Source of the DNA: Methylacidiphilum infernorum V4 | Lineage (GTDB): Bacteria > Verrucomicrobiota > Verrucomicrobiia > Methylacidiphilales > Methylacidiphilaceae | DNA length: 64,000 nucleotides | Reading direction: 5' to 3' | Assembly: GCF_000019665.1 (NCBI RefSeq) | Contig: NC_010794.1 | Span: 496,001 to 560,000, forward strand | Part shown: piece after piece, positions 1-64,000 of the stretch | Numbering within the stretch: the stretch's first letter is position 1 | Layout: each line of letters starts with the position of its first letter | Translations under genes and position numbers: made by a program | Notes under the pieces: generated by a model | Told to the model about the DNA's origin: nothing | What the model saw: only the letters and a program-made list of their open reading frames with translations | The model's database searches: none

Positions 1-97
1 AAAGATGCGTCTTTTTAGGATACCCAGTTTTCTGGGAGCCGCTTTCATGCTTGCCCTCCTGGCCACCCTATTACTTTTTGTTTCACGAAGCTTATGA
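1..97 (+). CDS. C-terminal end of a NuoH/HyfC-like membrane subunit (partial)
   Basis: Only the last 31 codons are in the window. They read as a short basic stretch (KMRLFRIPSFLG) followed by one hydrophobic helix and a stop at 95-97. This resembles the C-terminus of HyfC/HycD/NuoH-type subunits, the membrane protein that anchors the hydrophilic arm of group 4 hydrogenases and complex I. Its stop overlaps the ATG of the next gene in an ATGA overlap, so the two are almost certainly translated together. The family call depends mainly on this context because so little sequence remains. Confidence 0.6.
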   Translation, partial: KMRLFRIPSFLGAAFMLALLATLLLFVSRSL

Positions 98-759
98 CCA
101 CCAACCTTAATTTCGATATCGCTCACATGCTGGCAGGATCCATGCTTCTTGTCAGTTTTATCCTTCTGTACCAGGATAGGATGTTCAGCCTTCTGAATGT
201 CTTTAGTCTTCATGCCCTCGTGCTGGCGGCGGCCGCAGCCTGGCAGGGTTACATGCAGAAAGCCCCTCATCTCTATGCCACGGCATTGATCGCCTTGGGG
301 TTCAAGGCTATTGGAATACCTCTCTCTTTAAGATGGCTCGTAGTTAAGCTGGGCATTCACCGAAAGATAGAGACGGTAGTGGGCACGGGACCTTCCGTAA
401 TCCTGGGAATAGGCCTGACCGCTCTTTCCATTACGGTGATGATGAAAGCAAGTGGGTCGACCGATCCCATGACGAGGGAAGATCTATCCTTTGCCCTGGC
501 GGTGGTTTTGATCGGTCTTTTGATGATGGTCAGCAGGCGTAACGCGATCAGCCAGGTGGTGGGATTCATGTCGATGGAAAATGGCCTTATTCTTGCGGCG
601 GTAGGAGCCAAGGGAATGCCCCTTGTCGTCGAAATCAGCGTCGCTTTTTCCGTCATGGTTGCCCTTATCGTCGTAGGTATATTCCTTTTCCGGATAAGAG
701 AGCGGTTCGATATCGTCGATATCCGCAGGCTTGAAAAGTCAGGAGGAGAAAGGCCATGA
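94..759 (+). CDS. HyfE-like membrane subunit of a hydrogenase-4/Ehr-type complex
   Basis: The 221-residue protein is almost entirely hydrophobic, with about six to seven predicted membrane helices and a short basic C-terminal tail (FRIRERFDIVDIRRLE). Size and pattern fit HyfE/HycD-associated subunits, which resemble NuoK-type proteins and sit in the proton-translocating arm. A NuoK-like acidic signature is visible in MENGLILAA near residue 161. It overlaps both neighbours by ATGA (94-97 and 756-759), showing tight coupling in an operon with NuoH-, NuoN-, NuoCD- and NuoB-like genes. The substrate of the whole complex is unclear because the catalytic subunit lacks a normal Ni-Fe site. Confidence 0.8.
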   Translation: MTTNLNFDIAHMLAGSMLLVSFILLYQDRMFSLLNVFSLHALVLAAAAAWQGYMQKAPHLYATALIALGFKAIGIPLSLRWLVVKLGIHRKIETVVGTGPSVILGIGLTALSITVMMKASGSTDPMTREDLSFALAVVLIGLLMMVSRRNAISQVVGFMSMENGLILAAVGAKGMPLVVEISVAFSVMVALIVVGIFLFRIRERFDIVDIRRLEKSGGERP

Positions 760-2186
760 GTGCCGCAGCGGTTATTCTTTTTCCTTTTATCGGCATCCTT
801 CTTCTTTCCCAGATTTCCTCTTATAGGATTTCAAGCTGGCTCAACACTCTTTTTTCTTTTCTTTCTTTCGTCGGTTCCCTTTTTTTGCTTTTCAAAAAAG
901 ACCCTCCAGGTTCGTTTTTCCTGGTAGATGAACTGAATATCGTTTTCATTCTCCTGACGAATTTCATCGGGTTTACCACGGCCCTTTTCAGTCAGCGTTA
1001 TATCGCCCATGAAATAGAGATCGGCCATCTTTCCCCTCCCTCTTTAAGGTTCTATCACAGCATGTACCAGGCTTTGCTCTTCGGCATGAACCTGGCCCTT
1101 TGTTCTAATAATATCGGGCTTATGTGGGTATCGATAGAAATGGCCACGCTCTCTACCGTGCTTATGGTCGGTATTTACCGGACGACGGAATCTTTGGAAG
1201 CTTCATGGAAATACTTTATTCTTGGGGGCGTGGGCATAGCGTTGGCCCTTTTTGGAACGTTTCTTTTTTATATTTCCGCCCGGCCTACGATTGGAGAAGG
1301 CCTTGCCGCTATGGCTTGGACTAACCTCTTTTCGCATGCAGCCTACCTGGATTCTTCCCTTGTTAATATCGGCTTTATCTTCATTCTCATTGGTTATGGG
1401 ACCAAGGTGGGTCTTTTCCCCCTTCATGGATGGCTACCGGATGCCCATGCCGAAGGGCCTACTCCGATTTCCGCCGTTCTTTCTGGATTACTCCTCAACG
1501 TCGCCCTCTATGCGATCCTGCGGTTTAAGATTCTCCTTTCAGCCAATCCCCATGCCCTGCAGGCAGGCCCCCTTCTCACGGCCATGGGGCTTGCTTCCGT
1601 GTTGTTTGCAGCGCTTATGTTCTACAAGAGAAGGGACATTAAACGGCTCTTTGCCTATTCATCGATTGAACATATGGGAATTATCTCTTTTGCTTTTGGC
1701 ATTGGGGGTGCCCTTGCCAACTTTGCGGGGCTTTTGCACATGAGTATGCACAGCTTGACCAAGTCAGCGATCTTTTTTGCTATCGGTTACATCTCCCAGA
1801 TAAAAAGGACGCAGAAAATAGCCGATTTATCCGGGCTGACATCAAGCCATCCGGTTCTCGGTTGGGGTCTTGTCTTTGGAGTGCTCGCCATAGCAGGGCT
1901 TCCTCCCATGGGTGTTTTTATGAGTGAATTTTTGGTGTTAAGTTCGGCTTTTGCCCGGTCTCCCCTGCTTGCTGCCTGCCTTGCTGTTGGATTGATTACG
2001 GCCTTGGGAGCGTTGATCCTTAAACTGGTTCAAGTCAGTTTTGGAGAGCCAAGAGGAGATTCTTCACCCATTCGTTCCTTGTATCTGCCGATGTTCAGCC
2101 ATTTCCTCCTTGTTTTTGCCGCCGGGGTCTATATTCCCCCCCGGGTCGTCGAATGGTTCCAACACTGCTCGGTACTGCTCAAGTGA
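756..2186 (+). CDS. HyfF/NuoN-like proton-translocating antiporter subunit
   Basis: A 476-residue polytopic protein of the Mrp/NuoLMN antiporter family, probably with about 13-14 membrane helices. Visible family hallmarks are a conserved glutamate in an early helix (WVSIEMATLSTVLMVG) and the broken-helix region GTKVGLFPLHGWLPDAHAEG with its conserved lysine, followed by PTPISAVLSG. Near residue 305 the YSSIEHMG stretch is also typical. Subunits like this translocate H+ or Na+ as electrons pass through the peripheral arm. It starts in an ATGA overlap with the HyfE-like gene, and the large-subunit gene begins 4 bases after its stop. Confidence 0.88.
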   Translation: MSAAAVILFPFIGILLLSQISSYRISSWLNTLFSFLSFVGSLFLLFKKDPPGSFFLVDELNIVFILLTNFIGFTTALFSQRYIAHEIEIGHLSPPSLRFYHSMYQALLFGMNLALCSNNIGLMWVSIEMATLSTVLMVGIYRTTESLEASWKYFILGGVGIALALFGTFLFYISARPTIGEGLAAMAWTNLFSHAAYLDSSLVNIGFIFILIGYGTKVGLFPLHGWLPDAHAEGPTPISAVLSGLLLNVALYAILRFKILLSANPHALQAGPLLTAMGLASVLFAALMFYKRRDIKRLFAYSSIEHMGIISFAFGIGGALANFAGLLHMSMHSLTKSAIFFAIGYISQIKRTQKIADLSGLTSSHPVLGWGLVFGVLAIAGLPPMGVFMSEFLVLSSAFARSPLLAACLAVGLITALGALILKLVQVSFGEPRGDSSPIRSLYLPMFSHFLLVFAAGVYIPPRVVEWFQHCSVLLK

Positions 2187-2190
2187 TTTT

Positions 2191-3717
2191 ATGAAAAAAC
2201 TGACCTCTTCCAGTCCTTCTTCTGGTCTCCTAACTCGAGTTGAACCTCGGGAAAAAGAGAAATTTTGGTCATTTGAAGAAATTGAGGAAAAGCGTTGGTT
2301 AGCCCTCGGGAGAGAGCCACTAAAAACCGAGTTTTCTCTTTTTGGACTTTGGGGTGCTCCTCAAACGGTTTACTTGGCGCTCCTTGACCGTGGAGGGAGC
2401 AAGATTTCTCTGTTTGGCTTGCAGGTTCCGGAAGGGAAATTTCCCTCGGTTGCGGTGGCCTATCCGTCGGCGGCCAGGCTTGAACGTGCCCTTTACGATC
2501 TCTTTGGGTTGCAGGCTCAAGGATCATTGGATAGCCGTCCATGGCTTGATCATGGAAAGTGGGGAGTTCGTTTCCCCATGGGGGATTCTTATCCCGACGG
2601 GGAAGAAAAGCTTTATTCTTTTTTCCCCGCTAGAGGAGAAAGCCTCCACCAGGTCCCTGTTGGCCCTGTTCATGCGGGGATTATTGAACCGGGACATTTT
2701 CGGTTTACCATGTCGGGAGAAATCGTCGTCCGGATGGAAGAACGGCTCGGGTATACGCACAAAGGCATTGAAAGCCTCTTTTCGGGGGCTTCGATCGACA
2801 AGGGGATGGAGATTGCAGGAAGGATTTCTGGGGATTCGACGGTGGCCTATGCTTACGGCTATGCTCTTGCCGTTGAAGAAGCCCTGGGGATCTCTCCTCC
2901 TCCTCGAGCGGAGTGGATAAGAGCGCTCATGGCTGAACTTGAAAGAATGGCGAACCATTTTGGGGATGTTGGGGCTATTTGTAACGATGCGGCTTTTCCC
3001 CGGATATTGAGCCGGTGCGCTCTATTGAGGGAAAAAATCCTCCGTTGTGCCCAAAGTTGTTTTGGGCATAGGCTAATGAGGGATAAGATCGTTGTCGGTG
3101 GAGTAAAAGAGGATTTGAATGCTGAAGGACTGTCAAGGATAAGGGAACTGCTCGAAACAATCAAGGAGGAGGTGGTTTGTTTGAAGGATTTTTACGATTC
3201 CAAGAACTCTTTGCAGGATAGAACGGTGGGAACGGGAGTTTTGGACCGCCGCCTGGCGGAGCTATTTGGAGCCGGTGGATTCATTGGAAGAGCTTCAGGA
3301 AGAAATTTCGACAGCCGCAAGGCTTTTGCCTACAAACCCTACGATAGTCTCTCTTTTGAGGTTCCCGTCCTTGAAGATGGAGACGTCAATGCCCGGGTTT
3401 GGATCCGGATCTTGGAGATTGAACAGAGTGTCAAGCTCCTTGAGCAGATTTTAGAAGGTATGCCTCCCGGCTCGATCTGTGCAGAAAGGATCGGTGGTGA
3501 AGGGAGCGGAAAAGGGCTTTCAGTGGTAGAAAGTTTCAGGGGAGATATCCTGACATGGATTGAAATTTACAACGGGAAAATCATCCGCTGCCATCCCAGG
3601 GATCCATCCTGGTTCCAGTGGCCCCTTCTTGAAAAAGTGATCGTAGGTGGCGTTATCGCGGATTTCCCTCTTTGCAATAAATCCTTCAACTGTTCTTATT
3701 CGGGACATGATCTTTAA
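2191..3717 (+). CDS. Hydrogenase-large-subunit-like (NuoCD-like) protein without an intact Ni-Fe site, Ehr type
   Basis: I chose ATG 2191, just after the upstream stop, giving 508 residues. A longer in-frame ORF reaches back to 2041 but overlaps the NuoN-like gene. Residues about 50-115 are NuoC-like (ERALYDLFGL) and the rest is NuoD/HycE-like (EERLGYTHKGIE, ELERMANHFGD). In active [NiFe] hydrogenases the L1 motif is RxCGxC; here it is RISGDS at 211-216, with both cysteines lost. At the C-terminus, where DPCxxC is expected, the protein has DFPLCNKSFNC (491-501), so at most one of the pair survives. This matches Ehr-type complexes, which keep the iron-sulfur and ion-pumping parts but are not expected to turn over H2. 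The electron donor and acceptor are unknown. Confidence 0.85.
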   Translation: MKKLTSSSPSSGLLTRVEPREKEKFWSFEEIEEKRWLALGREPLKTEFSLFGLWGAPQTVYLALLDRGGSKISLFGLQVPEGKFPSVAVAYPSAARLERALYDLFGLQAQGSLDSRPWLDHGKWGVRFPMGDSYPDGEEKLYSFFPARGESLHQVPVGPVHAGIIEPGHFRFTMSGEIVVRMEERLGYTHKGIESLFSGASIDKGMEIAGRISGDSTVAYAYGYALAVEEALGISPPPRAEWIRALMAELERMANHFGDVGAICNDAAFPRILSRCALLREKILRCAQSCFGHRLMRDKIVVGGVKEDLNAEGLSRIRELLETIKEEVVCLKDFYDSKNSLQDRTVGTGVLDRRLAELFGAGGFIGRASGRNFDSRKAFAYKPYDSLSFEVPVLEDGDVNARVWIRILEIEQSVKLLEQILEGMPPGSICAERIGGEGSGKGLSVVESFRGDILTWIEIYNGKIIRCHPRDPSWFQWPLLEKVIVGGVIADFPLCNKSFNCSYSGHDL

Positions 3718-4240
3718 AAAAAAGACGATGAAAAGCTGTTTTTTTAAAAATATCTTTCCTAAGGTAGCAACAGAAAAATGGGAAAGGAATGAACAGGGTG
3801 AAATGGCCAGGCTTTCTTCTGAACTTGAGGGGATATGTAAAAGAAAACTGGGAAGAAGCCTGGCTATAAGGGAAGTTGATGCGGGCTCTTGCAACGGTTG
3901 TGAGTTGGAAATCCATGCCCTTAACAACCCTTTTTATGATATCGAAAGATTCGGTATCCGCTTCGTCGCTTCTCCCAGGCATGCGGATCTGCTCCTGGTT
4001 ACAGGTCCGGTGACAAAAAATATGGTTGAAGCGCTCAAAAGGACATACGATTGCATGCCCCATCCGAAGTGGGTGGTGGCCGCCGGAGATTGTGCTCTTG
4101 GCCGGGGGGTTTTCAGCCAAAGTTACGCGGTGGTAAAAGAGGGAGTGGAAGCTATAATTCCTGTTGATCTCAGGATTGATGGCTGTCCTCCCACTCCACT
4201 CGATCTGCTCCGGGGATTGGTATATTTGTTGGGCAACTGA
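3707..4240 (+). CDS. NuoB/HyfI-like [4Fe-4S] small subunit of the Ehr-type complex
   Basis: The start at ATG 3707 overlaps the end of the large-subunit gene and gives 177 residues; ATG 3728 is an alternative. All four cysteines expected for the proximal [4Fe-4S] cluster are present: C62 and C65 in GSCNGCELE, C129 in AAGDCALGRGVF and C160 in DGCPPTP. The iron-sulfur half of the complex therefore looks functional even though the partner large subunit lacks a Ni-Fe site. No ferredoxin-like NuoI/HyfH subunit follows here. This is the last gene of the operon; the next gene starts 270 bases later. Confidence 0.87.
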   Translation: MIFKKKTMKSCFFKNIFPKVATEKWERNEQGEMARLSSELEGICKRKLGRSLAIREVDAGSCNGCELEIHALNNPFYDIERFGIRFVASPRHADLLLVTGPVTKNMVEALKRTYDCMPHPKWVVAAGDCALGRGVFSQSYAVVKEGVEAIIPVDLRIDGCPPTPLDLLRGLVYLLGN

Positions 4241-4510
4241 TGGCGGACCATTCCCTGGCTTTCGATCTTTATTTTTTTTGTTGTCTTTTTTTTACCTAGA
4301 AGATATAAGCCATTAGTCGATTTGTATTAACATTTCTGGCCGGGCAAGAAGGTCGTTTTTGTTTTTATAAGTCAAGGCTTATGCTCAAAAAAAAAGGGCC
4401 TTGCGTTTTTTTTATAATCGATAGGGAATTGTGCCGGTCAATTTATTTTATGCCATTTTACAAAGTGTGATCGAGGGGGGCAAAAATCCGACGGCAAAAG
4501 ATAAGAAGGC

Positions 4511-6595
4511 ATGAATAGGCAAGAAAAAATCTCTATTTTTGTTATACTGCGGAAAATCGAAAAGGAACTGAGACGATTCAAAAAGAGGATTTTTTCTTTA
4601 GCGGTAGAATCAAAAAATGGTGTTCCTAGACCCGAGGATACATTTCTATTTTCGGATGCTCAAGAAAAGGTCAAGCTGCATATCGATAGTCCCCCTATCC
4701 ATAGCCCTGAGTTTCCTTTTATCACCGGGTTAGTTTCTCTAAAGGGCTGGGTCATTGCCAGGCAAGGGATAAAAAAGTTTAGATGTTCAATCGATGACCG
4801 GCCTATCGAAAATTTCCTTTTTGGTTTTTCAAGGCCGGATGTAGCAGCGGCACACCCCGACTACAAGGATGCGGCAAAAAGTGGTTTCTGCATTAAGATT
4901 GATACCCGTCTTTTTGAAAAGGGAGAACATAGCCTTCGGTTTTTTATTGAAACCGAGGACAAGGAGATCAGTCTTGAGCGCAAAATCCTGATTAGTGGCC
5001 TTGATTCACAACTGTGGCTTGAGAACAACAAGTTGCTTGACCAGGATCGGGGAAGGCTCCTGGAAATGGAAAGAACCTGGAAAAAAAAGCCGTTGATTTC
5101 CCTTCTTTACGTCTGGGATAGGCATTCGCCGGGGAACAAGGAAGAGCTTTTTTCCCAGAGCTTCTTATCCCTCAAAGACCAGGTTTATAGCCGGTGGGAG
5201 CTGCTCTTGATCTGTTCCCGGGATAAGCCTGAAGAAGGCTTTTTGCAAGCCTTAGCCAAAGAGTCTTTTTGCAAAATCAAACCCCTTTTTTTTGCAGGTC
5301 AAGAACAGGGGCAACTTCCAGAAATCCTTCCCCGACATTGCGAGGGAGATTGGATTGGTATCCTTTCCCAAGGGGATGTTCTTGACCCATGTGCTCTTCA
5401 TGCCTTTGCCCAGGTCATCCAAGAACATCCCGAAGACGAACTGATTTACAGTGATGAGCAAGGAATAGACGACAACAACCAAAAGAAAATTTTTTTTAAG
5501 CCTTCTTGGTCGCCGACCTTGTTGTCCCACTATCCTTACCTGGGAAAGTTATGGATAGCTAGAAAAGACCGCTTTTGGGCCGTTTTTAAAGACGAGGATC
5601 TTTATTCCCTCAACATAGATCAGAGAAAAATGGTGCAGTTGGTCAGCGATCCTACTCATGTTACCCACATTCCCTTTGTGCTCTGTTCGGGGAAAAGAAG
5701 GGAAATAAGGCATGCGGAAGAAGCGGAAGTTTCTTTTCCCCAAGATCTTTCCCTGACCATCTCCATTATCATGCCCACGATCATAAAAAGGGAAGATGTC
5801 GTGGAACGCTGTTTTAAGTCAATTTTTGAAAAGACGACCTATCCTCATTTTGAACTGCTTACCATCGTCAACCGCTATTACCTGCCCGATGACGATCCTA
5901 AAAGAAGGCTATTGGACCGGTGGCCCGTCAGGAAGATTGCCGTGGATTTCCCTTATAACTGGTCTCGTCTTAACAACTTGGGAAAAGACCTAGCCCATGG
6001 ACAAATCCTTCTTTTTCTTAACGATGATGTTGAAGTGCTGAGTCCAAGTTGGCTTGAAGCCATGCTCAGCCATGCTGTGCAAGAAGACGTGGCCGCCGTA
6101 GGCGCCAAGCTTTACTACCCGGACATGTCTATTCAGCATGCGGGCGTTTATTTTACTCCCTCGATGATCGGAGGCGAACACATATTGCGGGGATATCGGG
6201 ATGAAGAAAATGCCGAGAGATGGTTGGGAGAAGTGGACAGGGAATGCACGGCGGTTACAGGAGCCTGCCTGATGATTAAAAAATCCCTTTTTGAAAGTCT
6301 TGGCGGCTTCGATGAATCCCTCCCCGTGGCTTTCAATGACGTGGATTTTTGTTTGCGCGCCTGGCGTAAAGGTCTTAGGAATATCTTTTGTGCCCGGGCA
6401 AAGCTGATTCATTATGAGGGGATGAGCCGAGCGGGGATTCCCGAAGAAAACGATTATAAGCTGCTCCTGAAAAGATGGGCGGGAGTATTTGAAAAAGGCG
6501 ATCCTTATTGGAACCCTAACCTTTTGGATTACCTGCCCAACTGGACCATGAATCCCCTGGCGAAAGGAAGCTTAAGGGGCAGAAAAATGATGTAA
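4511..6595 (+). CDS. Large tandem GT2 glycosyltransferase
   Basis: A 694-residue protein with three parts. Residues about 50-155 look like a beta-sandwich accessory domain (FITGLVSLKGWVIA to RFFIETEDKE). Residues about 190-400 look like a degenerate first GT-A domain with an SDEQG-type segment. Residues about 415-660 form a good GT2 domain: SIIMPTIIKREDVVERC at its start, the metal-binding region LFLNDDVEVLSP, and GGFDESLPVAFNDVDFCLRAWRKG near the acceptor site. It probably transfers sugars to a surface polysaccharide, rhamnan or glycolipid acceptor. No membrane segment or signal peptide is seen, so it should act in the cytoplasm. It is followed at 6677 by a methyltransferase on the same strand. 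Confidence 0.85.
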   Translation: MNRQEKISIFVILRKIEKELRRFKKRIFSLAVESKNGVPRPEDTFLFSDAQEKVKLHIDSPPIHSPEFPFITGLVSLKGWVIARQGIKKFRCSIDDRPIENFLFGFSRPDVAAAHPDYKDAAKSGFCIKIDTRLFEKGEHSLRFFIETEDKEISLERKILISGLDSQLWLENNKLLDQDRGRLLEMERTWKKKPLISLLYVWDRHSPGNKEELFSQSFLSLKDQVYSRWELLLICSRDKPEEGFLQALAKESFCKIKPLFFAGQEQGQLPEILPRHCEGDWIGILSQGDVLDPCALHAFAQVIQEHPEDELIYSDEQGIDDNNQKKIFFKPSWSPTLLSHYPYLGKLWIARKDRFWAVFKDEDLYSLNIDQRKMVQLVSDPTHVTHIPFVLCSGKRREIRHAEEAEVSFPQDLSLTISIIMPTIIKREDVVERCFKSIFEKTTYPHFELLTIVNRYYLPDDDPKRRLLDRWPVRKIAVDFPYNWSRLNNLGKDLAHGQILLFLNDDVEVLSPSWLEAMLSHAVQEDVAAVGAKLYYPDMSIQHAGVYFTPSMIGGEHILRGYRDEENAERWLGEVDRECTAVTGACLMIKKSLFESLGGFDESLPVAFNDVDFCLRAWRKGLRNIFCARAKLIHYEGMSRAGIPEENDYKLLLKRWAGVFEKGDPYWNPNLLDYLPNWTMNPLAKGSLRGRKMM

Positions 6596-6676
6596 GCCAG
6601 GAACGAGGGCTAGCCCTGCGCTTAAAAAGATCCCTGTACTCTAGCCCATGGATAAGCGGCAAACGGGCATGTTGAA

Positions 6677-7639
6677 ATGAAGGGAAAACCGATGGTGAAT
6701 ATAAAAGAAAAGATCGGCCGTTTGGGTTTTTTTGATGAAAAATTTTATTGCCAGAGTTATCCTGAAGCCTGCAAAGGGGGTATTTCTCCTTTAGACCATT
6801 ACTTGGAAATCGGCTGGAAAGAAGGGAAAAATCCCAGCCTTTCTTTTAACTCCTCGTGGTATCTGAACAGTTATCCTGACGTGGCCAAAAGCGGGATCAA
6901 TCCGCTGGTGCACTATATTGAATTTGGAATTTTTGAAGGCCGCCTTCCCGCCCCTTCTTTTTGCTGGAATAAAAGGCTGGATTATCCCGGTTCTGTCAAA
7001 GCTCTCTTTAGCAGTCATAGTAGAGAAAAGGCGGCCGAGTTGGCCGTTGGGAGTGCCGGTCAATTTCAGTCCATGGGCAACATCCTTCTTGAGTTAACCG
7101 TTTTGTGGGGAGGATTATCGGAGGGGATGAAACTCTTGGATGTAGGATGTGGTTCAGGAAGACTGGCTTATGCGCTTTTTTGCTCCGGACTATCCGATAA
7201 AGTCCAGTATGTGGGGATTGATATCGTTCCGGAACTTTTGGACTACGCTAGGGAAAAGTGTAAAAAAGCCAATTTTATTTTTTTGTATAACGACCGGTTA
7301 AAAATGCCCCTTGAAAATGAGCAATTCGACGTAGTCTCTTTCTTTTCCGTTCTTACCCATCTTCTCCAGGAAGAAGCGGTGATCATGCTTAAGGAAGCCA
7401 AGCGTGTTTTAAAAGCCCAGGGAAAGCTTCTCTTTACTTACTTGAATATATTTTCTCAAAATCATAAAGAGATGTTTTTACAAAGGGTCGAACAGATGGA
7501 AAAAAATGCTTCACCCCTTCTTTTGGATATTTATATTAGCCCGGAACTTGCCCTTGAATATGCCCGTATGCTCGAGATGGAAGTCTTGTATAACGGCCCT
7601 TCGTCCTGCGGTCAATATCTTTGTGTTCTGAAGAAATGA
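6677..7639 (+). CDS. SAM-dependent methyltransferase with N-terminal PDxxxxxxxxPLxHY repeats
   Basis: The 320-residue protein begins with two copies of a repeat of about 42 residues, FDEKFYCQSYPEA..PLDHYLEIGWKEGKNPS and a second with SYPDVAKSGINPLVHYIEFGIFEGRLP, at about residues 18-100. Such repeats are found attached to glycosyltransferases and surface-polysaccharide enzymes. Residues about 145-260 are a class I methyltransferase: LLDVGCGSGRLAYAL is the SAM-binding loop and VGIDIVPELLDYA the acidic strand. The substrate is probably a glycan, judged by the preceding GT2 gene. ATG 6692 is an alternative start. Confidence 0.82.
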   Translation: MKGKPMVNIKEKIGRLGFFDEKFYCQSYPEACKGGISPLDHYLEIGWKEGKNPSLSFNSSWYLNSYPDVAKSGINPLVHYIEFGIFEGRLPAPSFCWNKRLDYPGSVKALFSSHSREKAAELAVGSAGQFQSMGNILLELTVLWGGLSEGMKLLDVGCGSGRLAYALFCSGLSDKVQYVGIDIVPELLDYAREKCKKANFIFLYNDRLKMPLENEQFDVVSFFSVLTHLLQEEAVIMLKEAKRVLKAQGKLLFTYLNIFSQNHKEMFLQRVEQMEKNASPLLLDIYISPELALEYARMLEMEVLYNGPSSCGQYLCVLKK

Positions 7640-7757
7640 GGAGGGAAGACAACCCGATTCTTCTTAAGTAGAAGCGGGCATACCGTTGAACGGTCGTTGT
7701 TTTCTTTAGGAACCCAGAGCGAGGAAAAAGGACTGACTGCTGAATCCCGGCTTAAAA

Positions 7758-8981
7758 TTAGCCTGCTCTTCGTTGTCCCGGAAGATGCCCACTATTTTTT
7801 TTCAACAACCCGCGGAGGAATACGGAAGCAAAATTCCTACGGAGCCAGTGGAAAATGGCAACGGAAGCGGAGAGGGGAATGTAGAGGAAAGACAAAAAGG
7901 AGGGAAGGGGATAGTGCTTGACGATTTCTTCACTGGGGAAGCGGAGGGATTTCAAGGCAAAAAAAAGCTTGTCTTTTTTAGAAGAAAAGAGTTCAAAAAG
8001 GCTAAAGTGGCGGACGTAGGGGAAAGAAGAGGGGGAAGAAAAAATCTTCTCTTTTTTGATCCAGTTTTTACCCAGAGTTTCCAGGATTTCTGCCGGCACG
8101 GGGGTATCGTAGAGCGCTTGGGCCAGGGCAAGTCCAAGCATGCAAAATCTTTCCCATCCAAAATAAAACGCCTTGTCGGTGATCTCTTCCCATTCTTTTT
8201 CCTTGAAATTACTTTTTAAAACGTACTCGTGAACGTCGAGGAGATGACGCAGGCATTCCCAGCGGTGCTTGCTGCCGTGGACCAAGAGAAAGAGCAGTTC
8301 GTTGACCTTGTTCATCCTCCACAAGGAGATATTTTCCCACATTCCCAAGGTTTTTTCTTTCCAGATTGCCTGCAGAGCCCTGCGGTCGATCTTGGAGTTG
8401 AAAGCTACAGACCAATGCAGTTCGAGGATGGAAGGAGCGAAATCCAAGGGATTTTTTTTCTTGTACAACGAAATGTCCTTGTCCCAATAGAGAAGGGTCT
8501 TTAAATTTATCTTTCGGCCGGTCGATTCGCCGTATCCCAGTTCTTTTTGAAGGAGGAAGATCGTCTTGGGGACATCTTCCAAGCCAACCAAAAGATCGAT
8601 ATCGGTGGTGCTTTTTAACCTCCATTTTTCCCCGTAGAGCATTTGACTCAAGCCTATTCCCTTGAGCAGAATGGCCGCAATGCCTTCCCGGTTCAGGAGG
8701 TTCAAGATTTTTTTTTGTTCTTCAAAAAGCAAGTCATTTCTTTTGGCGGTGCTTTGGCAAAGGAGGGAGAGTTTTTTCTTGATTTCTCCAGGGTAGGGGA
8801 ACCTTCCGTTTAGGTTATCCAACACGAAACCCCAAAGGCCGTGAACGAAACAAAGATTGTAAAAAAGCTCCCAATGGAAGGACCCAAAAGAAAGGTTCTT
8901 CTTTATTTCATCCGTCTGTTCTTCTTTGAGGCTATCCCTTCCTAACAGGAGGACCGCCTTTTCCTCTGGTTTTAAATGCAT
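7758..8981 (-). CDS. Nucleotidyltransferase family protein (NTP_transf_5-like)
   Basis: A 407-residue soluble protein. Residues about 95-150 carry the pattern of the uncharacterised nucleotidyltransferase family PF14907: ILLKGIGLSQMLYGEKWRLKSTTDIDLLV, where the lysine/glycine strand is followed by a DxD pair. The rest is helical, with HWSVAFNS and a histidine-rich LLVHGSKHRWECLRHLLDVHEY segment. Members of this family often sit beside HprK-like and PqqD-like genes in peptide or polysaccharide loci, and here it is divergent from exactly such an operon. The reaction and substrate are unknown; it could modify the peptide products or be involved in their regulation. Confidence 0.75.
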   Translation of the reverse strand: MHLKPEEKAVLLLGRDSLKEEQTDEIKKNLSFGSFHWELFYNLCFVHGLWGFVLDNLNGRFPYPGEIKKKLSLLCQSTAKRNDLLFEEQKKILNLLNREGIAAILLKGIGLSQMLYGEKWRLKSTTDIDLLVGLEDVPKTIFLLQKELGYGESTGRKINLKTLLYWDKDISLYKKKNPLDFAPSILELHWSVAFNSKIDRRALQAIWKEKTLGMWENISLWRMNKVNELLFLLVHGSKHRWECLRHLLDVHEYVLKSNFKEKEWEEITDKAFYFGWERFCMLGLALAQALYDTPVPAEILETLGKNWIKKEKIFSSPSSFPYVRHFSLFELFSSKKDKLFFALKSLRFPSEEIVKHYPLPSFLSFLYIPLSASVAIFHWLRRNFASVFLRGLLKKNSGHLPGQRRAG

Positions 8982-9046
8982 CTTAAAAATGGCTTTTCCC
9001 CCGTGCCTCTATAGGCATAACCTTGTAAATTCTTTCAGGCAATTTC

Positions 9047-9109
9047 TTTCTTAATCTTAAGCTCGATCTTCTTAATATAAAACCTGACTCTTTAACAGAG
9101 ATTAAGAAA
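9047..9109. promoter_or_regulatory. Perfect 11-bp inverted repeat in the divergent promoter region
   Basis: TTTCTTAATCT at 9047-9057 is matched by AGATTAAGAAA at 9099-9109, separated by 41 bases. A further CTTAAT copy lies at 9070-9075, followed directly by TATAAAA, which could serve as a -10-like element. The region lies between the - strand nucleotidyltransferase start (8981) and the + strand small-protein operon (9146). It could be a pair of operator half-sites or the arms of a 5' leader stem. No regulator gene is encoded next to it. Confidence 0.45.
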
Positions 9110-9145
9110 ATATAAATATAAAATTAATCAAGGAGGTAAGAACCC

Positions 9146-9490
9146 ATGCAAACGGAAATCGATTTTAGCTCGTTTGAGTTTGAAGAATTGGAATCCCGCC
9201 AGCTTTTTGCCGCGGCGGCCGTTCCCCATCATTTGATTAACTTGAATTTGCCTTTGGATCTTTCATTGCAAGTAAACAATCCTGCCAACGGCCAGACTAT
9301 TATCAATTTGAATCTTCCTGCCGATCTTTCCCTTCACGTCAATCAACCCAGCCTGGCCGGGTTGGGCTCGACCCTTTCTTCGATCACCACCCCGGTAACG
9401 GGTTTGGTTACGGGCGTTGTGGGAGGGATCGTCAGTCCCCTATTGGGCACAGTCACAGGGCTCTTGGGTTCGGTCTTGGCGGCAGTTTAA
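9146..9490 (+). CDS. Candidate RiPP-like precursor or exported small protein A
   Basis: The 114-residue protein has an excellent ribosome site (AAGGAGG at 9130-9136). The N-terminus is acidic and lacks a normal signal peptide. It carries FEELESRQLFAAAAVPHHL at about residues 12-30, which resembles the LExRxL (LEPR-XLL-type) motif at the N-termini of exported PVC-group proteins. Two repeats follow, NLNLPLDLSLQVNNP and NLNLPADLSLHVNQP. The tail (about 75-114) is rich in Gly, Val, Leu and Thr, with no Cys and no aromatic residues. A paralogue lies immediately downstream, ahead of radical SAM, PqqD-like and export genes. I infer a leader-plus-core substrate of those enzymes. It could also be a structural surface or amyloid-like protein. 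Confidence 0.7.
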   Translation: MQTEIDFSSFEFEELESRQLFAAAAVPHHLINLNLPLDLSLQVNNPANGQTIINLNLPADLSLHVNQPSLAGLGSTLSSITTPVTGLVTGVVGGIVSPLLGTVTGLLGSVLAAV

Positions 9491-9507
9491 TCTTAAAAGC
9501 ATCAAAA

Positions 9508-9551
9508 GGGAGGGGCTTGTTATTACCTAGCTCCTCCCGGTTTGGAGGAGG
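9508..9551 (+). promoter_or_regulatory. Two mutually exclusive hairpins ahead of small-protein gene B
   Basis: Hairpin 1 pairs GGGAGGGGCT (9508-9517) with AGCTCCTCCC (9529-9538) in a 10-bp stem with one G-U pair and an 11-base loop. The right arm CTCCTCC (9531-9537) can instead pair perfectly with GGAGGAG (9544-9550), which is the ribosome site for the gene starting at 9559. The two structures exclude each other: hairpin 1 frees the ribosome site and hairpin 2 hides it. No U-run follows hairpin 1, so it is not a classical terminator. Translation of gene A, which stops at 9490, or a bound factor could decide between them. The pairing is visible in the sequence; its use as a switch is inference. 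Confidence 0.5.
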
Positions 9552-9558
9552 AAATGTG

Positions 9559-9972
9559 ATGGTTTTGAATAGAATGGCTATAAAAGAAGAAGAGGGTTTT
9601 TTTGAAATAGAGGGGCTTGAATCCCGCCAGCTTTTTGCTGCGGCGGCCGTCCCCCATCACCTGGTCAACTTGAACCTACCCTTGGACCTTTCGTTGCAAC
9701 TCAACAATCCGGTTACAAATCAACATCTCGTCAATGCCAACCTGCCCTTGGACATCCAGGCTCAATTGAACAATCCCCTTACGGGACAACCTCCTATTTA
9801 TGTGCATGTCGGTCTTGGAGGACCACAAGGGACTCTTCAAATTGGGCAATTAAATTTATCCCAAGATCTCCAACCCCTGCTCAGCGGGGTTAACGGCGTG
9901 TTAAATGTAGTAACAGGGGTAGCAAACGGGTTGCTTAGTCCTCTTTTGGGTGTAATTCTGAGTGTTATTTAA
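9559..9972 (+). CDS. Candidate RiPP-like precursor or exported small protein B (paralogue of A)
   Basis: The start at ATG 9559 is set by GGAGGAGG seven bases upstream and gives 137 residues; a longer ORF from TTG 9517 would run through the hairpin and is rejected. After a variable acidic N-terminus it repeats the block LESRQLFAAAAVPHHLVN almost exactly as in protein A. Repeats NLNLPLDLSLQLNNP and NANLPLDIQAQLNNP follow, then a longer middle section (QPPIYVHVGLGGPQG) and a hydrophobic tail ending LSPLLGVILSVI. Conservation is strongest in the putative leader and first repeat and weakest at the C-terminus. That is the pattern expected of substrates sharing a modification or export machine. Confidence 0.7.
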   Translation: MVLNRMAIKEEEGFFEIEGLESRQLFAAAAVPHHLVNLNLPLDLSLQLNNPVTNQHLVNANLPLDIQAQLNNPLTGQPPIYVHVGLGGPQGTLQIGQLNLSQDLQPLLSGVNGVLNVVTGVANGLLSPLLGVILSVI

Positions 9973-10007
9973 AAAAATAAAATAAAACCTTCTAGGAAAG
10001 GAGGAAT

Positions 10008-10252
10008 ATGGAAGAAGCAAATGCCTTGAGGTTGATCAACCTGGAGTGGATCGAGGAAAAGATAAAAGAAAAGGTGAAATTCATGTGGAAAAGTCCCGGT
10101 TTTTCTCCCTTGGGAAATATAGGTTCTTTTTCGGGCCAGGTCCCCGATCCAAGAGCTCAATTTATATCAATAACCGTGGCCATAACCATTGGATTATGAT
10201 TTTTTTTGAAAAAGCTGGCGAATTAAGGTATTCATGGAATGGCGGGATCTGA
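10008..10252 (+). CDS. Small operon protein, apparently broken by a -1 frameshift
   Basis: A strong ribosome site (AAAGGAGG) precedes ATG 10008. In that frame the product is 63 residues, ending at 10199 with a non-descript tail. Switching to the -1 frame near 10112-10120 (codons for LGNI versus LGKY) gives a much more protein-like continuation: KYRFFFGPGPRSKSS, then YINNRGHNHWIMIFFEK and RYSWNGGI, ending at 10252. The joined product would be about 81 residues and would overlap the next gene by 19 bases, as expected in this operon. It may be a recent mutation, a sequencing error or programmed frameshifting. I do not recognise the family. Confidence 0.45.
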
Positions 10253-11100
10253 AAACGGAGCCTATAGGAGTGGGTTATGGGCTTGGCCTATATAATCCAT
10301 CGAATAGTCCCATAAGGGAATGGTTTTTTTCCGGGCCCATCCTTTGGGGAAACTATCCCCTCAATGTTTCTTGCGTGGATTCTTTCCCCTTGGAGGAGCT
10401 GGGAAAGCCTCTTTTTAGCTTGGGGCCGTTGAGCCTGTTTTGTCATCCCCGGAGGATCCTCGTAGGAGACCTGTTCTTGTTTAGCTTGCAATCCGGTCAA
10501 CTCTTCTTTGCCTATAGATCCTTCGACTTGGAGAAATTCAAGTACTATTTTTACCAAGTCGTTTTACCCCTCTTTGGCCAATGCCTGGGCAAGCTCCTTT
10601 TCCTTCACGGGGGAGCTTTTGAAGTCCAGTCCAAAGCCGTCGGCCTTGTGGCCGCTTCCGGGGGAGGGAAATCGACTTTGCTTGCCGCCTTTCAAGAGCA
10701 GGGATATCCCTTGGTGGCCGACGACCGGATCGGGTTCGTTGTGGAATTGGGAGAACCTTGCATAGTTCCTTCCCATCCTTTCCTTAGAAATTACAGGAAA
10801 CCAGAAGAAATCGGCAGGCCCGTAAGTCTCTTTGCCCGGGAAATCCTCCCTCTTAAGAGTATTTTTTTCCTCCGTTGGACGGACAAAGATGAGCCTTGGA
10901 TTGAAAAGGTCGAGCCCTCCAAGGCTTTCCGGAACCTTTATTTGAACAGTTCTTTCGTGTTGGACGAAAGGGTTCACGCCCAAAAAATTCTGAAGTGGCT
11001 TACACGGATAAAGACCTACCGGTTGTATCTTCCGCAGGGAAAGAGAGAAACGGTACCCCAAGCTTGCGCAATGATCTTGTCCAAGGCTCTCGAAAGGTAA
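10234..11100 (+). CDS. HprK-like P-loop kinase-family protein
   Basis: A 288-residue protein whose C-terminal half has the HPr kinase/phosphorylase-like core. A strand with LFLHGGAFE precedes the Walker A sequence VAASGGGKSTLL (about 140-150), and VADDRIGF (about 161-168) matches the acidic ADD motif of the family. The N-terminal half has no recognised motif. Homologues next to PqqD-like proteins occur in lasso-peptide and other peptide loci, where some phosphorylate a peptide residue. Here no asparagine-synthase-like cyclase is present, so it is not a lasso cluster. The target could be small proteins A and B, which contain Ser and Thr. AAGG at 10226-10229 sits just upstream of the ATG. Confidence 0.75.
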   Translation: MEWRDLKTEPIGVGYGLGLYNPSNSPIREWFFSGPILWGNYPLNVSCVDSFPLEELGKPLFSLGPLSLFCHPRRILVGDLFLFSLQSGQLFFAYRSFDLEKFKYYFYQVVLPLFGQCLGKLLFLHGGAFEVQSKAVGLVAASGGGKSTLLAAFQEQGYPLVADDRIGFVVELGEPCIVPSHPFLRNYRKPEEIGRPVSLFAREILPLKSIFFLRWTDKDEPWIEKVEPSKAFRNLYLNSSFVLDERVHAQKILKWLTRIKTYRLYLPQGKRETVPQACAMILSKALER

Positions 11101-11108
11101 GAAAAAAG

Positions 11109-12167
11109 ATGATCCACTACTCGGTGTTGGGAATCATGCTCAGGAAAAAGTGCCCGCTACGGTGCGCCCACTGTATTACGGATTCTTCACCGGGTGCGGA
11201 AGGGGAGTTGGATGAAAGCTTTGTTTTCTCGCTCTTGGAAGAGGCGGTGGGTTATACTCCTGTAATCAGCTTTACGGGAGGAGAAGCCTTTGTCGATCCC
11301 GAAAAGTTGACACGGTGCGTGGCCAAGGCCAAGAGCTTGGGTTTAAAAGCGACGGCGGTGACGGGATGCGGTTGGGTCCGGTCGGAAAAGCAGGCTTTTG
11401 AAGTGGTTGAAAAAGTCCATGCCGCCGGTTTAGACCGGTTGTGCATCAGTTGGGACCGCTACCACGGAGTCTTTAAAAATGAATGGAAACTGAAGGCGGT
11501 GTCCCGGGCAGCGGGTCGGCTGGGCATCCCCTTGGTGATCCGCAGCGTCATCAGTCCCAACAAGTTAGAACCGGATATTCCGGAGCTGGGGGAAATAGCC
11601 TATACCCTGGAAAAAATCCCCTTGATCAAGCTGGGCCGGGCCGAGTTGCTTCCCGAGGAAGATTTTTTTTGGACGGATTCCCCTCCCATGGGAACCTGCG
11701 GGGTCGTCTTGGCTCCCGTGGTGGAATACGACGGCAGGGTGTTTGCCTGTTGCGGTCCTTCCCATTTTGCCCCCGGGCATTCTCCCCTTTTTTTGGGTGA
11801 TGCCAAGAAGAGGGCTCTAGGTGAAATTTTGAAGGAAGGCAGGGAAGATCCGATTCTAGAAACGATTGCCTTTGCGGGTTCTTACGGACTTTATAAAATC
11901 TTAAAAGATTATTTTCCGGCGGTCTCGGTCCCGGAAAGGAAATGCTATTCGAGCATATGCGACATATGCCTTGATGTTTTGAAAGACAAGGAGCTGATTG
12001 CAAAATTAAGGAGCTTTTTCTCTAGCCTTGAAGGAAAAGCCCTGCTGACGGCCATGCGGATGATGAGAAAGTATCAGGATAAACGCAAGGCTCAAGAAAA
12101 GGATGGGGAGGAGAGCTGTTGTGCGACACCAAGGACTCGAAGAGAGGTCGTTTATGGAAGGAGCTGA
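11109..12167 (+). CDS. Radical SAM enzyme with SPASM-like C-terminal cluster domain
   Basis: I chose ATG 11109, nine bases after the upstream stop, giving 352 residues. The canonical CxxxCxxC is C15, C19 and C22 (KKCPLRCAHC), and SFTGGEAF at about 60-67 is the SAM-binding GGE motif. The C-terminal part has C-x11-G-x4-C (TCGVVLAPVVEYDGRVFAC), which fits the first half of the SPASM signature, and later KCYSSICDIC (C-x4-C-x2-C). It can therefore bind at least one auxiliary iron-sulfur cluster, as in enzymes that form C-C, C-S or epimerised residues in peptides. The PqqD-like gene overlaps its end, and the two small-protein genes lie upstream. Confidence 0.85.
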   Translation: MIHYSVLGIMLRKKCPLRCAHCITDSSPGAEGELDESFVFSLLEEAVGYTPVISFTGGEAFVDPEKLTRCVAKAKSLGLKATAVTGCGWVRSEKQAFEVVEKVHAAGLDRLCISWDRYHGVFKNEWKLKAVSRAAGRLGIPLVIRSVISPNKLEPDIPELGEIAYTLEKIPLIKLGRAELLPEEDFFWTDSPPMGTCGVVLAPVVEYDGRVFACCGPSHFAPGHSPLFLGDAKKRALGEILKEGREDPILETIAFAGSYGLYKILKDYFPAVSVPERKCYSSICDICLDVLKDKELIAKLRSFFSSLEGKALLTAMRMMRKYQDKRKAQEKDGEESCCATPRTRREVVYGRS

Positions 12168-12462
12168 ATTGAAAAGGGTAGAAATCCCGGATTGGATCTG
12201 TTACGAACGGTTCGAAAACGAGCTGATCCTCCTCGATCCGACGACCTGGAACTACTATAGGTTAGACAGCTATGGAGGGGTATTGTGGGAAAAGCTTTGC
12301 AGCCTGAAAGGGGACGTGGAAGCCTTGAAAAGGTGGGTAGGGGAGCATTTCGATGGAGATCCAAGGCAAATGCAAAGCGATATCGACCGGTTTGTCAAGC
12401 AGTTGATCGAAAGCGGCCTTCTTCTTCTGCCGTCCGATTTAGACCGGGTCCAGGGTAAATAA
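12154..12462 (+). CDS. PqqD-like peptide-binding protein (RRE type)
   Basis: The ATG at 12154 with AGAGG upstream gives 102 residues and overlaps the radical SAM gene by 14 bases; ATG 12103 would give a longer, unlikely N-terminus. The sequence matches the PqqD fold: WICYERFENELILLDPTTWNYYRLDSYGGVLWEKL followed by a helical segment ending in FVKQLIESGLLL. PqqD-type domains hold the leader of a ribosomally made peptide and present it to a radical SAM enzyme. Here it most likely pairs with the enzyme at 11109-12167 and recognises the conserved LESRQLF block of small proteins A and B. Confidence 0.82.
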   Translation: MEGAELKRVEIPDWICYERFENELILLDPTTWNYYRLDSYGGVLWEKLCSLKGDVEALKRWVGEHFDGDPRQMQSDIDRFVKQLIESGLLLLPSDLDRVQGK

Positions 12463-12514
12463 AGAAGGGTTTGCCAATAAAACTAAAGAGCGGATTTTTT
12501 GTTTTTCCCAAGCG

Positions 12515-14635
12515 ATGGAAAAAAACAACGCTGCGGACTTGAACCTCTTTTCTCTTTCTCCGGAAAGGTTTGCCTCCATTTTAACTTCCCTTTTGCCTTC
12601 CATTGGCCGTTTAGAAGAGCTGTTTAATCTCGTCTTTCAGTACGTTTCGACGAATTTTTCCATCCGGGGAATGCAACTTGCAAGGCTCGAAGGAGCCCAG
12701 TGGCAAAGAGCCTGCTCTTTTCCCCAAGGACCTTTGCCCTGGGAAAGGGACTATGAAAAGAAAATTATGCTTGCCCAGCATCTCAACAAGGCCCTCGCAG
12801 GGAAAAGCTTTTGTTACTTTTCATGGGCTCTTTCCGACGGTCCCACCGGGCTTTTGTCCCATCCCCTGGAAGTCCAACCTCCTCTTTTCATGCACCATTT
12901 CCTTTTTCCCCTTTTTTCCGAAGAAAGTTTCCTCGGAGTGATCCATTACTGGTTTAGCGGAGAAAATGACCAGCAGTTTATAACTCGCCAATACGAGCTT
13001 TTGATCCCCATTCATTCTGCAATGGCCCGTGGCCTTGAGGAAGGCATGAGAACCAGGAAATGGAGCTTGGTTCCTCCCCTTTGGAGTCAATCTCCTTCCC
13101 TTTACCTCAACTACCTCGAGGAGCTGGCGCTCAATAAAAACGACGCCGAAAGGACGGGTTTTCTCTTGGTCAATTACTCGAGAGAGCTGGCTTGCAGTGA
13201 TCGCTGCTGTTTGTTTAGCGTTCCTTTGAACCGCAAGGGCTTTGCCTTTCTAGGCACGCAGGATTTCGATCAAGCCAGGCTATTTGAATTAAAAACGGCC
13301 AGCAGCCTTTTACAAGTTCAAAAACAAGCCGATCAAGCCCTGGTCCTCAAGGAGGCGGGGATAGCGTTGATCAAGGCCGCTAACCCCCGGCATTTTCTCG
13401 AGAAAAAGGTCCGGAAAAAAAACGGCAATTTCTTATTCTCCTTTTTGTTTGAAGAAGACAAACCGGATAACCGAAAAGAACGGATAGAGAACCGGCAACA
13501 AGCTCCACAAGAGCCTCTTCGGATCGGTTTTGCCTTGCGAGAAGCCGGATCTAAGGAAAGGCCAAGGCAGATTATCGAATATTTTCAGCATATCCCCATG
13601 AATTGGATTGCAGCCTTTCCCTTGTTGGACGATGGGAACAGGGTTTTTGGGTTTGTGACCTGGGAAGGGAAAGAGCCTGTCGTGGCCAGCCTTGAACTAT
13701 TCAGTCTTTTACAGAGGATCTGCCTTATAGGAGGTAAAAGCTTTGCCCAAGCTTACTTTAAGAAAAAAGCCTGGCTTTATCAATCCCGGGCTCTCAAGCC
13801 TCTTTTTTTAATTCCCCTTTTGATGATTTTGCTCCTGCTTGTGGCCTTTATTCCGTTGCCTATGAAAATCAAGGCCGATGCCGTCCTTCTCCCTTCCTAC
13901 GAAGTTGCCGTTCCCGCAATGGTTTCCGCCCGGATCGAGGCCATATACGTCCAAGTAGGTGATTACGTCAGCAAGGGAAAGCTTTTGATGACGCTGGATT
14001 CGACGAATATTAAGCTTAAGATCAAGGAAATCGAACAGGATTATAAAAAAAACATGGCCGAGGCGGACTTAGCCCAAAACCTTAAGCAAGAAACCGCAAT
14101 GCAACTTGCCCGGCTTAATGCCCTGAAATCCCAAGTCTTGCTCAAGAGCTTGTACAAGGATTATCAATATACTTTCGTCCGTGCTCCAAGGGATGGGGTG
14201 GTGATGGGTCCACATAACCTGGCCAGCCGCAGGGGGGAGTTGACCCAAATCGGGGAAATCCTCGTCCAGCTTGCCGACCCCTATTCCTGGAAAGTCAAGG
14301 GTTTCCTCAAGGAGGAGGATTTGACGTATTTAGCCGAGATCATGGAAAAGAACAAAAAGGCCCTGCCCATTTCTTTTAGGTTTTTGGCCGATCCCACGAA
14401 AAGCTACAGGCTTGCTTTGGATTCAACCGCCCAATTCGTTCACGGAGTCGAAATTGAAAAAGGCAAATACGAATTTTCTTTTCTCATCCCGTGGGAAGAA
14501 AAGAATATAGATCCCAGGCTTTTAAAAAAGGGATTTCGTGGAAAAGCCAAGATCTATGTAGGGCTAAGGCCTTTAGGTGAAATCCTCTTTAGAGACATTG
14601 TCCGGTTTTTAAAAATTCATGTTTTTTTCTGGTAA
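12515..14635 (+). CDS. HlyD-like membrane-fusion protein with a large cytoplasmic N-terminal domain
   Basis: A 706-residue protein. Residues 1 to about 425 look soluble and may contain GAF-like folds, though I cannot assign them firmly. One membrane helix follows (about 428-450, LFLIPLLMILLLLVAFIPL). After it comes a periplasmic HlyD-type adaptor with a split biotinyl-lipoyl motif (SARIEAIYVQVGDYVSKGKLLMTLD, then FVRAPRDGVVMG), a helical hairpin, and a beta-barrel region. An adaptor with such a long cytoplasmic domain is unusual and could sense cargo or a signal. Together with the next three genes it forms a complete export assembly. Confidence 0.75.
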   Translation: MEKNNAADLNLFSLSPERFASILTSLLPSIGRLEELFNLVFQYVSTNFSIRGMQLARLEGAQWQRACSFPQGPLPWERDYEKKIMLAQHLNKALAGKSFCYFSWALSDGPTGLLSHPLEVQPPLFMHHFLFPLFSEESFLGVIHYWFSGENDQQFITRQYELLIPIHSAMARGLEEGMRTRKWSLVPPLWSQSPSLYLNYLEELALNKNDAERTGFLLVNYSRELACSDRCCLFSVPLNRKGFAFLGTQDFDQARLFELKTASSLLQVQKQADQALVLKEAGIALIKAANPRHFLEKKVRKKNGNFLFSFLFEEDKPDNRKERIENRQQAPQEPLRIGFALREAGSKERPRQIIEYFQHIPMNWIAAFPLLDDGNRVFGFVTWEGKEPVVASLELFSLLQRICLIGGKSFAQAYFKKKAWLYQSRALKPLFLIPLLMILLLLVAFIPLPMKIKADAVLLPSYEVAVPAMVSARIEAIYVQVGDYVSKGKLLMTLDSTNIKLKIKEIEQDYKKNMAEADLAQNLKQETAMQLARLNALKSQVLLKSLYKDYQYTFVRAPRDGVVMGPHNLASRRGELTQIGEILVQLADPYSWKVKGFLKEEDLTYLAEIMEKNKKALPISFRFLADPTKSYRLALDSTAQFVHGVEIEKGKYEFSFLIPWEEKNIDPRLLKKGFRGKAKIYVGLRPLGEILFRDIVRFLKIHVFFW

Positions 14636-14744
14636 ATCCTGCGACGTTGAGGAAAATGAAAAGGAAATTCTAACAGAAGAGGTTTTAGGGTTTATTATCT
14701 CTTTATTTTTTCAAAAGAATTTCTAAAGGAACGGTTTTCTGGAG

Positions 14745-15692
14745 ATGAAATTTTGGCCTAGGTATGGGATCCCCGCTCAAGGGCTTTGTTTAAAAAAGGT
14801 TTTAGCCCGGATCCTTTTCTTTTTCTTTTTTTCTAGCTTGCCTCTTTGGGCTGCGGATGCCTCGGTTGACTTATCCGACCTGAACATGTCCGAGAGGCCT
14901 GTTGAAAATTTTCTTGAGGACAGGTCGGCTTCTTACCGGGCCATTCTGCTTCCTATTGAAGATGTTCGGATCAGCGCCAAAGCTTCGGGGATCTTGGAAA
15001 AATACTTTTTTGAAGAAGGGGCGGTTGTAAAAAAAGGGGATGTCATAGCCCAATTGAACACGGAGGAAGAAAAAACGGAAATAGCCCGGGCTGAAGCCCA
15101 ATTTAGCGTCTGCCAGGCGGAGCTAGAAAAGTCTCAAAGGGAATTTCAAAGGATTGAAAACCTTTATAAGGAGCAGGTCATCAGCCCCAAGCAATACGAG
15201 GAATCAAAATACCAATTGCAGATGGCCCAAGGTAAGCTCAAGGAAGCCATGGCCTTCTTGGAAGAAGCAAAAAATAGGCTTGAGGCCAAGATCGTCCGTT
15301 CTCCTATCGACGGGGTTTTTTTTAAAAAGTTGCGCACAATCGGGGAATCGGTGGAAAGGCTCGAACCCATAGGCAGGGTGATCAATGCCGCCCAGCTCCA
15401 GATGGTTGTTTATTGCGATTCAAAACATTTCGGTCAAATCCGTAGGGAGGACAAGTATTTTATAGAGCTTGTAGACGGCCCCTATGCGGGTGAAAAAGTC
15501 GAAGCGACGGTTGTCCACGTCGATCCTTTCCTAGACCCTGCAAGTGGCACCTTCCGTATCAAGCTCCATATCCCTTCTTCGAGCAAGGTCGTTGCCGGGA
15601 TCAGTGCGGAGTTGGTTATTCCCGAGCAAGAAAAGGATTTACCGAATTCTCCTACTGTTATCGGATTAAACGCGGTAAAAAAAAGCCCTTAA
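14745..15692 (+). CDS. HlyD-type periplasmic adaptor subunit
   Basis: A 315-residue protein with an N-terminal signal or anchor (a run of Phe/Leu residues ending SSLPLWAADA). It has the adaptor order: lipoyl half (ISAKASGILEKYFFEEGAVVKKGDVIAQL), alpha-helical hairpin (about 105-180), second lipoyl half (AKIVRSPIDGVFFKK) and a beta-barrel (VDGPYAGEKVEATVVHVDPFLDPASGTFRIKL). This is close to the RND/HlyD adaptor family. No RND pump is encoded nearby; instead the TolC-type gene starts five bases later and an M50 protease-HlyD fusion follows. Confidence 0.85.
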   Translation: MKFWPRYGIPAQGLCLKKVLARILFFFFFSSLPLWAADASVDLSDLNMSERPVENFLEDRSASYRAILLPIEDVRISAKASGILEKYFFEEGAVVKKGDVIAQLNTEEEKTEIARAEAQFSVCQAELEKSQREFQRIENLYKEQVISPKQYEESKYQLQMAQGKLKEAMAFLEEAKNRLEAKIVRSPIDGVFFKKLRTIGESVERLEPIGRVINAAQLQMVVYCDSKHFGQIRREDKYFIELVDGPYAGEKVEATVVHVDPFLDPASGTFRIKLHIPSSSKVVAGISAELVIPEQEKDLPNSPTVIGLNAVKKSP

Positions 15693-15696
15693 AGCT

Positions 15697-17100
15697 ATGA
15701 ACAAAAACTCTGTTTTCCTTTTATTCTCTTGCTCATTGGCTTTTTCTTTCCTTTCCTTTATGCCCGGTTTAGCCCAGCAAAATTCTGAACAATCGACTCC
15801 CGTTTTTTCCAGCGTCAAAAAACCGATTGAGCTGATCTATCCCCGGGAATATCAAGTGAGCACGGCTAAAAAGTGGACGTTAGAAGAGGTAATCCAGCGA
15901 GCCCTGGATGCCAACCCCGACGTCGTCTCTGCCCGTAAGGCCATCGAACAGCAGGAAGGGATTAAAATGCAGTTTAAAGCCAAGCTTTATCCTCATGGAG
16001 GATTGGTTTACCGTGCCCAGCGTGAACAAAGCTCCCTGTTAATGTTTCTGCCCACGGTTCCAACTTATCCGCTGACCCGAACGAGCTGGCTTGGAGCTGT
16101 GCAGATCAAGCAAACGATCCTTAACATTGGCGCGGTTAAAGAGGCAAGACAGCAGAAGGAGCTCTTGGAAAGGGCGGTATGGCTATCGATGGATGTAGCG
16201 TTGAAAACGGTGGTGCAAGTCAAGGAAGCTTTTTACTTGACCCTTTTTAGGCAAGAGGTCGTGGAAATCAGGGAAGAATTAACCGAAGCCAGCCATGCGA
16301 TTGCTGAATATACCAAGAAAATGGCGAAGGAAGGGGAGGTGCCTGAATACCAGGCGTTGGTTGCCCAAGCGGAATATTCCACTGCCCTTGGCGATCTTGC
16401 CCAGGCAAAAGCCGCCTACGTAAAGTCAAGAGAAGGGCTTCGGATGTTGCTTAATCTGCCCAGCAACAATGAAAATGATCCCTTGTATCTTGTTGGCCAA
16501 GCCGAACTGCCTGCCTTTGACGTTCCTTATGAAGAAGCACTCAAAGTGGCTTTGCAAAAACGGACGGATTTAAATGCCGCGCTGCATTCGCTTTCGGCAG
16601 CTCATGCCGCGGTGGCTGCCGCCCAATCCAGCTATTATCCAACCTTGGATGCTGTTCTCCAGTATGAAAACATCAGCAATGTTTACATCCTTTATCCCAA
16701 GTGGGGGTGGACGGCGGGTGTGCAAGGCCAGTGGAACTTTTTTGACATCATGGAAAACAACGGAAGGATAAAGACCCAAAAGGCCCTGGAAAACATTGCC
16801 CAGGTTAAAGTCAACCAGCTTAAAATCGACATTCCGGCACAACTGCGGGAACTTTACCAACAGATAAAAAAGGCTAAGGAAGCCGTAGCCTTCCAAGAAA
16901 GTGCCGTGAACGATGCCGAAAAGGGCTTTAACCAGGCAAAAAAGCTTTTTGAGGGCGGGGAAACGAGTTGGGTCCAAGCGGTAACCGCCCGCCAGGCCTT
17001 GCTTAAGGCCAAGTTAGCCTTTGCTGAAGCGACTTACAATTACAAGGCTGCACTAGCCCAGTTGGAGTATGCTGTAGGAGGACAACTTCCAGCCCAGTAA
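15697..17100 (+). CDS. TolC-family outer-membrane channel
   Basis: A 467-residue protein with a signal peptide ending near PGLAQ (about residue 27). It has the duplicated long-helix architecture of TolC-type proteins. Segments such as WTLEEVIQRALDANPDVVSARKAI and VPYEEALKVALQKRTDLNAALHSL mark the two internal repeats, and QSSYYPTLDAVLQYEN and WNFFDIMENNGRIKTQKA are typical membrane-strand and helix junctions. It should form the outer-membrane conduit for the adaptors on either side. It begins five bases after the HlyD stop and ends seven bases before the M50 gene. Confidence 0.88.
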   Translation: MNKNSVFLLFSCSLAFSFLSFMPGLAQQNSEQSTPVFSSVKKPIELIYPREYQVSTAKKWTLEEVIQRALDANPDVVSARKAIEQQEGIKMQFKAKLYPHGGLVYRAQREQSSLLMFLPTVPTYPLTRTSWLGAVQIKQTILNIGAVKEARQQKELLERAVWLSMDVALKTVVQVKEAFYLTLFRQEVVEIREELTEASHAIAEYTKKMAKEGEVPEYQALVAQAEYSTALGDLAQAKAAYVKSREGLRMLLNLPSNNENDPLYLVGQAELPAFDVPYEEALKVALQKRTDLNAALHSLSAAHAAVAAAQSSYYPTLDAVLQYENISNVYILYPKWGWTAGVQGQWNFFDIMENNGRIKTQKALENIAQVKVNQLKIDIPAQLRELYQQIKKAKEAVAFQESAVNDAEKGFNQAKKLFEGGETSWVQAVTARQALLKAKLAFAEATYNYKAALAQLEYAVGGQLPAQ

Positions 17101-17106
17101 TCGGCC

Positions 17107-19302
17107 ATGATCATGCCAGGAAAGGTGCTGCCGTCGGCTCAAAAAACCGCCGATATTGTTCCTTACAAGCTTCGTTCCGACCTGCTTTTTCAAAAACAAC
17201 TTTTTCAGAACAAAACTTACTTCGTGGTTAAGGATCCCCTGGCATTGACTTACTGTCGGCTGCCCGAAGCGGAAGCTTTCCTGGCCGGTCTATTCGATGG
17301 AAAAAGAACGGCTGAAGACATTGCACGGGAATATAACCGGTGGTTTCCCCAAAAACCCCTTAGCCCTCCGCAGGTGTTGCAGTTTTTAAATCTCCTTCTG
17401 AAACGGAACTTAGTTATCCTTCCCACAGAGGTTTTCTTATCCAGGATTCCTCGACAGGTCCCCCTTTGGAAAAGGCTGTGGAGTTATGGGCTGAAAATTT
17501 TCTTTATTAAGCTTCCTTTGATCCGACCTTCCCTTTGGTTGGATTGGATCGTCCGCAGGCTATGGTGGTTGTGGTCACCCCAGGGAGTGTTCCTCACGGT
17601 CTGTTTTTGGATCTGGACTCTTTTTTTTCTTTTCCTGCATCGTTCCGCTTTCCTGACCAACCAGGTCCAGTTTCTTTCTCCCCAAAATATCCTGCTTCTC
17701 TACATCGCCACGGCTATTGATAAAACCCTGCATGAATTCGGTCATGCCGCCACTTGCCGTCGTTTCGGTGGAGAAATCCATGAAATGGGGGTAGGTTTTT
17801 TCTTTTTCATTCCTGTGGGTTATGTGGACGCTTCGGACAGTTGGATTATCCCCGACAAAAAAGCCAGGATCTTTATTGCGGCTGCCGGCGTTTATACCGA
17901 GCTCATCATCGCCGCCATTGCCGCCCATCTCTGGATTTTATTTCCCCTGGGATTGGCCAAGAACTTGGCCTTTAACATGATGGTTTTGGCCAGTGTCACG
18001 ACCCTTTTTTTTAATTTTAACCCCTTGATGAAATTTGACGGTTATTACGCCTTGGTCGATCTGCTGGAAATTCCCAACTTAAGAGAAAAGGCCTTTGCCT
18101 ATTGCACGGCGAAAATCCAGGACTGGCTATTGGGCTATAAAAACGCCAGGCAAGCAAGACTGCAAGTCAACCCAACCCAAGGCTGGATCTTTTTTATTTA
18201 TTCTTTTTTAGCGATCGGCTACATGCTTTACTTGATCCATTCCTTGGGGAAAGCCCTGCAGGGTGGCCTTAAAGAGGTTGGCCTTGGAAAGATCGGGGAA
18301 ATTTTAAATCTAGCCATAGCCGTGGTTTTTGTCGGGGCCGTGTTCATGAAAGTTTTCTTACCTCCCCTGGTTTCTCGCCACTTTGCCTTCGAAAACCGGA
18401 AAACCTTGACCGACCGATTAAAATGGATGGGCTTGGGGTTCCTTTTTTTGGGAGGGCTTCTTTTTTTCCCGAGTAGAGAAAAACTGGCTACTGTAGCGGT
18501 AGCCCAATCTCAATGGGGACAAAACGTGTCGAGCCCTGAGGGAGGAATTGTCAAGGAAGTTTGGGTTTGGAGCGGGCAGCGGGTTCGAGTGGGGCAGGCT
18601 TTGTTAAGGTTGGAGAATCATCGGGTTGAAACCGATTTGCAGTTAGCCCGGTTAGACTTAGCCATGAAAAACCTAGAAGTTTCCTCCCTTGGCCATTTAT
18701 CCCAAAGGACAAAGGCTAAGGAGGAGGAAACCATGGCAATGAAAGTCGAAGAATTCCGTTCTATGCAAAAGAAATTTGAACTGGCGCTCAAAAGAAAGGA
18801 AGAACTCGTTCTCAGGTCAACGATCGATGGCATTGTGGTCAGTCCCGAAGTGGAAAAATTAGTAGGAAGGTATTTTCGTCCCGGAGAAACCCTTTTAAAA
18901 ATAAGAAACTTGGAACTCTATTCTTTTCTCGTTCCTTTAACGGCGGCCGAAGCCCGGATCGTTTCTCCCGGTGCCGAAGTCAAGGGTATTTGGATCGGTT
19001 CAGGAAGAACTTTTCAGTCTTTCGTTAAGCAGGTCGGTCAAAAAAAGGTCGAACGATCCGAGATTCCTCCCGGCCTCCTTATCCCTTTTGGAGGAAAAGT
19101 CCCCCTGATTCCTCCGGCCATGAAAGAACAACAGGAAAAAAATCCCTACCTTTTTGCTTTCGTTCCCGTACCTAAAAAAGACATTCCCCTGGTCTTGGAC
19201 GATATGAGAGCAAAAATAATCATAAAGGGAAAGAAAACGATTCTCGGTGCAAAACTCTACCGGCTCTTCACCACTCTTTTTATTTCCAGGCAGGAAGATT
19301 GA
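17107..19302 (+). CDS. PqqD-like / M50 site-2 protease / HlyD fusion protein
   Basis: A 731-residue membrane protein with three parts. Residues about 15-105 look like a PqqD-like winged-helix domain (YFVVKDPLALTYCRLPEAE, then QVLQFLNLLLKRNLVIL). The middle is a polytopic M50 metalloprotease core with HEFGH at about 209-213 and a second-site motif NPLMKFDGYYALVD near 311-322. From about residue 470 it is a HlyD-like adaptor (GGIVKEVWVWSGQRVRVGQALLRL, then VLRSTIDGIVVSPEV). Such fusions accompany export of ribosomal peptides or small proteins. The PqqD-like part could bind the same leader as the separate PqqD-like protein, so that cleavage and export are coupled; that coupling is inference. Confidence 0.82.
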   Translation: MIMPGKVLPSAQKTADIVPYKLRSDLLFQKQLFQNKTYFVVKDPLALTYCRLPEAEAFLAGLFDGKRTAEDIAREYNRWFPQKPLSPPQVLQFLNLLLKRNLVILPTEVFLSRIPRQVPLWKRLWSYGLKIFFIKLPLIRPSLWLDWIVRRLWWLWSPQGVFLTVCFWIWTLFFLFLHRSAFLTNQVQFLSPQNILLLYIATAIDKTLHEFGHAATCRRFGGEIHEMGVGFFFFIPVGYVDASDSWIIPDKKARIFIAAAGVYTELIIAAIAAHLWILFPLGLAKNLAFNMMVLASVTTLFFNFNPLMKFDGYYALVDLLEIPNLREKAFAYCTAKIQDWLLGYKNARQARLQVNPTQGWIFFIYSFLAIGYMLYLIHSLGKALQGGLKEVGLGKIGEILNLAIAVVFVGAVFMKVFLPPLVSRHFAFENRKTLTDRLKWMGLGFLFLGGLLFFPSREKLATVAVAQSQWGQNVSSPEGGIVKEVWVWSGQRVRVGQALLRLENHRVETDLQLARLDLAMKNLEVSSLGHLSQRTKAKEEETMAMKVEEFRSMQKKFELALKRKEELVLRSTIDGIVVSPEVEKLVGRYFRPGETLLKIRNLELYSFLVPLTAAEARIVSPGAEVKGIWIGSGRTFQSFVKQVGQKKVERSEIPPGLLIPFGGKVPLIPPAMKEQQEKNPYLFAFVPVPKKDIPLVLDDMRAKIIIKGKKTILGAKLYRLFTTLFISRQED

Positions 19303-19653
19303 ATAGCTAGCGGGAATTTTATCTTGTCAAGGCCTGCCGCTCCACGGGTTCTCCCTGCTAAGGGAGGTTGAATACTAGGAACCCCTTTTGGCTTTCTTGC
19401 TTTACTGGGACCGTTCTCCTGGACTTGTGCCTTCCAGGGAGCTTATCTTTTGAAGGATCATCGATGGCTCTCTTCGTTCCAGAAACGAGCTTCTTTTATG
19501 GGACAGAAGATCTTAGGCTTGCTTTTTCTTTTCCCCTGGGAGGTTCTAGAAAGGTTGGGCAAGCCCAGGTAAATTATTTTTTGTCTGCAGGGGAGTAAAA
19601 GGGAAAAGGGGACTACTTTTTCTTGGCATGTTTTGTGCTTAAAAAAGCTTGAG
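19303..19653. other. Intergenic region between the export operon and the ATP-grasp operon
   Basis: No gene is supported here. A short open frame (19368-19598) would need a TTG start with no spacing from its ribosome site and resembles nothing recognisable. CTCCC/GGGAG arms at 19351-19366 make only a weak hairpin without a T-run. The region probably holds the promoter for the operon beginning at 19654, but I see no convincing -35/-10 pair. Confidence 0.5.
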
Positions 19654-21165
19654 ATGCCTTTTGTCTTTCCTTTTTTGTCGAACGGAAAAAATCATCCTCT
19701 CTATGGGCTTTCCCTCCTTGATAATTATAAAAAACTTTCCGATCGCTCGGACGAGACCTTGGATTCCAACGGGTATCCCAAAAAAAGCTACCTTCCCTTT
19801 TGGGAGTTGATCCTATCCAGGGGAGGCCTTGACAAGTTGATCCTAGCCCAAAAAGGAGCTTGCGATCGGTTCAGGCGACTGGGAGTAACTTTTCTATTAA
19901 AAAATGACAAGGAGAAAGCCAAGGAAAGGATCTTTCCCTTCGATGTTATTCCCAGGCTGATCCTTAAAAAAGAATGGGAAAAGATTAAAATAGGGCTCAT
20001 TCAAAGGTTAAGGGCCCTTAACCTTTTTATCGAGGATGTTTATCACGATCGGCGGATACTCAAGCAAGGAGTTGTTCCCGAGGAGTTGGTGTCGACTTCT
20101 CCAGGCTTTATCAAGCAGATGGCTGGAGTCGAGGTTCCGGCGAAGGTCTATGCGGCGGTTTGTGGATGCGATCTTATAAGAGATGGGGATGGCGATTTCG
20201 TCGTGCTTGAAGACAACTTGAGGATACCCAGCGGGGCTTCCTACATGCTTGTCGCCCGCAAGGTTTTAAAAGAAAGTTCCCCCTTTTTCTTTTCTTTCCA
20301 TAGACCTTTATCGATCCAATCCTATCCTCTTTTCCTTTTAGAAACCCTTTTGGATCTCCATCCTTCCGGATCCAAAGAAGAGGGGGCGGCCCTTTGGACC
20401 CCGGGGCCATACAACTCCGCCTACTTCGAACATGCCTTTTTAGCAAACCAGATGGGAATTCCCCTTGTCGAATCTCGGGATCTATTCATCGAGGAGGGGA
20501 GACTTTACTTCGCCTCGAGGAAAAGAAAAAAGAGAATTTCGGTCCTCTACCGGCGGATCGAGGAAAGCTTCTTGGATCCATCGGTTTTTAGGGCCGATTC
20601 GTTGATCGGCCTAAGCAGTATCTTCGAACTCTTTTGCAAAGGGGAACTGAACCTGGTGAATGCCCCGGGTTGTGGCGTGGCCGATGACAAAGTCCTTTAC
20701 AGGTTTGTCCCGGAGATCATCCGCTATTACCTGGGAGAAGAACCGATTCTTCGCAACGTGGAGACCTACTGTTGTCTTGATCCCAAGGAAAGAAGCTACG
20801 TCTTGGAAAATATCGAGCGGTTGGTCGTTAAAGAGGCCAACCAGTCGGGAGGAATGGGAATGCTGATCGGACCGCTCAGTTCTTCCCGCGAGAGGGAAGA
20901 ATTTAAAGAGAAAATTAGGGCTAATCCCCGAAACTACATCGCCCAGCCCCTCATCTCGTTTTCCAAGCTCCCCTGTCTTGTCGATAAAGGAATAGAGGCA
21001 AGAAGGGTGGATTTGCGCCCCTTTGTTCTTTTGGGAAAAGAGCCCCGCGTGGTTCCAGGCGGACTAACCCGGGTGGCTCTCGATCACAACTCCTTTATCG
21101 TGAATTCCTCTCAAGGCGGGGGGAGCAAAGATTGTTGGGTTATTGATGATGAAGACCAACGGTGA
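19654..21165 (+). CDS. Circularly permuted ATP-grasp type 2 protein
   Basis: The ATG at 19654 gives 503 residues; a TTG at 19633 is possible. The protein has family signatures of the circularly permuted ATP-grasp group (DUF404/DUF407): RLRALNLFIEDVYHDRRILKQGVVPEELV, VCGCDLIRDGDGDFVVLEDNLRIPSGASYM, LVNAPGCGVADDKVLYRFVPEIIRYYLGEEP, VKEANQSGGMGMLIG and RRVDLRPFVL. ATP-grasp enzymes make amide or peptide-like bonds through an acyl phosphate. It is followed by an overlapping alpha-E gene, the standard partner, and a transglutaminase-like gene. That trio is widespread but its product is not well defined; a peptide-like modification is likely. Confidence 0.88.
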   Translation: MPFVFPFLSNGKNHPLYGLSLLDNYKKLSDRSDETLDSNGYPKKSYLPFWELILSRGGLDKLILAQKGACDRFRRLGVTFLLKNDKEKAKERIFPFDVIPRLILKKEWEKIKIGLIQRLRALNLFIEDVYHDRRILKQGVVPEELVSTSPGFIKQMAGVEVPAKVYAAVCGCDLIRDGDGDFVVLEDNLRIPSGASYMLVARKVLKESSPFFFSFHRPLSIQSYPLFLLETLLDLHPSGSKEEGAALWTPGPYNSAYFEHAFLANQMGIPLVESRDLFIEEGRLYFASRKRKKRISVLYRRIEESFLDPSVFRADSLIGLSSIFELFCKGELNLVNAPGCGVADDKVLYRFVPEIIRYYLGEEPILRNVETYCCLDPKERSYVLENIERLVVKEANQSGGMGMLIGPLSSSREREEFKEKIRANPRNYIAQPLISFSKLPCLVDKGIEARRVDLRPFVLLGKEPRVVPGGLTRVALDHNSFIVNSSQGGGSKDCWVIDDEDQR

Positions 21166-22075
21166 GAGACAGCGGCTGGAAAACGTGTACTGGATGGCGA
21201 GGTATGCCGAAAGGGCCCTTTTGACTCTCAACGTTGCCCAGAACTACTTGGGCTATGGCCTGGAAGCTTCAGAAGAAAACTGGTCCAGTTGCTGGGAAAG
21301 AATAAAAAAAGGGTTGAGAATTTCCCGTTGCCCGGCCGATTTTTCGGGGAAGATAGCTTGTTGCTTTTTCTTTCTCGTGTTTGATCCCGACAACTCCCTC
21401 TCCGCTTTTTCTTCCCTTTTTTCTGCAAGGGAAAATGCCAAGGTACTGCGGGATTGGCTTCCTTTAGCTCTTTGGGAAGAACTCAACAGCGCTTATTTTT
21501 TAATTTCTTCGACGACGGCCAGCTCATCGAATTTACCTTCCTCTCTTTATCCTTTTCTTCGGAACATTTTGGAAAGGCTTTTGCTCATCCGCCAATGGGA
21601 AGACTATCTCTTGGAAGAGGATTGTCTTTGGGCCTGGCTCAAAATCGGAGAAAGCCTTGAAAAAGTAGGAAACGGCGCAGCCTTTTTCTCTGCCTATCAT
21701 CCCGCCGATAACAAGGATCCGTTCCCTTTTGAAGAATGGGAAGCTTTCTTAAGTTCCCTTTTCCTCCTTGATCTTGTAAAAAAGAAAATCCCTCTCCATG
21801 AACTCAGTTTTGAAAAGATAGCTTCCTACATGTTTGAACTTTCCCTGTATTCGTATTCTTTTCCCTCCCAACTCAACAAGATCCTCCATTACATGGAACT
21901 GCTCTCTGGGCAGTGGGCCATGGAAACGGCACAAGCCAAGACCAATGAACTTTTAACCAAGGTGCTTGAAAGGGCAAAAGAGGGGTTTGGGGCTGAATCG
22001 ACGAAAAAATTATTCTTGGATATTCAAATCGAATGCAACCAGATCCACCAGTACCTGTTATCGGCCCTGGATTAA
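21146..22075 (+). CDS. Alpha-E domain protein (DUF403)
   Basis: About 309 residues, starting at ATG 21146 within the 3' end of the ATP-grasp gene (20-base overlap). It opens with the family signature ENVYWMARYAERALLTLNVAQNYL and is otherwise almost all helical, ending TKKLFLDIQIECNQIHQYLLSALD. Alpha-E proteins are encoded with, or fused to, circularly permuted ATP-grasp proteins and are thought to assist them; their exact activity is not known. The next gene contains both domains in one chain, so this locus has two ATP-grasp/alpha-E pairs. Confidence 0.85.
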   Translation: MMKTNGERQRLENVYWMARYAERALLTLNVAQNYLGYGLEASEENWSSCWERIKKGLRISRCPADFSGKIACCFFFLVFDPDNSLSAFSSLFSARENAKVLRDWLPLALWEELNSAYFLISSTTASSSNLPSSLYPFLRNILERLLLIRQWEDYLLEEDCLWAWLKIGESLEKVGNGAAFFSAYHPADNKDPFPFEEWEAFLSSLFLLDLVKKKIPLHELSFEKIASYMFELSLYSYSFPSQLNKILHYMELLSGQWAMETAQAKTNELLTKVLERAKEGFGAESTKKLFLDIQIECNQIHQYLLSALD

Positions 22076-22145
22076 GAAGGCATAAGCCTTTTTCTTTGGG
22101 GAATTTTTTTGTTTTTTGGATCCATTCAAAGTAGAGATAAAAACC

Positions 22146-24527
22146 ATGATTGGGCAAAATTGTTACAACCTTGCGGCTTCCCTTACCGAGGAAAACCTGG
22201 ACATGGTCCAGAAAGCCCTTAGCCTTCATTTCGAGCTCATGGGCATATTTCCCAATCCCTTGGATAAACCGGGGGATTTTTCTATTGATCCCTGGCCCAT
22301 TTTGCTTTGCGGGGATGATTGGATGGCGATTCGCTCGGGTGTAGAACAGAGAATGGAGGCATGGGGAAAGTTTTTAAAGGACCTTTATAGCGAAAAAAAG
22401 ATCTTTAGGGACAAGATCATTCCCTTTGAACCCTTTCTTTCTTCTTCTGGGTATCGCCGGGAGTGTGTCTTTTTGGAGCCTCTTGGGGGAGAATATATCT
22501 CCATCTTTTCCTGCGAGCTGGCAAAAGAAAAGAACGGGAACTGGATCGTGTTGAAAGAGGAGCTTGCAATGCCCCAGAACATCATGCTTGCCGAAGAAAT
22601 AAGAAGAGCTCTTCGAAAGACACTCCCGGGATTATTCCAGGGAATGGAACCCGTTCAATGCTTTGACTACCCGGAACGGATCCTGGAAGCTTTAAGTCAT
22701 GGACTGCCGGACAACAAGGAAGGGATTGCAGCCCTCGTGACGGAAAAGCCCGGGGACTGGGAAGCAGCCATGCTGGCTAGAAGGATGGGCGTTCCTCTTT
22801 TTTTAGCCTCCGATCTTATCGTTCTTGAGGGCAAACTTTATGCTAAAACCCTAAACGGGCTCGAACCCATTGCTATTCTTTTAAGAAGAATAAAGGATGG
22901 CCGTCTTGATCCCATCGCTACGCGCTGTTCAATAGAAGAAGGCATAGCCGGACTTTTTTGGTGCTTGAGAAAAAGCAGCTTAAAACTCGTTAATGCCGCG
23001 GGCTCTGGAATAGCTTCTGATCCCTTGCTTCAATCCCAACTCTCCAACATGATCGGTTATTACCTTGGAGAAAAGCCCTTGTTGGGTACACTTCCAAGCT
23101 ACCCGGCTTGGGATCCGGATGTCTTTGCCCTTTTTTTAGATTCCCCCATGGATTATATCATTAAGGATAGGGAAGGAAGAAGGCTGGGGCTTGAAGAGGT
23201 CGATCAGCTCCTTTCCGAGGCGAAGAAAAAAAGGCTCAAGAAAAGCGAGCTTTCCTTGTTTATCCTCCAAGAAAAACTTTCTTTTAAACCGTTTCCCTCC
23301 TTTTACAACTCTTCCCTTGAACATAAGCCTTGTTCCTTGGTCTTTCTTGGAATCGTCAAGGGAAATCAACCGGAATTACTCCCGGTGGTCTTCGGCCAGG
23401 TCCTGCAAGATCAACATACAAGGCTTCTTTTAAAGGACGTCTGGCTTTTCCAAGAAAGCCCTGCTCTTTTTCCTTCCCTATCCCTGGATTTTCTTTCTGC
23501 TCCGACGAATAGAATCGGTCCTTTAAGCCGGGTGGCGGAGTCGATGTACTGGCTGGGAAGATACTTGGTCAGGGCCCTTCAACTCAATCATATCCTCCTT
23601 TCTTTCCGTTCTTTTGACAACGGCTTTCCTCCCGGCAACGAACCTAGACTTTCCTTCTTTTTACAGGAAATGGCCGACTTTTTTTTAATCCCTTCTCTAA
23701 AAAGCTTAAGTTTCCCTGACAGCTCTACTCTTTTTTATCGGTTTTTCGTCGGAACCCAAGGGGAAGATTCCGTCATGAATTGCTTTAGCCGCTGCTTTGA
23801 AAACGGCGCTAAAATCAGGGATTGCCTTCCCCCGGAAGTTTGGATTGCCTTAAGTTCCCTTTATTTTAGACTTCACCAGTTGATCGCGGAAGGAAAACGC
23901 GCCGAAGAGGATCAAAAGCTTTCCGATTTTTCTTCAGGAATAGATAGGATCCTTTGCGCCATCGATGAACATCTTCTCCGAAACGAGTTGTGGAAGTTTT
24001 TTCAGCTCGGTCGGTTTTATGAAAAAGCCCGGTTTAGCATTTTTTTAACCCGGCTTTGTTCAAAGCTAATCGAAAGGGAGGAACCGCAAGGTTACGACTT
24101 CTTAGCTTTACTGGAAGGAATATTGAAGCTCTCTTCAGCTTTGTATGCGTACCGGAGCCTTTATCATTATCCTTTTTCTGCTGAAAAGATCATCGCCCTT
24201 TTTCTGTTCGATTGCCAATTTCCCCGATCGATCTCTTTTTGTTTAAACCAGATCGAATCGATGCTCGGGTTCATTGAAAAGTTTCCCGGCATGTCCGGGA
24301 AGCCACTATCCTTTCTTCGCTACATGATAGCCAAGGTGGGGCGATGGGCTGATGAATGGAAAGAAACCGGTTCTTCACAGGCGGCAAACAAGGACAAGCT
24401 TCTTATTTACAAGCCCTGGATCGAGCAGATCCAAAAAGAGCTGTTTGATTTTCACCTGCTTCTTACCGATTCTTATTTTACCCATCAATCGACACTCCAA
24501 TGTGGGGCAGAACCAGCTAAGGCATAG
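22146..24527 (+). CDS. ATP-grasp / alpha-E fusion protein
   Basis: Starting at ATG 22146 gives 793 residues (TTG 22116 is an alternative). Residues to about 455 are a circularly permuted ATP-grasp domain: RMEAWGKFLKDLYSEKKIFRDKIIPFEPF, LKLVNAAGSGIASDPLLQSQL and MIGYYLGEKPLLG mirror the stand-alone enzyme. Several catalytic segments look degenerate; for example the KEANQSGGMGM block has no clear match. From about residue 465 an alpha-E domain begins (LSRVAESMYWLGRYLVRALQLNHILL). It may be a non-catalytic or differently specific partner of the separate pair upstream. The transglutaminase-like gene begins eight bases downstream. Confidence 0.82.
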   Translation: MIGQNCYNLAASLTEENLDMVQKALSLHFELMGIFPNPLDKPGDFSIDPWPILLCGDDWMAIRSGVEQRMEAWGKFLKDLYSEKKIFRDKIIPFEPFLSSSGYRRECVFLEPLGGEYISIFSCELAKEKNGNWIVLKEELAMPQNIMLAEEIRRALRKTLPGLFQGMEPVQCFDYPERILEALSHGLPDNKEGIAALVTEKPGDWEAAMLARRMGVPLFLASDLIVLEGKLYAKTLNGLEPIAILLRRIKDGRLDPIATRCSIEEGIAGLFWCLRKSSLKLVNAAGSGIASDPLLQSQLSNMIGYYLGEKPLLGTLPSYPAWDPDVFALFLDSPMDYIIKDREGRRLGLEEVDQLLSEAKKKRLKKSELSLFILQEKLSFKPFPSFYNSSLEHKPCSLVFLGIVKGNQPELLPVVFGQVLQDQHTRLLLKDVWLFQESPALFPSLSLDFLSAPTNRIGPLSRVAESMYWLGRYLVRALQLNHILLSFRSFDNGFPPGNEPRLSFFLQEMADFFLIPSLKSLSFPDSSTLFYRFFVGTQGEDSVMNCFSRCFENGAKIRDCLPPEVWIALSSLYFRLHQLIAEGKRAEEDQKLSDFSSGIDRILCAIDEHLLRNELWKFFQLGRFYEKARFSIFLTRLCSKLIEREEPQGYDFLALLEGILKLSSALYAYRSLYHYPFSAEKIIALFLFDCQFPRSISFCLNQIESMLGFIEKFPGMSGKPLSFLRYMIAKVGRWADEWKETGSSQAANKDKLLIYKPWIEQIQKELFDFHLLLTDSYFTHQSTLQCGAEPAKA

Positions 24528-24535
24528 GATTCACA

Positions 24536-25402
24536 ATGAAATTTTCCGTAGTCCACAAGACCGAATACCTGTACACGGCAGAAGCCTTGGAATCGTTTTC
24601 TGAACTAAGGTGCCATCCTCAAAATAGCGTCAGGCAAACCGTTTTGAGCCATGAAACACTCCTTCATCCCTCCGTTTCCCTTTACTTTTATACCGATTAC
24701 TTTGGCAACCTCACCTCGTTTTTCAGCATCCCCTTTAAACACAACCGGCTAAGGATTGAAACTAAAAGTGTAGTCTTAACCCATCCTTTCCCGGACCCCT
24801 TGGGAGAGATGCCGCTGACGGTCAGCGAAGCCCTCGTTGTTTACGGTTTTAAAAGATTTGAACTCTTGGATTTTCTCCTTCCTTCCCGGTTGATTCCCCT
24901 TGTTGAAGAGGGAGGTGAAATCCAAGAAATAGCCTCAAGACTCTTCCAGAAAGAAAAAGGGTTGACCGATGCCCTTGTTGAGCTGAACCAGTTTGTGCAT
25001 GGTTTTCTTTCCTATGTTCCGGGGGCGACCGATATCTCTACTCCCCTTGGGGAAGTTCTTGAAAAACGACAAGGAGTTTGCCAGGACTACAGCCATTTGA
25101 TGATCGCCATCTTGCGCGCGGCCGGAATTCCCGCCCGTTACGTCAGCGGTTATGTTGAACCCCTTCCCAAGGAATCTTCCTTGTCCCAGGCTGTGGAAGG
25201 AGCGACCCATGCCTGGGTCGAAGTTTATCTCCCCAATGGAAAATGGATAGGTTTTGATCCGACGAACAACTCCCTGGAAACCGACTGCCACGTGCAGTTG
25301 GCGGTAGGACGGGATTACGATGACGTGACTCCCTTAAGAGGAGTTTTTAAAGGATACCATGGCCAGAAGCTCAGCGTATCCGTTCAAGTGGCCAGGATCT
25401 AG
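24536..25402 (+). CDS. Transglutaminase-like cysteine protease family protein
   Basis: A 288-residue protein with an N-terminal beta-rich domain (KFSVVHKTEYLYTAEALESFSELRCHPQ) that is standard for bacterial transglutaminase-like proteins of ATP-grasp/alpha-E loci. The catalytic triad is visible: C182 in GVCQDYSHLMIAILRAAGIPARYVSGY, a histidine near 225 in THAWVEVYLPNGKWIGFDPTN, and the aspartate near 241. No signal peptide is present, so it is probably cytoplasmic. These enzymes are predicted to cleave or transfer peptide-like products of the ATP-grasp enzymes. Confidence 0.88.
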   Translation: MKFSVVHKTEYLYTAEALESFSELRCHPQNSVRQTVLSHETLLHPSVSLYFYTDYFGNLTSFFSIPFKHNRLRIETKSVVLTHPFPDPLGEMPLTVSEALVVYGFKRFELLDFLLPSRLIPLVEEGGEIQEIASRLFQKEKGLTDALVELNQFVHGFLSYVPGATDISTPLGEVLEKRQGVCQDYSHLMIAILRAAGIPARYVSGYVEPLPKESSLSQAVEGATHAWVEVYLPNGKWIGFDPTNNSLETDCHVQLAVGRDYDDVTPLRGVFKGYHGQKLSVSVQVARI

Positions 25403-25616
25403 GAGCTTTGACCTTTTTTCCTGTGCAAAGCTTAAAAAGAGGATGCAAAAGGGAGCTGCACAACATCAAGGTTTGATTCGGGAAATAGCCCGGCCTAGGC
25501 AAGGGAAAAAGAAAATTATCTTCCGGTTTTTTTGTTGTAAAATGCCTCGTTTAACGCTAAGTAAAAAAGTCGAAAAGAGAAATCCTCTTTTTCTGCTCGA
25601 TCCATAAAAATGCCTT

Positions 25617-27767
25617 ATGATCGTTAAGCCTGGCAAACCTTATCCCCTAGGAGCCACATGGGATGGGAAAGGGGTTAATTTTGCCCTTTTTTCGGAAAAT
25701 GCGGCTCAAGTTGAACTTTGCCTTTTCGATAACTCCGGCCAAAACGAGCAGAGGATCGTGTTGAGGGAAGAAACGGATTTTATTTGGCATGTTTATTTAG
25801 AGGGGGTTCTTCCGGGCCAATACTACGGATACCGGGTGTACGGACCCTATGAACCGGAAAAGGGCCATCGGTTTAATCCCCACAAGCTGCTTATCGATCC
25901 TTACGCCAAGCTTCTCTCAAGACCTTTTCGCTGGGACAAATCCCTGTTTGGCTACCGGATTGGCGATCCAGAGGAGGATCTCTCCTTTGACGAACAGGAC
26001 AGTGCTGCTTTCGTTCCCTTCAGCGTGGTGGCCGATACCTCGTTTTCTTGGGGCGAAGATCGCCGGCCGTCCATCCCCTGGCATAAGACCATTATTTACG
26101 AAGCCCACGTCAAGGGCCTTACACAGTTGATGCCCTACATTCCTGAAGAACTCAGGGGAACATACCTGGCTTTAGCCTCGGAACCGGTCGTTAACCATCT
26201 TCTTGGGCTTGGAGTAACCACCCTTGAGCTCTTGCCCGTCCACCAGCATGTCGATGAATCCCACCTCGTCGAAAAAAAGTTGACCAATTACTGGGGCTAC
26301 AACACGCTTTGTTATTTTGCTCCGGATCTTCGCTTTGCCGTCCAAAATACCAAGCTTGATCCCTTGGCTCAATTTAAAACCATGGTTCGCTCGCTTCATG
26401 CCGCGGGGATTGAAGTCATCCTGGATGTCGTCTATAACCACACGGCTGAAGGGAACCATTTGGGGCCCACCCTGTGTTTTCGAGGGATAGACAATAGTTC
26501 TTACTACAGGCTTGTGCCTGACAAGCCGCGCTATTACATGGATTTTAGCGGTTGTGGCAACAGCTTGAACATGCGTAATCCTCGGGTCATTCAACTGATC
26601 ATGGATAGCCTGCGCTACTGGGTTTGTGAAATGCACGTGGATGGGTTTCGGTTTGACTTGGCGTCTGCCTTGGCAAGGGAACTCTACGAGGTGGATAAGC
26701 TTTCTACCTTTTTTGAAGTGATTCGGCAAGACCCGGTTCTTTCCCAAGTCAAGATGATTGCCGAACCTTGGGATATCGGGGCGGGAGGCTACCAGGTGGG
26801 AAATTTCCCCGTGGGATGGGCGGAGTGGAATGGGAAATACAGGGATGCGGTAAGAAAATTCTGGAAGGGAGACCTGGGGATGTTACCGGAATTTGCAACC
26901 CGGATCTCCGGGTCGAGCGATCTTTACGAACAAAGCGGCCGAAAACCTTATGCGAGCGTCAACTTTGTCTGTTGCCATGACGGTTTTACGCTCATGGACC
27001 TGGTCAGCTACAACCAGAAACATAATGAAGCTAACCTTGAAGACAACCGGGATGGGCAAAACGATAACTACAGCTGGAATTGCGGCGTGGAAGGTCCCAC
27101 CGAGGATCCTTCTATCCTCCAGTTGCGGCTTAGGCAGAGGAAGAATTTATTATCTACCCTTTTCCTTTCCATTGGCGTTCCCATGCTGCTGAGCGGAGAC
27201 GAAATGGGCCACAGCCAAAAAGGCAATAACAACTGCTATTGCCAAGATAACGAGTTGAGCTGGATTTCTTGGAAGTTGACTCCCCAAGAAGAAAAATTTC
27301 TCCAGTTTATTTGCGAGCTGATCAAGATAAGAAAGACAGAACCGGTCTTTCAAAGGCGAAAGTTTTTTCACGGTCGAGCCATTCGGGGCAGCGAGGTTCG
27401 TGACATTCGCTGGCTGGATATCAACGGGGAGCCGCTTACGGATGAAAGCTGGAATACCGGATACATCAAGTCCTTTGGAGTTTACTTGGCGGGAGACATG
27501 ATTGGAGACGTCGATGAGCAGGGAAACCCCGTCGAAGGAAATTCCATGTTGATTTTCTTTAACGGCTCGGAAAACCCTGTTTCTTTAACCTTGCCCAAGC
27601 GGAGAGAAGACAAGCCCTGGACGATAGTCTTTGACACGGCAAAAGATGAGACCGCCCCGGAGGAATACCCGGGAGGGAGTGCGTATCCATTGAAAGAAAG
27701 ATCCCTTGTGCTCTTTCGCGGCTTTCGAGAAAAAGAAAAAAAGCAAGAAAACCTTTCTTCTTCATGA
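25617..27767 (+). CDS. glgX: Glycogen debranching enzyme (GlgX/TreX type)
   Basis: A 716-residue GH13 enzyme of normal family length. The N-terminal CBM48 domain is clear (YPLGATWDGKGVNFALFSENA, then YGYRVYGPYEPEKGHRFNPHKLLIDPYA). The catalytic barrel carries DVVYNHTAEGNHLGP, the nucleophile aspartate near 347 (DGFRFDLASAL), the acid/base glutamate near 383 (IAEPWDIG) and CCHDGFTLMD near 455. It hydrolyses alpha-1,6 branches of glycogen or maltodextrin in the cytoplasm. It overlaps the next gene by ATGA. About 210 bases separate it from the transglutaminase-like gene, so it probably has its own promoter. Confidence 0.93.
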   Translation: MIVKPGKPYPLGATWDGKGVNFALFSENAAQVELCLFDNSGQNEQRIVLREETDFIWHVYLEGVLPGQYYGYRVYGPYEPEKGHRFNPHKLLIDPYAKLLSRPFRWDKSLFGYRIGDPEEDLSFDEQDSAAFVPFSVVADTSFSWGEDRRPSIPWHKTIIYEAHVKGLTQLMPYIPEELRGTYLALASEPVVNHLLGLGVTTLELLPVHQHVDESHLVEKKLTNYWGYNTLCYFAPDLRFAVQNTKLDPLAQFKTMVRSLHAAGIEVILDVVYNHTAEGNHLGPTLCFRGIDNSSYYRLVPDKPRYYMDFSGCGNSLNMRNPRVIQLIMDSLRYWVCEMHVDGFRFDLASALARELYEVDKLSTFFEVIRQDPVLSQVKMIAEPWDIGAGGYQVGNFPVGWAEWNGKYRDAVRKFWKGDLGMLPEFATRISGSSDLYEQSGRKPYASVNFVCCHDGFTLMDLVSYNQKHNEANLEDNRDGQNDNYSWNCGVEGPTEDPSILQLRLRQRKNLLSTLFLSIGVPMLLSGDEMGHSQKGNNNCYCQDNELSWISWKLTPQEEKFLQFICELIKIRKTEPVFQRRKFFHGRAIRGSEVRDIRWLDINGEPLTDESWNTGYIKSFGVYLAGDMIGDVDEQGNPVEGNSMLIFFNGSENPVSLTLPKRREDKPWTIVFDTAKDETAPEEYPGGSAYPLKERSLVLFRGFREKEKKQENLSSS

Positions 27768-28456
27768 CCTTTTTGTCGTTGTTGTGGCCCTTTCTTTTCT
27801 TTTTTTCTTCTCTCTTTGCTCAAGTTCCTTCCCCCGCCCCTTCCTCCGCTTCCTTGCCTAAAGACGTGTTCCCCAATGCTTCTCTTGAACCCGAAGACCT
27901 CGTGGAATATCCCCGCTTATCTCAGCCTGTCCAACGGCTCCTTACCCAAGCCTTAGCCTTGACCAAGGAAAACCTGACTTACCTGTATGGTTCGGCCGAT
28001 CCCAAGGAAGGGGGGATGGATTGTTCGGGCTTTGTTTATTACGTTTTAGTCAATGTTGGCTTAAAAGATGTTCCGAGAAGTTCTTCCGGTCTCTACATCT
28101 GGGTTCGAAAAGAAGGTCTCTTTAAGGCTGTCTTGAGCAACAACCCGGATAGTTTTGAGTTGGGCGAGCTTCAACCCGGGGACCTTCTTTTTTGGATAGG
28201 GACCTACCCGACCCAAAACGATCCGCCTATCAGTCATGTGATGATATACCTTGGACATGAAAAGCAAACCGGGGAACGGGTAATGGTCGGTTCCAGCGAC
28301 GGAAGGACCTACCACGGCAAGAGGAGGTGGGGGGTGAGCGTTTTTGATCTCTTCATGAGCTTTCCCAATCCCCGGTATCGGGCAAACGGCTCGACGAAGT
28401 TTGTCGGCTACGGGAAAATCCCGGGGCTACAATCGATTGTCATCGAAAAAGAGTAA
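27764..28456 (+). CDS. Secreted NlpC/P60 cell-wall peptidase
   Basis: A 230-residue protein with a signal peptide (LLWPFLFFFSSLFAQ) and a Ser/Pro-rich linker. The NlpC/P60 core has the catalytic cysteine near residue 86 in GGMDCSGFVYYVL and the histidine near 158 in ISHVMIYLGH, with GDLLFW between them. It should cut peptide cross-links of murein in the periplasm. The start overlaps the glgX stop. Its last part is duplicated about 1.4 kb downstream as a frameshifted remnant (29725-29881), so this gene marks an insertion or duplication point. Confidence 0.88.
   Translation: MTFLSLLWPFLFFFSSLFAQVPSPAPSSASLPKDVFPNASLEPEDLVEYPRLSQPVQRLLTQALALTKENLTYLYGSADPKEGGMDCSGFVYYVLVNVGLKDVPRSSSGLYIWVRKEGLFKAVLSNNPDSFELGELQPGDLLFWIGTYPTQNDPPISHVMIYLGHEKQTGERVMVGSSDGRTYHGKRRWGVSVFDLFMSFPNPRYRANGSTKFVGYGKIPGLQSIVIEKE
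28310..28436 (+). repeat. Direct repeat copy 1 (inside the NlpC/P60 gene)
   Basis: This stretch encodes YHGKRRWGVSVFDLFMSFP and the residues after it. It recurs with few changes at 29725-29851. The shared blocks include GAGGAGGTGGGGGGTGAGCG and CATGAGCTTTCCCAATCCCC. The two copies bracket an AT-rich insert carrying the TylF-like gene. Confidence 0.9.
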
Positions 28457-28767
28457 ATGATTTGTAAAAAATGCAAAAATTAAGAAAATTATTTGTATAT
28501 CAAAAGCAAAGAAGCAAGCTAATTTGATTTTAGCTTTGAAAAAAGCTTCATTATGTTATAATTTTAATAACCTAAGTATAGGATTAACACTACGAAATTC
28601 ATACCTTTGAATAACAAATATAAGCATACTCAATAGCAATAAAACTGTTAAGATCTGATAAAATAATTAGCTAAGACTTTTAAAAAGAATTAATAAGAAT
28701 AAATAGAAAATAAAGGTTTTTTTAATAAAATATAACAGGATATAGCAATAAAAGTGAGTATATATCC
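28457..28767. other. Very AT-rich intergenic region upstream of the TylF-like gene
   Basis: About 310 bases with strikingly low GC content compared with the flanking genes, full of A/T runs and short TAATAA-type words. No open frame longer than a few tens of codons is convincing. It may contain the promoter of the methyltransferase gene, and its composition suggests that this segment arrived with that gene from elsewhere. Confidence 0.6.
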
Positions 28768-29592
28768 ATGAACAATAATACTGATACATGTTTAAGAGAA
28801 TTATATATCGAACTTCTTAAAAACAGTCTTACATTTCGATTATATCCTGAACAGCTTGGAATCTTAAATTTTCTGCGAATTCCTCCTTGGATCGGTTGGG
28901 CACTTCGATTCTTTGTAAAACAGTTAGACAAGAGGGATCTTGTTTTGGCTCGACGTAAAACGGAAAGAGACGTGGAAGAGGGGAATTTTTGGCCGCTCTA
29001 TGCTCAGACCATGGTTGGATTAAAGAGGTTGCGGAATGTTCAGGAATGTATCGAGGATGTTCTTGAAAATGGCATTGAAGGAGATTTTTTGGAAGCGGGC
29101 GTTTGGCGTGGGGGCTGTGCGATTTTCATGAAAGGAATGCTCGTGGCGTGGGGAGATACAAAAAGAAAAGTCTTTGTTGCCGATTCCTTTTCAGGTTTTC
29201 CTTCTCATAAGCCTTCTATTTTTTCATCCGAATCGGGGTTTGATAAATCATCCTATATTGCCGTTTCGGAAGAAGAAGTTCGGGATAATTTCCGGCGTTA
29301 CGGCCTTTTGGACGATCGTGTGATCTTTATCAAGGGGTATTTTGAAGAAACCCTTATCCATGCCCCTGTTGAAAAGCTGGACATTCTTCGCATTGATGCC
29401 GACCTGTATAGTGCTTATAAGGCAGCGTTGAATGCTCTCTATGATAAGCTAAGTATAGGCGGGTATTGCATAATTGATGATTATGTCATGGAGGGTTGTA
29501 GGGCTGCCGTTGATGAATACCGCAAGGAAAAGGGAATCCTTGCTCCATTACGGCAAATTGATTGGACCGGAGTTTATTGGAAAAAAGAATAA
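28768..29592 (+). CDS. TylF/MycF-like O-methyltransferase
   Basis: A 274-residue protein of the macrocin O-methyltransferase family. Diagnostic segments are IEGDFLEAGVWRGGCAIFMKGML (SAM-binding glycine loop), VFVADSFSGFP, and DILRIDADLYSAYKAALNALYDKLSIGGYCIIDDY, where the DxD/DDY acids bind Mg2+. Members methylate sugar hydroxyls of antibiotics and surface polysaccharides. It stands alone on an AT-rich insert between two copies of the NlpC/P60 3' end, with a weak ribosome site (GTGAG). It was probably moved here from a polysaccharide locus. Confidence 0.85.
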   Translation: MNNNTDTCLRELYIELLKNSLTFRLYPEQLGILNFLRIPPWIGWALRFFVKQLDKRDLVLARRKTERDVEEGNFWPLYAQTMVGLKRLRNVQECIEDVLENGIEGDFLEAGVWRGGCAIFMKGMLVAWGDTKRKVFVADSFSGFPSHKPSIFSSESGFDKSSYIAVSEEEVRDNFRRYGLLDDRVIFIKGYFEETLIHAPVEKLDILRIDADLYSAYKAALNALYDKLSIGGYCIIDDYVMEGCRAAVDEYRKEKGILAPLRQIDWTGVYWKKE

Positions 29593-29724
29593 GAGTTGAA
29601 TCTAAATTTTCTACGATATTAAGCCTTTTTTTTCTTTTTCTGGGTAGGTTGACAACAATCAAAATATGAAATTCATGGTCCTTGTTTGCTGGCCTTGGAG
29701 TATCAAAAAAGCCGATTGACCGGT
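29593..29724 (+). other. Junction DNA with a possible glycosyltransferase N-terminal remnant
   Basis: Between the TylF-like stop and the second NlpC/P60 repeat, ATG 29666 opens an 18-codon frame reading MKFMVLVCWPWSIKKAD before a stop at 29717-29719. It resembles the first strand of a GT4-type glycosyltransferase but is far too short to be certain. It would fit an insert cut out of a polysaccharide cluster just after the methyltransferase. Confidence 0.3.
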
Positions 29725-29881
29725 TACCACGGCAAGAGGAGGTGGGGGGTGAGCGTTTTTGGGTCACTTCATGAGCTTTCCCAATCCCCGGTATCGGGCA
29801 AATGGCTCGACCAAGTTTGTCGGCTACGGGGAAATCCCGGGGCTTAAATCCCTTGCCGTGGAAAAAGGAAAATCAAGCTAA
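29725..29881 (+). pseudogene. Frameshifted remnant of the NlpC/P60 gene 3' end (direct repeat copy 2)
   Basis: The segment starts abruptly with the codons for YHGKRRWGVSVF. It gains one extra base near 29761 relative to the intact gene and then follows it to a stop at 29879-29881 (GYGEIPGLKSLAVEKGKSS compared with GYGKIPGLQSIVIEKE). It lacks the catalytic core and the start, so it cannot encode an active enzyme. Divergence at the very end shows that the duplication is not brand new. About 115 bases of plain AT-rich DNA follow before the next gene. Confidence 0.85.
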
Positions 29882-29996
29882 GATCTTTTTAAGAAACCTT
29901 TCCTTTTTACTGGAGCCCTTAGCCCGTTCCTTGCTTAAAATTTCTTGACCAAAATAAAAAAAATTATAAAAATTACGGAAAGAAAGGGGTAGGCGT

Positions 29997-30713
29997 GTGC
30001 CATCCGTAAAAAAGGCCCCAGAACAGGTTGTTTCATCCTTAAAAGAAAAAATCCTTGGGTTTCTCTCCAAAGTTAAAGAAAAGGGTTCTCCTCAAAGCAA
30101 TCTTCCTTCGCGGCGCAATCCCCATTTCCAAAAAGCCCTGGAAGAGCTCGTGTTATCCGGCAAGATCCTCTCTATCGACGATAGGTATTACCACCGGGCT
30201 TTCGCTCCTTCCTTCGAGAAGACCGAGTCGGTCCTCCTCTCTTACTTCGAAGATTGGATGGAAGAAAACCGAACCCTGCCCGACTATAAGCTCGTTTCGG
30301 AATCGAAACTAAAGAAGGAGTTGGCCCATGTCCAGGCCTACCTGGAAGACGTTATCGAGGAGCTGGTCGGTAAAGGAAAACTCCTCAAGCTTAAGGCCGG
30401 AAAGACCCGCTATTACTTTCCCCTTTTTGTTTTCCAACAAGACCGGGCAAGCCGACTTTTTGATCCCGCTCAAGTTTTAAAGGCATACAAGCAGTTAGTC
30501 AAAGAAAAGGGGTTTATCGACGTTTCCCTGTGTGCACTCCGCCAAAGGGCCGGCGTGGAAAGAGGGCCTTTACAGGAATGGATTTTAAAACAGGTCAAGG
30601 AAGGGAAAGCCCACCTATCCCGGGGGGATCTGAGCGTGGCCTCGGAAGAGGAAAAAGCTGAAGCTGTGGAAATCATGGGGAAAAAATACCTCCTGGTGAG
30701 GCTGGAAGAATAG
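29997..30713 (+). CDS. Putative winged-helix protein, partner of the downstream FtsK-like fusion
   Basis: A 238-residue protein starting at GTG 29997 (GTG 29995 is out of frame). I do not recognise the family. It contains several repeats with a winged-helix look: helix-turn-helix then LEELVLSGKILSIDDRYYHRA, IEELVGKGKLLKLKAGKTRYYFP and ILKQVKEGKAHLSRGD, which resemble tandem wings ending in short hairpins. Such proteins bind DNA or act as adaptors for ATPases. It has its own promoter region, and its stop is 12 bases before the ATG of the large ATPase gene, so the two form an operon. DNA loading for that motor is a reasonable guess. Confidence 0.65.
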   Translation: MPSVKKAPEQVVSSLKEKILGFLSKVKEKGSPQSNLPSRRNPHFQKALEELVLSGKILSIDDRYYHRAFAPSFEKTESVLLSYFEDWMEENRTLPDYKLVSESKLKKELAHVQAYLEDVIEELVGKGKLLKLKAGKTRYYFPLFVFQQDRASRLFDPAQVLKAYKQLVKEKGFIDVSLCALRQRAGVERGPLQEWILKQVKEGKAHLSRGDLSVASEEEKAEAVEIMGKKYLLVRLEE

Positions 30714-30725
30714 AAGGAGAGAAAA

Positions 30726-33700
30726 ATGGAAGAAGAAACATGGGTAGAAGAATTGTTTGGGATAGATACGGTAGATGATCCGCGCCGGGATAGCGACCAG
30801 CCTATCCTGGGGTTAAATCAAAAGGCCCTGGATTTCTTGCTTTCAAAGATTGAAGGCTGTAGCCAAGGACGGTGTCCGAACAAAGCCCTTTTTTTGTCTT
30901 CCCCGGCTGCCGGCTACGGGAAGACTTTCTTGATCGGCCAGCTCATCAGGAAAAACAGGGGAAAGGCCAATATCATCTACATCCAGCCCTTTGAAGAGAC
31001 GAACCGGAGTTGGGAATTTCTCTTTAACCGGATGCTTCTGGAACTCCGGCAGGAGGAATGGATCGGCAATGAAAGATCTTCCTTGGAGATGGCGAAGAGG
31101 ATTACCCAGATCGACGTCTTTATTCACCGGGTCCTTGGCAACCTCCTGGCCGATGTGATCAAGCAGGGCCTGGTCGATCCCAGCGAGTTGATCAAGGAAG
31201 GCCTTCTCCATGGCCTTACCCACCCCAGGGAAGTAGAAGGAACGCTCAGGAAAGGTATTTCAAGCCATTTCGATTTTGCCGATCCCAAGGAAAAGTGGCA
31301 ATCGTGGATGAAGAGGAATTTTAAAAGCGGGATCGCCTCCTGCTGTGAGCATGCCCTATATGAGCGAAGGATCTTTCTCAGCGATTCCCTGATTCATTTG
31401 GCCCTCTTGTGGGTTTTCTTTCTTTACGAAGCCTACAGGAAGGAAAGATCTTCCGAGGAGTGGTCCTTGTGCTGGAAATGGCTTAAGTATGGGTTCTTGG
31501 ATGACAAGGAAGAATATGAAAAAATCGGGATCGGTTCCCTGTTTCATAGGGAAGTCCAGGAAATCAACCAGGAGGTAATGAAAAATAGGATTTTTGATTT
31601 TTGCAAGCTGGCCGTTTTTGCCAGGCCCTTTGTCTTTTGCTTTGACCAGACCGAAATTTACCGCTCCAACCCCGATTTAGCCAATAGGTTTGGATTGATC
31701 GTTTCGACCCTCGTGGATCAATGCCCAAACCAGCTCACGCTTGTGACCGCCAACCTTCCCGTCTGGGAGAAAAGTATTCTTCCTCACCTTGAAGAGGCCC
31801 ATCGGGACCGCTTCCTTTATCCTCCGGTCCAAGAACTCCAGCTTGACCCCATAAACAAAAACCAGGCGATGATTTTAGTCGAGCAAAGAATGGACAAGAA
31901 AGGGGTAGAAGAACCGATCCGGACAAGGGCAAGGGAAGCGGTTTGCCGGGTCTTTGAGAAAAAGAAGTCGATGGGGGTAAGGGAGTTTTTACAAGAACTA
32001 AGGCAAGAACTAAAGAAGAACCCCCCCTCCTCGATCTCCATAGAAAAGTTGTTTAACGAGTACAAATCGAAGCTTGCTACCGATCCGAAAAACCTTGAGT
32101 TTTATCCTGAAAACCTGAGCCGGGTAGTCGAAAAGTTTTTCGAGCAGATCCCCTCGGGAAGGATCGATAGGGAACCCAAGTCCAAGTATTTTTCCTTTTC
32201 TTGGAGCAGAGACCGGCTCCAAATGCAGTTCTACTTTGGCTTTGTAGAAAGCTCCTCCTACCAGGTCTGGAAAGCCATAGCCAAAAAAACGACCGAGCTT
32301 AAGACAAGCTACAAGGGAAGTTTTTTGACAAGCCTCTTTTTCCGGACTCCAAAGCTGGATCACATTCCCAAGGAAAAGTGGACGAAAGTCAGGGAAGCGG
32401 TAGAAGAAGCCCAAAATAGTTCTGCTCTCCTCGTCGTTTCCCTGGATCAAGACTGGACCCTCAGCTTTTATGCTTTAAACCAGCTCCTCTTGGAATCTGC
32501 TTCTGAGGACATTCCTTATCCGCTAGCCGAGATCCAAAGCTTCCTCAAGGATAAGCTCAGCCCTTTTTTTGAATCGCTCCATCCCATGATCAAGATCGCG
32601 GTGACTGGGGATCAGGCTCCTCCTCCTCCTCCTCCTCTTCCTCCCGAATTTACTCCTCCTCCTAAGGAAATGAGCGTCACGGAGCTTGTGGACCAACTCC
32701 TAGGCCAAGAAAGGGGAGAAAAACGGTCAAACATGGACCTGGGAGAGCTTTTTCACCAGCTAGTCAAAGATTTCTCCGAAAAACTAAAAGAAAATCCACA
32801 AGCTGAGGCACGAGTGCTTTTCAACCGGATCATCCAAGGCCATAAAGAAAAGATCCGTTTTCTTTCACCAGGCCAGAAAGATTTTCTGAGAAAGGCCCTG
32901 GATTCCTTTCTTGTGGAAAGCGTCTTAGAAAAGAAAAGATCGGGATGGACGCTTGAAGGGCTTTTTTGGCAGGTCGAGCAGGGTTTTGAAGCCTTTTACC
33001 CTGGTGATCAAGCTTCCCAAAGGATCAAGATTAAGGGGAGCGTGGACAGGTTAAGCAAGGATCGGCTTGGGCGAATTGAACTTGTCGATTACAAGATTCT
33101 CCAGGGAGAGACTGGTCCACATACCGAGCGCTACCTTTTGCAGCTTTCTCTCTACAGTTGGCTCTTGGATCGCCACAGCCTTAAGCCTGATCTTGCCCGG
33201 CTGGAATATTTTTCTCCCGGTTACCGCTCCGATCTCTTTTCCAAAGAAAAGCTCAAGGAAATTTTCGATAGTAAGATAAAGCCTTTCTTGGACCGGCTTA
33301 TTTCGGTTTCTCCGGGATTCGAAGAATCAAAGAAAAAAGACGAGCCGGTTCCACCGGAATTCGAAGAAAAGAAGGAAAGATTAAAGCTTTTCTTTGAAAA
33401 GAACAAGATCAAGGCAGCCATGGCAAAAATAAAAGTAGCGCCCCAGTTCGGTCGGTTTCTTCTTTCCTTGGATCTCACGACGAGGAGCGGTGAAATCATA
33501 AGGCGGAGGGGAGACATCGCCATCTACCTAGGGTATAAGAAAGAAGAAATCACTATTACGGAGGGAAGAGAATACTTGGAGCTCGATTGTCCTCGGGACA
33601 AGGTCGAACAGGTGAGTTGGACCGATGCTCGCCGGTACATGGCAAATCAACCCGGCGAACTTTGTTTTCCGATCGGGAAAACCCTCGATACAGAAGAAGA

Positions 33701-34388
33701 GTGGCTTACGGGAGATTTTTCTCAGTCCCAATATCCTCACATCCTTGCCGGCGGGACGACGGGTAGCGGCAAGAGCCAATTTCTCAAGGTGTTGATCGCT
33801 CATTTCCTCTTAAAGAGGCCAAAAGTCGAGCTTTTCGTTGCGGATTTTAAAGGACAAGATTTCGTTTTTAAAGAAACAAATCCTTCCCCGCTTAGGATTG
33901 TCCATGATCGGGAACAGACTCTTTCATTCCTCGATCAAATGGTCCAAGAAATGGATAGCCGTTTTAAAACGGGGAAAGATTCCCCTAAATGGATCATTAT
34001 TTTTGACGAGTATTCTGACATGCTTGATGGAGCGAATCCAGGGCAAAGAAAGGAGCTTGAAAACCTCATCCGACGCCTTGCTCAAAAAGGGAGGGCGGCT
34101 GGAATCCACCTCGTGATCGCCACCCAATATCCCAAAAAAGATGTAGTTTCAACCCTGATCAAGACCAATCTTCCCGGAAGAATATGTTTAGCGGTGCCTG
34201 ACGGGAAGGCTTCGGAGGTGATCCTCGATAAGAGGGGAGCCGAAAACCTACGTGGAGCGGGCGATCTCTTGTGCAACCTCGATCCGAAGGGTTCCGCGCG
34301 GTTGATCCGCGCCCAAGCTCCGTTCATCAGCCAGCAAGAGTGGGAAGAGGTGGGAAAAGAAGCGGCGAAAAGAAAAAACAGGGCTTGA
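30726..34388 (+). CDS. AAA ATPase / RecB-Cas4-like nuclease / FtsK-HerA-like motor fusion
   Basis: A 1220-residue multidomain protein with a good ribosome site (GAAGGAGAG). Residues 59-67 are a Walker A motif (SPAAGYGKT) and PFVFCFDQTE near 305 a Walker B-like strand, giving an N-terminal AAA-type ATPase. A proline-rich linker lies at about 629-648. Residues about 765-815 have the RecB/Cas4 nuclease pattern: GSVDRLSKD, then ELVDYKIL and QLSLYSWLL, with the D...DxK and Q..LY elements. The C-terminus has a second Walker A (AGGTTGSGKS, about 1008-1017), FDEYSDML near 1090, and LVIATQYPKKDVVSTLIKTNLPGRICLAV, typical of FtsK/SpoIIIE motors. One chain thus combines two ATPases and a nuclease; a role in DNA processing or anti-phage defence is inferred. 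Confidence 0.8.
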   Translation: MEEETWVEELFGIDTVDDPRRDSDQPILGLNQKALDFLLSKIEGCSQGRCPNKALFLSSPAAGYGKTFLIGQLIRKNRGKANIIYIQPFEETNRSWEFLFNRMLLELRQEEWIGNERSSLEMAKRITQIDVFIHRVLGNLLADVIKQGLVDPSELIKEGLLHGLTHPREVEGTLRKGISSHFDFADPKEKWQSWMKRNFKSGIASCCEHALYERRIFLSDSLIHLALLWVFFLYEAYRKERSSEEWSLCWKWLKYGFLDDKEEYEKIGIGSLFHREVQEINQEVMKNRIFDFCKLAVFARPFVFCFDQTEIYRSNPDLANRFGLIVSTLVDQCPNQLTLVTANLPVWEKSILPHLEEAHRDRFLYPPVQELQLDPINKNQAMILVEQRMDKKGVEEPIRTRAREAVCRVFEKKKSMGVREFLQELRQELKKNPPSSISIEKLFNEYKSKLATDPKNLEFYPENLSRVVEKFFEQIPSGRIDREPKSKYFSFSWSRDRLQMQFYFGFVESSSYQVWKAIAKKTTELKTSYKGSFLTSLFFRTPKLDHIPKEKWTKVREAVEEAQNSSALLVVSLDQDWTLSFYALNQLLLESASEDIPYPLAEIQSFLKDKLSPFFESLHPMIKIAVTGDQAPPPPPPLPPEFTPPPKEMSVTELVDQLLGQERGEKRSNMDLGELFHQLVKDFSEKLKENPQAEARVLFNRIIQGHKEKIRFLSPGQKDFLRKALDSFLVESVLEKKRSGWTLEGLFWQVEQGFEAFYPGDQASQRIKIKGSVDRLSKDRLGRIELVDYKILQGETGPHTERYLLQLSLYSWLLDRHSLKPDLARLEYFSPGYRSDLFSKEKLKEIFDSKIKPFLDRLISVSPGFEESKKKDEPVPPEFEEKKERLKLFFEKNKIKAAMAKIKVAPQFGRFLLSLDLTTRSGEIIRRRGDIAIYLGYKKEEITITEGREYLELDCPRDKVEQVSWTDARRYMANQPGELCFPIGKTLDTEEEWLTGDFSQSQYPHILAGGTTGSGKSQFLKVLIAHFLLKRPKVELFVADFKGQDFVFKETNPSPLRIVHDREQTLSFLDQMVQEMDSRFKTGKDSPKWIIIFDEYSDMLDGANPGQRKELENLIRRLAQKGRAAGIHLVIATQYPKKDVVSTLIKTNLPGRICLAVPDGKASEVILDKRGAENLRGAGDLLCNLDPKGSARLIRAQAPFISQQEWEEVGKEAAKRKNRA

Positions 34389-34483
34389 ACGGTTATGTTT
34401 TGTAAGAATTACTAGGAGTGGAAGATAATCGAGTTTAGAGTTTTAAAGATATTTTTATCACGTATGGAAAATCCTCAATAAAA

Positions 34484-34517
34484 ATATTCAGGCGGATTTA
34501 TCTTCCAGTCTGAATAT
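34484..34517 (-). terminator. Possible terminator of the - strand polysaccharide cluster
   Basis: ATATTCAG (34484-34491) and CTGAATAT (34510-34517) form a perfect 8-bp stem with an 18-base loop. Read on the - strand, the stem is followed directly by TTTTATT, as in an intrinsic terminator for the operon ending at 34594. It lies between convergent genes. The stem is AT-rich and the loop long, so strength is doubtful. Confidence 0.4.
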
Positions 34518-34593
34518 CGAGTTTTAGGTTCTTTTTTTAATAATCCTGGCTTATTGCCTGGGAAAAATCGACTCTATTTCTTCGTATACTTTA

Positions 34594-35337
34594 TCAAGAT
34601 GTTTTTTTTACAAAGAAACAGATTATGGCCGAAAATTTTTTTGGCATAACTTTGTGGAGGAAAAAGAAGAGGCGATAAATAATTTCACTTCCAAAGAAAT
34701 AGGCTGGTTCTGCATTGTCATAAAAATAGTAAAGTTCACAGTCGTGAAAGTACTTTTTGATTTGGGATAGGCTATTTAACCTGTAATAGGTAGGAAAAAT
34801 ATCTTTAATCTTTCGGTGAGGCTGGACGTATCGTAAAATTTGATGATGAAACCTATTGGGAATGATACTGGAAATCAATCGAATATACCCCCATCCGTTA
34901 GGAGTTCTTACGCAGAGAAATCCACCTGGTTTAAGAACTCTTACCAGTTCACAGCTAACAAGACTTGGATTTTCAATATGTTCAAATGTCATGTCACTGA
35001 CAATTAAATCAAACATTCCATTTGAAAAGGGAAGTTTCTTATTATTTTCTAGAAGGACTTGCCTGTCTGAACAAGGATGATTTAAGACGACCGGATCGAT
35101 GTCGCATGCGGTAACCGTTGTTTTGCCATTAATACGTAAGTCACGAATCCACTTTCGATAGACAGAAACCTCTTCATTATAAAAAGAACCACTGCCTGCC
35201 CCAAAATCCAAGATTTCCCTTGCCTCGATTTTGAGCATTATTGCCCTGACGAAAGAGTAAAACTTGATCGTTCCGTCTAGTGCCGTAAAATGGTCAATGT
35301 TCTTTTCAGGATGAAAGTTATAAAGAAAGTTTTTCAT
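34594..35337 (-). CDS. Class I SAM-dependent methyltransferase
   Basis: A 247-residue protein. EILDFGAGSGSFYNEEV is the SAM-binding loop (about 38-54), TACDIDPVVLNHP the acidic strand, FDLIVSDMTFEHIENPSLV the post-core segment and VLKPGGFLCVRTPN the family's following strand. It probably methylates a sugar or lipid intermediate of the surface polysaccharide, since it is the terminal gene of the - strand cluster. AT-rich spacers on both sides suggest it is not tightly coupled to its neighbour. Confidence 0.82.
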   Translation of the reverse strand: MKNFLYNFHPEKNIDHFTALDGTIKFYSFVRAIMLKIEAREILDFGAGSGSFYNEEVSVYRKWIRDLRINGKTTVTACDIDPVVLNHPCSDRQVLLENNKKLPFSNGMFDLIVSDMTFEHIENPSLVSCELVRVLKPGGFLCVRTPNGWGYIRLISSIIPNRFHHQILRYVQPHRKIKDIFPTYYRLNSLSQIKKYFHDCELYYFYDNAEPAYFFGSEIIYRLFFFLHKVMPKKFSAIICFFVKKTS

Positions 35338-35529
35338 GAATTTTAAAGTGGTAATTTTGTTTAGTTATTCTAGGCATGATCATCCATTCTAAATTGCTGA
35401 GTTTTAAACTTGAAATCATATTCGAATAAGTTGGGGTGAATGGATAAGGATCTAAAGAGGACCATTTATACATGAGATGTTTTGTTCAATTTGTAATTCT
35501 GGCAAAACCTTAAATAACCAAGGAAGATT

Positions 35530-36246
35530 TCATTTCGAAAAAAAGAAGTCTCCTTGGACCGGTTTTCCCCTTTTGTCGTAAAACAGGTTGTAAATGCCTT
35601 TTAACCGGAATTGGCGGGAAAATAAAAAGGCGATGATCTCATCCGCAAGGGCTTGCCCATGGTAAAGTTCACAAAAAGAGGATTCAACGTAGATGTAATC
35701 GAAAAGATCTAACAACTCTTCCGATCCCTTTAAAACTTCAAGTTCAAAACCCTGGACGTCGATCTTCAACAAGGCGGGTTTTTTTATGGATTCAGCCGTT
35801 ATCCACAAGCTTAAGGGGCCGATTTCCACTTCTTTCGATTCCTTGTGCCCCGTGCCGGGGAAAAGCCGGAGTTGGTTTTCCCCGATCGGCAAGAACGATG
35901 AAGAATCGTCTTTATAAGAAATGTGGATCGTTCTTAATTCCCTTGTTTTTCCGATCCCGGACTGGATGAGCTGAACTAAAGGATCATCTTTAAAGACTTT
36001 CTTAAAAATGGCAGCCGGAACGGGCAAGGGTTCAAAAGCATAGATCGCAGCCTTGGGAAAAAGATGCCTTGCCGCTAGAGAAAACTGCCCTCTATTGGCT
36101 CCAATATCGATGACGGTAAGACAGTTTAGATCTCTTAATACAGGCTCATGCTCTGTACCTGCAAAGACCCCACAGCACAGCCCTTTCCAAGAATTTTTGT
36201 TGATCACGTTCTTGTAAAACTTTGTTAGTTTTTCAAAAAGATTCAT
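35530..36246 (-). CDS. FkbM-family methyltransferase
   Basis: A 238-residue protein with the FkbM pattern: CLTVIDIGANRGQFSLAARHLFP (SAM loop), AIYAFEPLPVPAAIFKKVF, and ALLKIDVQGFELEVLKGSEELL with the conserved DVxGxE block. FkbM-type enzymes O-methylate sugars in surface polysaccharides and glycolipids. Its start overlaps the stop of the GT2 gene upstream (36243-36246), indicating translational coupling. Confidence 0.87.
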   Translation of the reverse strand: MNLFEKLTKFYKNVINKNSWKGLCCGVFAGTEHEPVLRDLNCLTVIDIGANRGQFSLAARHLFPKAAIYAFEPLPVPAAIFKKVFKDDPLVQLIQSGIGKTRELRTIHISYKDDSSSFLPIGENQLRLFPGTGHKESKEVEIGPLSLWITAESIKKPALLKIDVQGFELEVLKGSEELLDLFDYIYVESSFCELYHGQALADEIIAFLFSRQFRLKGIYNLFYDKRGKPVQGDFFFSK

Positions 36247-37103
36247 TGCAAGGATCGGTTCTTCTTTTGAGTGGTCTTTTCATATATCTTTGCATCGATA
36301 AGGAACCTAAACCAGAAAGTTTGAAGGGTAAAAAAAATGAGCCCCTCGATCCCATCCAGGAACCCCCTTTTTATGACGTAGCGATAAAAAAACAGCAAGT
36401 AAGGCCGAATAAAAAGAGGGAGCTTCAAGTAGGCTTCTTTAAACCATCTTTTCCTTTCCATGCTGTTGCCAAAAAGCTTTCCTTTGATCACCCGGGGAGA
36501 AGTTCCGCTTTTTGATTTTAAATTTTCCAGGTACTCCTCGGCTTCCAAGTTCGACCAGCGGTTATGCTTGAGGATAAACTCGCTTAGGTCAGTGCAAATG
36601 TTGTCCAGGATGTAACCCTCTATTTTGATCGTTTTTCCCTCGACCATGAAATGCTGGTCATACTTTTTTTCTTCGCATTTTCCACAACCGGATCGAAATA
36701 ACCTCAAGTGCCAGATCGGGGTCATCCCCCCGTGCAGGATTTTTCTATTTAAAAACACCACAAGCCGTTGGATCATGATCCCGTTAATTCCGACTAAGTC
36801 GTTTTCATCCAGTTTTTTTATGTTTTCAATTAACTCCTCCGATAACCACTCCTCGGAATCCACGTGGAGCTGCCAATCGTATGCGGTCTTTAGGTTTGTT
36901 ATCGCCCAGTTTCTTTGCTTGGCGTAGTTTTCGAATTCATGTTGAACGACCTTGACTTTATAAGACTTTAAAATCTCGACCGTCTCATCGCTGCTAAAGG
37001 AATCCACGGCGTGGATGTCGTCGGAGAGTCGGGTTAAACTTGTAAGCGTTTTATGGAGGCTTTTTGCCGAATTGTAGGTTAAGAGGATCACCGAGACGTT
37101 CAT
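36243..37103 (-). CDS. GT2 glycosyltransferase (WaaE/KdtX-like)
   Basis: A 286-residue protein starting MNVSVILLTYNSAKSLHKTLTSL, with DIHAVDSFSSDETVEI, HEFENYAKQRNWAI and the DxD-like HVDSEEWLSEEL near residue 81. This arrangement fits the small GT2 branch containing WaaE-type lipopolysaccharide glucosyltransferases. The C-terminal part has hydrophobic segments (PLFIRPYLLFFYRYVIKRGFLDG), suggesting membrane association. It lies between a secreted NHL-type protein gene and an FkbM methyltransferase. Confidence 0.85.
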   Translation of the reverse strand: MNVSVILLTYNSAKSLHKTLTSLTRLSDDIHAVDSFSSDETVEILKSYKVKVVQHEFENYAKQRNWAITNLKTAYDWQLHVDSEEWLSEELIENIKKLDENDLVGINGIMIQRLVVFLNRKILHGGMTPIWHLRLFRSGCGKCEEKKYDQHFMVEGKTIKIEGYILDNICTDLSEFILKHNRWSNLEAEEYLENLKSKSGTSPRVIKGKLFGNSMERKRWFKEAYLKLPLFIRPYLLFFYRYVIKRGFLDGIEGLIFFTLQTFWFRFLIDAKIYEKTTQKKNRSLQ

Positions 37104-37124
37104 GAGAGAAGAAAAGATAGAATA

Positions 37125-40100
37125 TTATTGGGTCTCGATGTAAAACTTTCCCCAAGCGGAAGGTTTGATTGAAGCTTCAATCGAGAGGTCGCTCACCATT
37201 CCCGTTTCCTTGTTTGACCAAAACATCCGCAATATGTCGTTAAGCCCGTTTTTGTCCGAGTAGATGACCCCGAAATCCCCCCGGTAAGTTTTTCCGGGCT
37301 TGGGATAAAAGTTTAATGCCTTAAGGGGAATGGAGGCATAAAGAGAATAGGAACGGGGATGCCTTTCGACAACGATCTTCACATCATTGATGGGAATAAC
37401 TTGATCGACGTATGTCGTCCCGATGGGGGAAGAAAAGCCGACCGGGTTTTTTGTTCCTTCTTCCTTGTAACGATAGAGAACCGCGATAAATTTCTCGTGG
37501 AAGACTGAAAAAAGAAGCCTGATGTCGCCTTGGACAACCTCTTCGGTATTTCCTGCTTCTTCGCCTGACCTTATTTCAAAGATCAAGGCATCCCCGGTTT
37601 TGAAAAGCTTGGTGGGGTCTAATCCCTTGTTTAGCAGGGGACTGTCGTCGGCAACTTCTTTCCAACCGATGTAAAGGTAATCTTTATCGAACGTCCAGCT
37701 TGCTTGGGCGTGGTGATCTTGATCAAAAGAAAAAGAAGCGATCGAGTTGGGATTACCCCAATCAAATAGCCCGCTTGAAGGATTGCCCCAAGCGGGTTCT
37801 TTCAAGGGATAGATGTTGAGAGAAAGGGGCTTTTGATTTCCCTTGGACTGGTCGTTTGCGCTCCGGTCTTCTCCCCGGCCGACTCGAATGGGAGACAAGA
37901 CCATTTTTTTTACCGACTCAAGGCCTTCTACCTTGGCCACGATGGCGCATTCCCGACCGTCCCCGACGGAACCGATCAGGTAGTAACCCCCATCCTCCGG
38001 GTTTTTAAAAAACTCTCCCCCAAAACTTTCTCCGCCAGCCGTGGTATTGTCTAGGAGCATGCCTCGGTAAGGAACTTGCGGGAGGACGTCGGGAGCACTC
38101 CGGCAATCTTTGAATAAACTTCCGACGAAAAGGCCGTCGGTGGTGAACAAGTACCTTTCACCCAGGTTTCCCGCCAGGCAGAATATTTCCCCGATCCCGT
38201 TTTCTCCTTCCGCGGAACCGAGCACGTAAAGGGGACCGATCAGCCTTCCGGGTGAAGATTGGGCAGCGTAGTGGCTTCCGTGAACCCCGGGCCAAGGATC
38301 GGGATATTGCCACAAGAGTTTGCCTTCCGAAGAAAAAAACAGGAGTGGATCGGCTATAACGAGGATATTTCCCTTGGAATCGCACCACCCTTGGGGAGGA
38401 TCCCCACTCCTCTTGATTGAACAGCTAAAAATTTTTTTTCTTTTGTTGAGGAAATACAAGGGAGAGCCCACTTCGTTAAATCCATAACAAGGAAATGCCC
38501 AACAGCTCAGATCCCCTTTTTGATTCAAGGCAAGCCAGTAGAGACCAAGATCCCGGTCAACGATGGGCATCCACCATGCCCCACTAAAAAGGGGTTCTTC
38601 AAAGCTTTCCGGAAAAAGAACAATCTCCTCTTCCTGGACCAGTCCATCTCCATTGCGATCGATCCACAAAAAAGAGTTATTGAGTTGATAGCCTTTTTGG
38701 CTCGATTCAAATTGGAATAGGTTCCAGATTTGTCCTCTGCCGTAATAGTTCCCGATTTGGGTATGGCTCCATCCATCTCCGAGGAATAGAGAGGGAAAAC
38801 TTTTCTTAGCCCATTCTAAAGCTGAACCCTCCAGGAATAAATTTTTTTCGATGAGCTGAGGAAGTCGGCTGTTCCCGAACAAAAAGTAACGCACCGTTCC
38901 CATGGCCGCCTTGGGCTTGGCGGTGTAGGAAGGAGTAAGTTCAGAAATACAGGCGTAATTTTGCGTTCCGCTGATGAGCCATTTTTTGGAATGGCTGATC
39001 ATTATTCTTTGGGACATCTGCTCTCCAGACACTCCTCTGGCTAAAGGACCAAATAGGGCATTGGATTTGAGCTCTCTATGCAAAACACTATTGACCCTCC
39101 ATAACCCTTTTTTCCAATCCAGTTCTATTCCGTTACCCATGAGGATGCCAAAGTTTGGATTGGTCGGATCGATCATGCAGCCTTCACTGCCGTAATAGGT
39201 CGATCCGCAGAACTCCTTCACGAGCTTCCCTTCCTTGTTCCAGATGCTGATCCTTCTTGGAGCATCGTCCCATTCAGCAACCCACAGCCGACCGAAAGGA
39301 TCGCAACCGATGCCCCAGGGTAAAAACATCTTTTCCGGATCGTATCGTCCCGAAGCGTTTCTTCCCCCCTCTTTCCCAATAGATCCCAAAAACTTCCCTT
39401 CCCTTGAAAATACCTTGACTTGCATCGCCTTGCCCCATTCGCTCACGTAAAGGTTGCCTTCTTCATCTAGGGCAAGACCCACAGGGGCTGAAAGCCCGGA
39501 CTCAACGACGGGGATTAACCCTTGTTTGTTGTCTTCCTTGTAAATTTTTTTATCGCCCAGGATAAAAAGTTCTCCCTTTTTATTGACCGCCAACCCCGTA
39601 GGCTTTTTAACGGGAATTTCCCGGACAAATCGGCCTTCTTCGTCAACGACGAGGATCTTGTCTTCGTAGTAAAGAGAACAATAAAGAAAGTGAAGGGAAG
39701 AGGCAAAACCCATCACTTCTCTTTGGGCCCAGCTTGCATCCAGGCTCCCCTCCTCGTAGGCTTTTTCTAGCCGATCTCTTGGTGGAGGAGGAACTTGGGC
39801 ATTAAATCGGCCGATCAGTTTATAGGGGCTATTGCCAGAGAACAAAACAGGTGATCCCTCTTGGGCATTAAAGCGGTATAGCCTGACTTCTCCAGGGGGG
39901 ACTCCGTAACTGGACAGACAGCCTTCTTCGACCATGTAGAGATAAGGACCTAGTCGAGCAAGCATTCCCCCGTTAATTCTTCCAATTCCCCACTGTTTTT
40001 TCCCCTCGAGATCGAGGGCCATGAGGGCACACGCCCCTTCGGCCGTTGCCGCGGCCACGTAAACGAAGCGGTCGTCGACCGTTAGAGCGAAAGGATTTTC

Positions 40101-41210
40101 GTGGTTGGAAAGCCATCCCCCTTTTCCATCAGGGGTAAGCCACTGGGGGTTTCCTGGGTTTCCAAACGCGAATTGGTAAGAGAGATGAAAGGGACGGTGG
40201 CATAGACCGCGGACGGAGTAGGTTCCTGGAGGAACCTCGTTGCCCTGGTCGTCCTTGCCGTCCCAAAAATCGGTGTTTTTTCCTTTTTTTCTAGGCACAT
40301 CGGCAATGAGGTTTCTTATTCTTTTACCCGAGCCGTCTTCAATGACCAAGCTGATGTGTTGATCCTCCTCTAGCGTATAATGGATAGCGTATTGACCCTG
40401 GGTGGAGAAAGGAAGAGAAGGGGAAGGAGGTTGAGAAAAAAAGGGAGGGTTTTTTTGAGCAGCAGGCAAAGAATCGACAAGTTCAAGCTTACCCCAGGCT
40501 TCGGGGTTGTCCCAGAAAAATTCTCTCTTGGGATTTCCCGGGTTGATGAGATCTGCAAAACGGTGTTCGGGCCAATCTTTACCGTTTTTTCTCCCCCAAA
40601 AAAATTCCAACCCACACCTTAACTTTTCGTGAAGATAAGGCTTTTGTTTTTGCAAGAAACTCCAGGGGATAGCCACTTCTTCCGTGTAAGCTTCCCCGCT
40701 AGGATCCTTTTTAAAAGCGATTTTTACCCCCAGTTTTTTCCCATCCTGGATGTCCTCGTAGGGGGGAGTGCTTGGATTCCATAAGCCAACATGGATACTG
40801 ATCCAAGGCAGGGACTTGGGAGTATAATACCAGGTGGTAAAATGGAGAATTTGACTAGGGGTTTTAAGTCTAACCTGGACCGCATCCCCTTTCCAACCTC
40901 CCTGGGGATCAAAAACGGGATCGACTTGGTTTTCCAAGGGGGTTTTGTCTTTAAATCGAAAAGCAAGGTAAAGGTAGTTTTCATCGTACATCGCCATGGA
41001 TTGAACCGAGTGGGTATCCTTGAGAGTGGACAAATCGTAACAGCTCAGGATGGCACCAGAATAATTCCATTCTTCCAAGTTGCCGTCTATAATGACCTTT
41101 CTTGGGCAATGAAGAGCCAGGAGATTCGTATTCGCCGTTTGTTGGGAAAAAAGAAGTCGCGAAGCAAAAACAAAGTGTAAAAAGAATAGCAGGCAATGCA
41201 AGATTCTCAT
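37125..41210 (-). CDS. Large secreted protein with CBM9-like, FlgD-like and NHL/beta-propeller regions
   Basis: A 1361-residue protein with a signal peptide (LLFFLHFVFASRLLFSQ). Residues about 35-245 resemble a CBM9-like domain (VIIDGNLEEWNYSGAIL, then DENYLYLAFRFKDKTP). Residues about 275-345 look like a FlgD-type Ig fold (HISLVIEDGSGKRIRNL, NEVPPGTYSVRG). Then come NHL-like repeats (PVGLALDEEGNLYVSEWGKAMQVKVFSREGKFLG; PWGIGCDPFGRLWVAEWDD). A second CBM9-like domain is near the C-terminus (ASWTFDKDYLYIGWKEV). It probably binds carbohydrate outside the cell, perhaps the polymer made by this cluster. It overlaps the upstream gene by four bases. No catalytic site is recognised. Confidence 0.75.
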   Translation of the reverse strand: MRILHCLLFFLHFVFASRLLFSQQTANTNLLALHCPRKVIIDGNLEEWNYSGAILSCYDLSTLKDTHSVQSMAMYDENYLYLAFRFKDKTPLENQVDPVFDPQGGWKGDAVQVRLKTPSQILHFTTWYYTPKSLPWISIHVGLWNPSTPPYEDIQDGKKLGVKIAFKKDPSGEAYTEEVAIPWSFLQKQKPYLHEKLRCGLEFFWGRKNGKDWPEHRFADLINPGNPKREFFWDNPEAWGKLELVDSLPAAQKNPPFFSQPPSPSLPFSTQGQYAIHYTLEEDQHISLVIEDGSGKRIRNLIADVPRKKGKNTDFWDGKDDQGNEVPPGTYSVRGLCHRPFHLSYQFAFGNPGNPQWLTPDGKGGWLSNHENPFALTVDDRFVYVAAATAEGACALMALDLEGKKQWGIGRINGGMLARLGPYLYMVEEGCLSSYGVPPGEVRLYRFNAQEGSPVLFSGNSPYKLIGRFNAQVPPPPRDRLEKAYEEGSLDASWAQREVMGFASSLHFLYCSLYYEDKILVVDEEGRFVREIPVKKPTGLAVNKKGELFILGDKKIYKEDNKQGLIPVVESGLSAPVGLALDEEGNLYVSEWGKAMQVKVFSREGKFLGSIGKEGGRNASGRYDPEKMFLPWGIGCDPFGRLWVAEWDDAPRRISIWNKEGKLVKEFCGSTYYGSEGCMIDPTNPNFGILMGNGIELDWKKGLWRVNSVLHRELKSNALFGPLARGVSGEQMSQRIMISHSKKWLISGTQNYACISELTPSYTAKPKAAMGTVRYFLFGNSRLPQLIEKNLFLEGSALEWAKKSFPSLFLGDGWSHTQIGNYYGRGQIWNLFQFESSQKGYQLNNSFLWIDRNGDGLVQEEEIVLFPESFEEPLFSGAWWMPIVDRDLGLYWLALNQKGDLSCWAFPCYGFNEVGSPLYFLNKRKKIFSCSIKRSGDPPQGWCDSKGNILVIADPLLFFSSEGKLLWQYPDPWPGVHGSHYAAQSSPGRLIGPLYVLGSAEGENGIGEIFCLAGNLGERYLFTTDGLFVGSLFKDCRSAPDVLPQVPYRGMLLDNTTAGGESFGGEFFKNPEDGGYYLIGSVGDGRECAIVAKVEGLESVKKMVLSPIRVGRGEDRSANDQSKGNQKPLSLNIYPLKEPAWGNPSSGLFDWGNPNSIASFSFDQDHHAQASWTFDKDYLYIGWKEVADDSPLLNKGLDPTKLFKTGDALIFEIRSGEEAGNTEEVVQGDIRLLFSVFHEKFIAVLYRYKEEGTKNPVGFSSPIGTTYVDQVIPINDVKIVVERHPRSYSLYASIPLKALNFYPKPGKTYRGDFGVIYSDKNGLNDILRMFWSNKETGMVSDLSIEASIKPSAWGKFYIETQ

Positions 41211-42316
41211 GGGTTGGAGGGAAGGTTTTCTTTTTCTAAGTTCAAGATGGCAACCAGGTCATTAGGAGTCCCGGGGACGAACCCGACCGCCCAAAACCTT
41301 TTTAATCCCAATCCCAAAAGCCGATTAAACTGCTTTGCCCCGGAAAGAGCAAGCTTCCAGCTTTTGCCTCCATCTTCGGTCCTGAACAAGGCCTCGGATA
41401 ATTTGGCGTAATTGCCGTTATCTACAGCGGCAAACCCCCTTCCTTCCTCGTCAAACCAAAGGGCCGTAACCGCCTTTTGGGTAGGAAGCGCGTAAAGTTG
41501 CCAACTTTCTGCTCCATCTGATGTAGCAAGGATTTTCCCCTGGTCAAACCCGATCCAACCCATCCAGCTTGAAGAAAAAAAAAGGGACCTGGGGTAAGGA
41601 AGGCCTTCGGGAAGAGAAATTTCCTTCCAACTCCTTCCGCTGTCCTTGCTCTGGAGGAGGTAAGGCTTTTGTTGCTTATGGCCTAATGCGTAAATCGTAA
41701 AACCCTTTTCTTGTTTTACGTCTCCCGGAATTGAGACTTGGAGAGAGCCAAAAAGACTGTGGAGGAATTGCCAGGTCTTGCCATGGTCCAAACTCATTAG
41801 GGAAGGGAAATCGTTACACAAAACGAATCTTACGGGCCCTTTACAGATGAGCCCTCCAAAGCCTTTAACTTGGCCAGCTAAAATTTCTTCCCAGCTTTTA
41901 CCGTCGTCCTTGGAATACCAAAGCCTTCCCTTGGCTTCACCGTGAAACCCTTCTAGGAGCCATATTTCTTCTTTGCCCGTGAGTTGGACGTGATACCACC
42001 CCCCCTTTGACTTTATCGTTTCCCAGTGGTAACCTCCATCAACCGATTTGAAGACACCTCCGAACCCACAACTCCAACAGATCCGTTCATCCCAGCAATC
42101 GATGTCCCAAAGGTGGGTGTGAGGATTGCCCAAGCCAAAACCTCCGCCCGTTCCTCCCGTGTCGGTCAAGTCAAAAGGAAGCACTTGTGGGTTTGAAGGG
42201 GATAAGAAGGGAGAGGGGGCAACGGGGTATCCCTGCCAAGAGCCTTGGGAAAGGCCAAATCCAGAGGAAAAAACAAAGAAAAGAAGGAATAGGCTAGGTT
42301 TTGAAAGCTTGTTCAT
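41207..42316 (-). CDS. Secreted YCF48/BNR-type beta-propeller protein
   Basis: A 369-residue protein with a signal peptide (LFLLFFVFSSGFGLSQ). It contains five or more repeats of the BNR/YCF48 type: FKSVDGGYHWETI, WYSKDDGKSWEEI, SLDHGKTWQFL, QSKDSGRSWKEI, ATSDGAESWQLY and RTEDGGKSWKLA. This predicts a six- or seven-bladed propeller, used for protein or glycan binding. Its gene overlaps both neighbours (flippase and NHL-type protein), so it belongs to the same transcription unit. No sialidase catalytic residues are evident. Confidence 0.8.
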   Translation of the reverse strand: MNKLSKPSLFLLFFVFSSGFGLSQGSWQGYPVAPSPFLSPSNPQVLPFDLTDTGGTGGGFGLGNPHTHLWDIDCWDERICWSCGFGGVFKSVDGGYHWETIKSKGGWYHVQLTGKEEIWLLEGFHGEAKGRLWYSKDDGKSWEEILAGQVKGFGGLICKGPVRFVLCNDFPSLMSLDHGKTWQFLHSLFGSLQVSIPGDVKQEKGFTIYALGHKQQKPYLLQSKDSGRSWKEISLPEGLPYPRSLFFSSSWMGWIGFDQGKILATSDGAESWQLYALPTQKAVTALWFDEEGRGFAAVDNGNYAKLSEALFRTEDGGKSWKLALSGAKQFNRLLGLGLKRFWAVGFVPGTPNDLVAILNLEKENLPSNP

Positions 42317-43646
42317 AGGTAGCCTTGCGGCCGAAGCTTAGGAACCGGATGAAGTAATAAGTATCTATCAAAAATAAAAAAAACGCATCGAGGGCAAAGA
42401 GAGAGAAAGCGGTGGTAGGTTTGCATAGGCATAGAATGATGAACTTTCCTATAAATAGCCAGGAACTCAACAACCTGTGACCGGAATACCTCCATGAGAC
42501 CAAGAAGTTGTCAACAAAGGCATAAATAGAGACCAAGAAGTTACACAAAAGAAATATTTGGAAAGTCTGGAGGTCGTGAAAAGCATAATGGGAGGAAAAT
42601 TTTTCACCAACGAGGTACGCCCCCAAAAGGAAGAAGACGAATAGAAGGGATAAGAGAAAACTATAGGAGAGAAAACGCTTAGCCTTTGTATACCTTTCTT
42701 TTTCATCCTCGGTGAGGATTAACTTTCTCGAGAGGTAGCCGCTGAGGGGTCCCACAGCAAGCATGGTAAGCTGATTGACCCTTTGGAAAAGACTGTAGAG
42801 GGCAACGGTGGAAGATCCACCAAAAAAAGCCCCGGCAAAGGTGCCTACGGTATGGGAGGAGGAAAGTAAAACGTTAGCTTGAATGGCGGGCCACATGAAT
42901 CGGCTTATTTCCCTTTTCCTTTTCTTTTGTTCTGTTTCGTCGAGGGGCAAATACTGGAGCTTTTTCTTTTTAAGACGAAGGAAAAAGCCGGAGAGACTCC
43001 ATCCTGAAAAAAAAGAGAGAAGATCAACAGAAAGGAGCACGCTTAGGGATGTCTTACTTCCCTGGAAGAGGAAAATCAGAAGGACGAGGAAAAGTCTTAA
43101 GGCAGGGCTAAAAGCCTGGACGAAACCGTAGCTTTTAAAGTCCCCTAAAGCATATAAGAAAGCAGAGCAAAAACCTATGCGATTTTGAAGCAGCCCGCAG
43201 GAAAAAAAGAGGGTAATAACTTCCCAGGATAGTTCCTTGCCAAAGGAGCCGTATATGTGAAAGAGAAAAAGAAAGATCCCAAGAAAGAGGGAAAGTGGAA
43301 TACCGACTTTTAAAGATAAGCGCATTCCCTCCTTGTAGTAGAACTCAAACAGGCTTTTATTGTTCTTTTCCTGGCTGGATAAGGTTTGAAGAGCAAAAGC
43401 GATTCCCCCGTCTGTCCATGCATTAGCCAAAATGCTTATAGCTTGCCCAACAGCATACAAGGCAAAGGTTTTTTGATCGATGAAGGCGGCGAGCAAGAAA
43501 AAGACGATCCCGTTGGAGAGGGAGGTCAACGAGGCTGCGCCCCACAGGGGAAAAAGATGCTTGATGTGTCTTTTAACTAGTGAAGAAAAATGATGAAAGC
43601 CAGGGAAGATTTTGGAAAAAGGGAAAAGGGCAGGGGTAGCTTTCAC
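42294..43646 (-). CDS. Wzx-like polysaccharide flippase
   Basis: A 450-residue polytopic membrane protein with about 12 helices and short charged loops. The features match the MOP/PST flippase family: an N-terminal amphipathic stretch, LWGAASLTSLSNGIVFFLLAAFIDQKTFALYAVGQAI, and RFMWPAIQANVLLSSSHTVGTFAGAFFG in the middle. Flippases move lipid-linked repeat units across the inner membrane before polymerisation. The gene lies in the operon with glycosyltransferases and overlaps the YCF48-like gene by 23 bases. Confidence 0.82.
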   Translation of the reverse strand: MKATPALFPFSKIFPGFHHFSSLVKRHIKHLFPLWGAASLTSLSNGIVFFLLAAFIDQKTFALYAVGQAISILANAWTDGGIAFALQTLSSQEKNNKSLFEFYYKEGMRLSLKVGIPLSLFLGIFLFLFHIYGSFGKELSWEVITLFFSCGLLQNRIGFCSAFLYALGDFKSYGFVQAFSPALRLFLVLLIFLFQGSKTSLSVLLSVDLLSFFSGWSLSGFFLRLKKKKLQYLPLDETEQKKRKREISRFMWPAIQANVLLSSSHTVGTFAGAFFGGSSTVALYSLFQRVNQLTMLAVGPLSGYLSRKLILTEDEKERYTKAKRFLSYSFLLSLLFVFFLLGAYLVGEKFSSHYAFHDLQTFQIFLLCNFLVSIYAFVDNFLVSWRYSGHRLLSSWLFIGKFIILCLCKPTTAFSLFALDAFFLFLIDTYYFIRFLSFGRKATYEQAFKT

Positions 43647-43691
43647 AATGGATTTGTAGCTTGGATCTTATTGCCTTGTAAATTAAGAATT

Positions 43692-44876
43692 TTAAGATAC
43701 TCCTCTTTGGTCTTCCATGATCTTCTGAAATTCTTTTTCGAGTTCCCGTGTCGTGGCTTCCAGGGAATACCGAGCTTCAACGAGTATCCTGCCCCTTCTT
43801 CCCATCTCCAAGGCAAGTTGTGGATCTTTGAGGAGCTTAACGCAAGCCCGGGCGATCTCGTCAACACGGCAAGGAACCACAAGACCGGCTCCCGCTTCCT
43901 TCACTTCTCTCCAGATATTGACCTTGTCTGAAATGACCACGGCTCGTTCCATGGCCATGGCTTCGACAACGGCTATTCCAAAGTTCTCCGTGTATGAAGG
44001 CAAAACGAAGAGATCGGCAAGGGAAAGGATAGCCCTTTTTTTTTCCCCGAGGAGCATGCCTGTAAAGATCGCCTTATCTTCTATTTTATACTCTTTTAAC
44101 CATCCCCTGACTTTTTCCCCGTAACCTTCGTTATCGGGACCGGCAAGGACCAACCAAAGATCGGGAATTTCTTTCAGCACTTGGGAAAAGGCGGGAACCA
44201 AGAGATCAAGACCCTTCTTGAAGTTGATCCGGCCAAAGAAAAGAAGCACTTTTTTCCCCTGAAATTCAGGGAAGAGCTTTTCCGCAATTTTGCGATTGGG
44301 AATGTAGTCTTTTAACCGGATGCCAAGGGGAATGATGATGGCTTTTGTCCTTAAGTTCAAGGGTCTAACAAGATCCCTTTCTTCTTGGGTAGTAAAGTGA
44401 ATCGCTGCAGCGTTATTTAAATTTTTAAGTTCGATGAGCCTTTCGTAGATGGTTTTTATCCACCGGTTTTTTTTGTACAAGTAAGGATCAAGCGATCCGT
44501 GAGGGCGGATGACGTAAGGAATTTTGTTTTTTCTTGAGTAAAAAGAACCGATCGTGGGAGGAAAACGGTAAAGGGAATAGATGTAGACGATGTCAAACTG
44601 GCGGATATTTTTTTTTAGAGCATGGGCAAGTAAAAGGGAAAAGTAAAAGTAACGGGTAAGAAAAAATTTACTCCAGGTAATTGGAAAGATATGGATGCGG
44701 ATGCCTTTATTTTGAAAATTGGATATAAACGCAAGATCGTTTGTTTGGAGGTCTTCGGTCGTATAAATTTCCACGGAATGGCCCCTATCCTGCAAACCTT
44801 CAGCCGTTTCAAGGCAGGCTTTGGGAGGACCTCCATGACGCAAGGAAAGGCTGGATATAACGAGCAAGATCTTCAT
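43692..44876 (-). CDS. GT4 glycosyltransferase
   Basis: A 394-residue GT-B fold enzyme. N-terminal: KILLVISSLSLRHGGPPKACLETAEGLQDRGHSVEIYT. C-terminal: VLLFFGRINFKKGLDLLVPAFSQVL, AIFTGMLLGEKKRAILSLADLFVLPSYTENFGIAVVEAMAMERAVVIS, with the conserved E-x7-E (ENFGIAVVE) that binds the donor nucleotide sugar. It should add a sugar with retention of configuration to a lipid-linked intermediate on the cytoplasmic face. The flippase gene follows 45 bases downstream. Confidence 0.9.
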   Translation of the reverse strand: MKILLVISSLSLRHGGPPKACLETAEGLQDRGHSVEIYTTEDLQTNDLAFISNFQNKGIRIHIFPITWSKFFLTRYFYFSLLLAHALKKNIRQFDIVYIYSLYRFPPTIGSFYSRKNKIPYVIRPHGSLDPYLYKKNRWIKTIYERLIELKNLNNAAAIHFTTQEERDLVRPLNLRTKAIIIPLGIRLKDYIPNRKIAEKLFPEFQGKKVLLFFGRINFKKGLDLLVPAFSQVLKEIPDLWLVLAGPDNEGYGEKVRGWLKEYKIEDKAIFTGMLLGEKKRAILSLADLFVLPSYTENFGIAVVEAMAMERAVVISDKVNIWREVKEAGAGLVVPCRVDEIARACVKLLKDPQLALEMGRRGRILVEARYSLEATTRELEKEFQKIMEDQRGVS

Positions 44877-45745
44877 CTCGTTGAGGGCAAGGCTCTGAAA
44901 TAGATGGAGTCAAAGGGAAAAAAAATTAAAAGACTAACCACAGGAAAGGCTCTAAATTTTAAAATTTATGAAGAAATCAGGTGTATGTATTGTAATATCT
45001 CAGTTCCCTTCGATGAGAAAAAAAAGATGTTAGATAGGCATGCTCTTGAAACAAAATAAAGTTTATCAAATGAAAGTGTATGATCAATCTATTGAAATAA
45101 ATTATCCAATCAATGAAATTGCAGTGGGATTCCTGCAAAAGATCATCGATAACCAGGTTATTTAAGGGGCTCATAATCTCTACCTATCGAGTTTAGCTCA
45201 TGTAGTCCGGGTATAATTAAGCTTGTTTTGATTTTATTTTTAATCCTTTCTTAAAAAAGAAGGAATGTGAAAATGGAAAAGACACCAAGCTTAAATCATT
45301 ATACTACATTATGTAAGGCTTTTTAAAATAAGAACAAATAACCATAATATTCCTATTCCATGAATGGTGCTATAACTCCATTTTTTTTCTCCACCCTGAT
45401 TTTCTACACTCATTTTCTTGATCAATTCCTGATCAATTTTCTCATACATTCAAGGTTATGCTATGAATATTATCCAACCATGAAAAAACCAAGTGAAAAT
45501 AAAAGCAATTGTTTTCAGTAAGATGGACAAGGAATCTCTATTAAAAGCGTTGACAAAACTTTTTGACTCAATTGAAGAAAAGTAGGTTTTATCCGAAAGT
45601 TCTGCCATTCAATTTGTAGATTTACCAACTTCTAAGAGAGATTTTCACCATGAAAAGATACAACTCCATCCTGGCATATCGGCTACGGATAGCTTTTTTC
45701 GCTTCGGACTACTGAAGGAAATACTTAGGTAGAGGCAAACATAAA
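44877..45745. other. 870-bp AT-rich region without a supported gene
   Basis: The sequence is clearly lower in GC than the surrounding genes. Only tiny frames are present, such as one of 31 codons beginning at ATG 45070 and one of 20 codons beginning near 45523, neither with a ribosome site. It divides the cluster into two transcription blocks and probably holds the promoter for the GT4 gene at 44876. It may contain decayed coding DNA, but I could not match it to any gene in the window. Confidence 0.5.
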
Positions 45746-46558
45746 CTACAGTCGTTTGCCAATGATATAGAAATAATTTTTTATTTTTAACTTTTTTCCC
45801 AAAGATTGAAGCAGAGGGGATTGGTTGCTGAAGTAATAGCCGATAGAACAGGAAAAACCATGGTTTTTTAATAGGTTAATGATGCTTTCTTGATCGACTC
45901 CGGAACGAATCGCGTGATATTCAGTGTTATCATAAACATCATCTTTATATCCGATTAAAACACGGCGCATTTTTCTATACAATCCACCCAGAATGTCGCC
46001 TTGTGTTATCCTCCAAGAGTAGTACAGGCATTGAGAAAGGAAAAAAGAATAGAAATCAAGAGTCTTGTGGTAAAGGGGATCCTCGAAAGAAAAGAAATAA
46101 CCCTTGGGTTTGATTAAAGAAACCGCTTTTTGGATAAGGGCTAAATAATCCTTAATATGATGTAAAAATCCTACCGCGCAAACAAGATCAAATCTTTGAT
46201 TGAGATCTCGTTCTAAGAATTCAAAAACGTCGCTACAAATCGTTTCCAGTTTATTTTCGTATCCTTTACAAACCTCCTTCAACTGTTTTAAGCGGTTTTC
46301 AGAAATATCTACTGCAGTTAGCCTTGCCCCCAGTTCGAGCCATATTTTGCTTACCTGTCCTTCCCCGGCTCCAAGATCAAGAATACGTGGTTGGGGATCC
46401 GCTAATTTTAGGTCCTCAACAATTTTTGTAGAGGTTTGACAAAATAAAGATCTTATCCAAGAACACTTGATATGCGAAGCCCCTGCTAAATAAGCATGAG
46501 GAGGGGTCTTTTCATAGGTTAACTTATTGGATTGAGAAACGGAATGATTGGTATTCAT
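45746..46558 (-). CDS. Class I SAM-dependent methyltransferase
   Basis: A 270-residue protein with RILDLGAGEGQVSKIWLELGARLTAVDISENRLKQL (SAM loop and acidic strand, about 58-93), FDLVCAVGFLHHIKDYLALI and SLIKPKGYFFSFEDPLYHKT. This order is typical of class I enzymes acting on small or lipid-linked substrates. The 5' end of this gene is present a second time, in decayed form, at about 47850-47967, as part of a tandem duplication that also doubled the glycosyltransferase-like gene upstream. Confidence 0.82.
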   Translation of the reverse strand: MNTNHSVSQSNKLTYEKTPPHAYLAGASHIKCSWIRSLFCQTSTKIVEDLKLADPQPRILDLGAGEGQVSKIWLELGARLTAVDISENRLKQLKEVCKGYENKLETICSDVFEFLERDLNQRFDLVCAVGFLHHIKDYLALIQKAVSLIKPKGYFFSFEDPLYHKTLDFYSFFLSQCLYYSWRITQGDILGGLYRKMRRVLIGYKDDVYDNTEYHAIRSGVDQESIINLLKNHGFSCSIGYYFSNQSPLLQSLGKKLKIKNYFYIIGKRL

Positions 46559-46582
46559 AGATAAAAATAAAAATAAAAATTA

Positions 46583-47458
46583 TTATAATTTTATCGATCT
46601 TTTTATTTTCCATTTGAGTTGAGCCCAAGCAAGGGTATTAAAATTTAATTTCTTACAGGGCATCGTTTGGATTTGGGTAATGGGATATTGAACTTGAGGT
46701 TCGTAATTGTATAAATACTTCTTAATGTATTCTTTCATTCCTATTATAAAATGAAAAGCAAGGGATTGAGAAGATTGTTTTGCCGCTAAATGGGCCAAGT
46801 CTTTTTTAGTAGGAATTTTAATATGATCGGGAATATAGATCGCTCCTCCGATCCTTGCGGCAAGGAAAGCCCAGAAGGTTTGTTCATAGAGAAAAAGAAA
46901 TTTTAATGGCCAATTATGACCCAAAAACCATTCCACGAGATCAAGATCGAAGTATTTTTTTCTCAAGCACATTATCCCGGCATTGGCTTTGCTTACGAAT
47001 TCAAGACTTGGATACATGAAAAAATGCCATGGTCTAAGACAATAACCCTCGACCTCACCATTTGACATAAGGAGAATATTTGTTTGTATATTAGGAAAAG
47101 AAAAAAGATTTTTAAAAGGTTTAAAGAAGAATATGTCACTGTCACAGTAAGCTAAGACCTCGTTTTTTTCTAGCAAGGGGACGTCCAATAATTTAAATCC
47201 AAAGTGATGTTTTTTTCTATAGGAGGTACATCTCGGGTATCGAGCAAGCATTTCTTCTAAAAGGCCGTCGGCTTCTTTTTTTAAGAATACCTTTTTAATC
47301 GGCAAAGAAAACTGGAGTTTTGCGATGTCTTCCTCCGTCAAAGAGCCGTCATCGTGGAGTATCAATTCCAATTTTTCTTGGGAGTTCTTAACCAGGGACT
47401 TGTAGCAGATTATCCCTGTTGCTACATCCTTGTGGCAGATTAACCCGTGGACATCCAT
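46583..47458 (-). CDS. Glycosyltransferase-like protein, copy A
   Basis: A 291-residue protein that I can place only broadly. EVLAYCDSDIFFFKPFKNLF near residue 105 contains a DSD motif in the position of the metal-binding DxD of GT-A glycosyltransferases, and KLELILHDDGSLTEEDI resembles the donor-binding region. It is a close paralogue of the protein at 47969-48847: both begin MDVHGLICH.DVATGIICYKSLV and end PITQIQTMPCK.LNF. The pair arose by tandem duplication. A role as a sugar transferase of the polysaccharide cluster is inferred. Confidence 0.72.
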   Translation of the reverse strand: MDVHGLICHKDVATGIICYKSLVKNSQEKLELILHDDGSLTEEDIAKLQFSLPIKKVFLKKEADGLLEEMLARYPRCTSYRKKHHFGFKLLDVPLLEKNEVLAYCDSDIFFFKPFKNLFSFPNIQTNILLMSNGEVEGYCLRPWHFFMYPSLEFVSKANAGIMCLRKKYFDLDLVEWFLGHNWPLKFLFLYEQTFWAFLAARIGGAIYIPDHIKIPTKKDLAHLAAKQSSQSLAFHFIIGMKEYIKKYLYNYEPQVQYPITQIQTMPCKKLNFNTLAWAQLKWKIKRSIKL

Positions 47459-47462
47459 ACCG

Positions 47463-47967
47463 TTGATTTTTTCTTTAGAGGTTAATTGTTGAGAAATAAA
47501 AAGGAGTAAGTCTTAGCTTTGCCAGGCTTAATTTTTTTAAGGCTACGAAGAAGAACCTGGTAAAAAGCCAGTTATAGCCGTTTTGGTGGCTTGCCCGCAA
47601 TTTTGACTGATAAATAAAAGGAGGAATAAAACCCGAAAAGATCAGGAGAAGATGATCAAAAAATTTTTTTGTCGCCGACTGGCAGTTGAATTCAAAGAAT
47701 AAAATTAACTTCTAGTGATAAAATAGGGAAAACAGGACAAAAAAACCCAAATCTATAATGTGCCGACCCAAGTATTCCATTATTCGAGGTTTTGAATTGA
47801 ACACTTTTGAGTTTTCAACAATCTTGACTGAAGTTTTATAAAACGATAACCTTATTCAAGAATACATTTTAGATCAAGCTCCGGCAAAATAAGCCTAGGG
47901 GGAAGTTTTTTAAAAAAATATCCGAAAGAGAGAAAAACAGAAGAATGATTTATATGCATAGATAATA
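47463..47967 (-). pseudogene. Decayed duplicate fragments: polymerase-gene 3' end and methyltransferase 5' end
   Basis: Two fragments meet here. About 47463-47790 is a degenerate copy of the 3' end of the O-antigen-ligase-like gene (compare 48851-49175; both contain GGTAAAAAGCCAGTTATAGCC and a TTGTCGCCGAC block). About 47850-47967 resembles the 5' end of the methyltransferase gene (compare 46440-46560; for example TTCAAGAA, AATAAGC and the CATAGATAA start region). Frameshifts and stops break both. This is exactly what a tandem duplication of a unit running from the polymerase 3' end through the glycosyltransferase to the methyltransferase 5' end would leave. Confidence 0.8.
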
Positions 47968-47968
47968 T

Positions 47969-48847
47969 TTATAGTTTTATTGATCTTTTGATTTTCCTTT
48001 TGAGTTGAGCCCAAGTAAGGGTAATAAAATTTAAATTCTTACAGGGCATCGTTTGGATTTGGGTAATGGGATATTGAACTTGAGGTTCGTAATTGGATAA
48101 GTACTTCTTCACGTATTCCTTTGTTCCTCCTACAAAATGAAAGGCAAGGGCTTCAGGGTATAACCCGGAAGCCAAATGGATTATCTCTTTTTTAGTGGGA
48201 AACTTAATCTGAGCAGGATTATACAATGCTCCTCCGATTCTTGCGGCTAGCAAAGCAAAAAATGTTTGTTCGTAAAGAAAAAGGAATCCTAAAGGCCAAT
48301 TTTGGGCCATAAACCATTCCAAAAGGTCAAAATCAAAGCATTTTTTTCTTATACACAATATTCCAGCATTAGCATTGCTTATGATATGAAGATTGGGATA
48401 CATGAAAAAATGCCAAGGTCTTATGCAACTGGGTTCATCCCCGGCATTGTACATAAGAATAATGTTGGTTTTTGGACCAGGAAAGGAAAAGAGACCTTTA
48501 AAAGGCTTAAAGAAGAAGAGGTCACTGTCACAGTAGGCTAAAACATCGTTTTTTTCCAACAAGGGAATGTCAAATACTTTAATTCCCCAAGGGGGTTGCT
48601 TTTTCCTATAGGTAGCGCATGCCGGGTATCGGGAAAGTATTTCTTCTAAAATGGAATCAGCTTCTTTTTTTAAGAAGACCTTTTTAATCGGCAGAGAAGA
48701 TTGGAGGATGGCTACGTCTTCCTCGGTCAACGAGCCGTCATCGTGGAGGATCAATTCCAATTTTTCTTGTGAGTTCTGAACCAGCGACTTGTAACAGATT
48801 ATCCCTGTAGCTACATCCCTATGGCAGATTAATCCGTGGACATCCAT
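47969..48847 (-). CDS. Glycosyltransferase-like protein, copy B
   Basis: A 292-residue paralogue of the protein at 46583-47458, with the same DSD motif (DVLAYCDSDLFFFKPFKGLF) and the same ends. Differences are concentrated in the middle (TYRKKQPPWGIKVFDIPL compared with SYRKKHHFGFKLLDVPL) and around residues 215-240, so specificity may have diverged after duplication. It lies 16 bases downstream of the O-antigen-ligase-like gene, which suggests it is the ancestral position of the pair. Exact sugar and linkage are unknown. Confidence 0.72.
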   Translation of the reverse strand: MDVHGLICHRDVATGIICYKSLVQNSQEKLELILHDDGSLTEEDVAILQSSLPIKKVFLKKEADSILEEILSRYPACATYRKKQPPWGIKVFDIPLLEKNDVLAYCDSDLFFFKPFKGLFSFPGPKTNIILMYNAGDEPSCIRPWHFFMYPNLHIISNANAGILCIRKKCFDFDLLEWFMAQNWPLGFLFLYEQTFFALLAARIGGALYNPAQIKFPTKKEIIHLASGLYPEALAFHFVGGTKEYVKKYLSNYEPQVQYPITQIQTMPCKNLNFITLTWAQLKRKIKRSIKL

Positions 48848-48863
48848 ATCGTAGTGATTTTCT

Positions 48864-50273
48864 TTATAGCTTGACTGGTGGGGAATAACAAAAGGAAGGC
48901 CTGGGCTTTTGCTGGCTTAATTGTTTTGAGGCAACGAGGCAGAATCCGGTAAAAAGCCAGTTATAGCCGTTTACCGTGCCTTGCCCAGATATTTGGCCGT
49001 AAAACAAGACGGGGCACAAAAATCCGAAAAGACAAAGGGGAAGAGGATCATGAAACTTTCTTGTCGCCGACCAGCATTGCATCCCCACGTATAGAAGCAA
49101 GAGCCAGCGGTAAAACAGGTAAAGAAGTCCAAGAAAAGGACCAAAATCCACGATGTGCCGGCTCCAATCATCCTCGGCATAAACAGGAAGTTCGTTCCCC
49201 AGGATTTGGAAGGCATTTCCCCCGCTCCCTATCCCGTAACCCCAGAAAGGGACGAAATCCATGTTTTCGATGAATCTCACGAGATCAGCTTCGATCCTTT
49301 CAATAGCAAAAATTCCACCTTCTAACTCTGAAGCCCCTGTCCATCTCATGATCATCGCCTCGATGATGGAAGAAAAAAGGGTGTTGGCCAAAAGAGCTGC
49401 AATAGAGCACGCCAAAAGAAGATAAAAGATAAAGGTTGTCGTCGACTTCATCCTTCCCGCCAGAAATCCCGCTACAAGGGAGAAAACAAGGACAATTCCA
49501 CTGGAAAAGAAAGCAAACCTGCTCCCTGAAACTAGAAGGGTTAAAAGAACGGATATGCCGCTTGGAGCCAAGAGGATTTTTTCAATCGGATTACTTGGGA
49601 TTTTTTTTATCCAGAAAGCCATAAATAGGGCCAATCCGCTTGCAATATACAAGTGAATGCCCGCAGTAAATGTTCCGCTGGCCCTTTGGATATCGCCATA
49701 TACCCCTAAGTTCCTATAGATTGTTTCTGGATCTTGCCCAAAACCTTGGTTTATAGGAGAAGTAGGTGGGGATATGGCCTGCAAAAAACAGAGGGGAAGC
49801 ATGGGAAAGAAAGAGTAAAGGGTCCACTTGCCCATTTTTTGCAAGGTATCCTTGCTTAATACTCTTTCGATTAAAAAAGGAAGGGGTAGATAAAGAAAGT
49901 AGTTTCTTAACCCGTAAAGGACAAAAAGGAGAGGGTGTTCCGTAAAGAGGATTTGGAAAAAACCGAGTATTAAACCCATGGCTCCGAGCAATAGACCCAA
50001 GAGAAAAACGAAGTTTGGCCTTGGCCAAAGCTTGTACCGGAAAGCTAAAAAATAAGCCCAGAGCAGAAAAGGATCGCGGATAAAAAAAAGGATCCTTCCT
50101 TGATTGGGGAAGACCCACTTGCGTATCGCCCCTTCGAAAAGAAGAAGGATATAAATAATCACGACGAGCTGGGCGATCAGCCGTCTTTTCCTTTCAAGAA
50201 GATCGAGTTTAGTTTCCTTTTCCTGCCCCAATTTCGAAAAAGGGGGTCGAATAGTAGGTAATAAAGATTTCAT
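48864..50273 (-). CDS. O-antigen ligase/polymerase-like membrane protein (Wzy or WaaL type)
   Basis: A 469-residue polytopic protein with about 11-12 helices and one long periplasmic loop between LFSSIIEAMIMRWTGAS and WSRHIVDFGPFLGLLYLF, with FVPFWGYGIGSGGNAFQ inside it. This layout and the GYGIGSG motif fit the Wzy/WaaL family, which polymerises or transfers lipid-linked repeat units in the periplasm. A second member of the same family lies at 55992-57482. The 3' end of this gene is duplicated in decayed form at 47463-47790. Confidence 0.82.
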   Translation of the reverse strand: MKSLLPTIRPPFSKLGQEKETKLDLLERKRRLIAQLVVIIYILLLFEGAIRKWVFPNQGRILFFIRDPFLLWAYFLAFRYKLWPRPNFVFLLGLLLGAMGLILGFFQILFTEHPLLFVLYGLRNYFLYLPLPFLIERVLSKDTLQKMGKWTLYSFFPMLPLCFLQAISPPTSPINQGFGQDPETIYRNLGVYGDIQRASGTFTAGIHLYIASGLALFMAFWIKKIPSNPIEKILLAPSGISVLLTLLVSGSRFAFFSSGIVLVFSLVAGFLAGRMKSTTTFIFYLLLACSIAALLANTLFSSIIEAMIMRWTGASELEGGIFAIERIEADLVRFIENMDFVPFWGYGIGSGGNAFQILGNELPVYAEDDWSRHIVDFGPFLGLLYLFYRWLLLLYVGMQCWSATRKFHDPLPLCLFGFLCPVLFYGQISGQGTVNGYNWLFTGFCLVASKQLSQQKPRPSFCYSPPVKL

Positions 50274-50669
50274 CCTTGCAAAGGGAACCTTGCTTGTTTT
50301 TTTAAATTTTCCAAGCTTCCACTTTTACCTTGGCCGGAACCGTTTGACCAATTGAGGAGAAGTGTATCCTTTAAACAAATTGTTTTTTCCTGCTTCACAA
50401 CACGGGGAAACTGTGCCTTTTTCTTTTCTGTTCGGTTGGAATTTTTCACCTTCTTTCTTTAAAGCTTATCGGAAAGCGAAAATCGACATTTCCTCTTATA
50501 GCTCAAGGGTGGAATATCCTAAATAAAAACTCTCCGGTTAGCTCAAAACGCAACGATTGTACGATAAAAAAGTCCTTGTTTGACATTTGAAAGCGATCGG
50601 CTCAAGTGCTAAAAAGCGATCAAGGATGACTAAAAAAATAAGGGAATGAAGGAAGGATTTCCTTTTTGG
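50274..50669. other. 396-bp intergenic region with a 9-bp direct repeat
   Basis: No coding frame is supported. AAAGCGATC occurs at 50590-50598 and again at 50613-50621, 23 bases apart, and GCTCAA recurs three times between about 50500 and 50610. This is the likely promoter region for the - strand block starting with the O-antigen-ligase-like gene at 50273, and the repeats could be regulator sites. A TTGACA at 50580 points the wrong way for these genes. Confidence 0.45.
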
Positions 50670-51614
50670 TTACTCGGTTCTTGGCTTTTGCAAGACAAAA
50701 AGCACGTTGTTACTCAAAAGTTCTTCTTCCGGGTAACACGACAGCTCTTTTTTAATCTCTTCAGTGAGCCATTCTTGGCCTAGAGCGGGATACTTGACCT
50801 TTTCTTCAAGGATGAGGAAATGCTTTGAAAATAAAAAGCGGTAATCTTTTCTCCCAAGCTTGTTTAAATAGGTGTTAGGTTGAAACCGGTTTTTCCTTAA
50901 ATGTTCCCAGGGTTCACTTTTTTTGGAAATCAGTCCGGAAGAAATATTTCCGGGGAACCACTCGGCGAGATGACCGCCCGCAATCCCCGTGTACACCATG
51001 GGCCGGATCAGGGCCAGTCCTCCCGGTTTTAACCACAGGCCCATTTTTGCGACCAGGATTTCCAACCTTTCCTTGGGAATGTGTTCAAAAACATCTTCGG
51101 AAAAGATGAGGTCAAAAGAAGAACAGGGCAGTTCGAGTTCAGCGGCATCCCCAACCCAAAGCCTTTCCTTGGGGATGGTAAAAGTGCCCTTTTTCATTTT
51201 TAGGCTTTTTTCTAATTCTTTTCTTTCTTTCAGGTCGAAAAGATAAAACCGGAAGAAAGATTTTAAAAATCTTTCAAGCCCGTTTTTCTTAAGCAATTCC
51301 AGCCATTGCCCTATTGTCCCTTCTAAAACGGGAATATCCAGGTCAATACCCCAAGCCTCTATGCCTAGACCGATTAAAGCTAAAAGTCTATAGGGTCGAG
51401 GTCCAAACCCGATTTCAAATACCTTGGATTCGTAAAGACTTTTATGGCTGTAGGTCAAAAGGTACCGGTTATATTCCTCGATATCCTGAAAAAGAGAATG
51501 AATAAAGCTCTCCAGTTGGGTCTTATCGTAGGCCGTTTTAAATTTTAGCCTGGCTATGGCATAGAGCTCTCTTGCTTTTTCAAAGAGAGGGATTGGGGCT
51601 TCGGATGGTCTCAT
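50670..51614 (-). CDS. SAM-dependent methyltransferase-like protein
   Basis: A 314-residue protein. KVFEIGFGPRPYRLLALIGLGIEAWGIDLD (about 65-95) is the SAM-binding loop and acidic strand in slightly divergent form. LWVGDAAELELPCSSFDLIFSEDVFEHIPKERLEIL and GLWLKPGGLALIRPMVY complete the class I core. The extra helical N-terminus (about 60 residues) is not recognised. It is the last gene of the block running down from 55995 and its stop lies close to the intergenic region. A glycan substrate is likely from context. Confidence 0.78.
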   Translation of the reverse strand: MRPSEAPIPLFEKARELYAIARLKFKTAYDKTQLESFIHSLFQDIEEYNRYLLTYSHKSLYESKVFEIGFGPRPYRLLALIGLGIEAWGIDLDIPVLEGTIGQWLELLKKNGLERFLKSFFRFYLFDLKERKELEKSLKMKKGTFTIPKERLWVGDAAELELPCSSFDLIFSEDVFEHIPKERLEILVAKMGLWLKPGGLALIRPMVYTGIAGGHLAEWFPGNISSGLISKKSEPWEHLRKNRFQPNTYLNKLGRKDYRFLFSKHFLILEEKVKYPALGQEWLTEEIKKELSCYPEEELLSNNVLFVLQKPRTE

Positions 51615-51627
51615 TGGAATCCATGTT

Positions 51628-52863
51628 TTAAGCAGGAATGGAAGCTGTCCTTAAAGTCCCGTATTGGGATTCCATAAAGGCGGAAACCATGAGATCGGCA
51701 CATTTCTGAATGCTGAACTCTTCTATGATTTCCTTGCTTTTCTGTCCAAATTCCATTCTTAGCTCTTCCTTTTCGATGAGCTTGCGCAAGCAAAGGGAAA
51801 GACTGTATGTATCCCCCGCCGGAAAAATAAAGCCGTTTTTCCCCTCCCTGACCAGGTCTCTTGCACAGCCCACCAGGTTTGACACGATGACCGGAAGCCC
51901 GAAGTTCATCGCCTCGTTGACTACAAGCCCCCAAGTATCCTGCACGGAAGGTAAAACAAAAATATCCGCTGCGATATAAGCCTTGGGCAGTTCCTTTTGA
52001 TCGAGGAAGCCTGCCGTAACAATGTTTGGGATAGCTTCCTTTTGGGAAATCTCTTGAATCCTTTCTTTTAACGGTCCTTCCCCGACAAAAAGAAGCCAAG
52101 CGTTTCTTTCCCGGACTACTTTTTTGAAAGCTTCAAGAAGCACCAAGGGTTTTTTTTCTTCAACCAGCCTCCCCACAAAGAGGACGACCGGATTGTTATC
52201 CCTTATACCCCATTTTTGCCGGATCTCCTTCCTTTCGTTGAGCAGGAGCGATCCTTGGGTCTTAAAGTAGTCGTTGTCCACGCAATAGGAAGCTCTCCTT
52301 AGCCTTTCGTCGGGTATGCCGTAATATTCGAGGTACTCTTTGTTCGCTTTTCCAATGTAGAGACCCCAGCAAAGACTGCAAAGCACCCTCAAGGGAAGAT
52401 ACTTGAGGATTGTTTTTAATTTCGTTCTTTGGTAAAACAGGACGTCTTCGGTCCTCAGCATGACCGTTTTTCCTTTTAGCTTTTGAACCAGGGCACAGAG
52501 CCAGTTGGTGATGAGGTAATAACCATGGATCCAGAGGATGTCCCAATCCCCGCAAGCTACTTCCCTGACGATGTCGAACCGGATGCCTTCCCCGAAAAAT
52601 TTTGGGATTCCCAACCTTTCACTCAAGGGAAGTCTCTTCCACCTGTATCCCTCAAAGAAGGAGATGTTCCAATCGATATCGACGAGATAGTCCTTTTTGA
52701 TAAGCCAGCCCGAGGATTGATAAGATTGGTAAATCACAGTCAGCTCAATCTCCTTTTTTTTCGATAATTCTTTATACAAGGGGATGAAGTAATGGATAGG
52801 ATGGCTGACCAGGTGAAGGACTTTTATGGGCTTCAAGGGAAAAGAAAAGGGCTTGTCAGCCAT
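51628..52863 (-). CDS. GT4 glycosyltransferase
   Basis: A 411-residue GT-B enzyme. The N-terminal domain begins KVLHLVSHPIHYFIPLYKELSKKKEIELTVIY. The donor-binding domain has VVLFVGRLVEEKKPLVLLEAFKKV, NIVTAGFLDQKELPKAYIAADIFVLPSVQDTWGLVVNEAMNFGLPVIVSN and the E-x7-E-like acidic residues of the family, although the first position is DTWGLVVNE. The protein should be cytoplasmic or membrane-associated. It precedes the methyltransferase gene by 13 bases in the same transcript. Confidence 0.88.
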   Translation of the reverse strand: MADKPFSFPLKPIKVLHLVSHPIHYFIPLYKELSKKKEIELTVIYQSYQSSGWLIKKDYLVDIDWNISFFEGYRWKRLPLSERLGIPKFFGEGIRFDIVREVACGDWDILWIHGYYLITNWLCALVQKLKGKTVMLRTEDVLFYQRTKLKTILKYLPLRVLCSLCWGLYIGKANKEYLEYYGIPDERLRRASYCVDNDYFKTQGSLLLNERKEIRQKWGIRDNNPVVLFVGRLVEEKKPLVLLEAFKKVVRERNAWLLFVGEGPLKERIQEISQKEAIPNIVTAGFLDQKELPKAYIAADIFVLPSVQDTWGLVVNEAMNFGLPVIVSNLVGCARDLVREGKNGFIFPAGDTYSLSLCLRKLIEKEELRMEFGQKSKEIIEEFSIQKCADLMVSAFMESQYGTLRTASIPA

Positions 52864-52930
52864 TGGGATAAAACTTACGGAGTTTTGAAAGAAAGCGATC
52901 CGGTTGTCCCGGGGTCCGCTTTAAACACCT

Positions 52931-53765
52931 TTATTCATTTTTTAGAGCCACTTTAACGAATTCCTTGACCAATATAGGGAATCGAAGCAGGCAAAAAAGA
53001 GTGCCTTTAAACAAACCGTAATTTTTCTTTGCAAAAAGAACCTGGTTTTTCCATAGAAGGTGAAAAATAAAGTTAAGGTTTTGATTGTTTCGAATTTCTC
53101 TTGGATGGTGATAGATGTATAAAGAACCCACGACGACGATTTTAAAACCTTTTTTCCTGGCCCGGGTACAGTAATCGACTTCTTCCCAGTACATGAAATA
53201 GTCTTCATCAAAATTCCCCACTTTTTCTATCACTTCGCGCTTTACGAGCAGGCAAGCTCCGTGGATGGAATGAACGGAGTAGAAGTAGCCTTTTTTGGGC
53301 TTGCCTTGAGGGATCTCCCATAACGATCTTTTCCTTAAATTTTCTTCGGGCCCAGCCTCGAGGTGTAGGGGCTAGAATGCGAGGCCCCATTATTCCTATG
53401 GGAAAAGAGGGAAGGTCGTTCTTGATAAATTCATCGAGAAGATTATTGAAACAGTGGGGAGGAATTTCGATGTCGGCATTAAGAAAGAAAAAAAAGTGAG
53501 GTAAATCCTTTTTAAAATAAACAATGCCTGTGTTTAGTGCCGCCCCGTATCCCTTGTTATCCAATTGGATCACCGCTGCTTCTGGAAATAGGGAGCTAAT
53601 CAAACACAGGGTTTGATCTTGGGAACCTGGATCGACAAAGACGATTTTTTTGACATACTCTTTATGGATAGCCCGGGATAAGGAATCGGCCAGGGGAGGA
53701 AGGTCTCTTTCGTTATTGTAAGTCACAACGATGATTCCAACCCGGTTTTTGAGTGAAACTGTCAT
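52931..53765 (-). pseudogene. GT2 glycosyltransferase gene interrupted by a frameshift
   Basis: The first frame (53765 down to about 53375) starts MTVSLKNRVGIIVVTYNNERDLPPLADSL, with FVDPGSQDQT and FFFFLNADIEIPPHC, a good GT2 domain. Near 53365-53380 the frame must change: after ILAPTP the +1 reading gives EAGPEENLRKRSLWEIP, then GACLLVKREVIEKVGNFDEDYFMYWEEVDYCTRARKKGF, the conserved second half of the same enzyme. One base has therefore been gained or lost. Read together, the product would be about 278 residues and normal for the family. It may be a real mutation, a phase-variable site or a sequencing error; no long homopolymer is present at the site. Confidence 0.85.
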
Positions 53766-54844
53766 AATGGGGAGGGTTCTTTTTTAACCCTTTGTAAAAA
53801 TAGCGACCACTTCTTCCCCAGATCGGGGAAAGAAAAAAGTTCGCCACGGGGCAACAAGATAACCGTAGAGTTTGTCTGGGGGAGGCTGACTTGAAAATTT
53901 CTGCAATGACCCTGCATTCTTATCGCCTTGCTTTGAGCGACATCGGAGTGTTCGTTTCTCCAGGTCGTCAACCACTCAAAGGATTGGACAGCTAATTGTC
54001 TTCCTATGAGCTCAAAGCCCTGGGGACTGATCAGAACAAGGTGGCGGGGAGGATCAAGCCCTCTCCAGGCAGGACCGAATGCCCTTGCCCATTGGCCAAC
54101 CGGGTTAGGAGAGACGCTGACGAGCATTCCCCCAGGTTTTAAAGAGGAAAAAAGCTTGAGGAGCACCTCCTTCGGATCGGATAAATGCTCGATGACGTGG
54201 GAAAGGGTAATGGCCTCGTAGTGGTCCTTCTCAAGGGGACATTCTTCGATAGGAGCCTGGAATACTTCTATACCGAGATCTTTGCAGATTTGGGCCGCTC
54301 TTGGGTCGGGCTCTACTCCTTGAACTTCCCACCCAAGCTTCTTCATAAAGTAAAGAAAACAGCCGTTGCCGCATCCAACATCCAGCACTTTGCCCCTCAT
54401 TGAGGCGGGCAGGAACCGGCATTCCGCCCGTGCCGCCATTTTGATCGGGGGAAAAAGGGCTAAAAGCTGGCCGAGCCGTGTGCTTTTCAGCCCATGGGAA
54501 GCTAATTCCTTGGAGTAACCCATGCCGGAAAGTTCGCTTACCCAGATTTTTTGCCAAGCCTTGGAAATGAAACTCTTGCTTCTTTCGATCCAATAGCTTT
54601 CATCGACTTTCTCATGGGTATAATAATCTCTAGGATAAAGCTTGGGAATATCTTCCTTGATGGGCTTTGGATCCATCCACATTGAAAAACAACTTTGGCA
54701 GCTCTTATAAGACCACCGGCCGGGAATCGATCCTAGGGGATCACCTACTTCTTTAAATGTCATTTTTCCTTCTCCTCCGCACACGGGGCAGAAAGGCACG
54801 GCTTCCAGGCTTATATCGTAAAGACTTTGATTCTTTACGGGCAT
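53762..54844 (-). CDS. Class I methyltransferase with N-terminal zinc-ribbon-like domain
   Basis: A 360-residue protein. The N-terminus has two CxxC pairs (CPVCGGEG at about 18-25 and KSCQSCFSMWMDPKP at about 47-61), typical of methyltransferases acting on sugars or natural products. The SAM loop is VLDVGCGNGCFLYFMKKLGWEVQGVEPDPRAAQIC, followed by YEAITLSHVIEHLSDPKEVL and SLKPGGMLVSVSPN. The last 100 residues have no obvious motif. Its 3' end overlaps the broken GT2 gene by four bases, and its 5' end overlaps the GT4 gene by ten. Confidence 0.85.
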   Translation of the reverse strand: MPVKNQSLYDISLEAVPFCPVCGGEGKMTFKEVGDPLGSIPGRWSYKSCQSCFSMWMDPKPIKEDIPKLYPRDYYTHEKVDESYWIERSKSFISKAWQKIWVSELSGMGYSKELASHGLKSTRLGQLLALFPPIKMAARAECRFLPASMRGKVLDVGCGNGCFLYFMKKLGWEVQGVEPDPRAAQICKDLGIEVFQAPIEECPLEKDHYEAITLSHVIEHLSDPKEVLLKLFSSLKPGGMLVSVSPNPVGQWARAFGPAWRGLDPPRHLVLISPQGFELIGRQLAVQSFEWLTTWRNEHSDVAQSKAIRMQGHCRNFQVSLPQTNSTVILLPRGELFSFPDLGKKWSLFLQRVKKEPSPL

Positions 54845-55995
54845 ACCCTAGCTCCTATGATTTCCTCGTAGATTTTCACAAGCTTCCGTGCATAGCTTTC
54901 CCAATTGTAGCAATGCTGGGCATCATAAGCCGCTTTTTCTCCCATTTCCCGGCATAGCCCAGGGTGGGTATATAAAAGTTCAAGGTAATAGGCGATTTTT
55001 TCTGGAGAGCGGATGGGGACGACAAAACCGTTAACCCCATGCTTGATTACATCCGACGCTCCGTTTTGATCGGTGGTCACAACGGGTAGCCCGCTGGCCA
55101 TGGCTTCAAGACAGCTCACGGCAAACCCATCCTCAAGACTGGGAAGAACATAGACCGAAGCATTTTGATAGAAAGATGCGACTTTTTCGTGGCTGCTATA
55201 TCCAAGGTAACGAAAAAGGCCGTTATACCGGGAGAGAAGTGGTTTCATCGCTGGATCGATCGCTCCCGCAAGGCATAACTCGGCATGGGGCAGCTTGAGT
55301 TTTTTCCAGGCTTCCAAGAGGTAAACCTGTCCTTTCCTTGGAGTGATTTGGGCTACGCAGATTACTCGAAATACGTTATCTTTTCTTTGAGAAGGTTTAA
55401 ACCGGGAAACGGTAACCCCATAGTGGAGAATTTGAATTTTTTCGTCAGGGAAACCCTCCTGGACAAAACTCTTTTTCACCCATTTTGAAGGAACGAGCAA
55501 AAAATCGATTTCTTTTAATTCTTCAACGAGCCTTTTGGCGGCCTTCCAGAAGTGTTGGCGCTTGGGTAACGCTAGTCTTTCGTCCTCTTCGGCTAAAATC
55601 CGGGAGACCACCTGGGGATGAGCGTTCACCGCCTCCCCTAGGGTAAGGCTTCCTTCATTTTTTGCCCTTTGGAGAACTTTGAGGGCCGTCCCATGGAGAA
55701 GCAGATGCCACAGGTCCGCTTTTCTCCAATGCTTCAGCACCCCCTTTTCCCAAAGTAACAGGTAGGGATAAAATAGCCTATCTAGGTATTTCCAGCCAAA
55801 AATCTTTAAGTGAAGACGGCAAAGGTATTCTTTAAGCCAAAGGTTTCTTTCTTTTTCGGGGTTTTCCTTGAGGATTTTCCGGTCAAAGCGGTGGGAATAG
55901 TAGAACATCTGCAAGTAGCCTTCTTGGGCTAGAAAAGGGACGTACCCGTGATAATGAAACCGGCCGCAAACGGCGAGATTCACGGAAAAATTCAT
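54835..55995 (-). CDS. GT4 glycosyltransferase
   Basis: A 386-residue GT-B enzyme. The C-terminal domain has FRVICVAQITPRKGQVYLLEAWKKL, RYLGYSSHEKVASFYQNASVYVLPSLEDGFAVSCLEAMASGLPVVTTDQ with the conserved EDGFAVSCLE (E-x7-E) that binds the donor. The N-terminal domain shows FHYHGYVPFLAQEGYLQMFYYSHRFD, as in glycosyltransferases acting on polyprenyl-linked substrates. It overlaps the O-antigen-ligase-like gene by four bases at its start and the methyltransferase gene by ten at its end. Confidence 0.9.
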   Translation of the reverse strand: MNFSVNLAVCGRFHYHGYVPFLAQEGYLQMFYYSHRFDRKILKENPEKERNLWLKEYLCRLHLKIFGWKYLDRLFYPYLLLWEKGVLKHWRKADLWHLLLHGTALKVLQRAKNEGSLTLGEAVNAHPQVVSRILAEEDERLALPKRQHFWKAAKRLVEELKEIDFLLVPSKWVKKSFVQEGFPDEKIQILHYGVTVSRFKPSQRKDNVFRVICVAQITPRKGQVYLLEAWKKLKLPHAELCLAGAIDPAMKPLLSRYNGLFRYLGYSSHEKVASFYQNASVYVLPSLEDGFAVSCLEAMASGLPVVTTDQNGASDVIKHGVNGFVVPIRSPEKIAYYLELLYTHPGLCREMGEKAAYDAQHCYNWESYARKLVKIYEEIIGARVCP

Positions 55996-57482
55996 GGGGA
56001 TGGCCTGAAAAGAGTAGAGAGTTTTCTTTCCAGAAAGGACTTCTTTTCCACAAAAGACCCTTCCTTTTTTTGCCCTAGGACAACAACCTTCGATAAGATA
56101 ACAGCCGCAGTGAGCAAATAAAGCATGTTCGCCATGAGGGCCATGTTAAAATTGGCTACCCCTTGAAAAAGGCCGCCGACAAAAGAACATAAAGCTCCAA
56201 AGGCCAGTTTTCGGCCTTGATCATCCATCGCTTGGATCTTGAGCCCATTTACCCCTATCATCCTGGCGAGGAAAAAGATCACGGGTAAGGCTCCCAAAAT
56301 TCCTCCCTCGACGAGCAGTTCAATGAAATCGCTTTCGGCGTGGGCAACCCGGTGTGGACCGGGAAAAACGGTTCGAACCATCCCAAAGGCATCTTCAAAA
56401 GCACCGAACCCAACACCGGTAAGAGGGAAAAGCTTCCAAAGCTTCATGGCTTCTTTCCAGATTTCCCCCCTGGCTTCTTCATTGACGGATGTTTGTATCA
56501 ACCTTTCGGTCGTCCCCAAAAAAAGATCCGAGGCGAGCCAAAGGGTAAAAAGAACGGCTGAAAAGATAAAGGCGAAGAGAAATAGGCTAAGCCTTTTATT
56601 ACCCTTTTCTCCCCAGGCGATAAAGCCCATGAGCAAGAAGAGGGAAAGCAAAAAACTACCGATCGCTCCCCTGGACTTGGACATGAGCACCCCGGTTGAA
56701 ATGACCAAGAGAAAAAAAAGATAGAGATGTTTTTTAAAAAAATCCTTGTCCTTGAGTCCGGCTAAAGAAAGAAAACCTTCTTGGGAAAGAGAATACTGCC
56801 AGAATAGGTAGCCTAAACCCAAAGGAACGATCAACAAAAGAAGCCCCCCCATGTGCGTTCTCAGCACGTAGGGTCCAAAAGGATCCCCTCCCTGGGTCAG
56901 TTCTCTTACCCAGTAAAGCTTGCCGTTGAAAGTAGCCCTTTGGACGACTCCAAAAAGGGTCAGGGCCAGTCCATTTATAACCATGATCAAAATAAGGGAG
57001 GAAATTTCTTTTCGGGAAGAGAGCAGTTGAAAAAGGAGAAAACCGTAGAGAGCAAGCCCACTCCATTCAAGCAGGTAAAAGTAAGTCTCCTTGGGATTGA
57101 GGGATAGGCAAAGAACGGAAGGATATTCCTTTCCGGGAGGAAGGGAAAGGAAAGAAGAAACTTTTTTAGCTATTTCAAGCCTTCCTGGAGAAAGGAAGCT
57201 TACCAGCTCAGAAGGCAGGGGAATAACCTGCAAAAGCAGGTAAAAAAGAAAACAGCTACCAGCCACAAACCCGGGAAAAAGCCAGATTTTTTCCTCTTTT
57301 TTCTTTGCAACCCACAGTATAAAGGCCAAGAGGATTAGAAAGAAAAGGAGTTGTTTTGACCAGGGCTCAACGGAACCGAAAAGCCAAGGAGAAAGGATCA
57401 AAACACCGTAAAGAATGGTTTTAGGAAGAAGGAGATTCTGAAGAGTGTTCTTGAACATTGTCTTCAAAGGGATCTTCTCCAT
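55992..57482 (-). CDS. O-antigen ligase/polymerase-like membrane protein (second copy)
   Basis: I chose ATG 57482, which has GGAGAGG nine bases upstream and gives 496 residues; the ORF extends to 57554 but without comparable signals. It has about 12 helices, the loop sequence RFPLTGVGFGAFEDAF-like (KLFPLTGVGFGAFEDAFGMVRTVFP) and AHAESDFIELLVEGGILGALPVIFFLARM, which is the hallmark of the Wzy_C/O-antigen ligase family. It overlaps the upstream gene by 62 bases. Two members in one cluster suggest one acts as polymerase and the other as ligase, or two different polymers. Confidence 0.87.
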   Translation of the reverse strand: MEKIPLKTMFKNTLQNLLLPKTILYGVLILSPWLFGSVEPWSKQLLFFLILLAFILWVAKKKEEKIWLFPGFVAGSCFLFYLLLQVIPLPSELVSFLSPGRLEIAKKVSSFLSLPPGKEYPSVLCLSLNPKETYFYLLEWSGLALYGFLLFQLLSSRKEISSLILIMVINGLALTLFGVVQRATFNGKLYWVRELTQGGDPFGPYVLRTHMGGLLLLIVPLGLGYLFWQYSLSQEGFLSLAGLKDKDFFKKHLYLFFLLVISTGVLMSKSRGAIGSFLLSLFLLMGFIAWGEKGNKRLSLFLFAFIFSAVLFTLWLASDLFLGTTERLIQTSVNEEARGEIWKEAMKLWKLFPLTGVGFGAFEDAFGMVRTVFPGPHRVAHAESDFIELLVEGGILGALPVIFFLARMIGVNGLKIQAMDDQGRKLAFGALCSFVGGLFQGVANFNMALMANMLYLLTAAVILSKVVVLGQKKEGSFVEKKSFLERKLSTLFRPSP

Positions 57483-58644
57483 CCTTTTGTTCCTCTCCAG
57501 AATCTTCGTCTTCGGGGGAAGCGGGGTCTTTCTCATCGGGAAGAATTTCTTCAAATTGGACCTTGTCTATCCAAACTTTCCCGTAGAGGGGAATTTCCCA
57601 TTCGGGGCTTTCTTTCCACTTGATTCTCAGGTAAGAAGTGCCGATCATTTTTGGGGTTTTGATCTTAGCTTCCACAACCGTCCACTTTTTGTTGATGGCT
57701 AGGGGTTCGGTACTCCCCAAGACCCGGTCGTTGTCTTTATCGTAAACATCGAGGACGACTCCAGAACTGCTTGAAATATCTTCATACTTGGCTGCCGCTG
57801 AAAGAAGGTAATTTTTTTTGGGTTCGATGAAAAGGAGCTGTTCTACCAGCACCTGGTCATGGTTGGGATCGATCCCGATGAATTCGATCAATAAGGAACT
57901 TTTTTTGGAAAAAGCGGCCAGGCAATCCTGTTTAATTTTTAAAAAAGAACTCCGGGGATGGAACCTCCATCCAAAGCCCCAGTTTTGCAGGGCCTCTTCA
58001 AAATCCCCATTCCAGACGAGGCTGTTGGAACCCATGAGCCTATTCCATACCTGCTTGGCTTCTTTTAGCTCTCGGCTGCCGATCAAAAAATTGACGTATT
58101 TTTTTGAGAGTTCTTGATCGAAAGGAATTTTACCCTTGGATGTTCCCAAATTCCAGCTCATCTTGGCTTCCTCTGTCCATTTCTCATCTATGCACAGCTT
58201 TAAGTAGGCGGACAAAGAACCGCTTTTCTTTTCGTCCACGAGGGCAAATCCTCCCTTTTCTCCAAGCAAGCTTTTGGCAAGAAACACAGCCGTCTTTCTT
58301 AAATTTTCGTCCGTTTCGAAAACGAACTTAAGCTCTCCTATGGCCTTGTCGGTTTGATTCAGCTCGATGAAAAGTTCGGCCAGGTTGAGCCTTAGGGGAC
58401 TTACGGGTCCACAAATGCTTTCTACGTACTGGGTAATGGCCAAAGCCCGGCTTTCGTCTCCTTGGGCGATCTCTTTTTCGGCTTCTTTTAGCCAAAACGG
58501 GCCATTTAACGGTCGTAAAAGAGGGTTATCAAAAAGGGGGCTAAAAGATAACCCCCACAAAAGACTGAGAAGAAGAGCGAGGAAGAGAAGGAAGGAGGGA
58601 AACGATCCCGAGAAGAAAAAGCGGCTTAGCGTAGTTTTAAACAT
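57421..58644 (-). CDS. Membrane-anchored protein with TPR-like and carbohydrate-binding-like regions
   Basis: A 407-residue protein with one N-terminal membrane helix (FPSFLLFLALLLSLLWGLSF). Residues about 40-200 are helical and TPR-like (AEKEIAQGDESRALAITQYVE, LAELFIELNQTDKAIGELKFVFE). Residues about 205-370 look like a CBM_4_9-type jelly roll (SLVWNGDFEEALQNWGFGWRF to YGKVWIDKVQFEE). The tail is strongly acidic (EDEDSGEEQKDGEDPFEDN). It probably sits in the periplasm and assists the neighbouring polymerase. It starts in overlap with the tyrosine-kinase gene and overlaps the O-antigen-ligase-like gene at its 3' end. Confidence 0.7.
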   Translation of the reverse strand: MFKTTLSRFFFSGSFPSFLLFLALLLSLLWGLSFSPLFDNPLLRPLNGPFWLKEAEKEIAQGDESRALAITQYVESICGPVSPLRLNLAELFIELNQTDKAIGELKFVFETDENLRKTAVFLAKSLLGEKGGFALVDEKKSGSLSAYLKLCIDEKWTEEAKMSWNLGTSKGKIPFDQELSKKYVNFLIGSRELKEAKQVWNRLMGSNSLVWNGDFEEALQNWGFGWRFHPRSSFLKIKQDCLAAFSKKSSLLIEFIGIDPNHDQVLVEQLLFIEPKKNYLLSAAAKYEDISSSSGVVLDVYDKDNDRVLGSTEPLAINKKWTVVEAKIKTPKMIGTSYLRIKWKESPEWEIPLYGKVWIDKVQFEEILPDEKDPASPEDEDSGEEQKDGEDPFEDNVQEHSSESPSS

Positions 58645-60869
58645 TAAGCCTCCTCTTCTTTCCTCATGAGCTCTTGGGAATTGGAGGAAGCCTGGGATCT
58701 ATACTTGTAGGCGTAGTAGTAGGAGGAATGGGAAAGGGGATCGGCCCGGTTTAAAATGATGCCCAGGACTCGAGAATTTATTCTTGAAAAGGCTTCAATG
58801 TTATTTTGGACTTCCTTGCGGTCATCTCTTCCATCCTCGATCACGTAGAGAACCCCTTCGGATTGCATGCTCACGATCGGAGCATCAGGCATCCCCCGCA
58901 TCGGAGGGGTATCGATGAGGATGTAGGTGAAATATTCTCTTAGAGATCGGCACAACTGGGAAAAGGATTCAGCTCCCAAAAGATCGGCAGGATGCAGGGC
59001 CGCTCTACCCCCTACGATCGCCCAAACGTTGGGCAAGCTTGTCGGCTGGACCGCCTCTTCTACCTGGGCCTGCCCGGTTAGAATTTCTGAAAGACCGGGC
59101 CGGGGCCTTAACCCAAGAATCTTATGGATCGAAGGTCGTCTCAAGTCCGCATCGATGACCAACACCGTTCCTTGTTGACCAAGAACGGTGGCCAGGTTAA
59201 CGGTCGTTCCGCTTTTCCCCTCGCTTTCAAGGGTACTCGTAACCGTAATGACCTGGGGACGGCGACCGGCAATGGTGTAGTGAAGCAAGGTCCTTATGCT
59301 TCTAAAGCCGTTGCTGACTTCAGATTCGGGTAAGGCATAGGTCATGAGCGCATAGGGAATATCCCCTTCGTAAGTTTCCGGTTGGTGCTTTTTGAGCTTT
59401 TCGATGTCAGGGATGACTCCCAGGACGGGAATCTTTAAAAATTTTTCGATATCATCTTTACCCCTAAACCGGTTGTCCAGCAGGGCTAAACCTAGAGCCA
59501 ACCCGATACCTCCAACCGAACCTCCAAATAAGCCTAATAAAAGATTAAGCATTTTTTTGGGTTTTACCGGTTTTTTAGGGATGGAAGCCGTTTCGACCAC
59601 TTCGATGTTCCCGGAATTGAGGGCCGAGGTGATATCCGTTTCTTTGAGCCTTTTTAACAGGCCCATGTACATCTGTTGGTTGGCATCCGCCTCCCTCTTG
59701 AGCATCGCGTACTTGGCTAGAAGGCTGTTTTCGTCTTTGAGCTTAAGAAGGGTTTTTTTCCATTCTTCTTCCAAGGATTCGAAATTTTTTTTCGCGGCTT
59801 CGTATTCCGCTTCGAGCTTTTCAACGACCGCCTGTTTTTCTTCTGCAAGTTGTTGGTTTAAGCCATCAATGCCCGCCTTAAGCCTGACCATCTTGGGGTA
59901 ATCTTCCTTGTAGATTTCTTCCAGTTCCCTGTACTTGGCCTGCTCTTTAAGCAGGTTTTTCTTGATATCCATGGTATATTGGTTATCGGGAATGGTGAGG
60001 CTTTTGCCCATGTCAAGCCCGTTTTTTGCCCGCTCATAAAAAACTTCTTTGCGGATCATTTCAAACCTGGCCTTGGCAAGGGCATCACTCACTTGAGCCA
60101 GCTCCTTTTCGGTAGGTGAACTGTTCACCCCGGGAAGCTTAACAATACCCGTCTTTTCCATGAAACGGGCAAGCTTGGCTTCGGATTCGGTCACCTTTTT
60201 TTTCATCAGTTCGATTTGTCCCGCAAGGAATTGGCGGGCATGCCGGTTGGCTTCGAGTTTCCTATCTAGTCCAAAGGTAATAAAAGATTCTGCATAGGCA
60301 TTGGCCACCTGCATGGCTCCGAAACTATTGGGGCTATCGTAACAGATCCGGATAAGCCGCGTGCCGCGGACAGGCAGGATGTGAAGATTATTTTGAACGA
60401 TTTCCGAAAGTTTTTCAGAAGAAGGAAGGGGCCCGTTCTTTTTTGGTTTCAAACCCAGCCAATCCAGGTGTTCATCAAGCTCCAGTCTTTCAACGACCCT
60501 TTGAGCCAAGGACCTGCTTTTGATGATTTCGCATTGGGTCTTAAAAAAGGTTTCCCAATCGAAAAGCCCTGGCTCGTCATTGCTTACCTGCTTATAGGGG
60601 ACTACCTCGGATTTTGTGGAGTTGATCTTGACGACGGATTCCCCGCGGTAGATCGGTTTTTGGCTGAAAGTAAAAAGAAAGACGACAAAAAGACAAACAA
60701 GAAAAAAGAGCAAAGCCTGTTTCCTGAACCGGTAGATGTCCCAAAGCTTTTCTTTAAGCCATTCTAAATCGGAAGACTCGTAGGGAGAAAGCAAAACTTC
60801 AGTCTGGAAAACATCCTTGTTCCCCACGGTCAAATTATCCTTGGGTTTTTTCTGGAGTTCCTCGGACAT
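58644..60869 (-). CDS. Wzc-like chain-length determinant and tyrosine autokinase
   Basis: A 741-residue protein. The N-terminal Wzz domain has a membrane helix near 45-70 (ALLFFLVCLFVVFLFTFS), a long periplasmic coiled-coil (about 200-400) and the second helix after KKPVKPKKMLNLLLGLFGGSVGGIGLALGLALL. The cytoplasmic kinase has Walker A near 540-550 (STLESEGKSGTTVN), Walker A' (VLVIDADLRRP) and a C-terminal tyrosine cluster at 717-723 (YYYAYKY). It controls polymer length and export together with the Wza-like protein. The Walker A variant GKSGTT instead of GKST is slightly unusual. Confidence 0.92.
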   Translation of the reverse strand: MSEELQKKPKDNLTVGNKDVFQTEVLLSPYESSDLEWLKEKLWDIYRFRKQALLFFLVCLFVVFLFTFSQKPIYRGESVVKINSTKSEVVPYKQVSNDEPGLFDWETFFKTQCEIIKSRSLAQRVVERLELDEHLDWLGLKPKKNGPLPSSEKLSEIVQNNLHILPVRGTRLIRICYDSPNSFGAMQVANAYAESFITFGLDRKLEANRHARQFLAGQIELMKKKVTESEAKLARFMEKTGIVKLPGVNSSPTEKELAQVSDALAKARFEMIRKEVFYERAKNGLDMGKSLTIPDNQYTMDIKKNLLKEQAKYRELEEIYKEDYPKMVRLKAGIDGLNQQLAEEKQAVVEKLEAEYEAAKKNFESLEEEWKKTLLKLKDENSLLAKYAMLKREADANQQMYMGLLKRLKETDITSALNSGNIEVVETASIPKKPVKPKKMLNLLLGLFGGSVGGIGLALGLALLDNRFRGKDDIEKFLKIPVLGVIPDIEKLKKHQPETYEGDIPYALMTYALPESEVSNGFRSIRTLLHYTIAGRRPQVITVTSTLESEGKSGTTVNLATVLGQQGTVLVIDADLRRPSIHKILGLRPRPGLSEILTGQAQVEEAVQPTSLPNVWAIVGGRAALHPADLLGAESFSQLCRSLREYFTYILIDTPPMRGMPDAPIVSMQSEGVLYVIEDGRDDRKEVQNNIEAFSRINSRVLGIILNRADPLSHSSYYYAYKYRSQASSNSQELMRKEEEA

Positions 60870-60875
60870 AAATCC

Positions 60876-62015
60876 TCAGTAAGGCATGGGCAAAAAGAGC
60901 CGCGAAAAAATCGTGTCCCTTATCCCGACAAGGACCGCCATCGGCCCGTTGGTCCCGACCACCACGACATCCTCTTTTTGAAGGGTATAGTCGTTATAAT
61001 CTCTTTTTTTACGGCTTAAATCCAGCAAAATTACCTTCTTTTGCCCGTTAGGCAATTTTCTATAAATTTTAACTTTAGACATGTCCGCCTTATCGTTGGG
61101 ACCTCCCGCTTCGATGATGGCTTGGTAAGCGGTAATTACTCCCCCTCTAAGAGGCACTCCCTTTGGATTTTTTACTTCTCCTCCTACATAAACTGATCCC
61201 GCGGGAGGAACCTGGATCACGTCTCCAGGCATGAGAAGGAAGTTGCTTCTTTCCGATTTGCCATCGATCATCTCTTTTAGATCGATTTCAACGATAAAGG
61301 GCTTGATCTGCGAAAGCAGTTCTTCTTTCTTGACTTTCGGTGGAGGACCAACCGGGGCCTCAGCTTTAGGCTCTTTCTTTTCTTCTCCCGCGTTCATTTC
61401 ATTACCTGCTTTCGGGGGGCTATTCTCCGCTTTTCTTTTCTTGGGCGAACGGATAAGATAAATCGTCGTTGAAGCATCCTCTCTTAGTCCGCCGGCCATT
61501 CCTAGGGCATCCACCACCCGCAGTTGGTTGGTCATTTCATAGACTCCGGGCTTGTATACCGCTCCCATTACCGAAATCCGGTGGCTTTTCATCTCGACGA
61601 CAGAAACCGATACTTGGGGATCCCTAAGGTACTTTTCACCCAGCTTGGTCTTGAGAAAAGCATGCAGTTCTTCTGCTGTCAGCCCCTCAACCTGGATCTG
61701 GCCCAGCAAAGGCAGAAGAATCGTGCCCGCAGGGGTGATTCTTGTCTTGATATTGGAAAGCTCGGGTAAATCGGCAACATGGATCTCAAGGAGGTCTCCA
61801 TCCCCTAGGGGCACCCCTTCTTTATCGGCTGTTTGGCTTGCCTGCATCAGGATGATTTCATTGATCTTGCTGTTGGCATCTTCGGCCGTAGCGGGCAAGG
61901 CTTGGGGGATGTCTTTACTTGATTTTCCAAAAGACATCCCCAAGAAAAAAAGAAAAAAGGAACTCAAAAGAAGAATTCCTTTTTTCTTCAATCCTCTTCG
62001 ATAGAGGCCTGTCAT
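60876..62015 (-). CDS. Wza-like polysaccharide export protein
   Basis: A 379-residue protein with a signal peptide (GILLLSSFFLFFLGMSFG). It contains the export domain (LGDGDLLEIHVADLPELSNIKTRITPAGTILLPLLGQIQVEGLTAEELHAFLKTKL) and two SLBB domains (VMGAVYKPGVYEMTNQLRVVDALGMAGGL; VYVGGEVKNPKGVPLRGGVITAYQAIIEAGG). No lipobox cysteine is seen after the signal, unlike classic Wza. A charged insertion of about 50 residues separates the SLBB domains. It lies six bases upstream of the Wzc-like gene and forms the outer-membrane exit for the polymer. Confidence 0.9.
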   Translation of the reverse strand: MTGLYRRGLKKKGILLLSSFFLFFLGMSFGKSSKDIPQALPATAEDANSKINEIILMQASQTADKEGVPLGDGDLLEIHVADLPELSNIKTRITPAGTILLPLLGQIQVEGLTAEELHAFLKTKLGEKYLRDPQVSVSVVEMKSHRISVMGAVYKPGVYEMTNQLRVVDALGMAGGLREDASTTIYLIRSPKKRKAENSPPKAGNEMNAGEEKKEPKAEAPVGPPPKVKKEELLSQIKPFIVEIDLKEMIDGKSERSNFLLMPGDVIQVPPAGSVYVGGEVKNPKGVPLRGGVITAYQAIIEAGGPNDKADMSKVKIYRKLPNGQKKVILLDLSRKKRDYNDYTLQKEDVVVVGTNGPMAVLVGIRDTIFSRLFLPMPY

Positions 62016-62029
62016 TATAGTACTTTAGA

Positions 62030-63070
62030 CTAGGGAAGGAACGGGGTGACGGGCTTTACAGGAGGTCCGGGATGGGAGGTAAAGGCTCCGCTAATACCCG
62101 CCGCCGTAAATCCCACTACTCCAGCCGCCAAGGTTCCAAGGATAATCGCTGCAGCCCTTCTTCTTTTTTTCTTCTTGTCTGCCTCATTGTCATCGGGAGG
62201 ATCATCGTAAACGAAAAGCCCTCCCTTTGCATAACCCATGTACTTCCCATGCTTGTCAAAAAAGGGCTTGGCACCTGCAGGCAATTTGGGGACTTTGCTT
62301 AAGGAAGCTTGGCTTACGGGATGGGATAGCGGAGAAACAATGCCGGGGGAAGAAACAAATCCTCCACTTTTTGTCAAATACCCTACAGAATGCCCATCGG
62401 CTCCAAAAAGAGGAGTGGCTCCCGAAGGGAGTCCAGAGCTTCCTTCAGGAACGACTTCATCGGGCGTTGCACTTAAAAGCTCGAAAGAACCCGCTCCAAG
62501 GACAACCGGATGGGTTGTCGTGGCAAAAAGTTCTTTCTTGTTGGCCAGGTCTTCTACCTTGTACTCCCCTTTTTTCATCGTTATTGAGGTAATGTCAGAA
62601 GAACTTACCAGTAAAGAGCCCTCCTTGGGGTCAACCGTCGAAGAAAAGATAATGGCAGAAGGGGATTCAAAACTAACCAGGTCGCCCTGGCTTAAGTGAA
62701 ACTTCACTTCTCCTCCCTCTATTTTAATACGATAGCCTTTTTCAGTTTTCGCTACCCTCATGGCTCCATAAGGCCCAAGCTGAACCCAGTTTTTCCCTGA
62801 AAAAAGGACTCGAATGCTTCCCCCTTCGGTTGCAATTCTCGCGCAATCGGAAAGGGGGAATTTTCCCCCAGAAAGGGGTATATCCAACTGGTTTTGACTG
62901 ATTGTCCCCGTCCCCACAGCCATTCCAATAGATTTGGAACTGAGGGTCTCGGCCCATGCTCTTGGTCCTTGAAAAGGACTCATGACGGGAGTCATAAAGG
63001 GCATCCCGGTCAATACCCCGCTGACAAATAACCCATACAATGATCTATATATTTTCTTTTTTATTTTCAT
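62030..63070 (-). CDS. Secreted FecR-domain-like protein of the polysaccharide cluster
   Basis: A 346-residue protein with a signal peptide (LYGLFVSGVLTGMPFMTP). Residues about 75-190 match the FecR-type beta-sandwich pattern: CARIATEGGSIRVLFSGKNWVQLGPYGAMRVAKTEKGYRIKIEGGEVKFHLSQGD. The second half has repeats of the type LPSGATPLFGADGHSVGYLTKSGG and LPAGAKPFFDKHGKYMGYAKGG. A basic KKKKRRRAA segment and a hydrophobic helix (AAIILGTLAAGVVGFTAAG) end the protein. The FecR-like region may be structural rather than regulatory. No sigma factor is encoded beside it. Confidence 0.65.
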   Translation of the reverse strand: MKIKKKIYRSLYGLFVSGVLTGMPFMTPVMSPFQGPRAWAETLSSKSIGMAVGTGTISQNQLDIPLSGGKFPLSDCARIATEGGSIRVLFSGKNWVQLGPYGAMRVAKTEKGYRIKIEGGEVKFHLSQGDLVSFESPSAIIFSSTVDPKEGSLLVSSSDITSITMKKGEYKVEDLANKKELFATTTHPVVLGAGSFELLSATPDEVVPEGSSGLPSGATPLFGADGHSVGYLTKSGGFVSSPGIVSPLSHPVSQASLSKVPKLPAGAKPFFDKHGKYMGYAKGGLFVYDDPPDDNEADKKKKRRRAAAIILGTLAAGVVGFTAAGISGAFTSHPGPPVKPVTPFLP

Positions 63071-63146
63071 CGGGTATCCTTCCTCTGGTTTTATTTTTTT
63101 ACATTTTTTCTAGCCAACACTCAAATACAAAATGACTTTTACCATG

Positions 63147-63165
63147 TAGAAAAATTCTTTTTCTA
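63147..63165. promoter_or_regulatory. Perfect palindrome upstream of the FecR-like gene
   Basis: TAGAAAAA, TTC, TTTTTCTA at 63147-63165 is an 8-bp perfect inverted repeat with a 3-base centre in an AT-rich spacer between the sugar transferase gene and the FecR-like gene. It could be an operator for the operon that continues to the left. AT-rich DNA makes chance palindromes more likely, so confidence is limited. Confidence 0.35.
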
Positions 63166-63210
63166 TGGCAAGAAAAATATTAAGAATAATTAATATTAAT
63201 TTAATGTACT

Positions 63211-64000
63211 TTATCTTCCCTCTCCGCGAAGCACAGCCGGAATAGTTTTAAGAAGGATTTTGAAATCGAGCCAAGGTGTCCATTCCTCGATATACTTGCA
63301 GTCGAGTTCAATCGCTCTCCGGAAGTCAGGGTCGTTGCGCGCTTCTACCGCCCAGAGGCTGGTTATCCCCGGTTTGACTTCAAGTCTGCGGTAATAACTC
63401 AGCGAATAGGTTTCGTACTTTTCGACTTCGTCTGGCGTAGGAGGCCTGGGACCGACAAGGCTCATCTGTCCCCAAAGCACGTTGAAAAGCTGGGGAAGCT
63501 CATCCAGGCTATATTTTCTTAAAAACTTACCCAGGGGAGTGATCCGGGGATCGTTGGTGATCTTGAACATGGGGCCTATTCTTTCGTTGAGAGGGGCTAG
63601 CTCTTCTTTTTTCTTGTCCGCATCTACCGACATCGTCCTAAATTTAAGGCAAGGAAATCTTCTTCCCTTTCTGCCTATTCGAGTCGAACGGTAAAAAATG
63701 GGTCCTCCGTCTTGTAGCTTGATCATTATACCCAGCAGAAGAAACAGGGGACTTAAAGCGATAAGACCAAAAAAGGAAACCAAAAGGTCGATAAGCCTTT
63801 TTACAAGGAGATGAAAAAGAGGAATCGATTTGTCGCAGAGAGGGACCAGGGGAAAGCCATCGCAAAACTCCATGTTTTCCCAGTGAGGATGGAGATTTTC
63901 AGAGAGGGAAGGAAAGGCCAGTTTAACCCTTTTTTTCCTCTTGACCGCCTCAAGAACAATCGACTCGGTTAGGTTCAAAGGAAGGGGACAGCAGATAACG
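63211..64000 (-). CDS. Polyprenyl-phosphate sugar-1-phosphate transferase (WcaJ/WbaP type), 5' end outside the window
   Basis: The frame is open to the right edge; an internal TTG at 63978 is unlikely to be the start. The visible 263 residues hold a membrane helix (LLVSFFGLIALSPLFLLLGIMI) and the catalytic core: GPIFYRSTRIGRKGRRFPCLKFRTMSVDAD, ITPLGKFLRKYSLDELPQLFNVLWGQMSLVGPRPP and YRRLEVKPGITSLWAV. These are the signatures of enzymes that place the first sugar phosphate on undecaprenyl phosphate. The residues before the helix resemble the C-terminal part of a CoA-binding-like domain (EFCDGFPLVPL), so the full protein is probably about 460 residues. It initiates assembly of the polymer made by the cluster. 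Confidence 0.9.
   Translation of the reverse strand, partial: VICCPLPLNLTESIVLEAVKRKKRVKLAFPSLSENLHPHWENMEFCDGFPLVPLCDKSIPLFHLLVKRLIDLLVSFFGLIALSPLFLLLGIMIKLQDGGPIFYRSTRIGRKGRRFPCLKFRTMSVDADKKKEELAPLNERIGPMFKITNDPRITPLGKFLRKYSLDELPQLFNVLWGQMSLVGPRPPTPDEVEKYETYSLSYYRRLEVKPGITSLWAVEARNDPDFRRAIELDCKYIEEWTPWLDFKILLKTIPAVLRGEGR

Follow-up and report, generated by a model that had tools for sequence, protein, structure and literature searches.

Two small paralogous proteins, s1 and s2, each with an LESRQLF block near the N-terminus, are encoded at the head of an operon of Methylacidiphilum infernorum V4 that contains both peptide-modifying enzymes and export proteins, raising the question of which of the two sets they serve. 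The window, the whole stretch of DNA analysed, comprises 64,000 nucleotides and corresponds to bases 496001-560000 of the single 2,287,145-bp contig. The original prediction treated s1 and s2 as precursors of an undescribed RiPP-like system, modified by the radical SAM (rSAM) and HprK-like enzymes. They are best read instead as short secreted cargo of an exporter centred on an RRE-M50-HlyD fusion protein (M50-HlyD), because their tag tracks the export half of the operon, and rSAM, HprK and PqqD form a separate module for which s3, a third small gene, is the likelier precursor.

Organisation and conservation of the locus

The operon runs in the order s1, s2, s3, HprK-like, rSAM, PqqD, GAF-HlyD, HlyD, TolC and M50-HlyD, entirely on the + strand and with gaps of no more than about 110 bases. 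All of the enzyme and export genes named in the original prediction were present on this strand where it had placed them, with family matches, and the gene order confirms that genes for peptide modification and for export share one operon. The s1 gene (9146-9490) encodes a LExR-tagged protein of 114 amino acids (LESRQLFAAAAVPHH) and s2 (9559-9972) its tagged paralogue, both predicted to be cargo. The s2 reading frame opens with TTG at 9517; the start is most likely the ATG at 9559, with GGAGGAGG upstream. A GC-rich hairpin at 9507-9552, directly 5' of the s2 ribosome-binding site, was not significant when compared with shuffled sequences (z -1.9). The 63-amino-acid s3 gene (10008-10199), overlooked by the original prediction, has its own Shine-Dalgarno sequence. 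It is followed by genes for a HprK-related kinase-like protein (10234-11100; TIGR04352, 7.9e-07, below cutoff; Walker A motif SGGGKST), an EpeE/YydG epimerase-like rSAM enzyme (11109-12167), a putative PqqD-like leader-binding protein (12154-12462; PF05402, 7.2e-12, over cutoff), a GAF-GAF-HlyD protein (12515-14635), a HlyD/RND-type periplasmic adaptor (14745-15692; TIGR01730, 6.5e-44, over cutoff), a TolC-type outer-membrane channel (OEP; 15697-17100; PF02321, 8.2e-44) and, last, the M50-HlyD fusion (17107-19302; PF02163, 7e-09; NF041824, 6.2e-50, below cutoff), the proposed tag reader. The starts of rSAM and PqqD are corrected ones, ATG at 11109 and 12154 respectively.

The locus is kept in five genomes of the genus, from a divergent NTP_transf_5 nucleotidyltransferase gene (7758-8981, - strand; PF14907, 4.1e-38) through to an ATP-grasp gene downstream, TolC excepted. 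Orthologues of s1 and s2 in all five genomes, with dN/dS well below 1, bear out both as real genes, and purifying selection is evident in s1, s2 and s3 alike. TolC is a remnant between hlyD and M50-HlyD in three of the five (L017, L019 and L020), and the M50-HlyD frame of genome G004 is split into three pieces. On the 3' side of the operon, 19633-24527 holds a circularly permuted ATP-grasp/Alpha-E cassette, the first gene of which is kept there in all five genomes.

Identity of the N-terminal motif

Judged by sequence resemblance, LESRQLF is a variant of the N-terminal motif LExRxLL, represented by Planc_extracel in Pfam (PF07595) and LEPR-XLL in NCBIfam (NF012209). Planc_extracel aligns with s1 residues 12-23 at E 0.5 and with the s2 motif at E 0.15, both sub-threshold, and because the PF07595 scores (10.6 and 12.3 bits) fall under the cutoff of 25.5, s1 and s2 are termed LExR-tagged by resemblance and linkage and not as curated members of the family. 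A large linked relative exceeds the LEPR-XLL cutoff (20.3 against 17); s1 scores 1.6e-8 with the LExR profile described below, of which it is a training member. The N-terminal L-E-x-R-x-L core is found in both proteins and kept across the five genomes. The near identity of the two blocks, emphasised in the original prediction, holds in the window but not genus-wide, the blocks of three relatives being less alike, with LESRELFAAAAVPHH in s1 and LE[SA]RELFAAVALPHH in s2. In s1 and s2 the tag is followed by the small residues AAAA, and inspection of the sequences found no hydrophobic Sec core before it. The C-termini are hydrophobic and Gly-rich, on which account a two-peptide bacteriocin was considered as a conceivable reading of s1 and s2.

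The motif, in the form RRLxxExLExRxLLA, has been put forward as a possible N-terminal signal for export (Studholme et al. 2004, cited in PMC8567305). In its available part, the latter paper reports the motif in 52 Tuwongella proteins, including eight of the ten longest, regards the tagged proteins as surface proteins and names no export machine for the motif. Nor was any paper naming an exporter of LExR/LEPR-XLL proteins found in the literature open to reading.

Distribution of the tag and its linkage to the proposed exporter

PF07595 was too short and narrow for a census, matching 5 of 289 Verrucomicrobiota genomes, and was therefore replaced by two profiles built from linked loci: A2, a 24-position LExR profile, and A6, a profile of the variant tag LE[DEK]R[IV]LF[DE][AG]A, which is N-terminal in neighbours at M50-HlyD loci missed by A2. 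A2 matched 21 of the 289 genomes at E ≤ 0.001, every one with M50-HlyD, and A6 matched 31, of which 30 have M50-HlyD. With the two combined, M50-HlyD was present in 51 of 52 tag genomes and the tag in one of 222 genomes without M50-HlyD (Fisher 3e-41); leaving out the genomes that supplied profile rows gave 33 of 34 (4e-29), and a sample of 195 Planctomycetota gave 28 of 29, against 57 of 195 overall (6e-17), all of these p-values treating genomes as independent and ignoring relatedness. The best guard in this respect is the concordance within family f12, where M50-HlyD and the tag at E ≤ 0.01 are found in one and the same set of nine genomes, with turnover of both inside genera g26 and g28. 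Twelve M50-HlyD genomes gave no tag match even at E 0.01, and no cargo was seen at L057-L059, which are among their loci, in a census that used short profiles on many fragmented contigs and scored a limited number of M50 candidates per genome. Tagged open frames of 18,000-20,466 residues were observed in Verrucomicrobiota genomes G053, G056, G125 and G190.

The rSAM gene, by comparison, occurs in 5 of the 289 genomes, all of this genus, and M50-HlyD in 67. The expected co-occurrence of the small proteins with the entire enzyme set thus breaks down for the rSAM and HprK half, without which homologues of the tag are widespread, most tag genomes having no rSAM; it survives for the M50-HlyD exporter, which the tag tracks.

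Tag and exporter are also linked on the chromosome. A tag gene lay within 10 kb of M50-HlyD in 10 of 20 genomes (expected 0.19) and a variant tag within 20 kb in 17 of 30 (expected 0.69); with training loci excluded, the corresponding counts were 5 of 15 (expected 0.14, p 1e-7) and 8 of 21 (expected 0.38, p 7e-10). Raw motif counts across 100 loci (13 loci against a mean of 1.3 for scrambled motifs) were given no weight because planctomycetes carry many tag genes. At five loci the cargo gene is part of the export operon itself: its start overlaps the hlyD stop at L079 and lies 23 and 58 bases beyond hlyD at L056 and L080, and the genes at L065 and L069 run from GAF-HlyD through M50-HlyD and the SecA-like ATPase to the tagged giant. 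Linkage extends to an alphaproteobacterium and to Fibrobacter: in Sedimentitalea the sole tag match, a 9708-aa ORF, directly follows the operon, and Fibrobacter succinogenes has a tagged ORF of 6177 aa that terminates just 5' of M50-HlyD.

The M50-HlyD protein, its partners and a second export set

The predicted fusion of a PqqD-like domain with M50 and HlyD was upheld, a leader-binding-type (RRE) domain being predicted at the N-terminus of a single protein that also contains an M50 intramembrane protease and a HlyD-type periplasmic adaptor. Among 13 diverse relatives the M50 residues of HExxH and NP..DGYY do not vary. The N-terminal 120 residues are confidently predicted as three strands and three helices, with AF2 pLDDT above 90 over the RRE region (residues 21-100), and the best PDB matches of the model in Foldseek, at a modest E-value of 4e-3, are the lasso leader-binding proteins TbiB1 and B1 with leaders, and PqqD. 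The N-terminus of the window protein alone gave no Pfam match; those of 13 of 17 relatives match PqqD (PF05402) by sequence. Because direct comparison of the PqqD and M50 N-terminal profiles was weak, reliance was placed on structure and per-member Pfam matches, by which the modelled domain qualifies as an RRE with the beta3-alpha3 winged-helix PqqD-like fold. It precedes the first membrane segment and therefore probably faces the cytoplasm.

The GAF-HlyD protein comprises two cytoplasmic GAF-like domains, one transmembrane segment and a periplasmic adaptor (HlyD_3, 3.4e-07), residues 1-430 being modelled by AF2 as a tandem GAF (pLDDT 74; best Foldseek match 2.7e-07). Across 100 M50-HlyD loci the recurrent neighbours were HlyD (67 loci), TolC (23 loci), GAF-HlyD-type proteins (51 proteins) and a SecA-like ATPase (27 loci; one member matching PF07517 at 1.9e-89), the last of which is a possible energizer of the exporter. 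This SecA paralogue of about 670 aa was seen near M50-HlyD at L060:251-2281, L065, L069, L127, L138, L149 and others. No ABC, RND or SecA-like energizer was found in the window operon, and a search of the genome returned one SecA gene only. The only recurrent ABC-like cluster occurred at 8 of the 100 loci, at a median distance of 5 kb.

The genome encodes one paralogue of M50-HlyD (41% identity; G000:C1:129563-131719), accompanied by GAF-HlyD, HlyD and TolC and, like the window operon, by no ABC transporter. Since this second locus is without HprK, rSAM and PqqD, the export and modification sets are separable inside one genome. Two LExR phosphoesterases of 1231 and 1208 aa, which start with MKKKLRIESLEKRYLMHAAPV and have C-terminal phosphoesterase domains, are encoded 6-20 kb from the second M50-HlyD and are the genome's best two Planc_extracel matches; all four tag matches of the genome lie at its only two M50-HlyD loci. 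Between the two phosphoesterase genes, a TonB-dependent receptor (L007:11583-14774; G000:C1 ~115.6-118.8 kb) carries a third LExR-like start (MKQPIEYLERRYRMQITPV) in a fusion that has the appearance of a recombination product.

The modification module and s3

The rSAM enzyme matches PF04055 over cutoff and TIGR04078 (YydG) under cutoff (2.2e-29; 102.9 bits against 300). Its nearest solved structure is the peptide epimerase EpeE/YydG (PDB 8ai6, 5.9e-19), in comparison with which it keeps the CxxxCxxC motif and a CC pair. The pair aligns with the CC of 8ai6, and would correspond to EpeE Cys223, the catalytic role of which has been reported (PMC8326336), only if the 344-residue chain has a 25-residue N-terminal tag. 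Together with these export genes, rSAM, HprK and PqqD occur only in this genus. In a sister genus, HprK, rSAM (35-38%), PqqD and NTP_transf_5 are found within lasso-peptide clusters (L021-L024) that also hold a cyclase (NF033535, 463 bits against a cutoff of 525), an ABC exporter and a lasso leader (NF033521, over cutoff); an additional EpeE-like rSAM beside HprK and PqqD makes these an unusual lasso set. A lasso-peptide reading of the window itself is rejected, no cyclase, protease or leader having been found there, which agrees with the absence of cyclase genes reported in the original prediction. The divergent NTP_transf_5 gene, copies of which (50-60% identical) adjoin the locus in the other four genus genomes, belongs with the same kind of RiPP-type module.

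The sister-genus clusters indicate that the modification set has its own RiPP history, and since s3 directly precedes this set it is a better precursor candidate than s1 or s2; we infer that s3 is the likelier precursor of rSAM, HprK and PqqD. It is kept in all five genus genomes, the relatives being 60-63% identical to the window copy with dN/dS of about 0.4 or less, and reads MEE..INLEIFEEKIKEKVKFMWK.P.FSPLGNLS.FSNQ.PD.RAQLL.ATALATVGL in them. Profile searches gave no family match for s3.

Proposed mechanism and alternative explanations

We consider it likely that the locus encodes machinery for exporting LExR-tagged proteins and that the operon houses a RiPP-type modification module as well. 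Comparison of sequences supplies the identity of the tag, its co-distribution and linkage with the machine and the intact M50 residues, and comparison of the predicted structure supplies the RRE fold; from these we infer tag binding, cleavage, route, energy source and s3 as a substrate, as follows. The s1 and s2 proteins would be made with the N-terminal LExRxL[FL] tag, which the RRE at the N-terminus of M50-HlyD would bind on the cytoplasmic side, in the way that RiPP leaders are recognised by other RRE domains. A cut at or after the tag, where the small residues AAAA follow, would probably be made by the M50 membrane domain, and the two other adaptors and TolC would take the protein across the periplasm and outer membrane. 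The SecA-like ATPase present in the operon of many relatives may push the chain; for the window operon, housekeeping SecA or an unlinked ATPase would have to serve. HprK, rSAM, PqqD and NTP_transf_5 more likely act on s3, by epimerization and perhaps phosphorylation, and the s3 peptide may share the exporter. Counting against the proposal are the operon's want of an energizer, the modest Foldseek E-value and weak profile comparison for the RRE, the twelve M50-HlyD genomes with no tag match, and, among the five genus genomes, the loss of TolC from the operon in three and the broken M50-HlyD frame in one.

The original view, in which LESRQLF is a leader, HprK and rSAM modify s1 and s2, and M50-HlyD trims and exports them, has in its favour the same operon order in five genomes, the RRE domain predicted on the exporter and the stand-alone PqqD. 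We regard it as unlikely, given that the tag is found in 52 and rSAM in 5 of the 289 genomes, that tagged frames elsewhere reach 20,466 aa, that the second export set of the same genome stands near tagged phosphoesterases with no rSAM, and that s3 adjoins the enzymes and has a better size for a precursor. There is a slightly smaller chance that M50-HlyD is a surface-anchoring or processing protease acting on LExR proteins that have crossed the inner membrane earlier by another pathway. M50 chemistry is proteolysis, the operon is without an energizer and the tagged Tuwongella proteins are regarded as surface proteins, all of which would fit; against this stand the adaptor and TolC genes of the operon, the probably cytoplasmic RRE and the tag of s1 and s2, which no hydrophobic Sec core precedes. 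Finally, tag and M50-HlyD might be mere markers of PVC-type lineages, functionally unconnected, with LExR proteins leaving the cell in some other manner. Both are commonest in the same phyla, and in planctomycetes numerous tag genes lie apart from M50-HlyD, but the nine-to-nine concordance and turnover within f12, and linkage far beyond chance that recurs in an alphaproteobacterium and Fibrobacter, make this very improbable.

Comparison with known systems

Under the preferred reading, s1 and s2 as exported cargo, the tag is a known but orphan export signal, and the transport genes probably represent its reading machine in Verrucomicrobia, Planctomycetes and further groups. Although LExRxLL is found on numerous giant surface proteins of bacteria, it has lacked an assigned machine since 2004, and the locus supplies a named candidate. 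The question is directly testable because this candidate and two very short predicted cargo proteins occur in an organism with a small genome. Whether this amounts to a new secretion class, in which a RiPP-type leader-binding domain on an intramembrane protease-adaptor fusion reads an N-terminal LExR tag and proteins of ~110 to ~20,000 residues exit through TolC without an ABC transporter in Verrucomicrobia, Planctomycetes, Fibrobacter and some Alphaproteobacteria, we judge to be evenly balanced. If true, a RiPP-style leader-recognition domain would have been put to use in protein secretion.

Carriers of LEPR-XLL/Planc_extracel share with s1 and s2 the N-terminal placement and the L-E-x-R-x-L core, but are large surface-type proteins, whereas s1 and s2 are short and fall under the Pfam cutoff. 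HlyD-type adaptors and TolC are common to the operon and to type 1 secretion or tripartite HlyD-TolC systems, from which the operon differs in having no ABC transporter, an RRE-M50 protease fused to an adaptor and a tag that is N-terminal. Epipeptide (EpeXEPAB/YydF-J) and daptide clusters contain members of the wider groups to which the EpeE-like rSAM and the M50 protease of the operon belong; here, however, both proteins are under their NCBIfam cutoffs, RRE and HlyD are joined to the M50 in one chain, no EpeX-like peptide was recognised at the locus, and rSAM and M50-HlyD do not occur together outside this genus. The lasso clusters of the sister genus have HprK, rSAM, PqqD and NTP_transf_5 in common with the window, which differs from them in its want of a lasso cyclase, ABC exporter and lasso leader.
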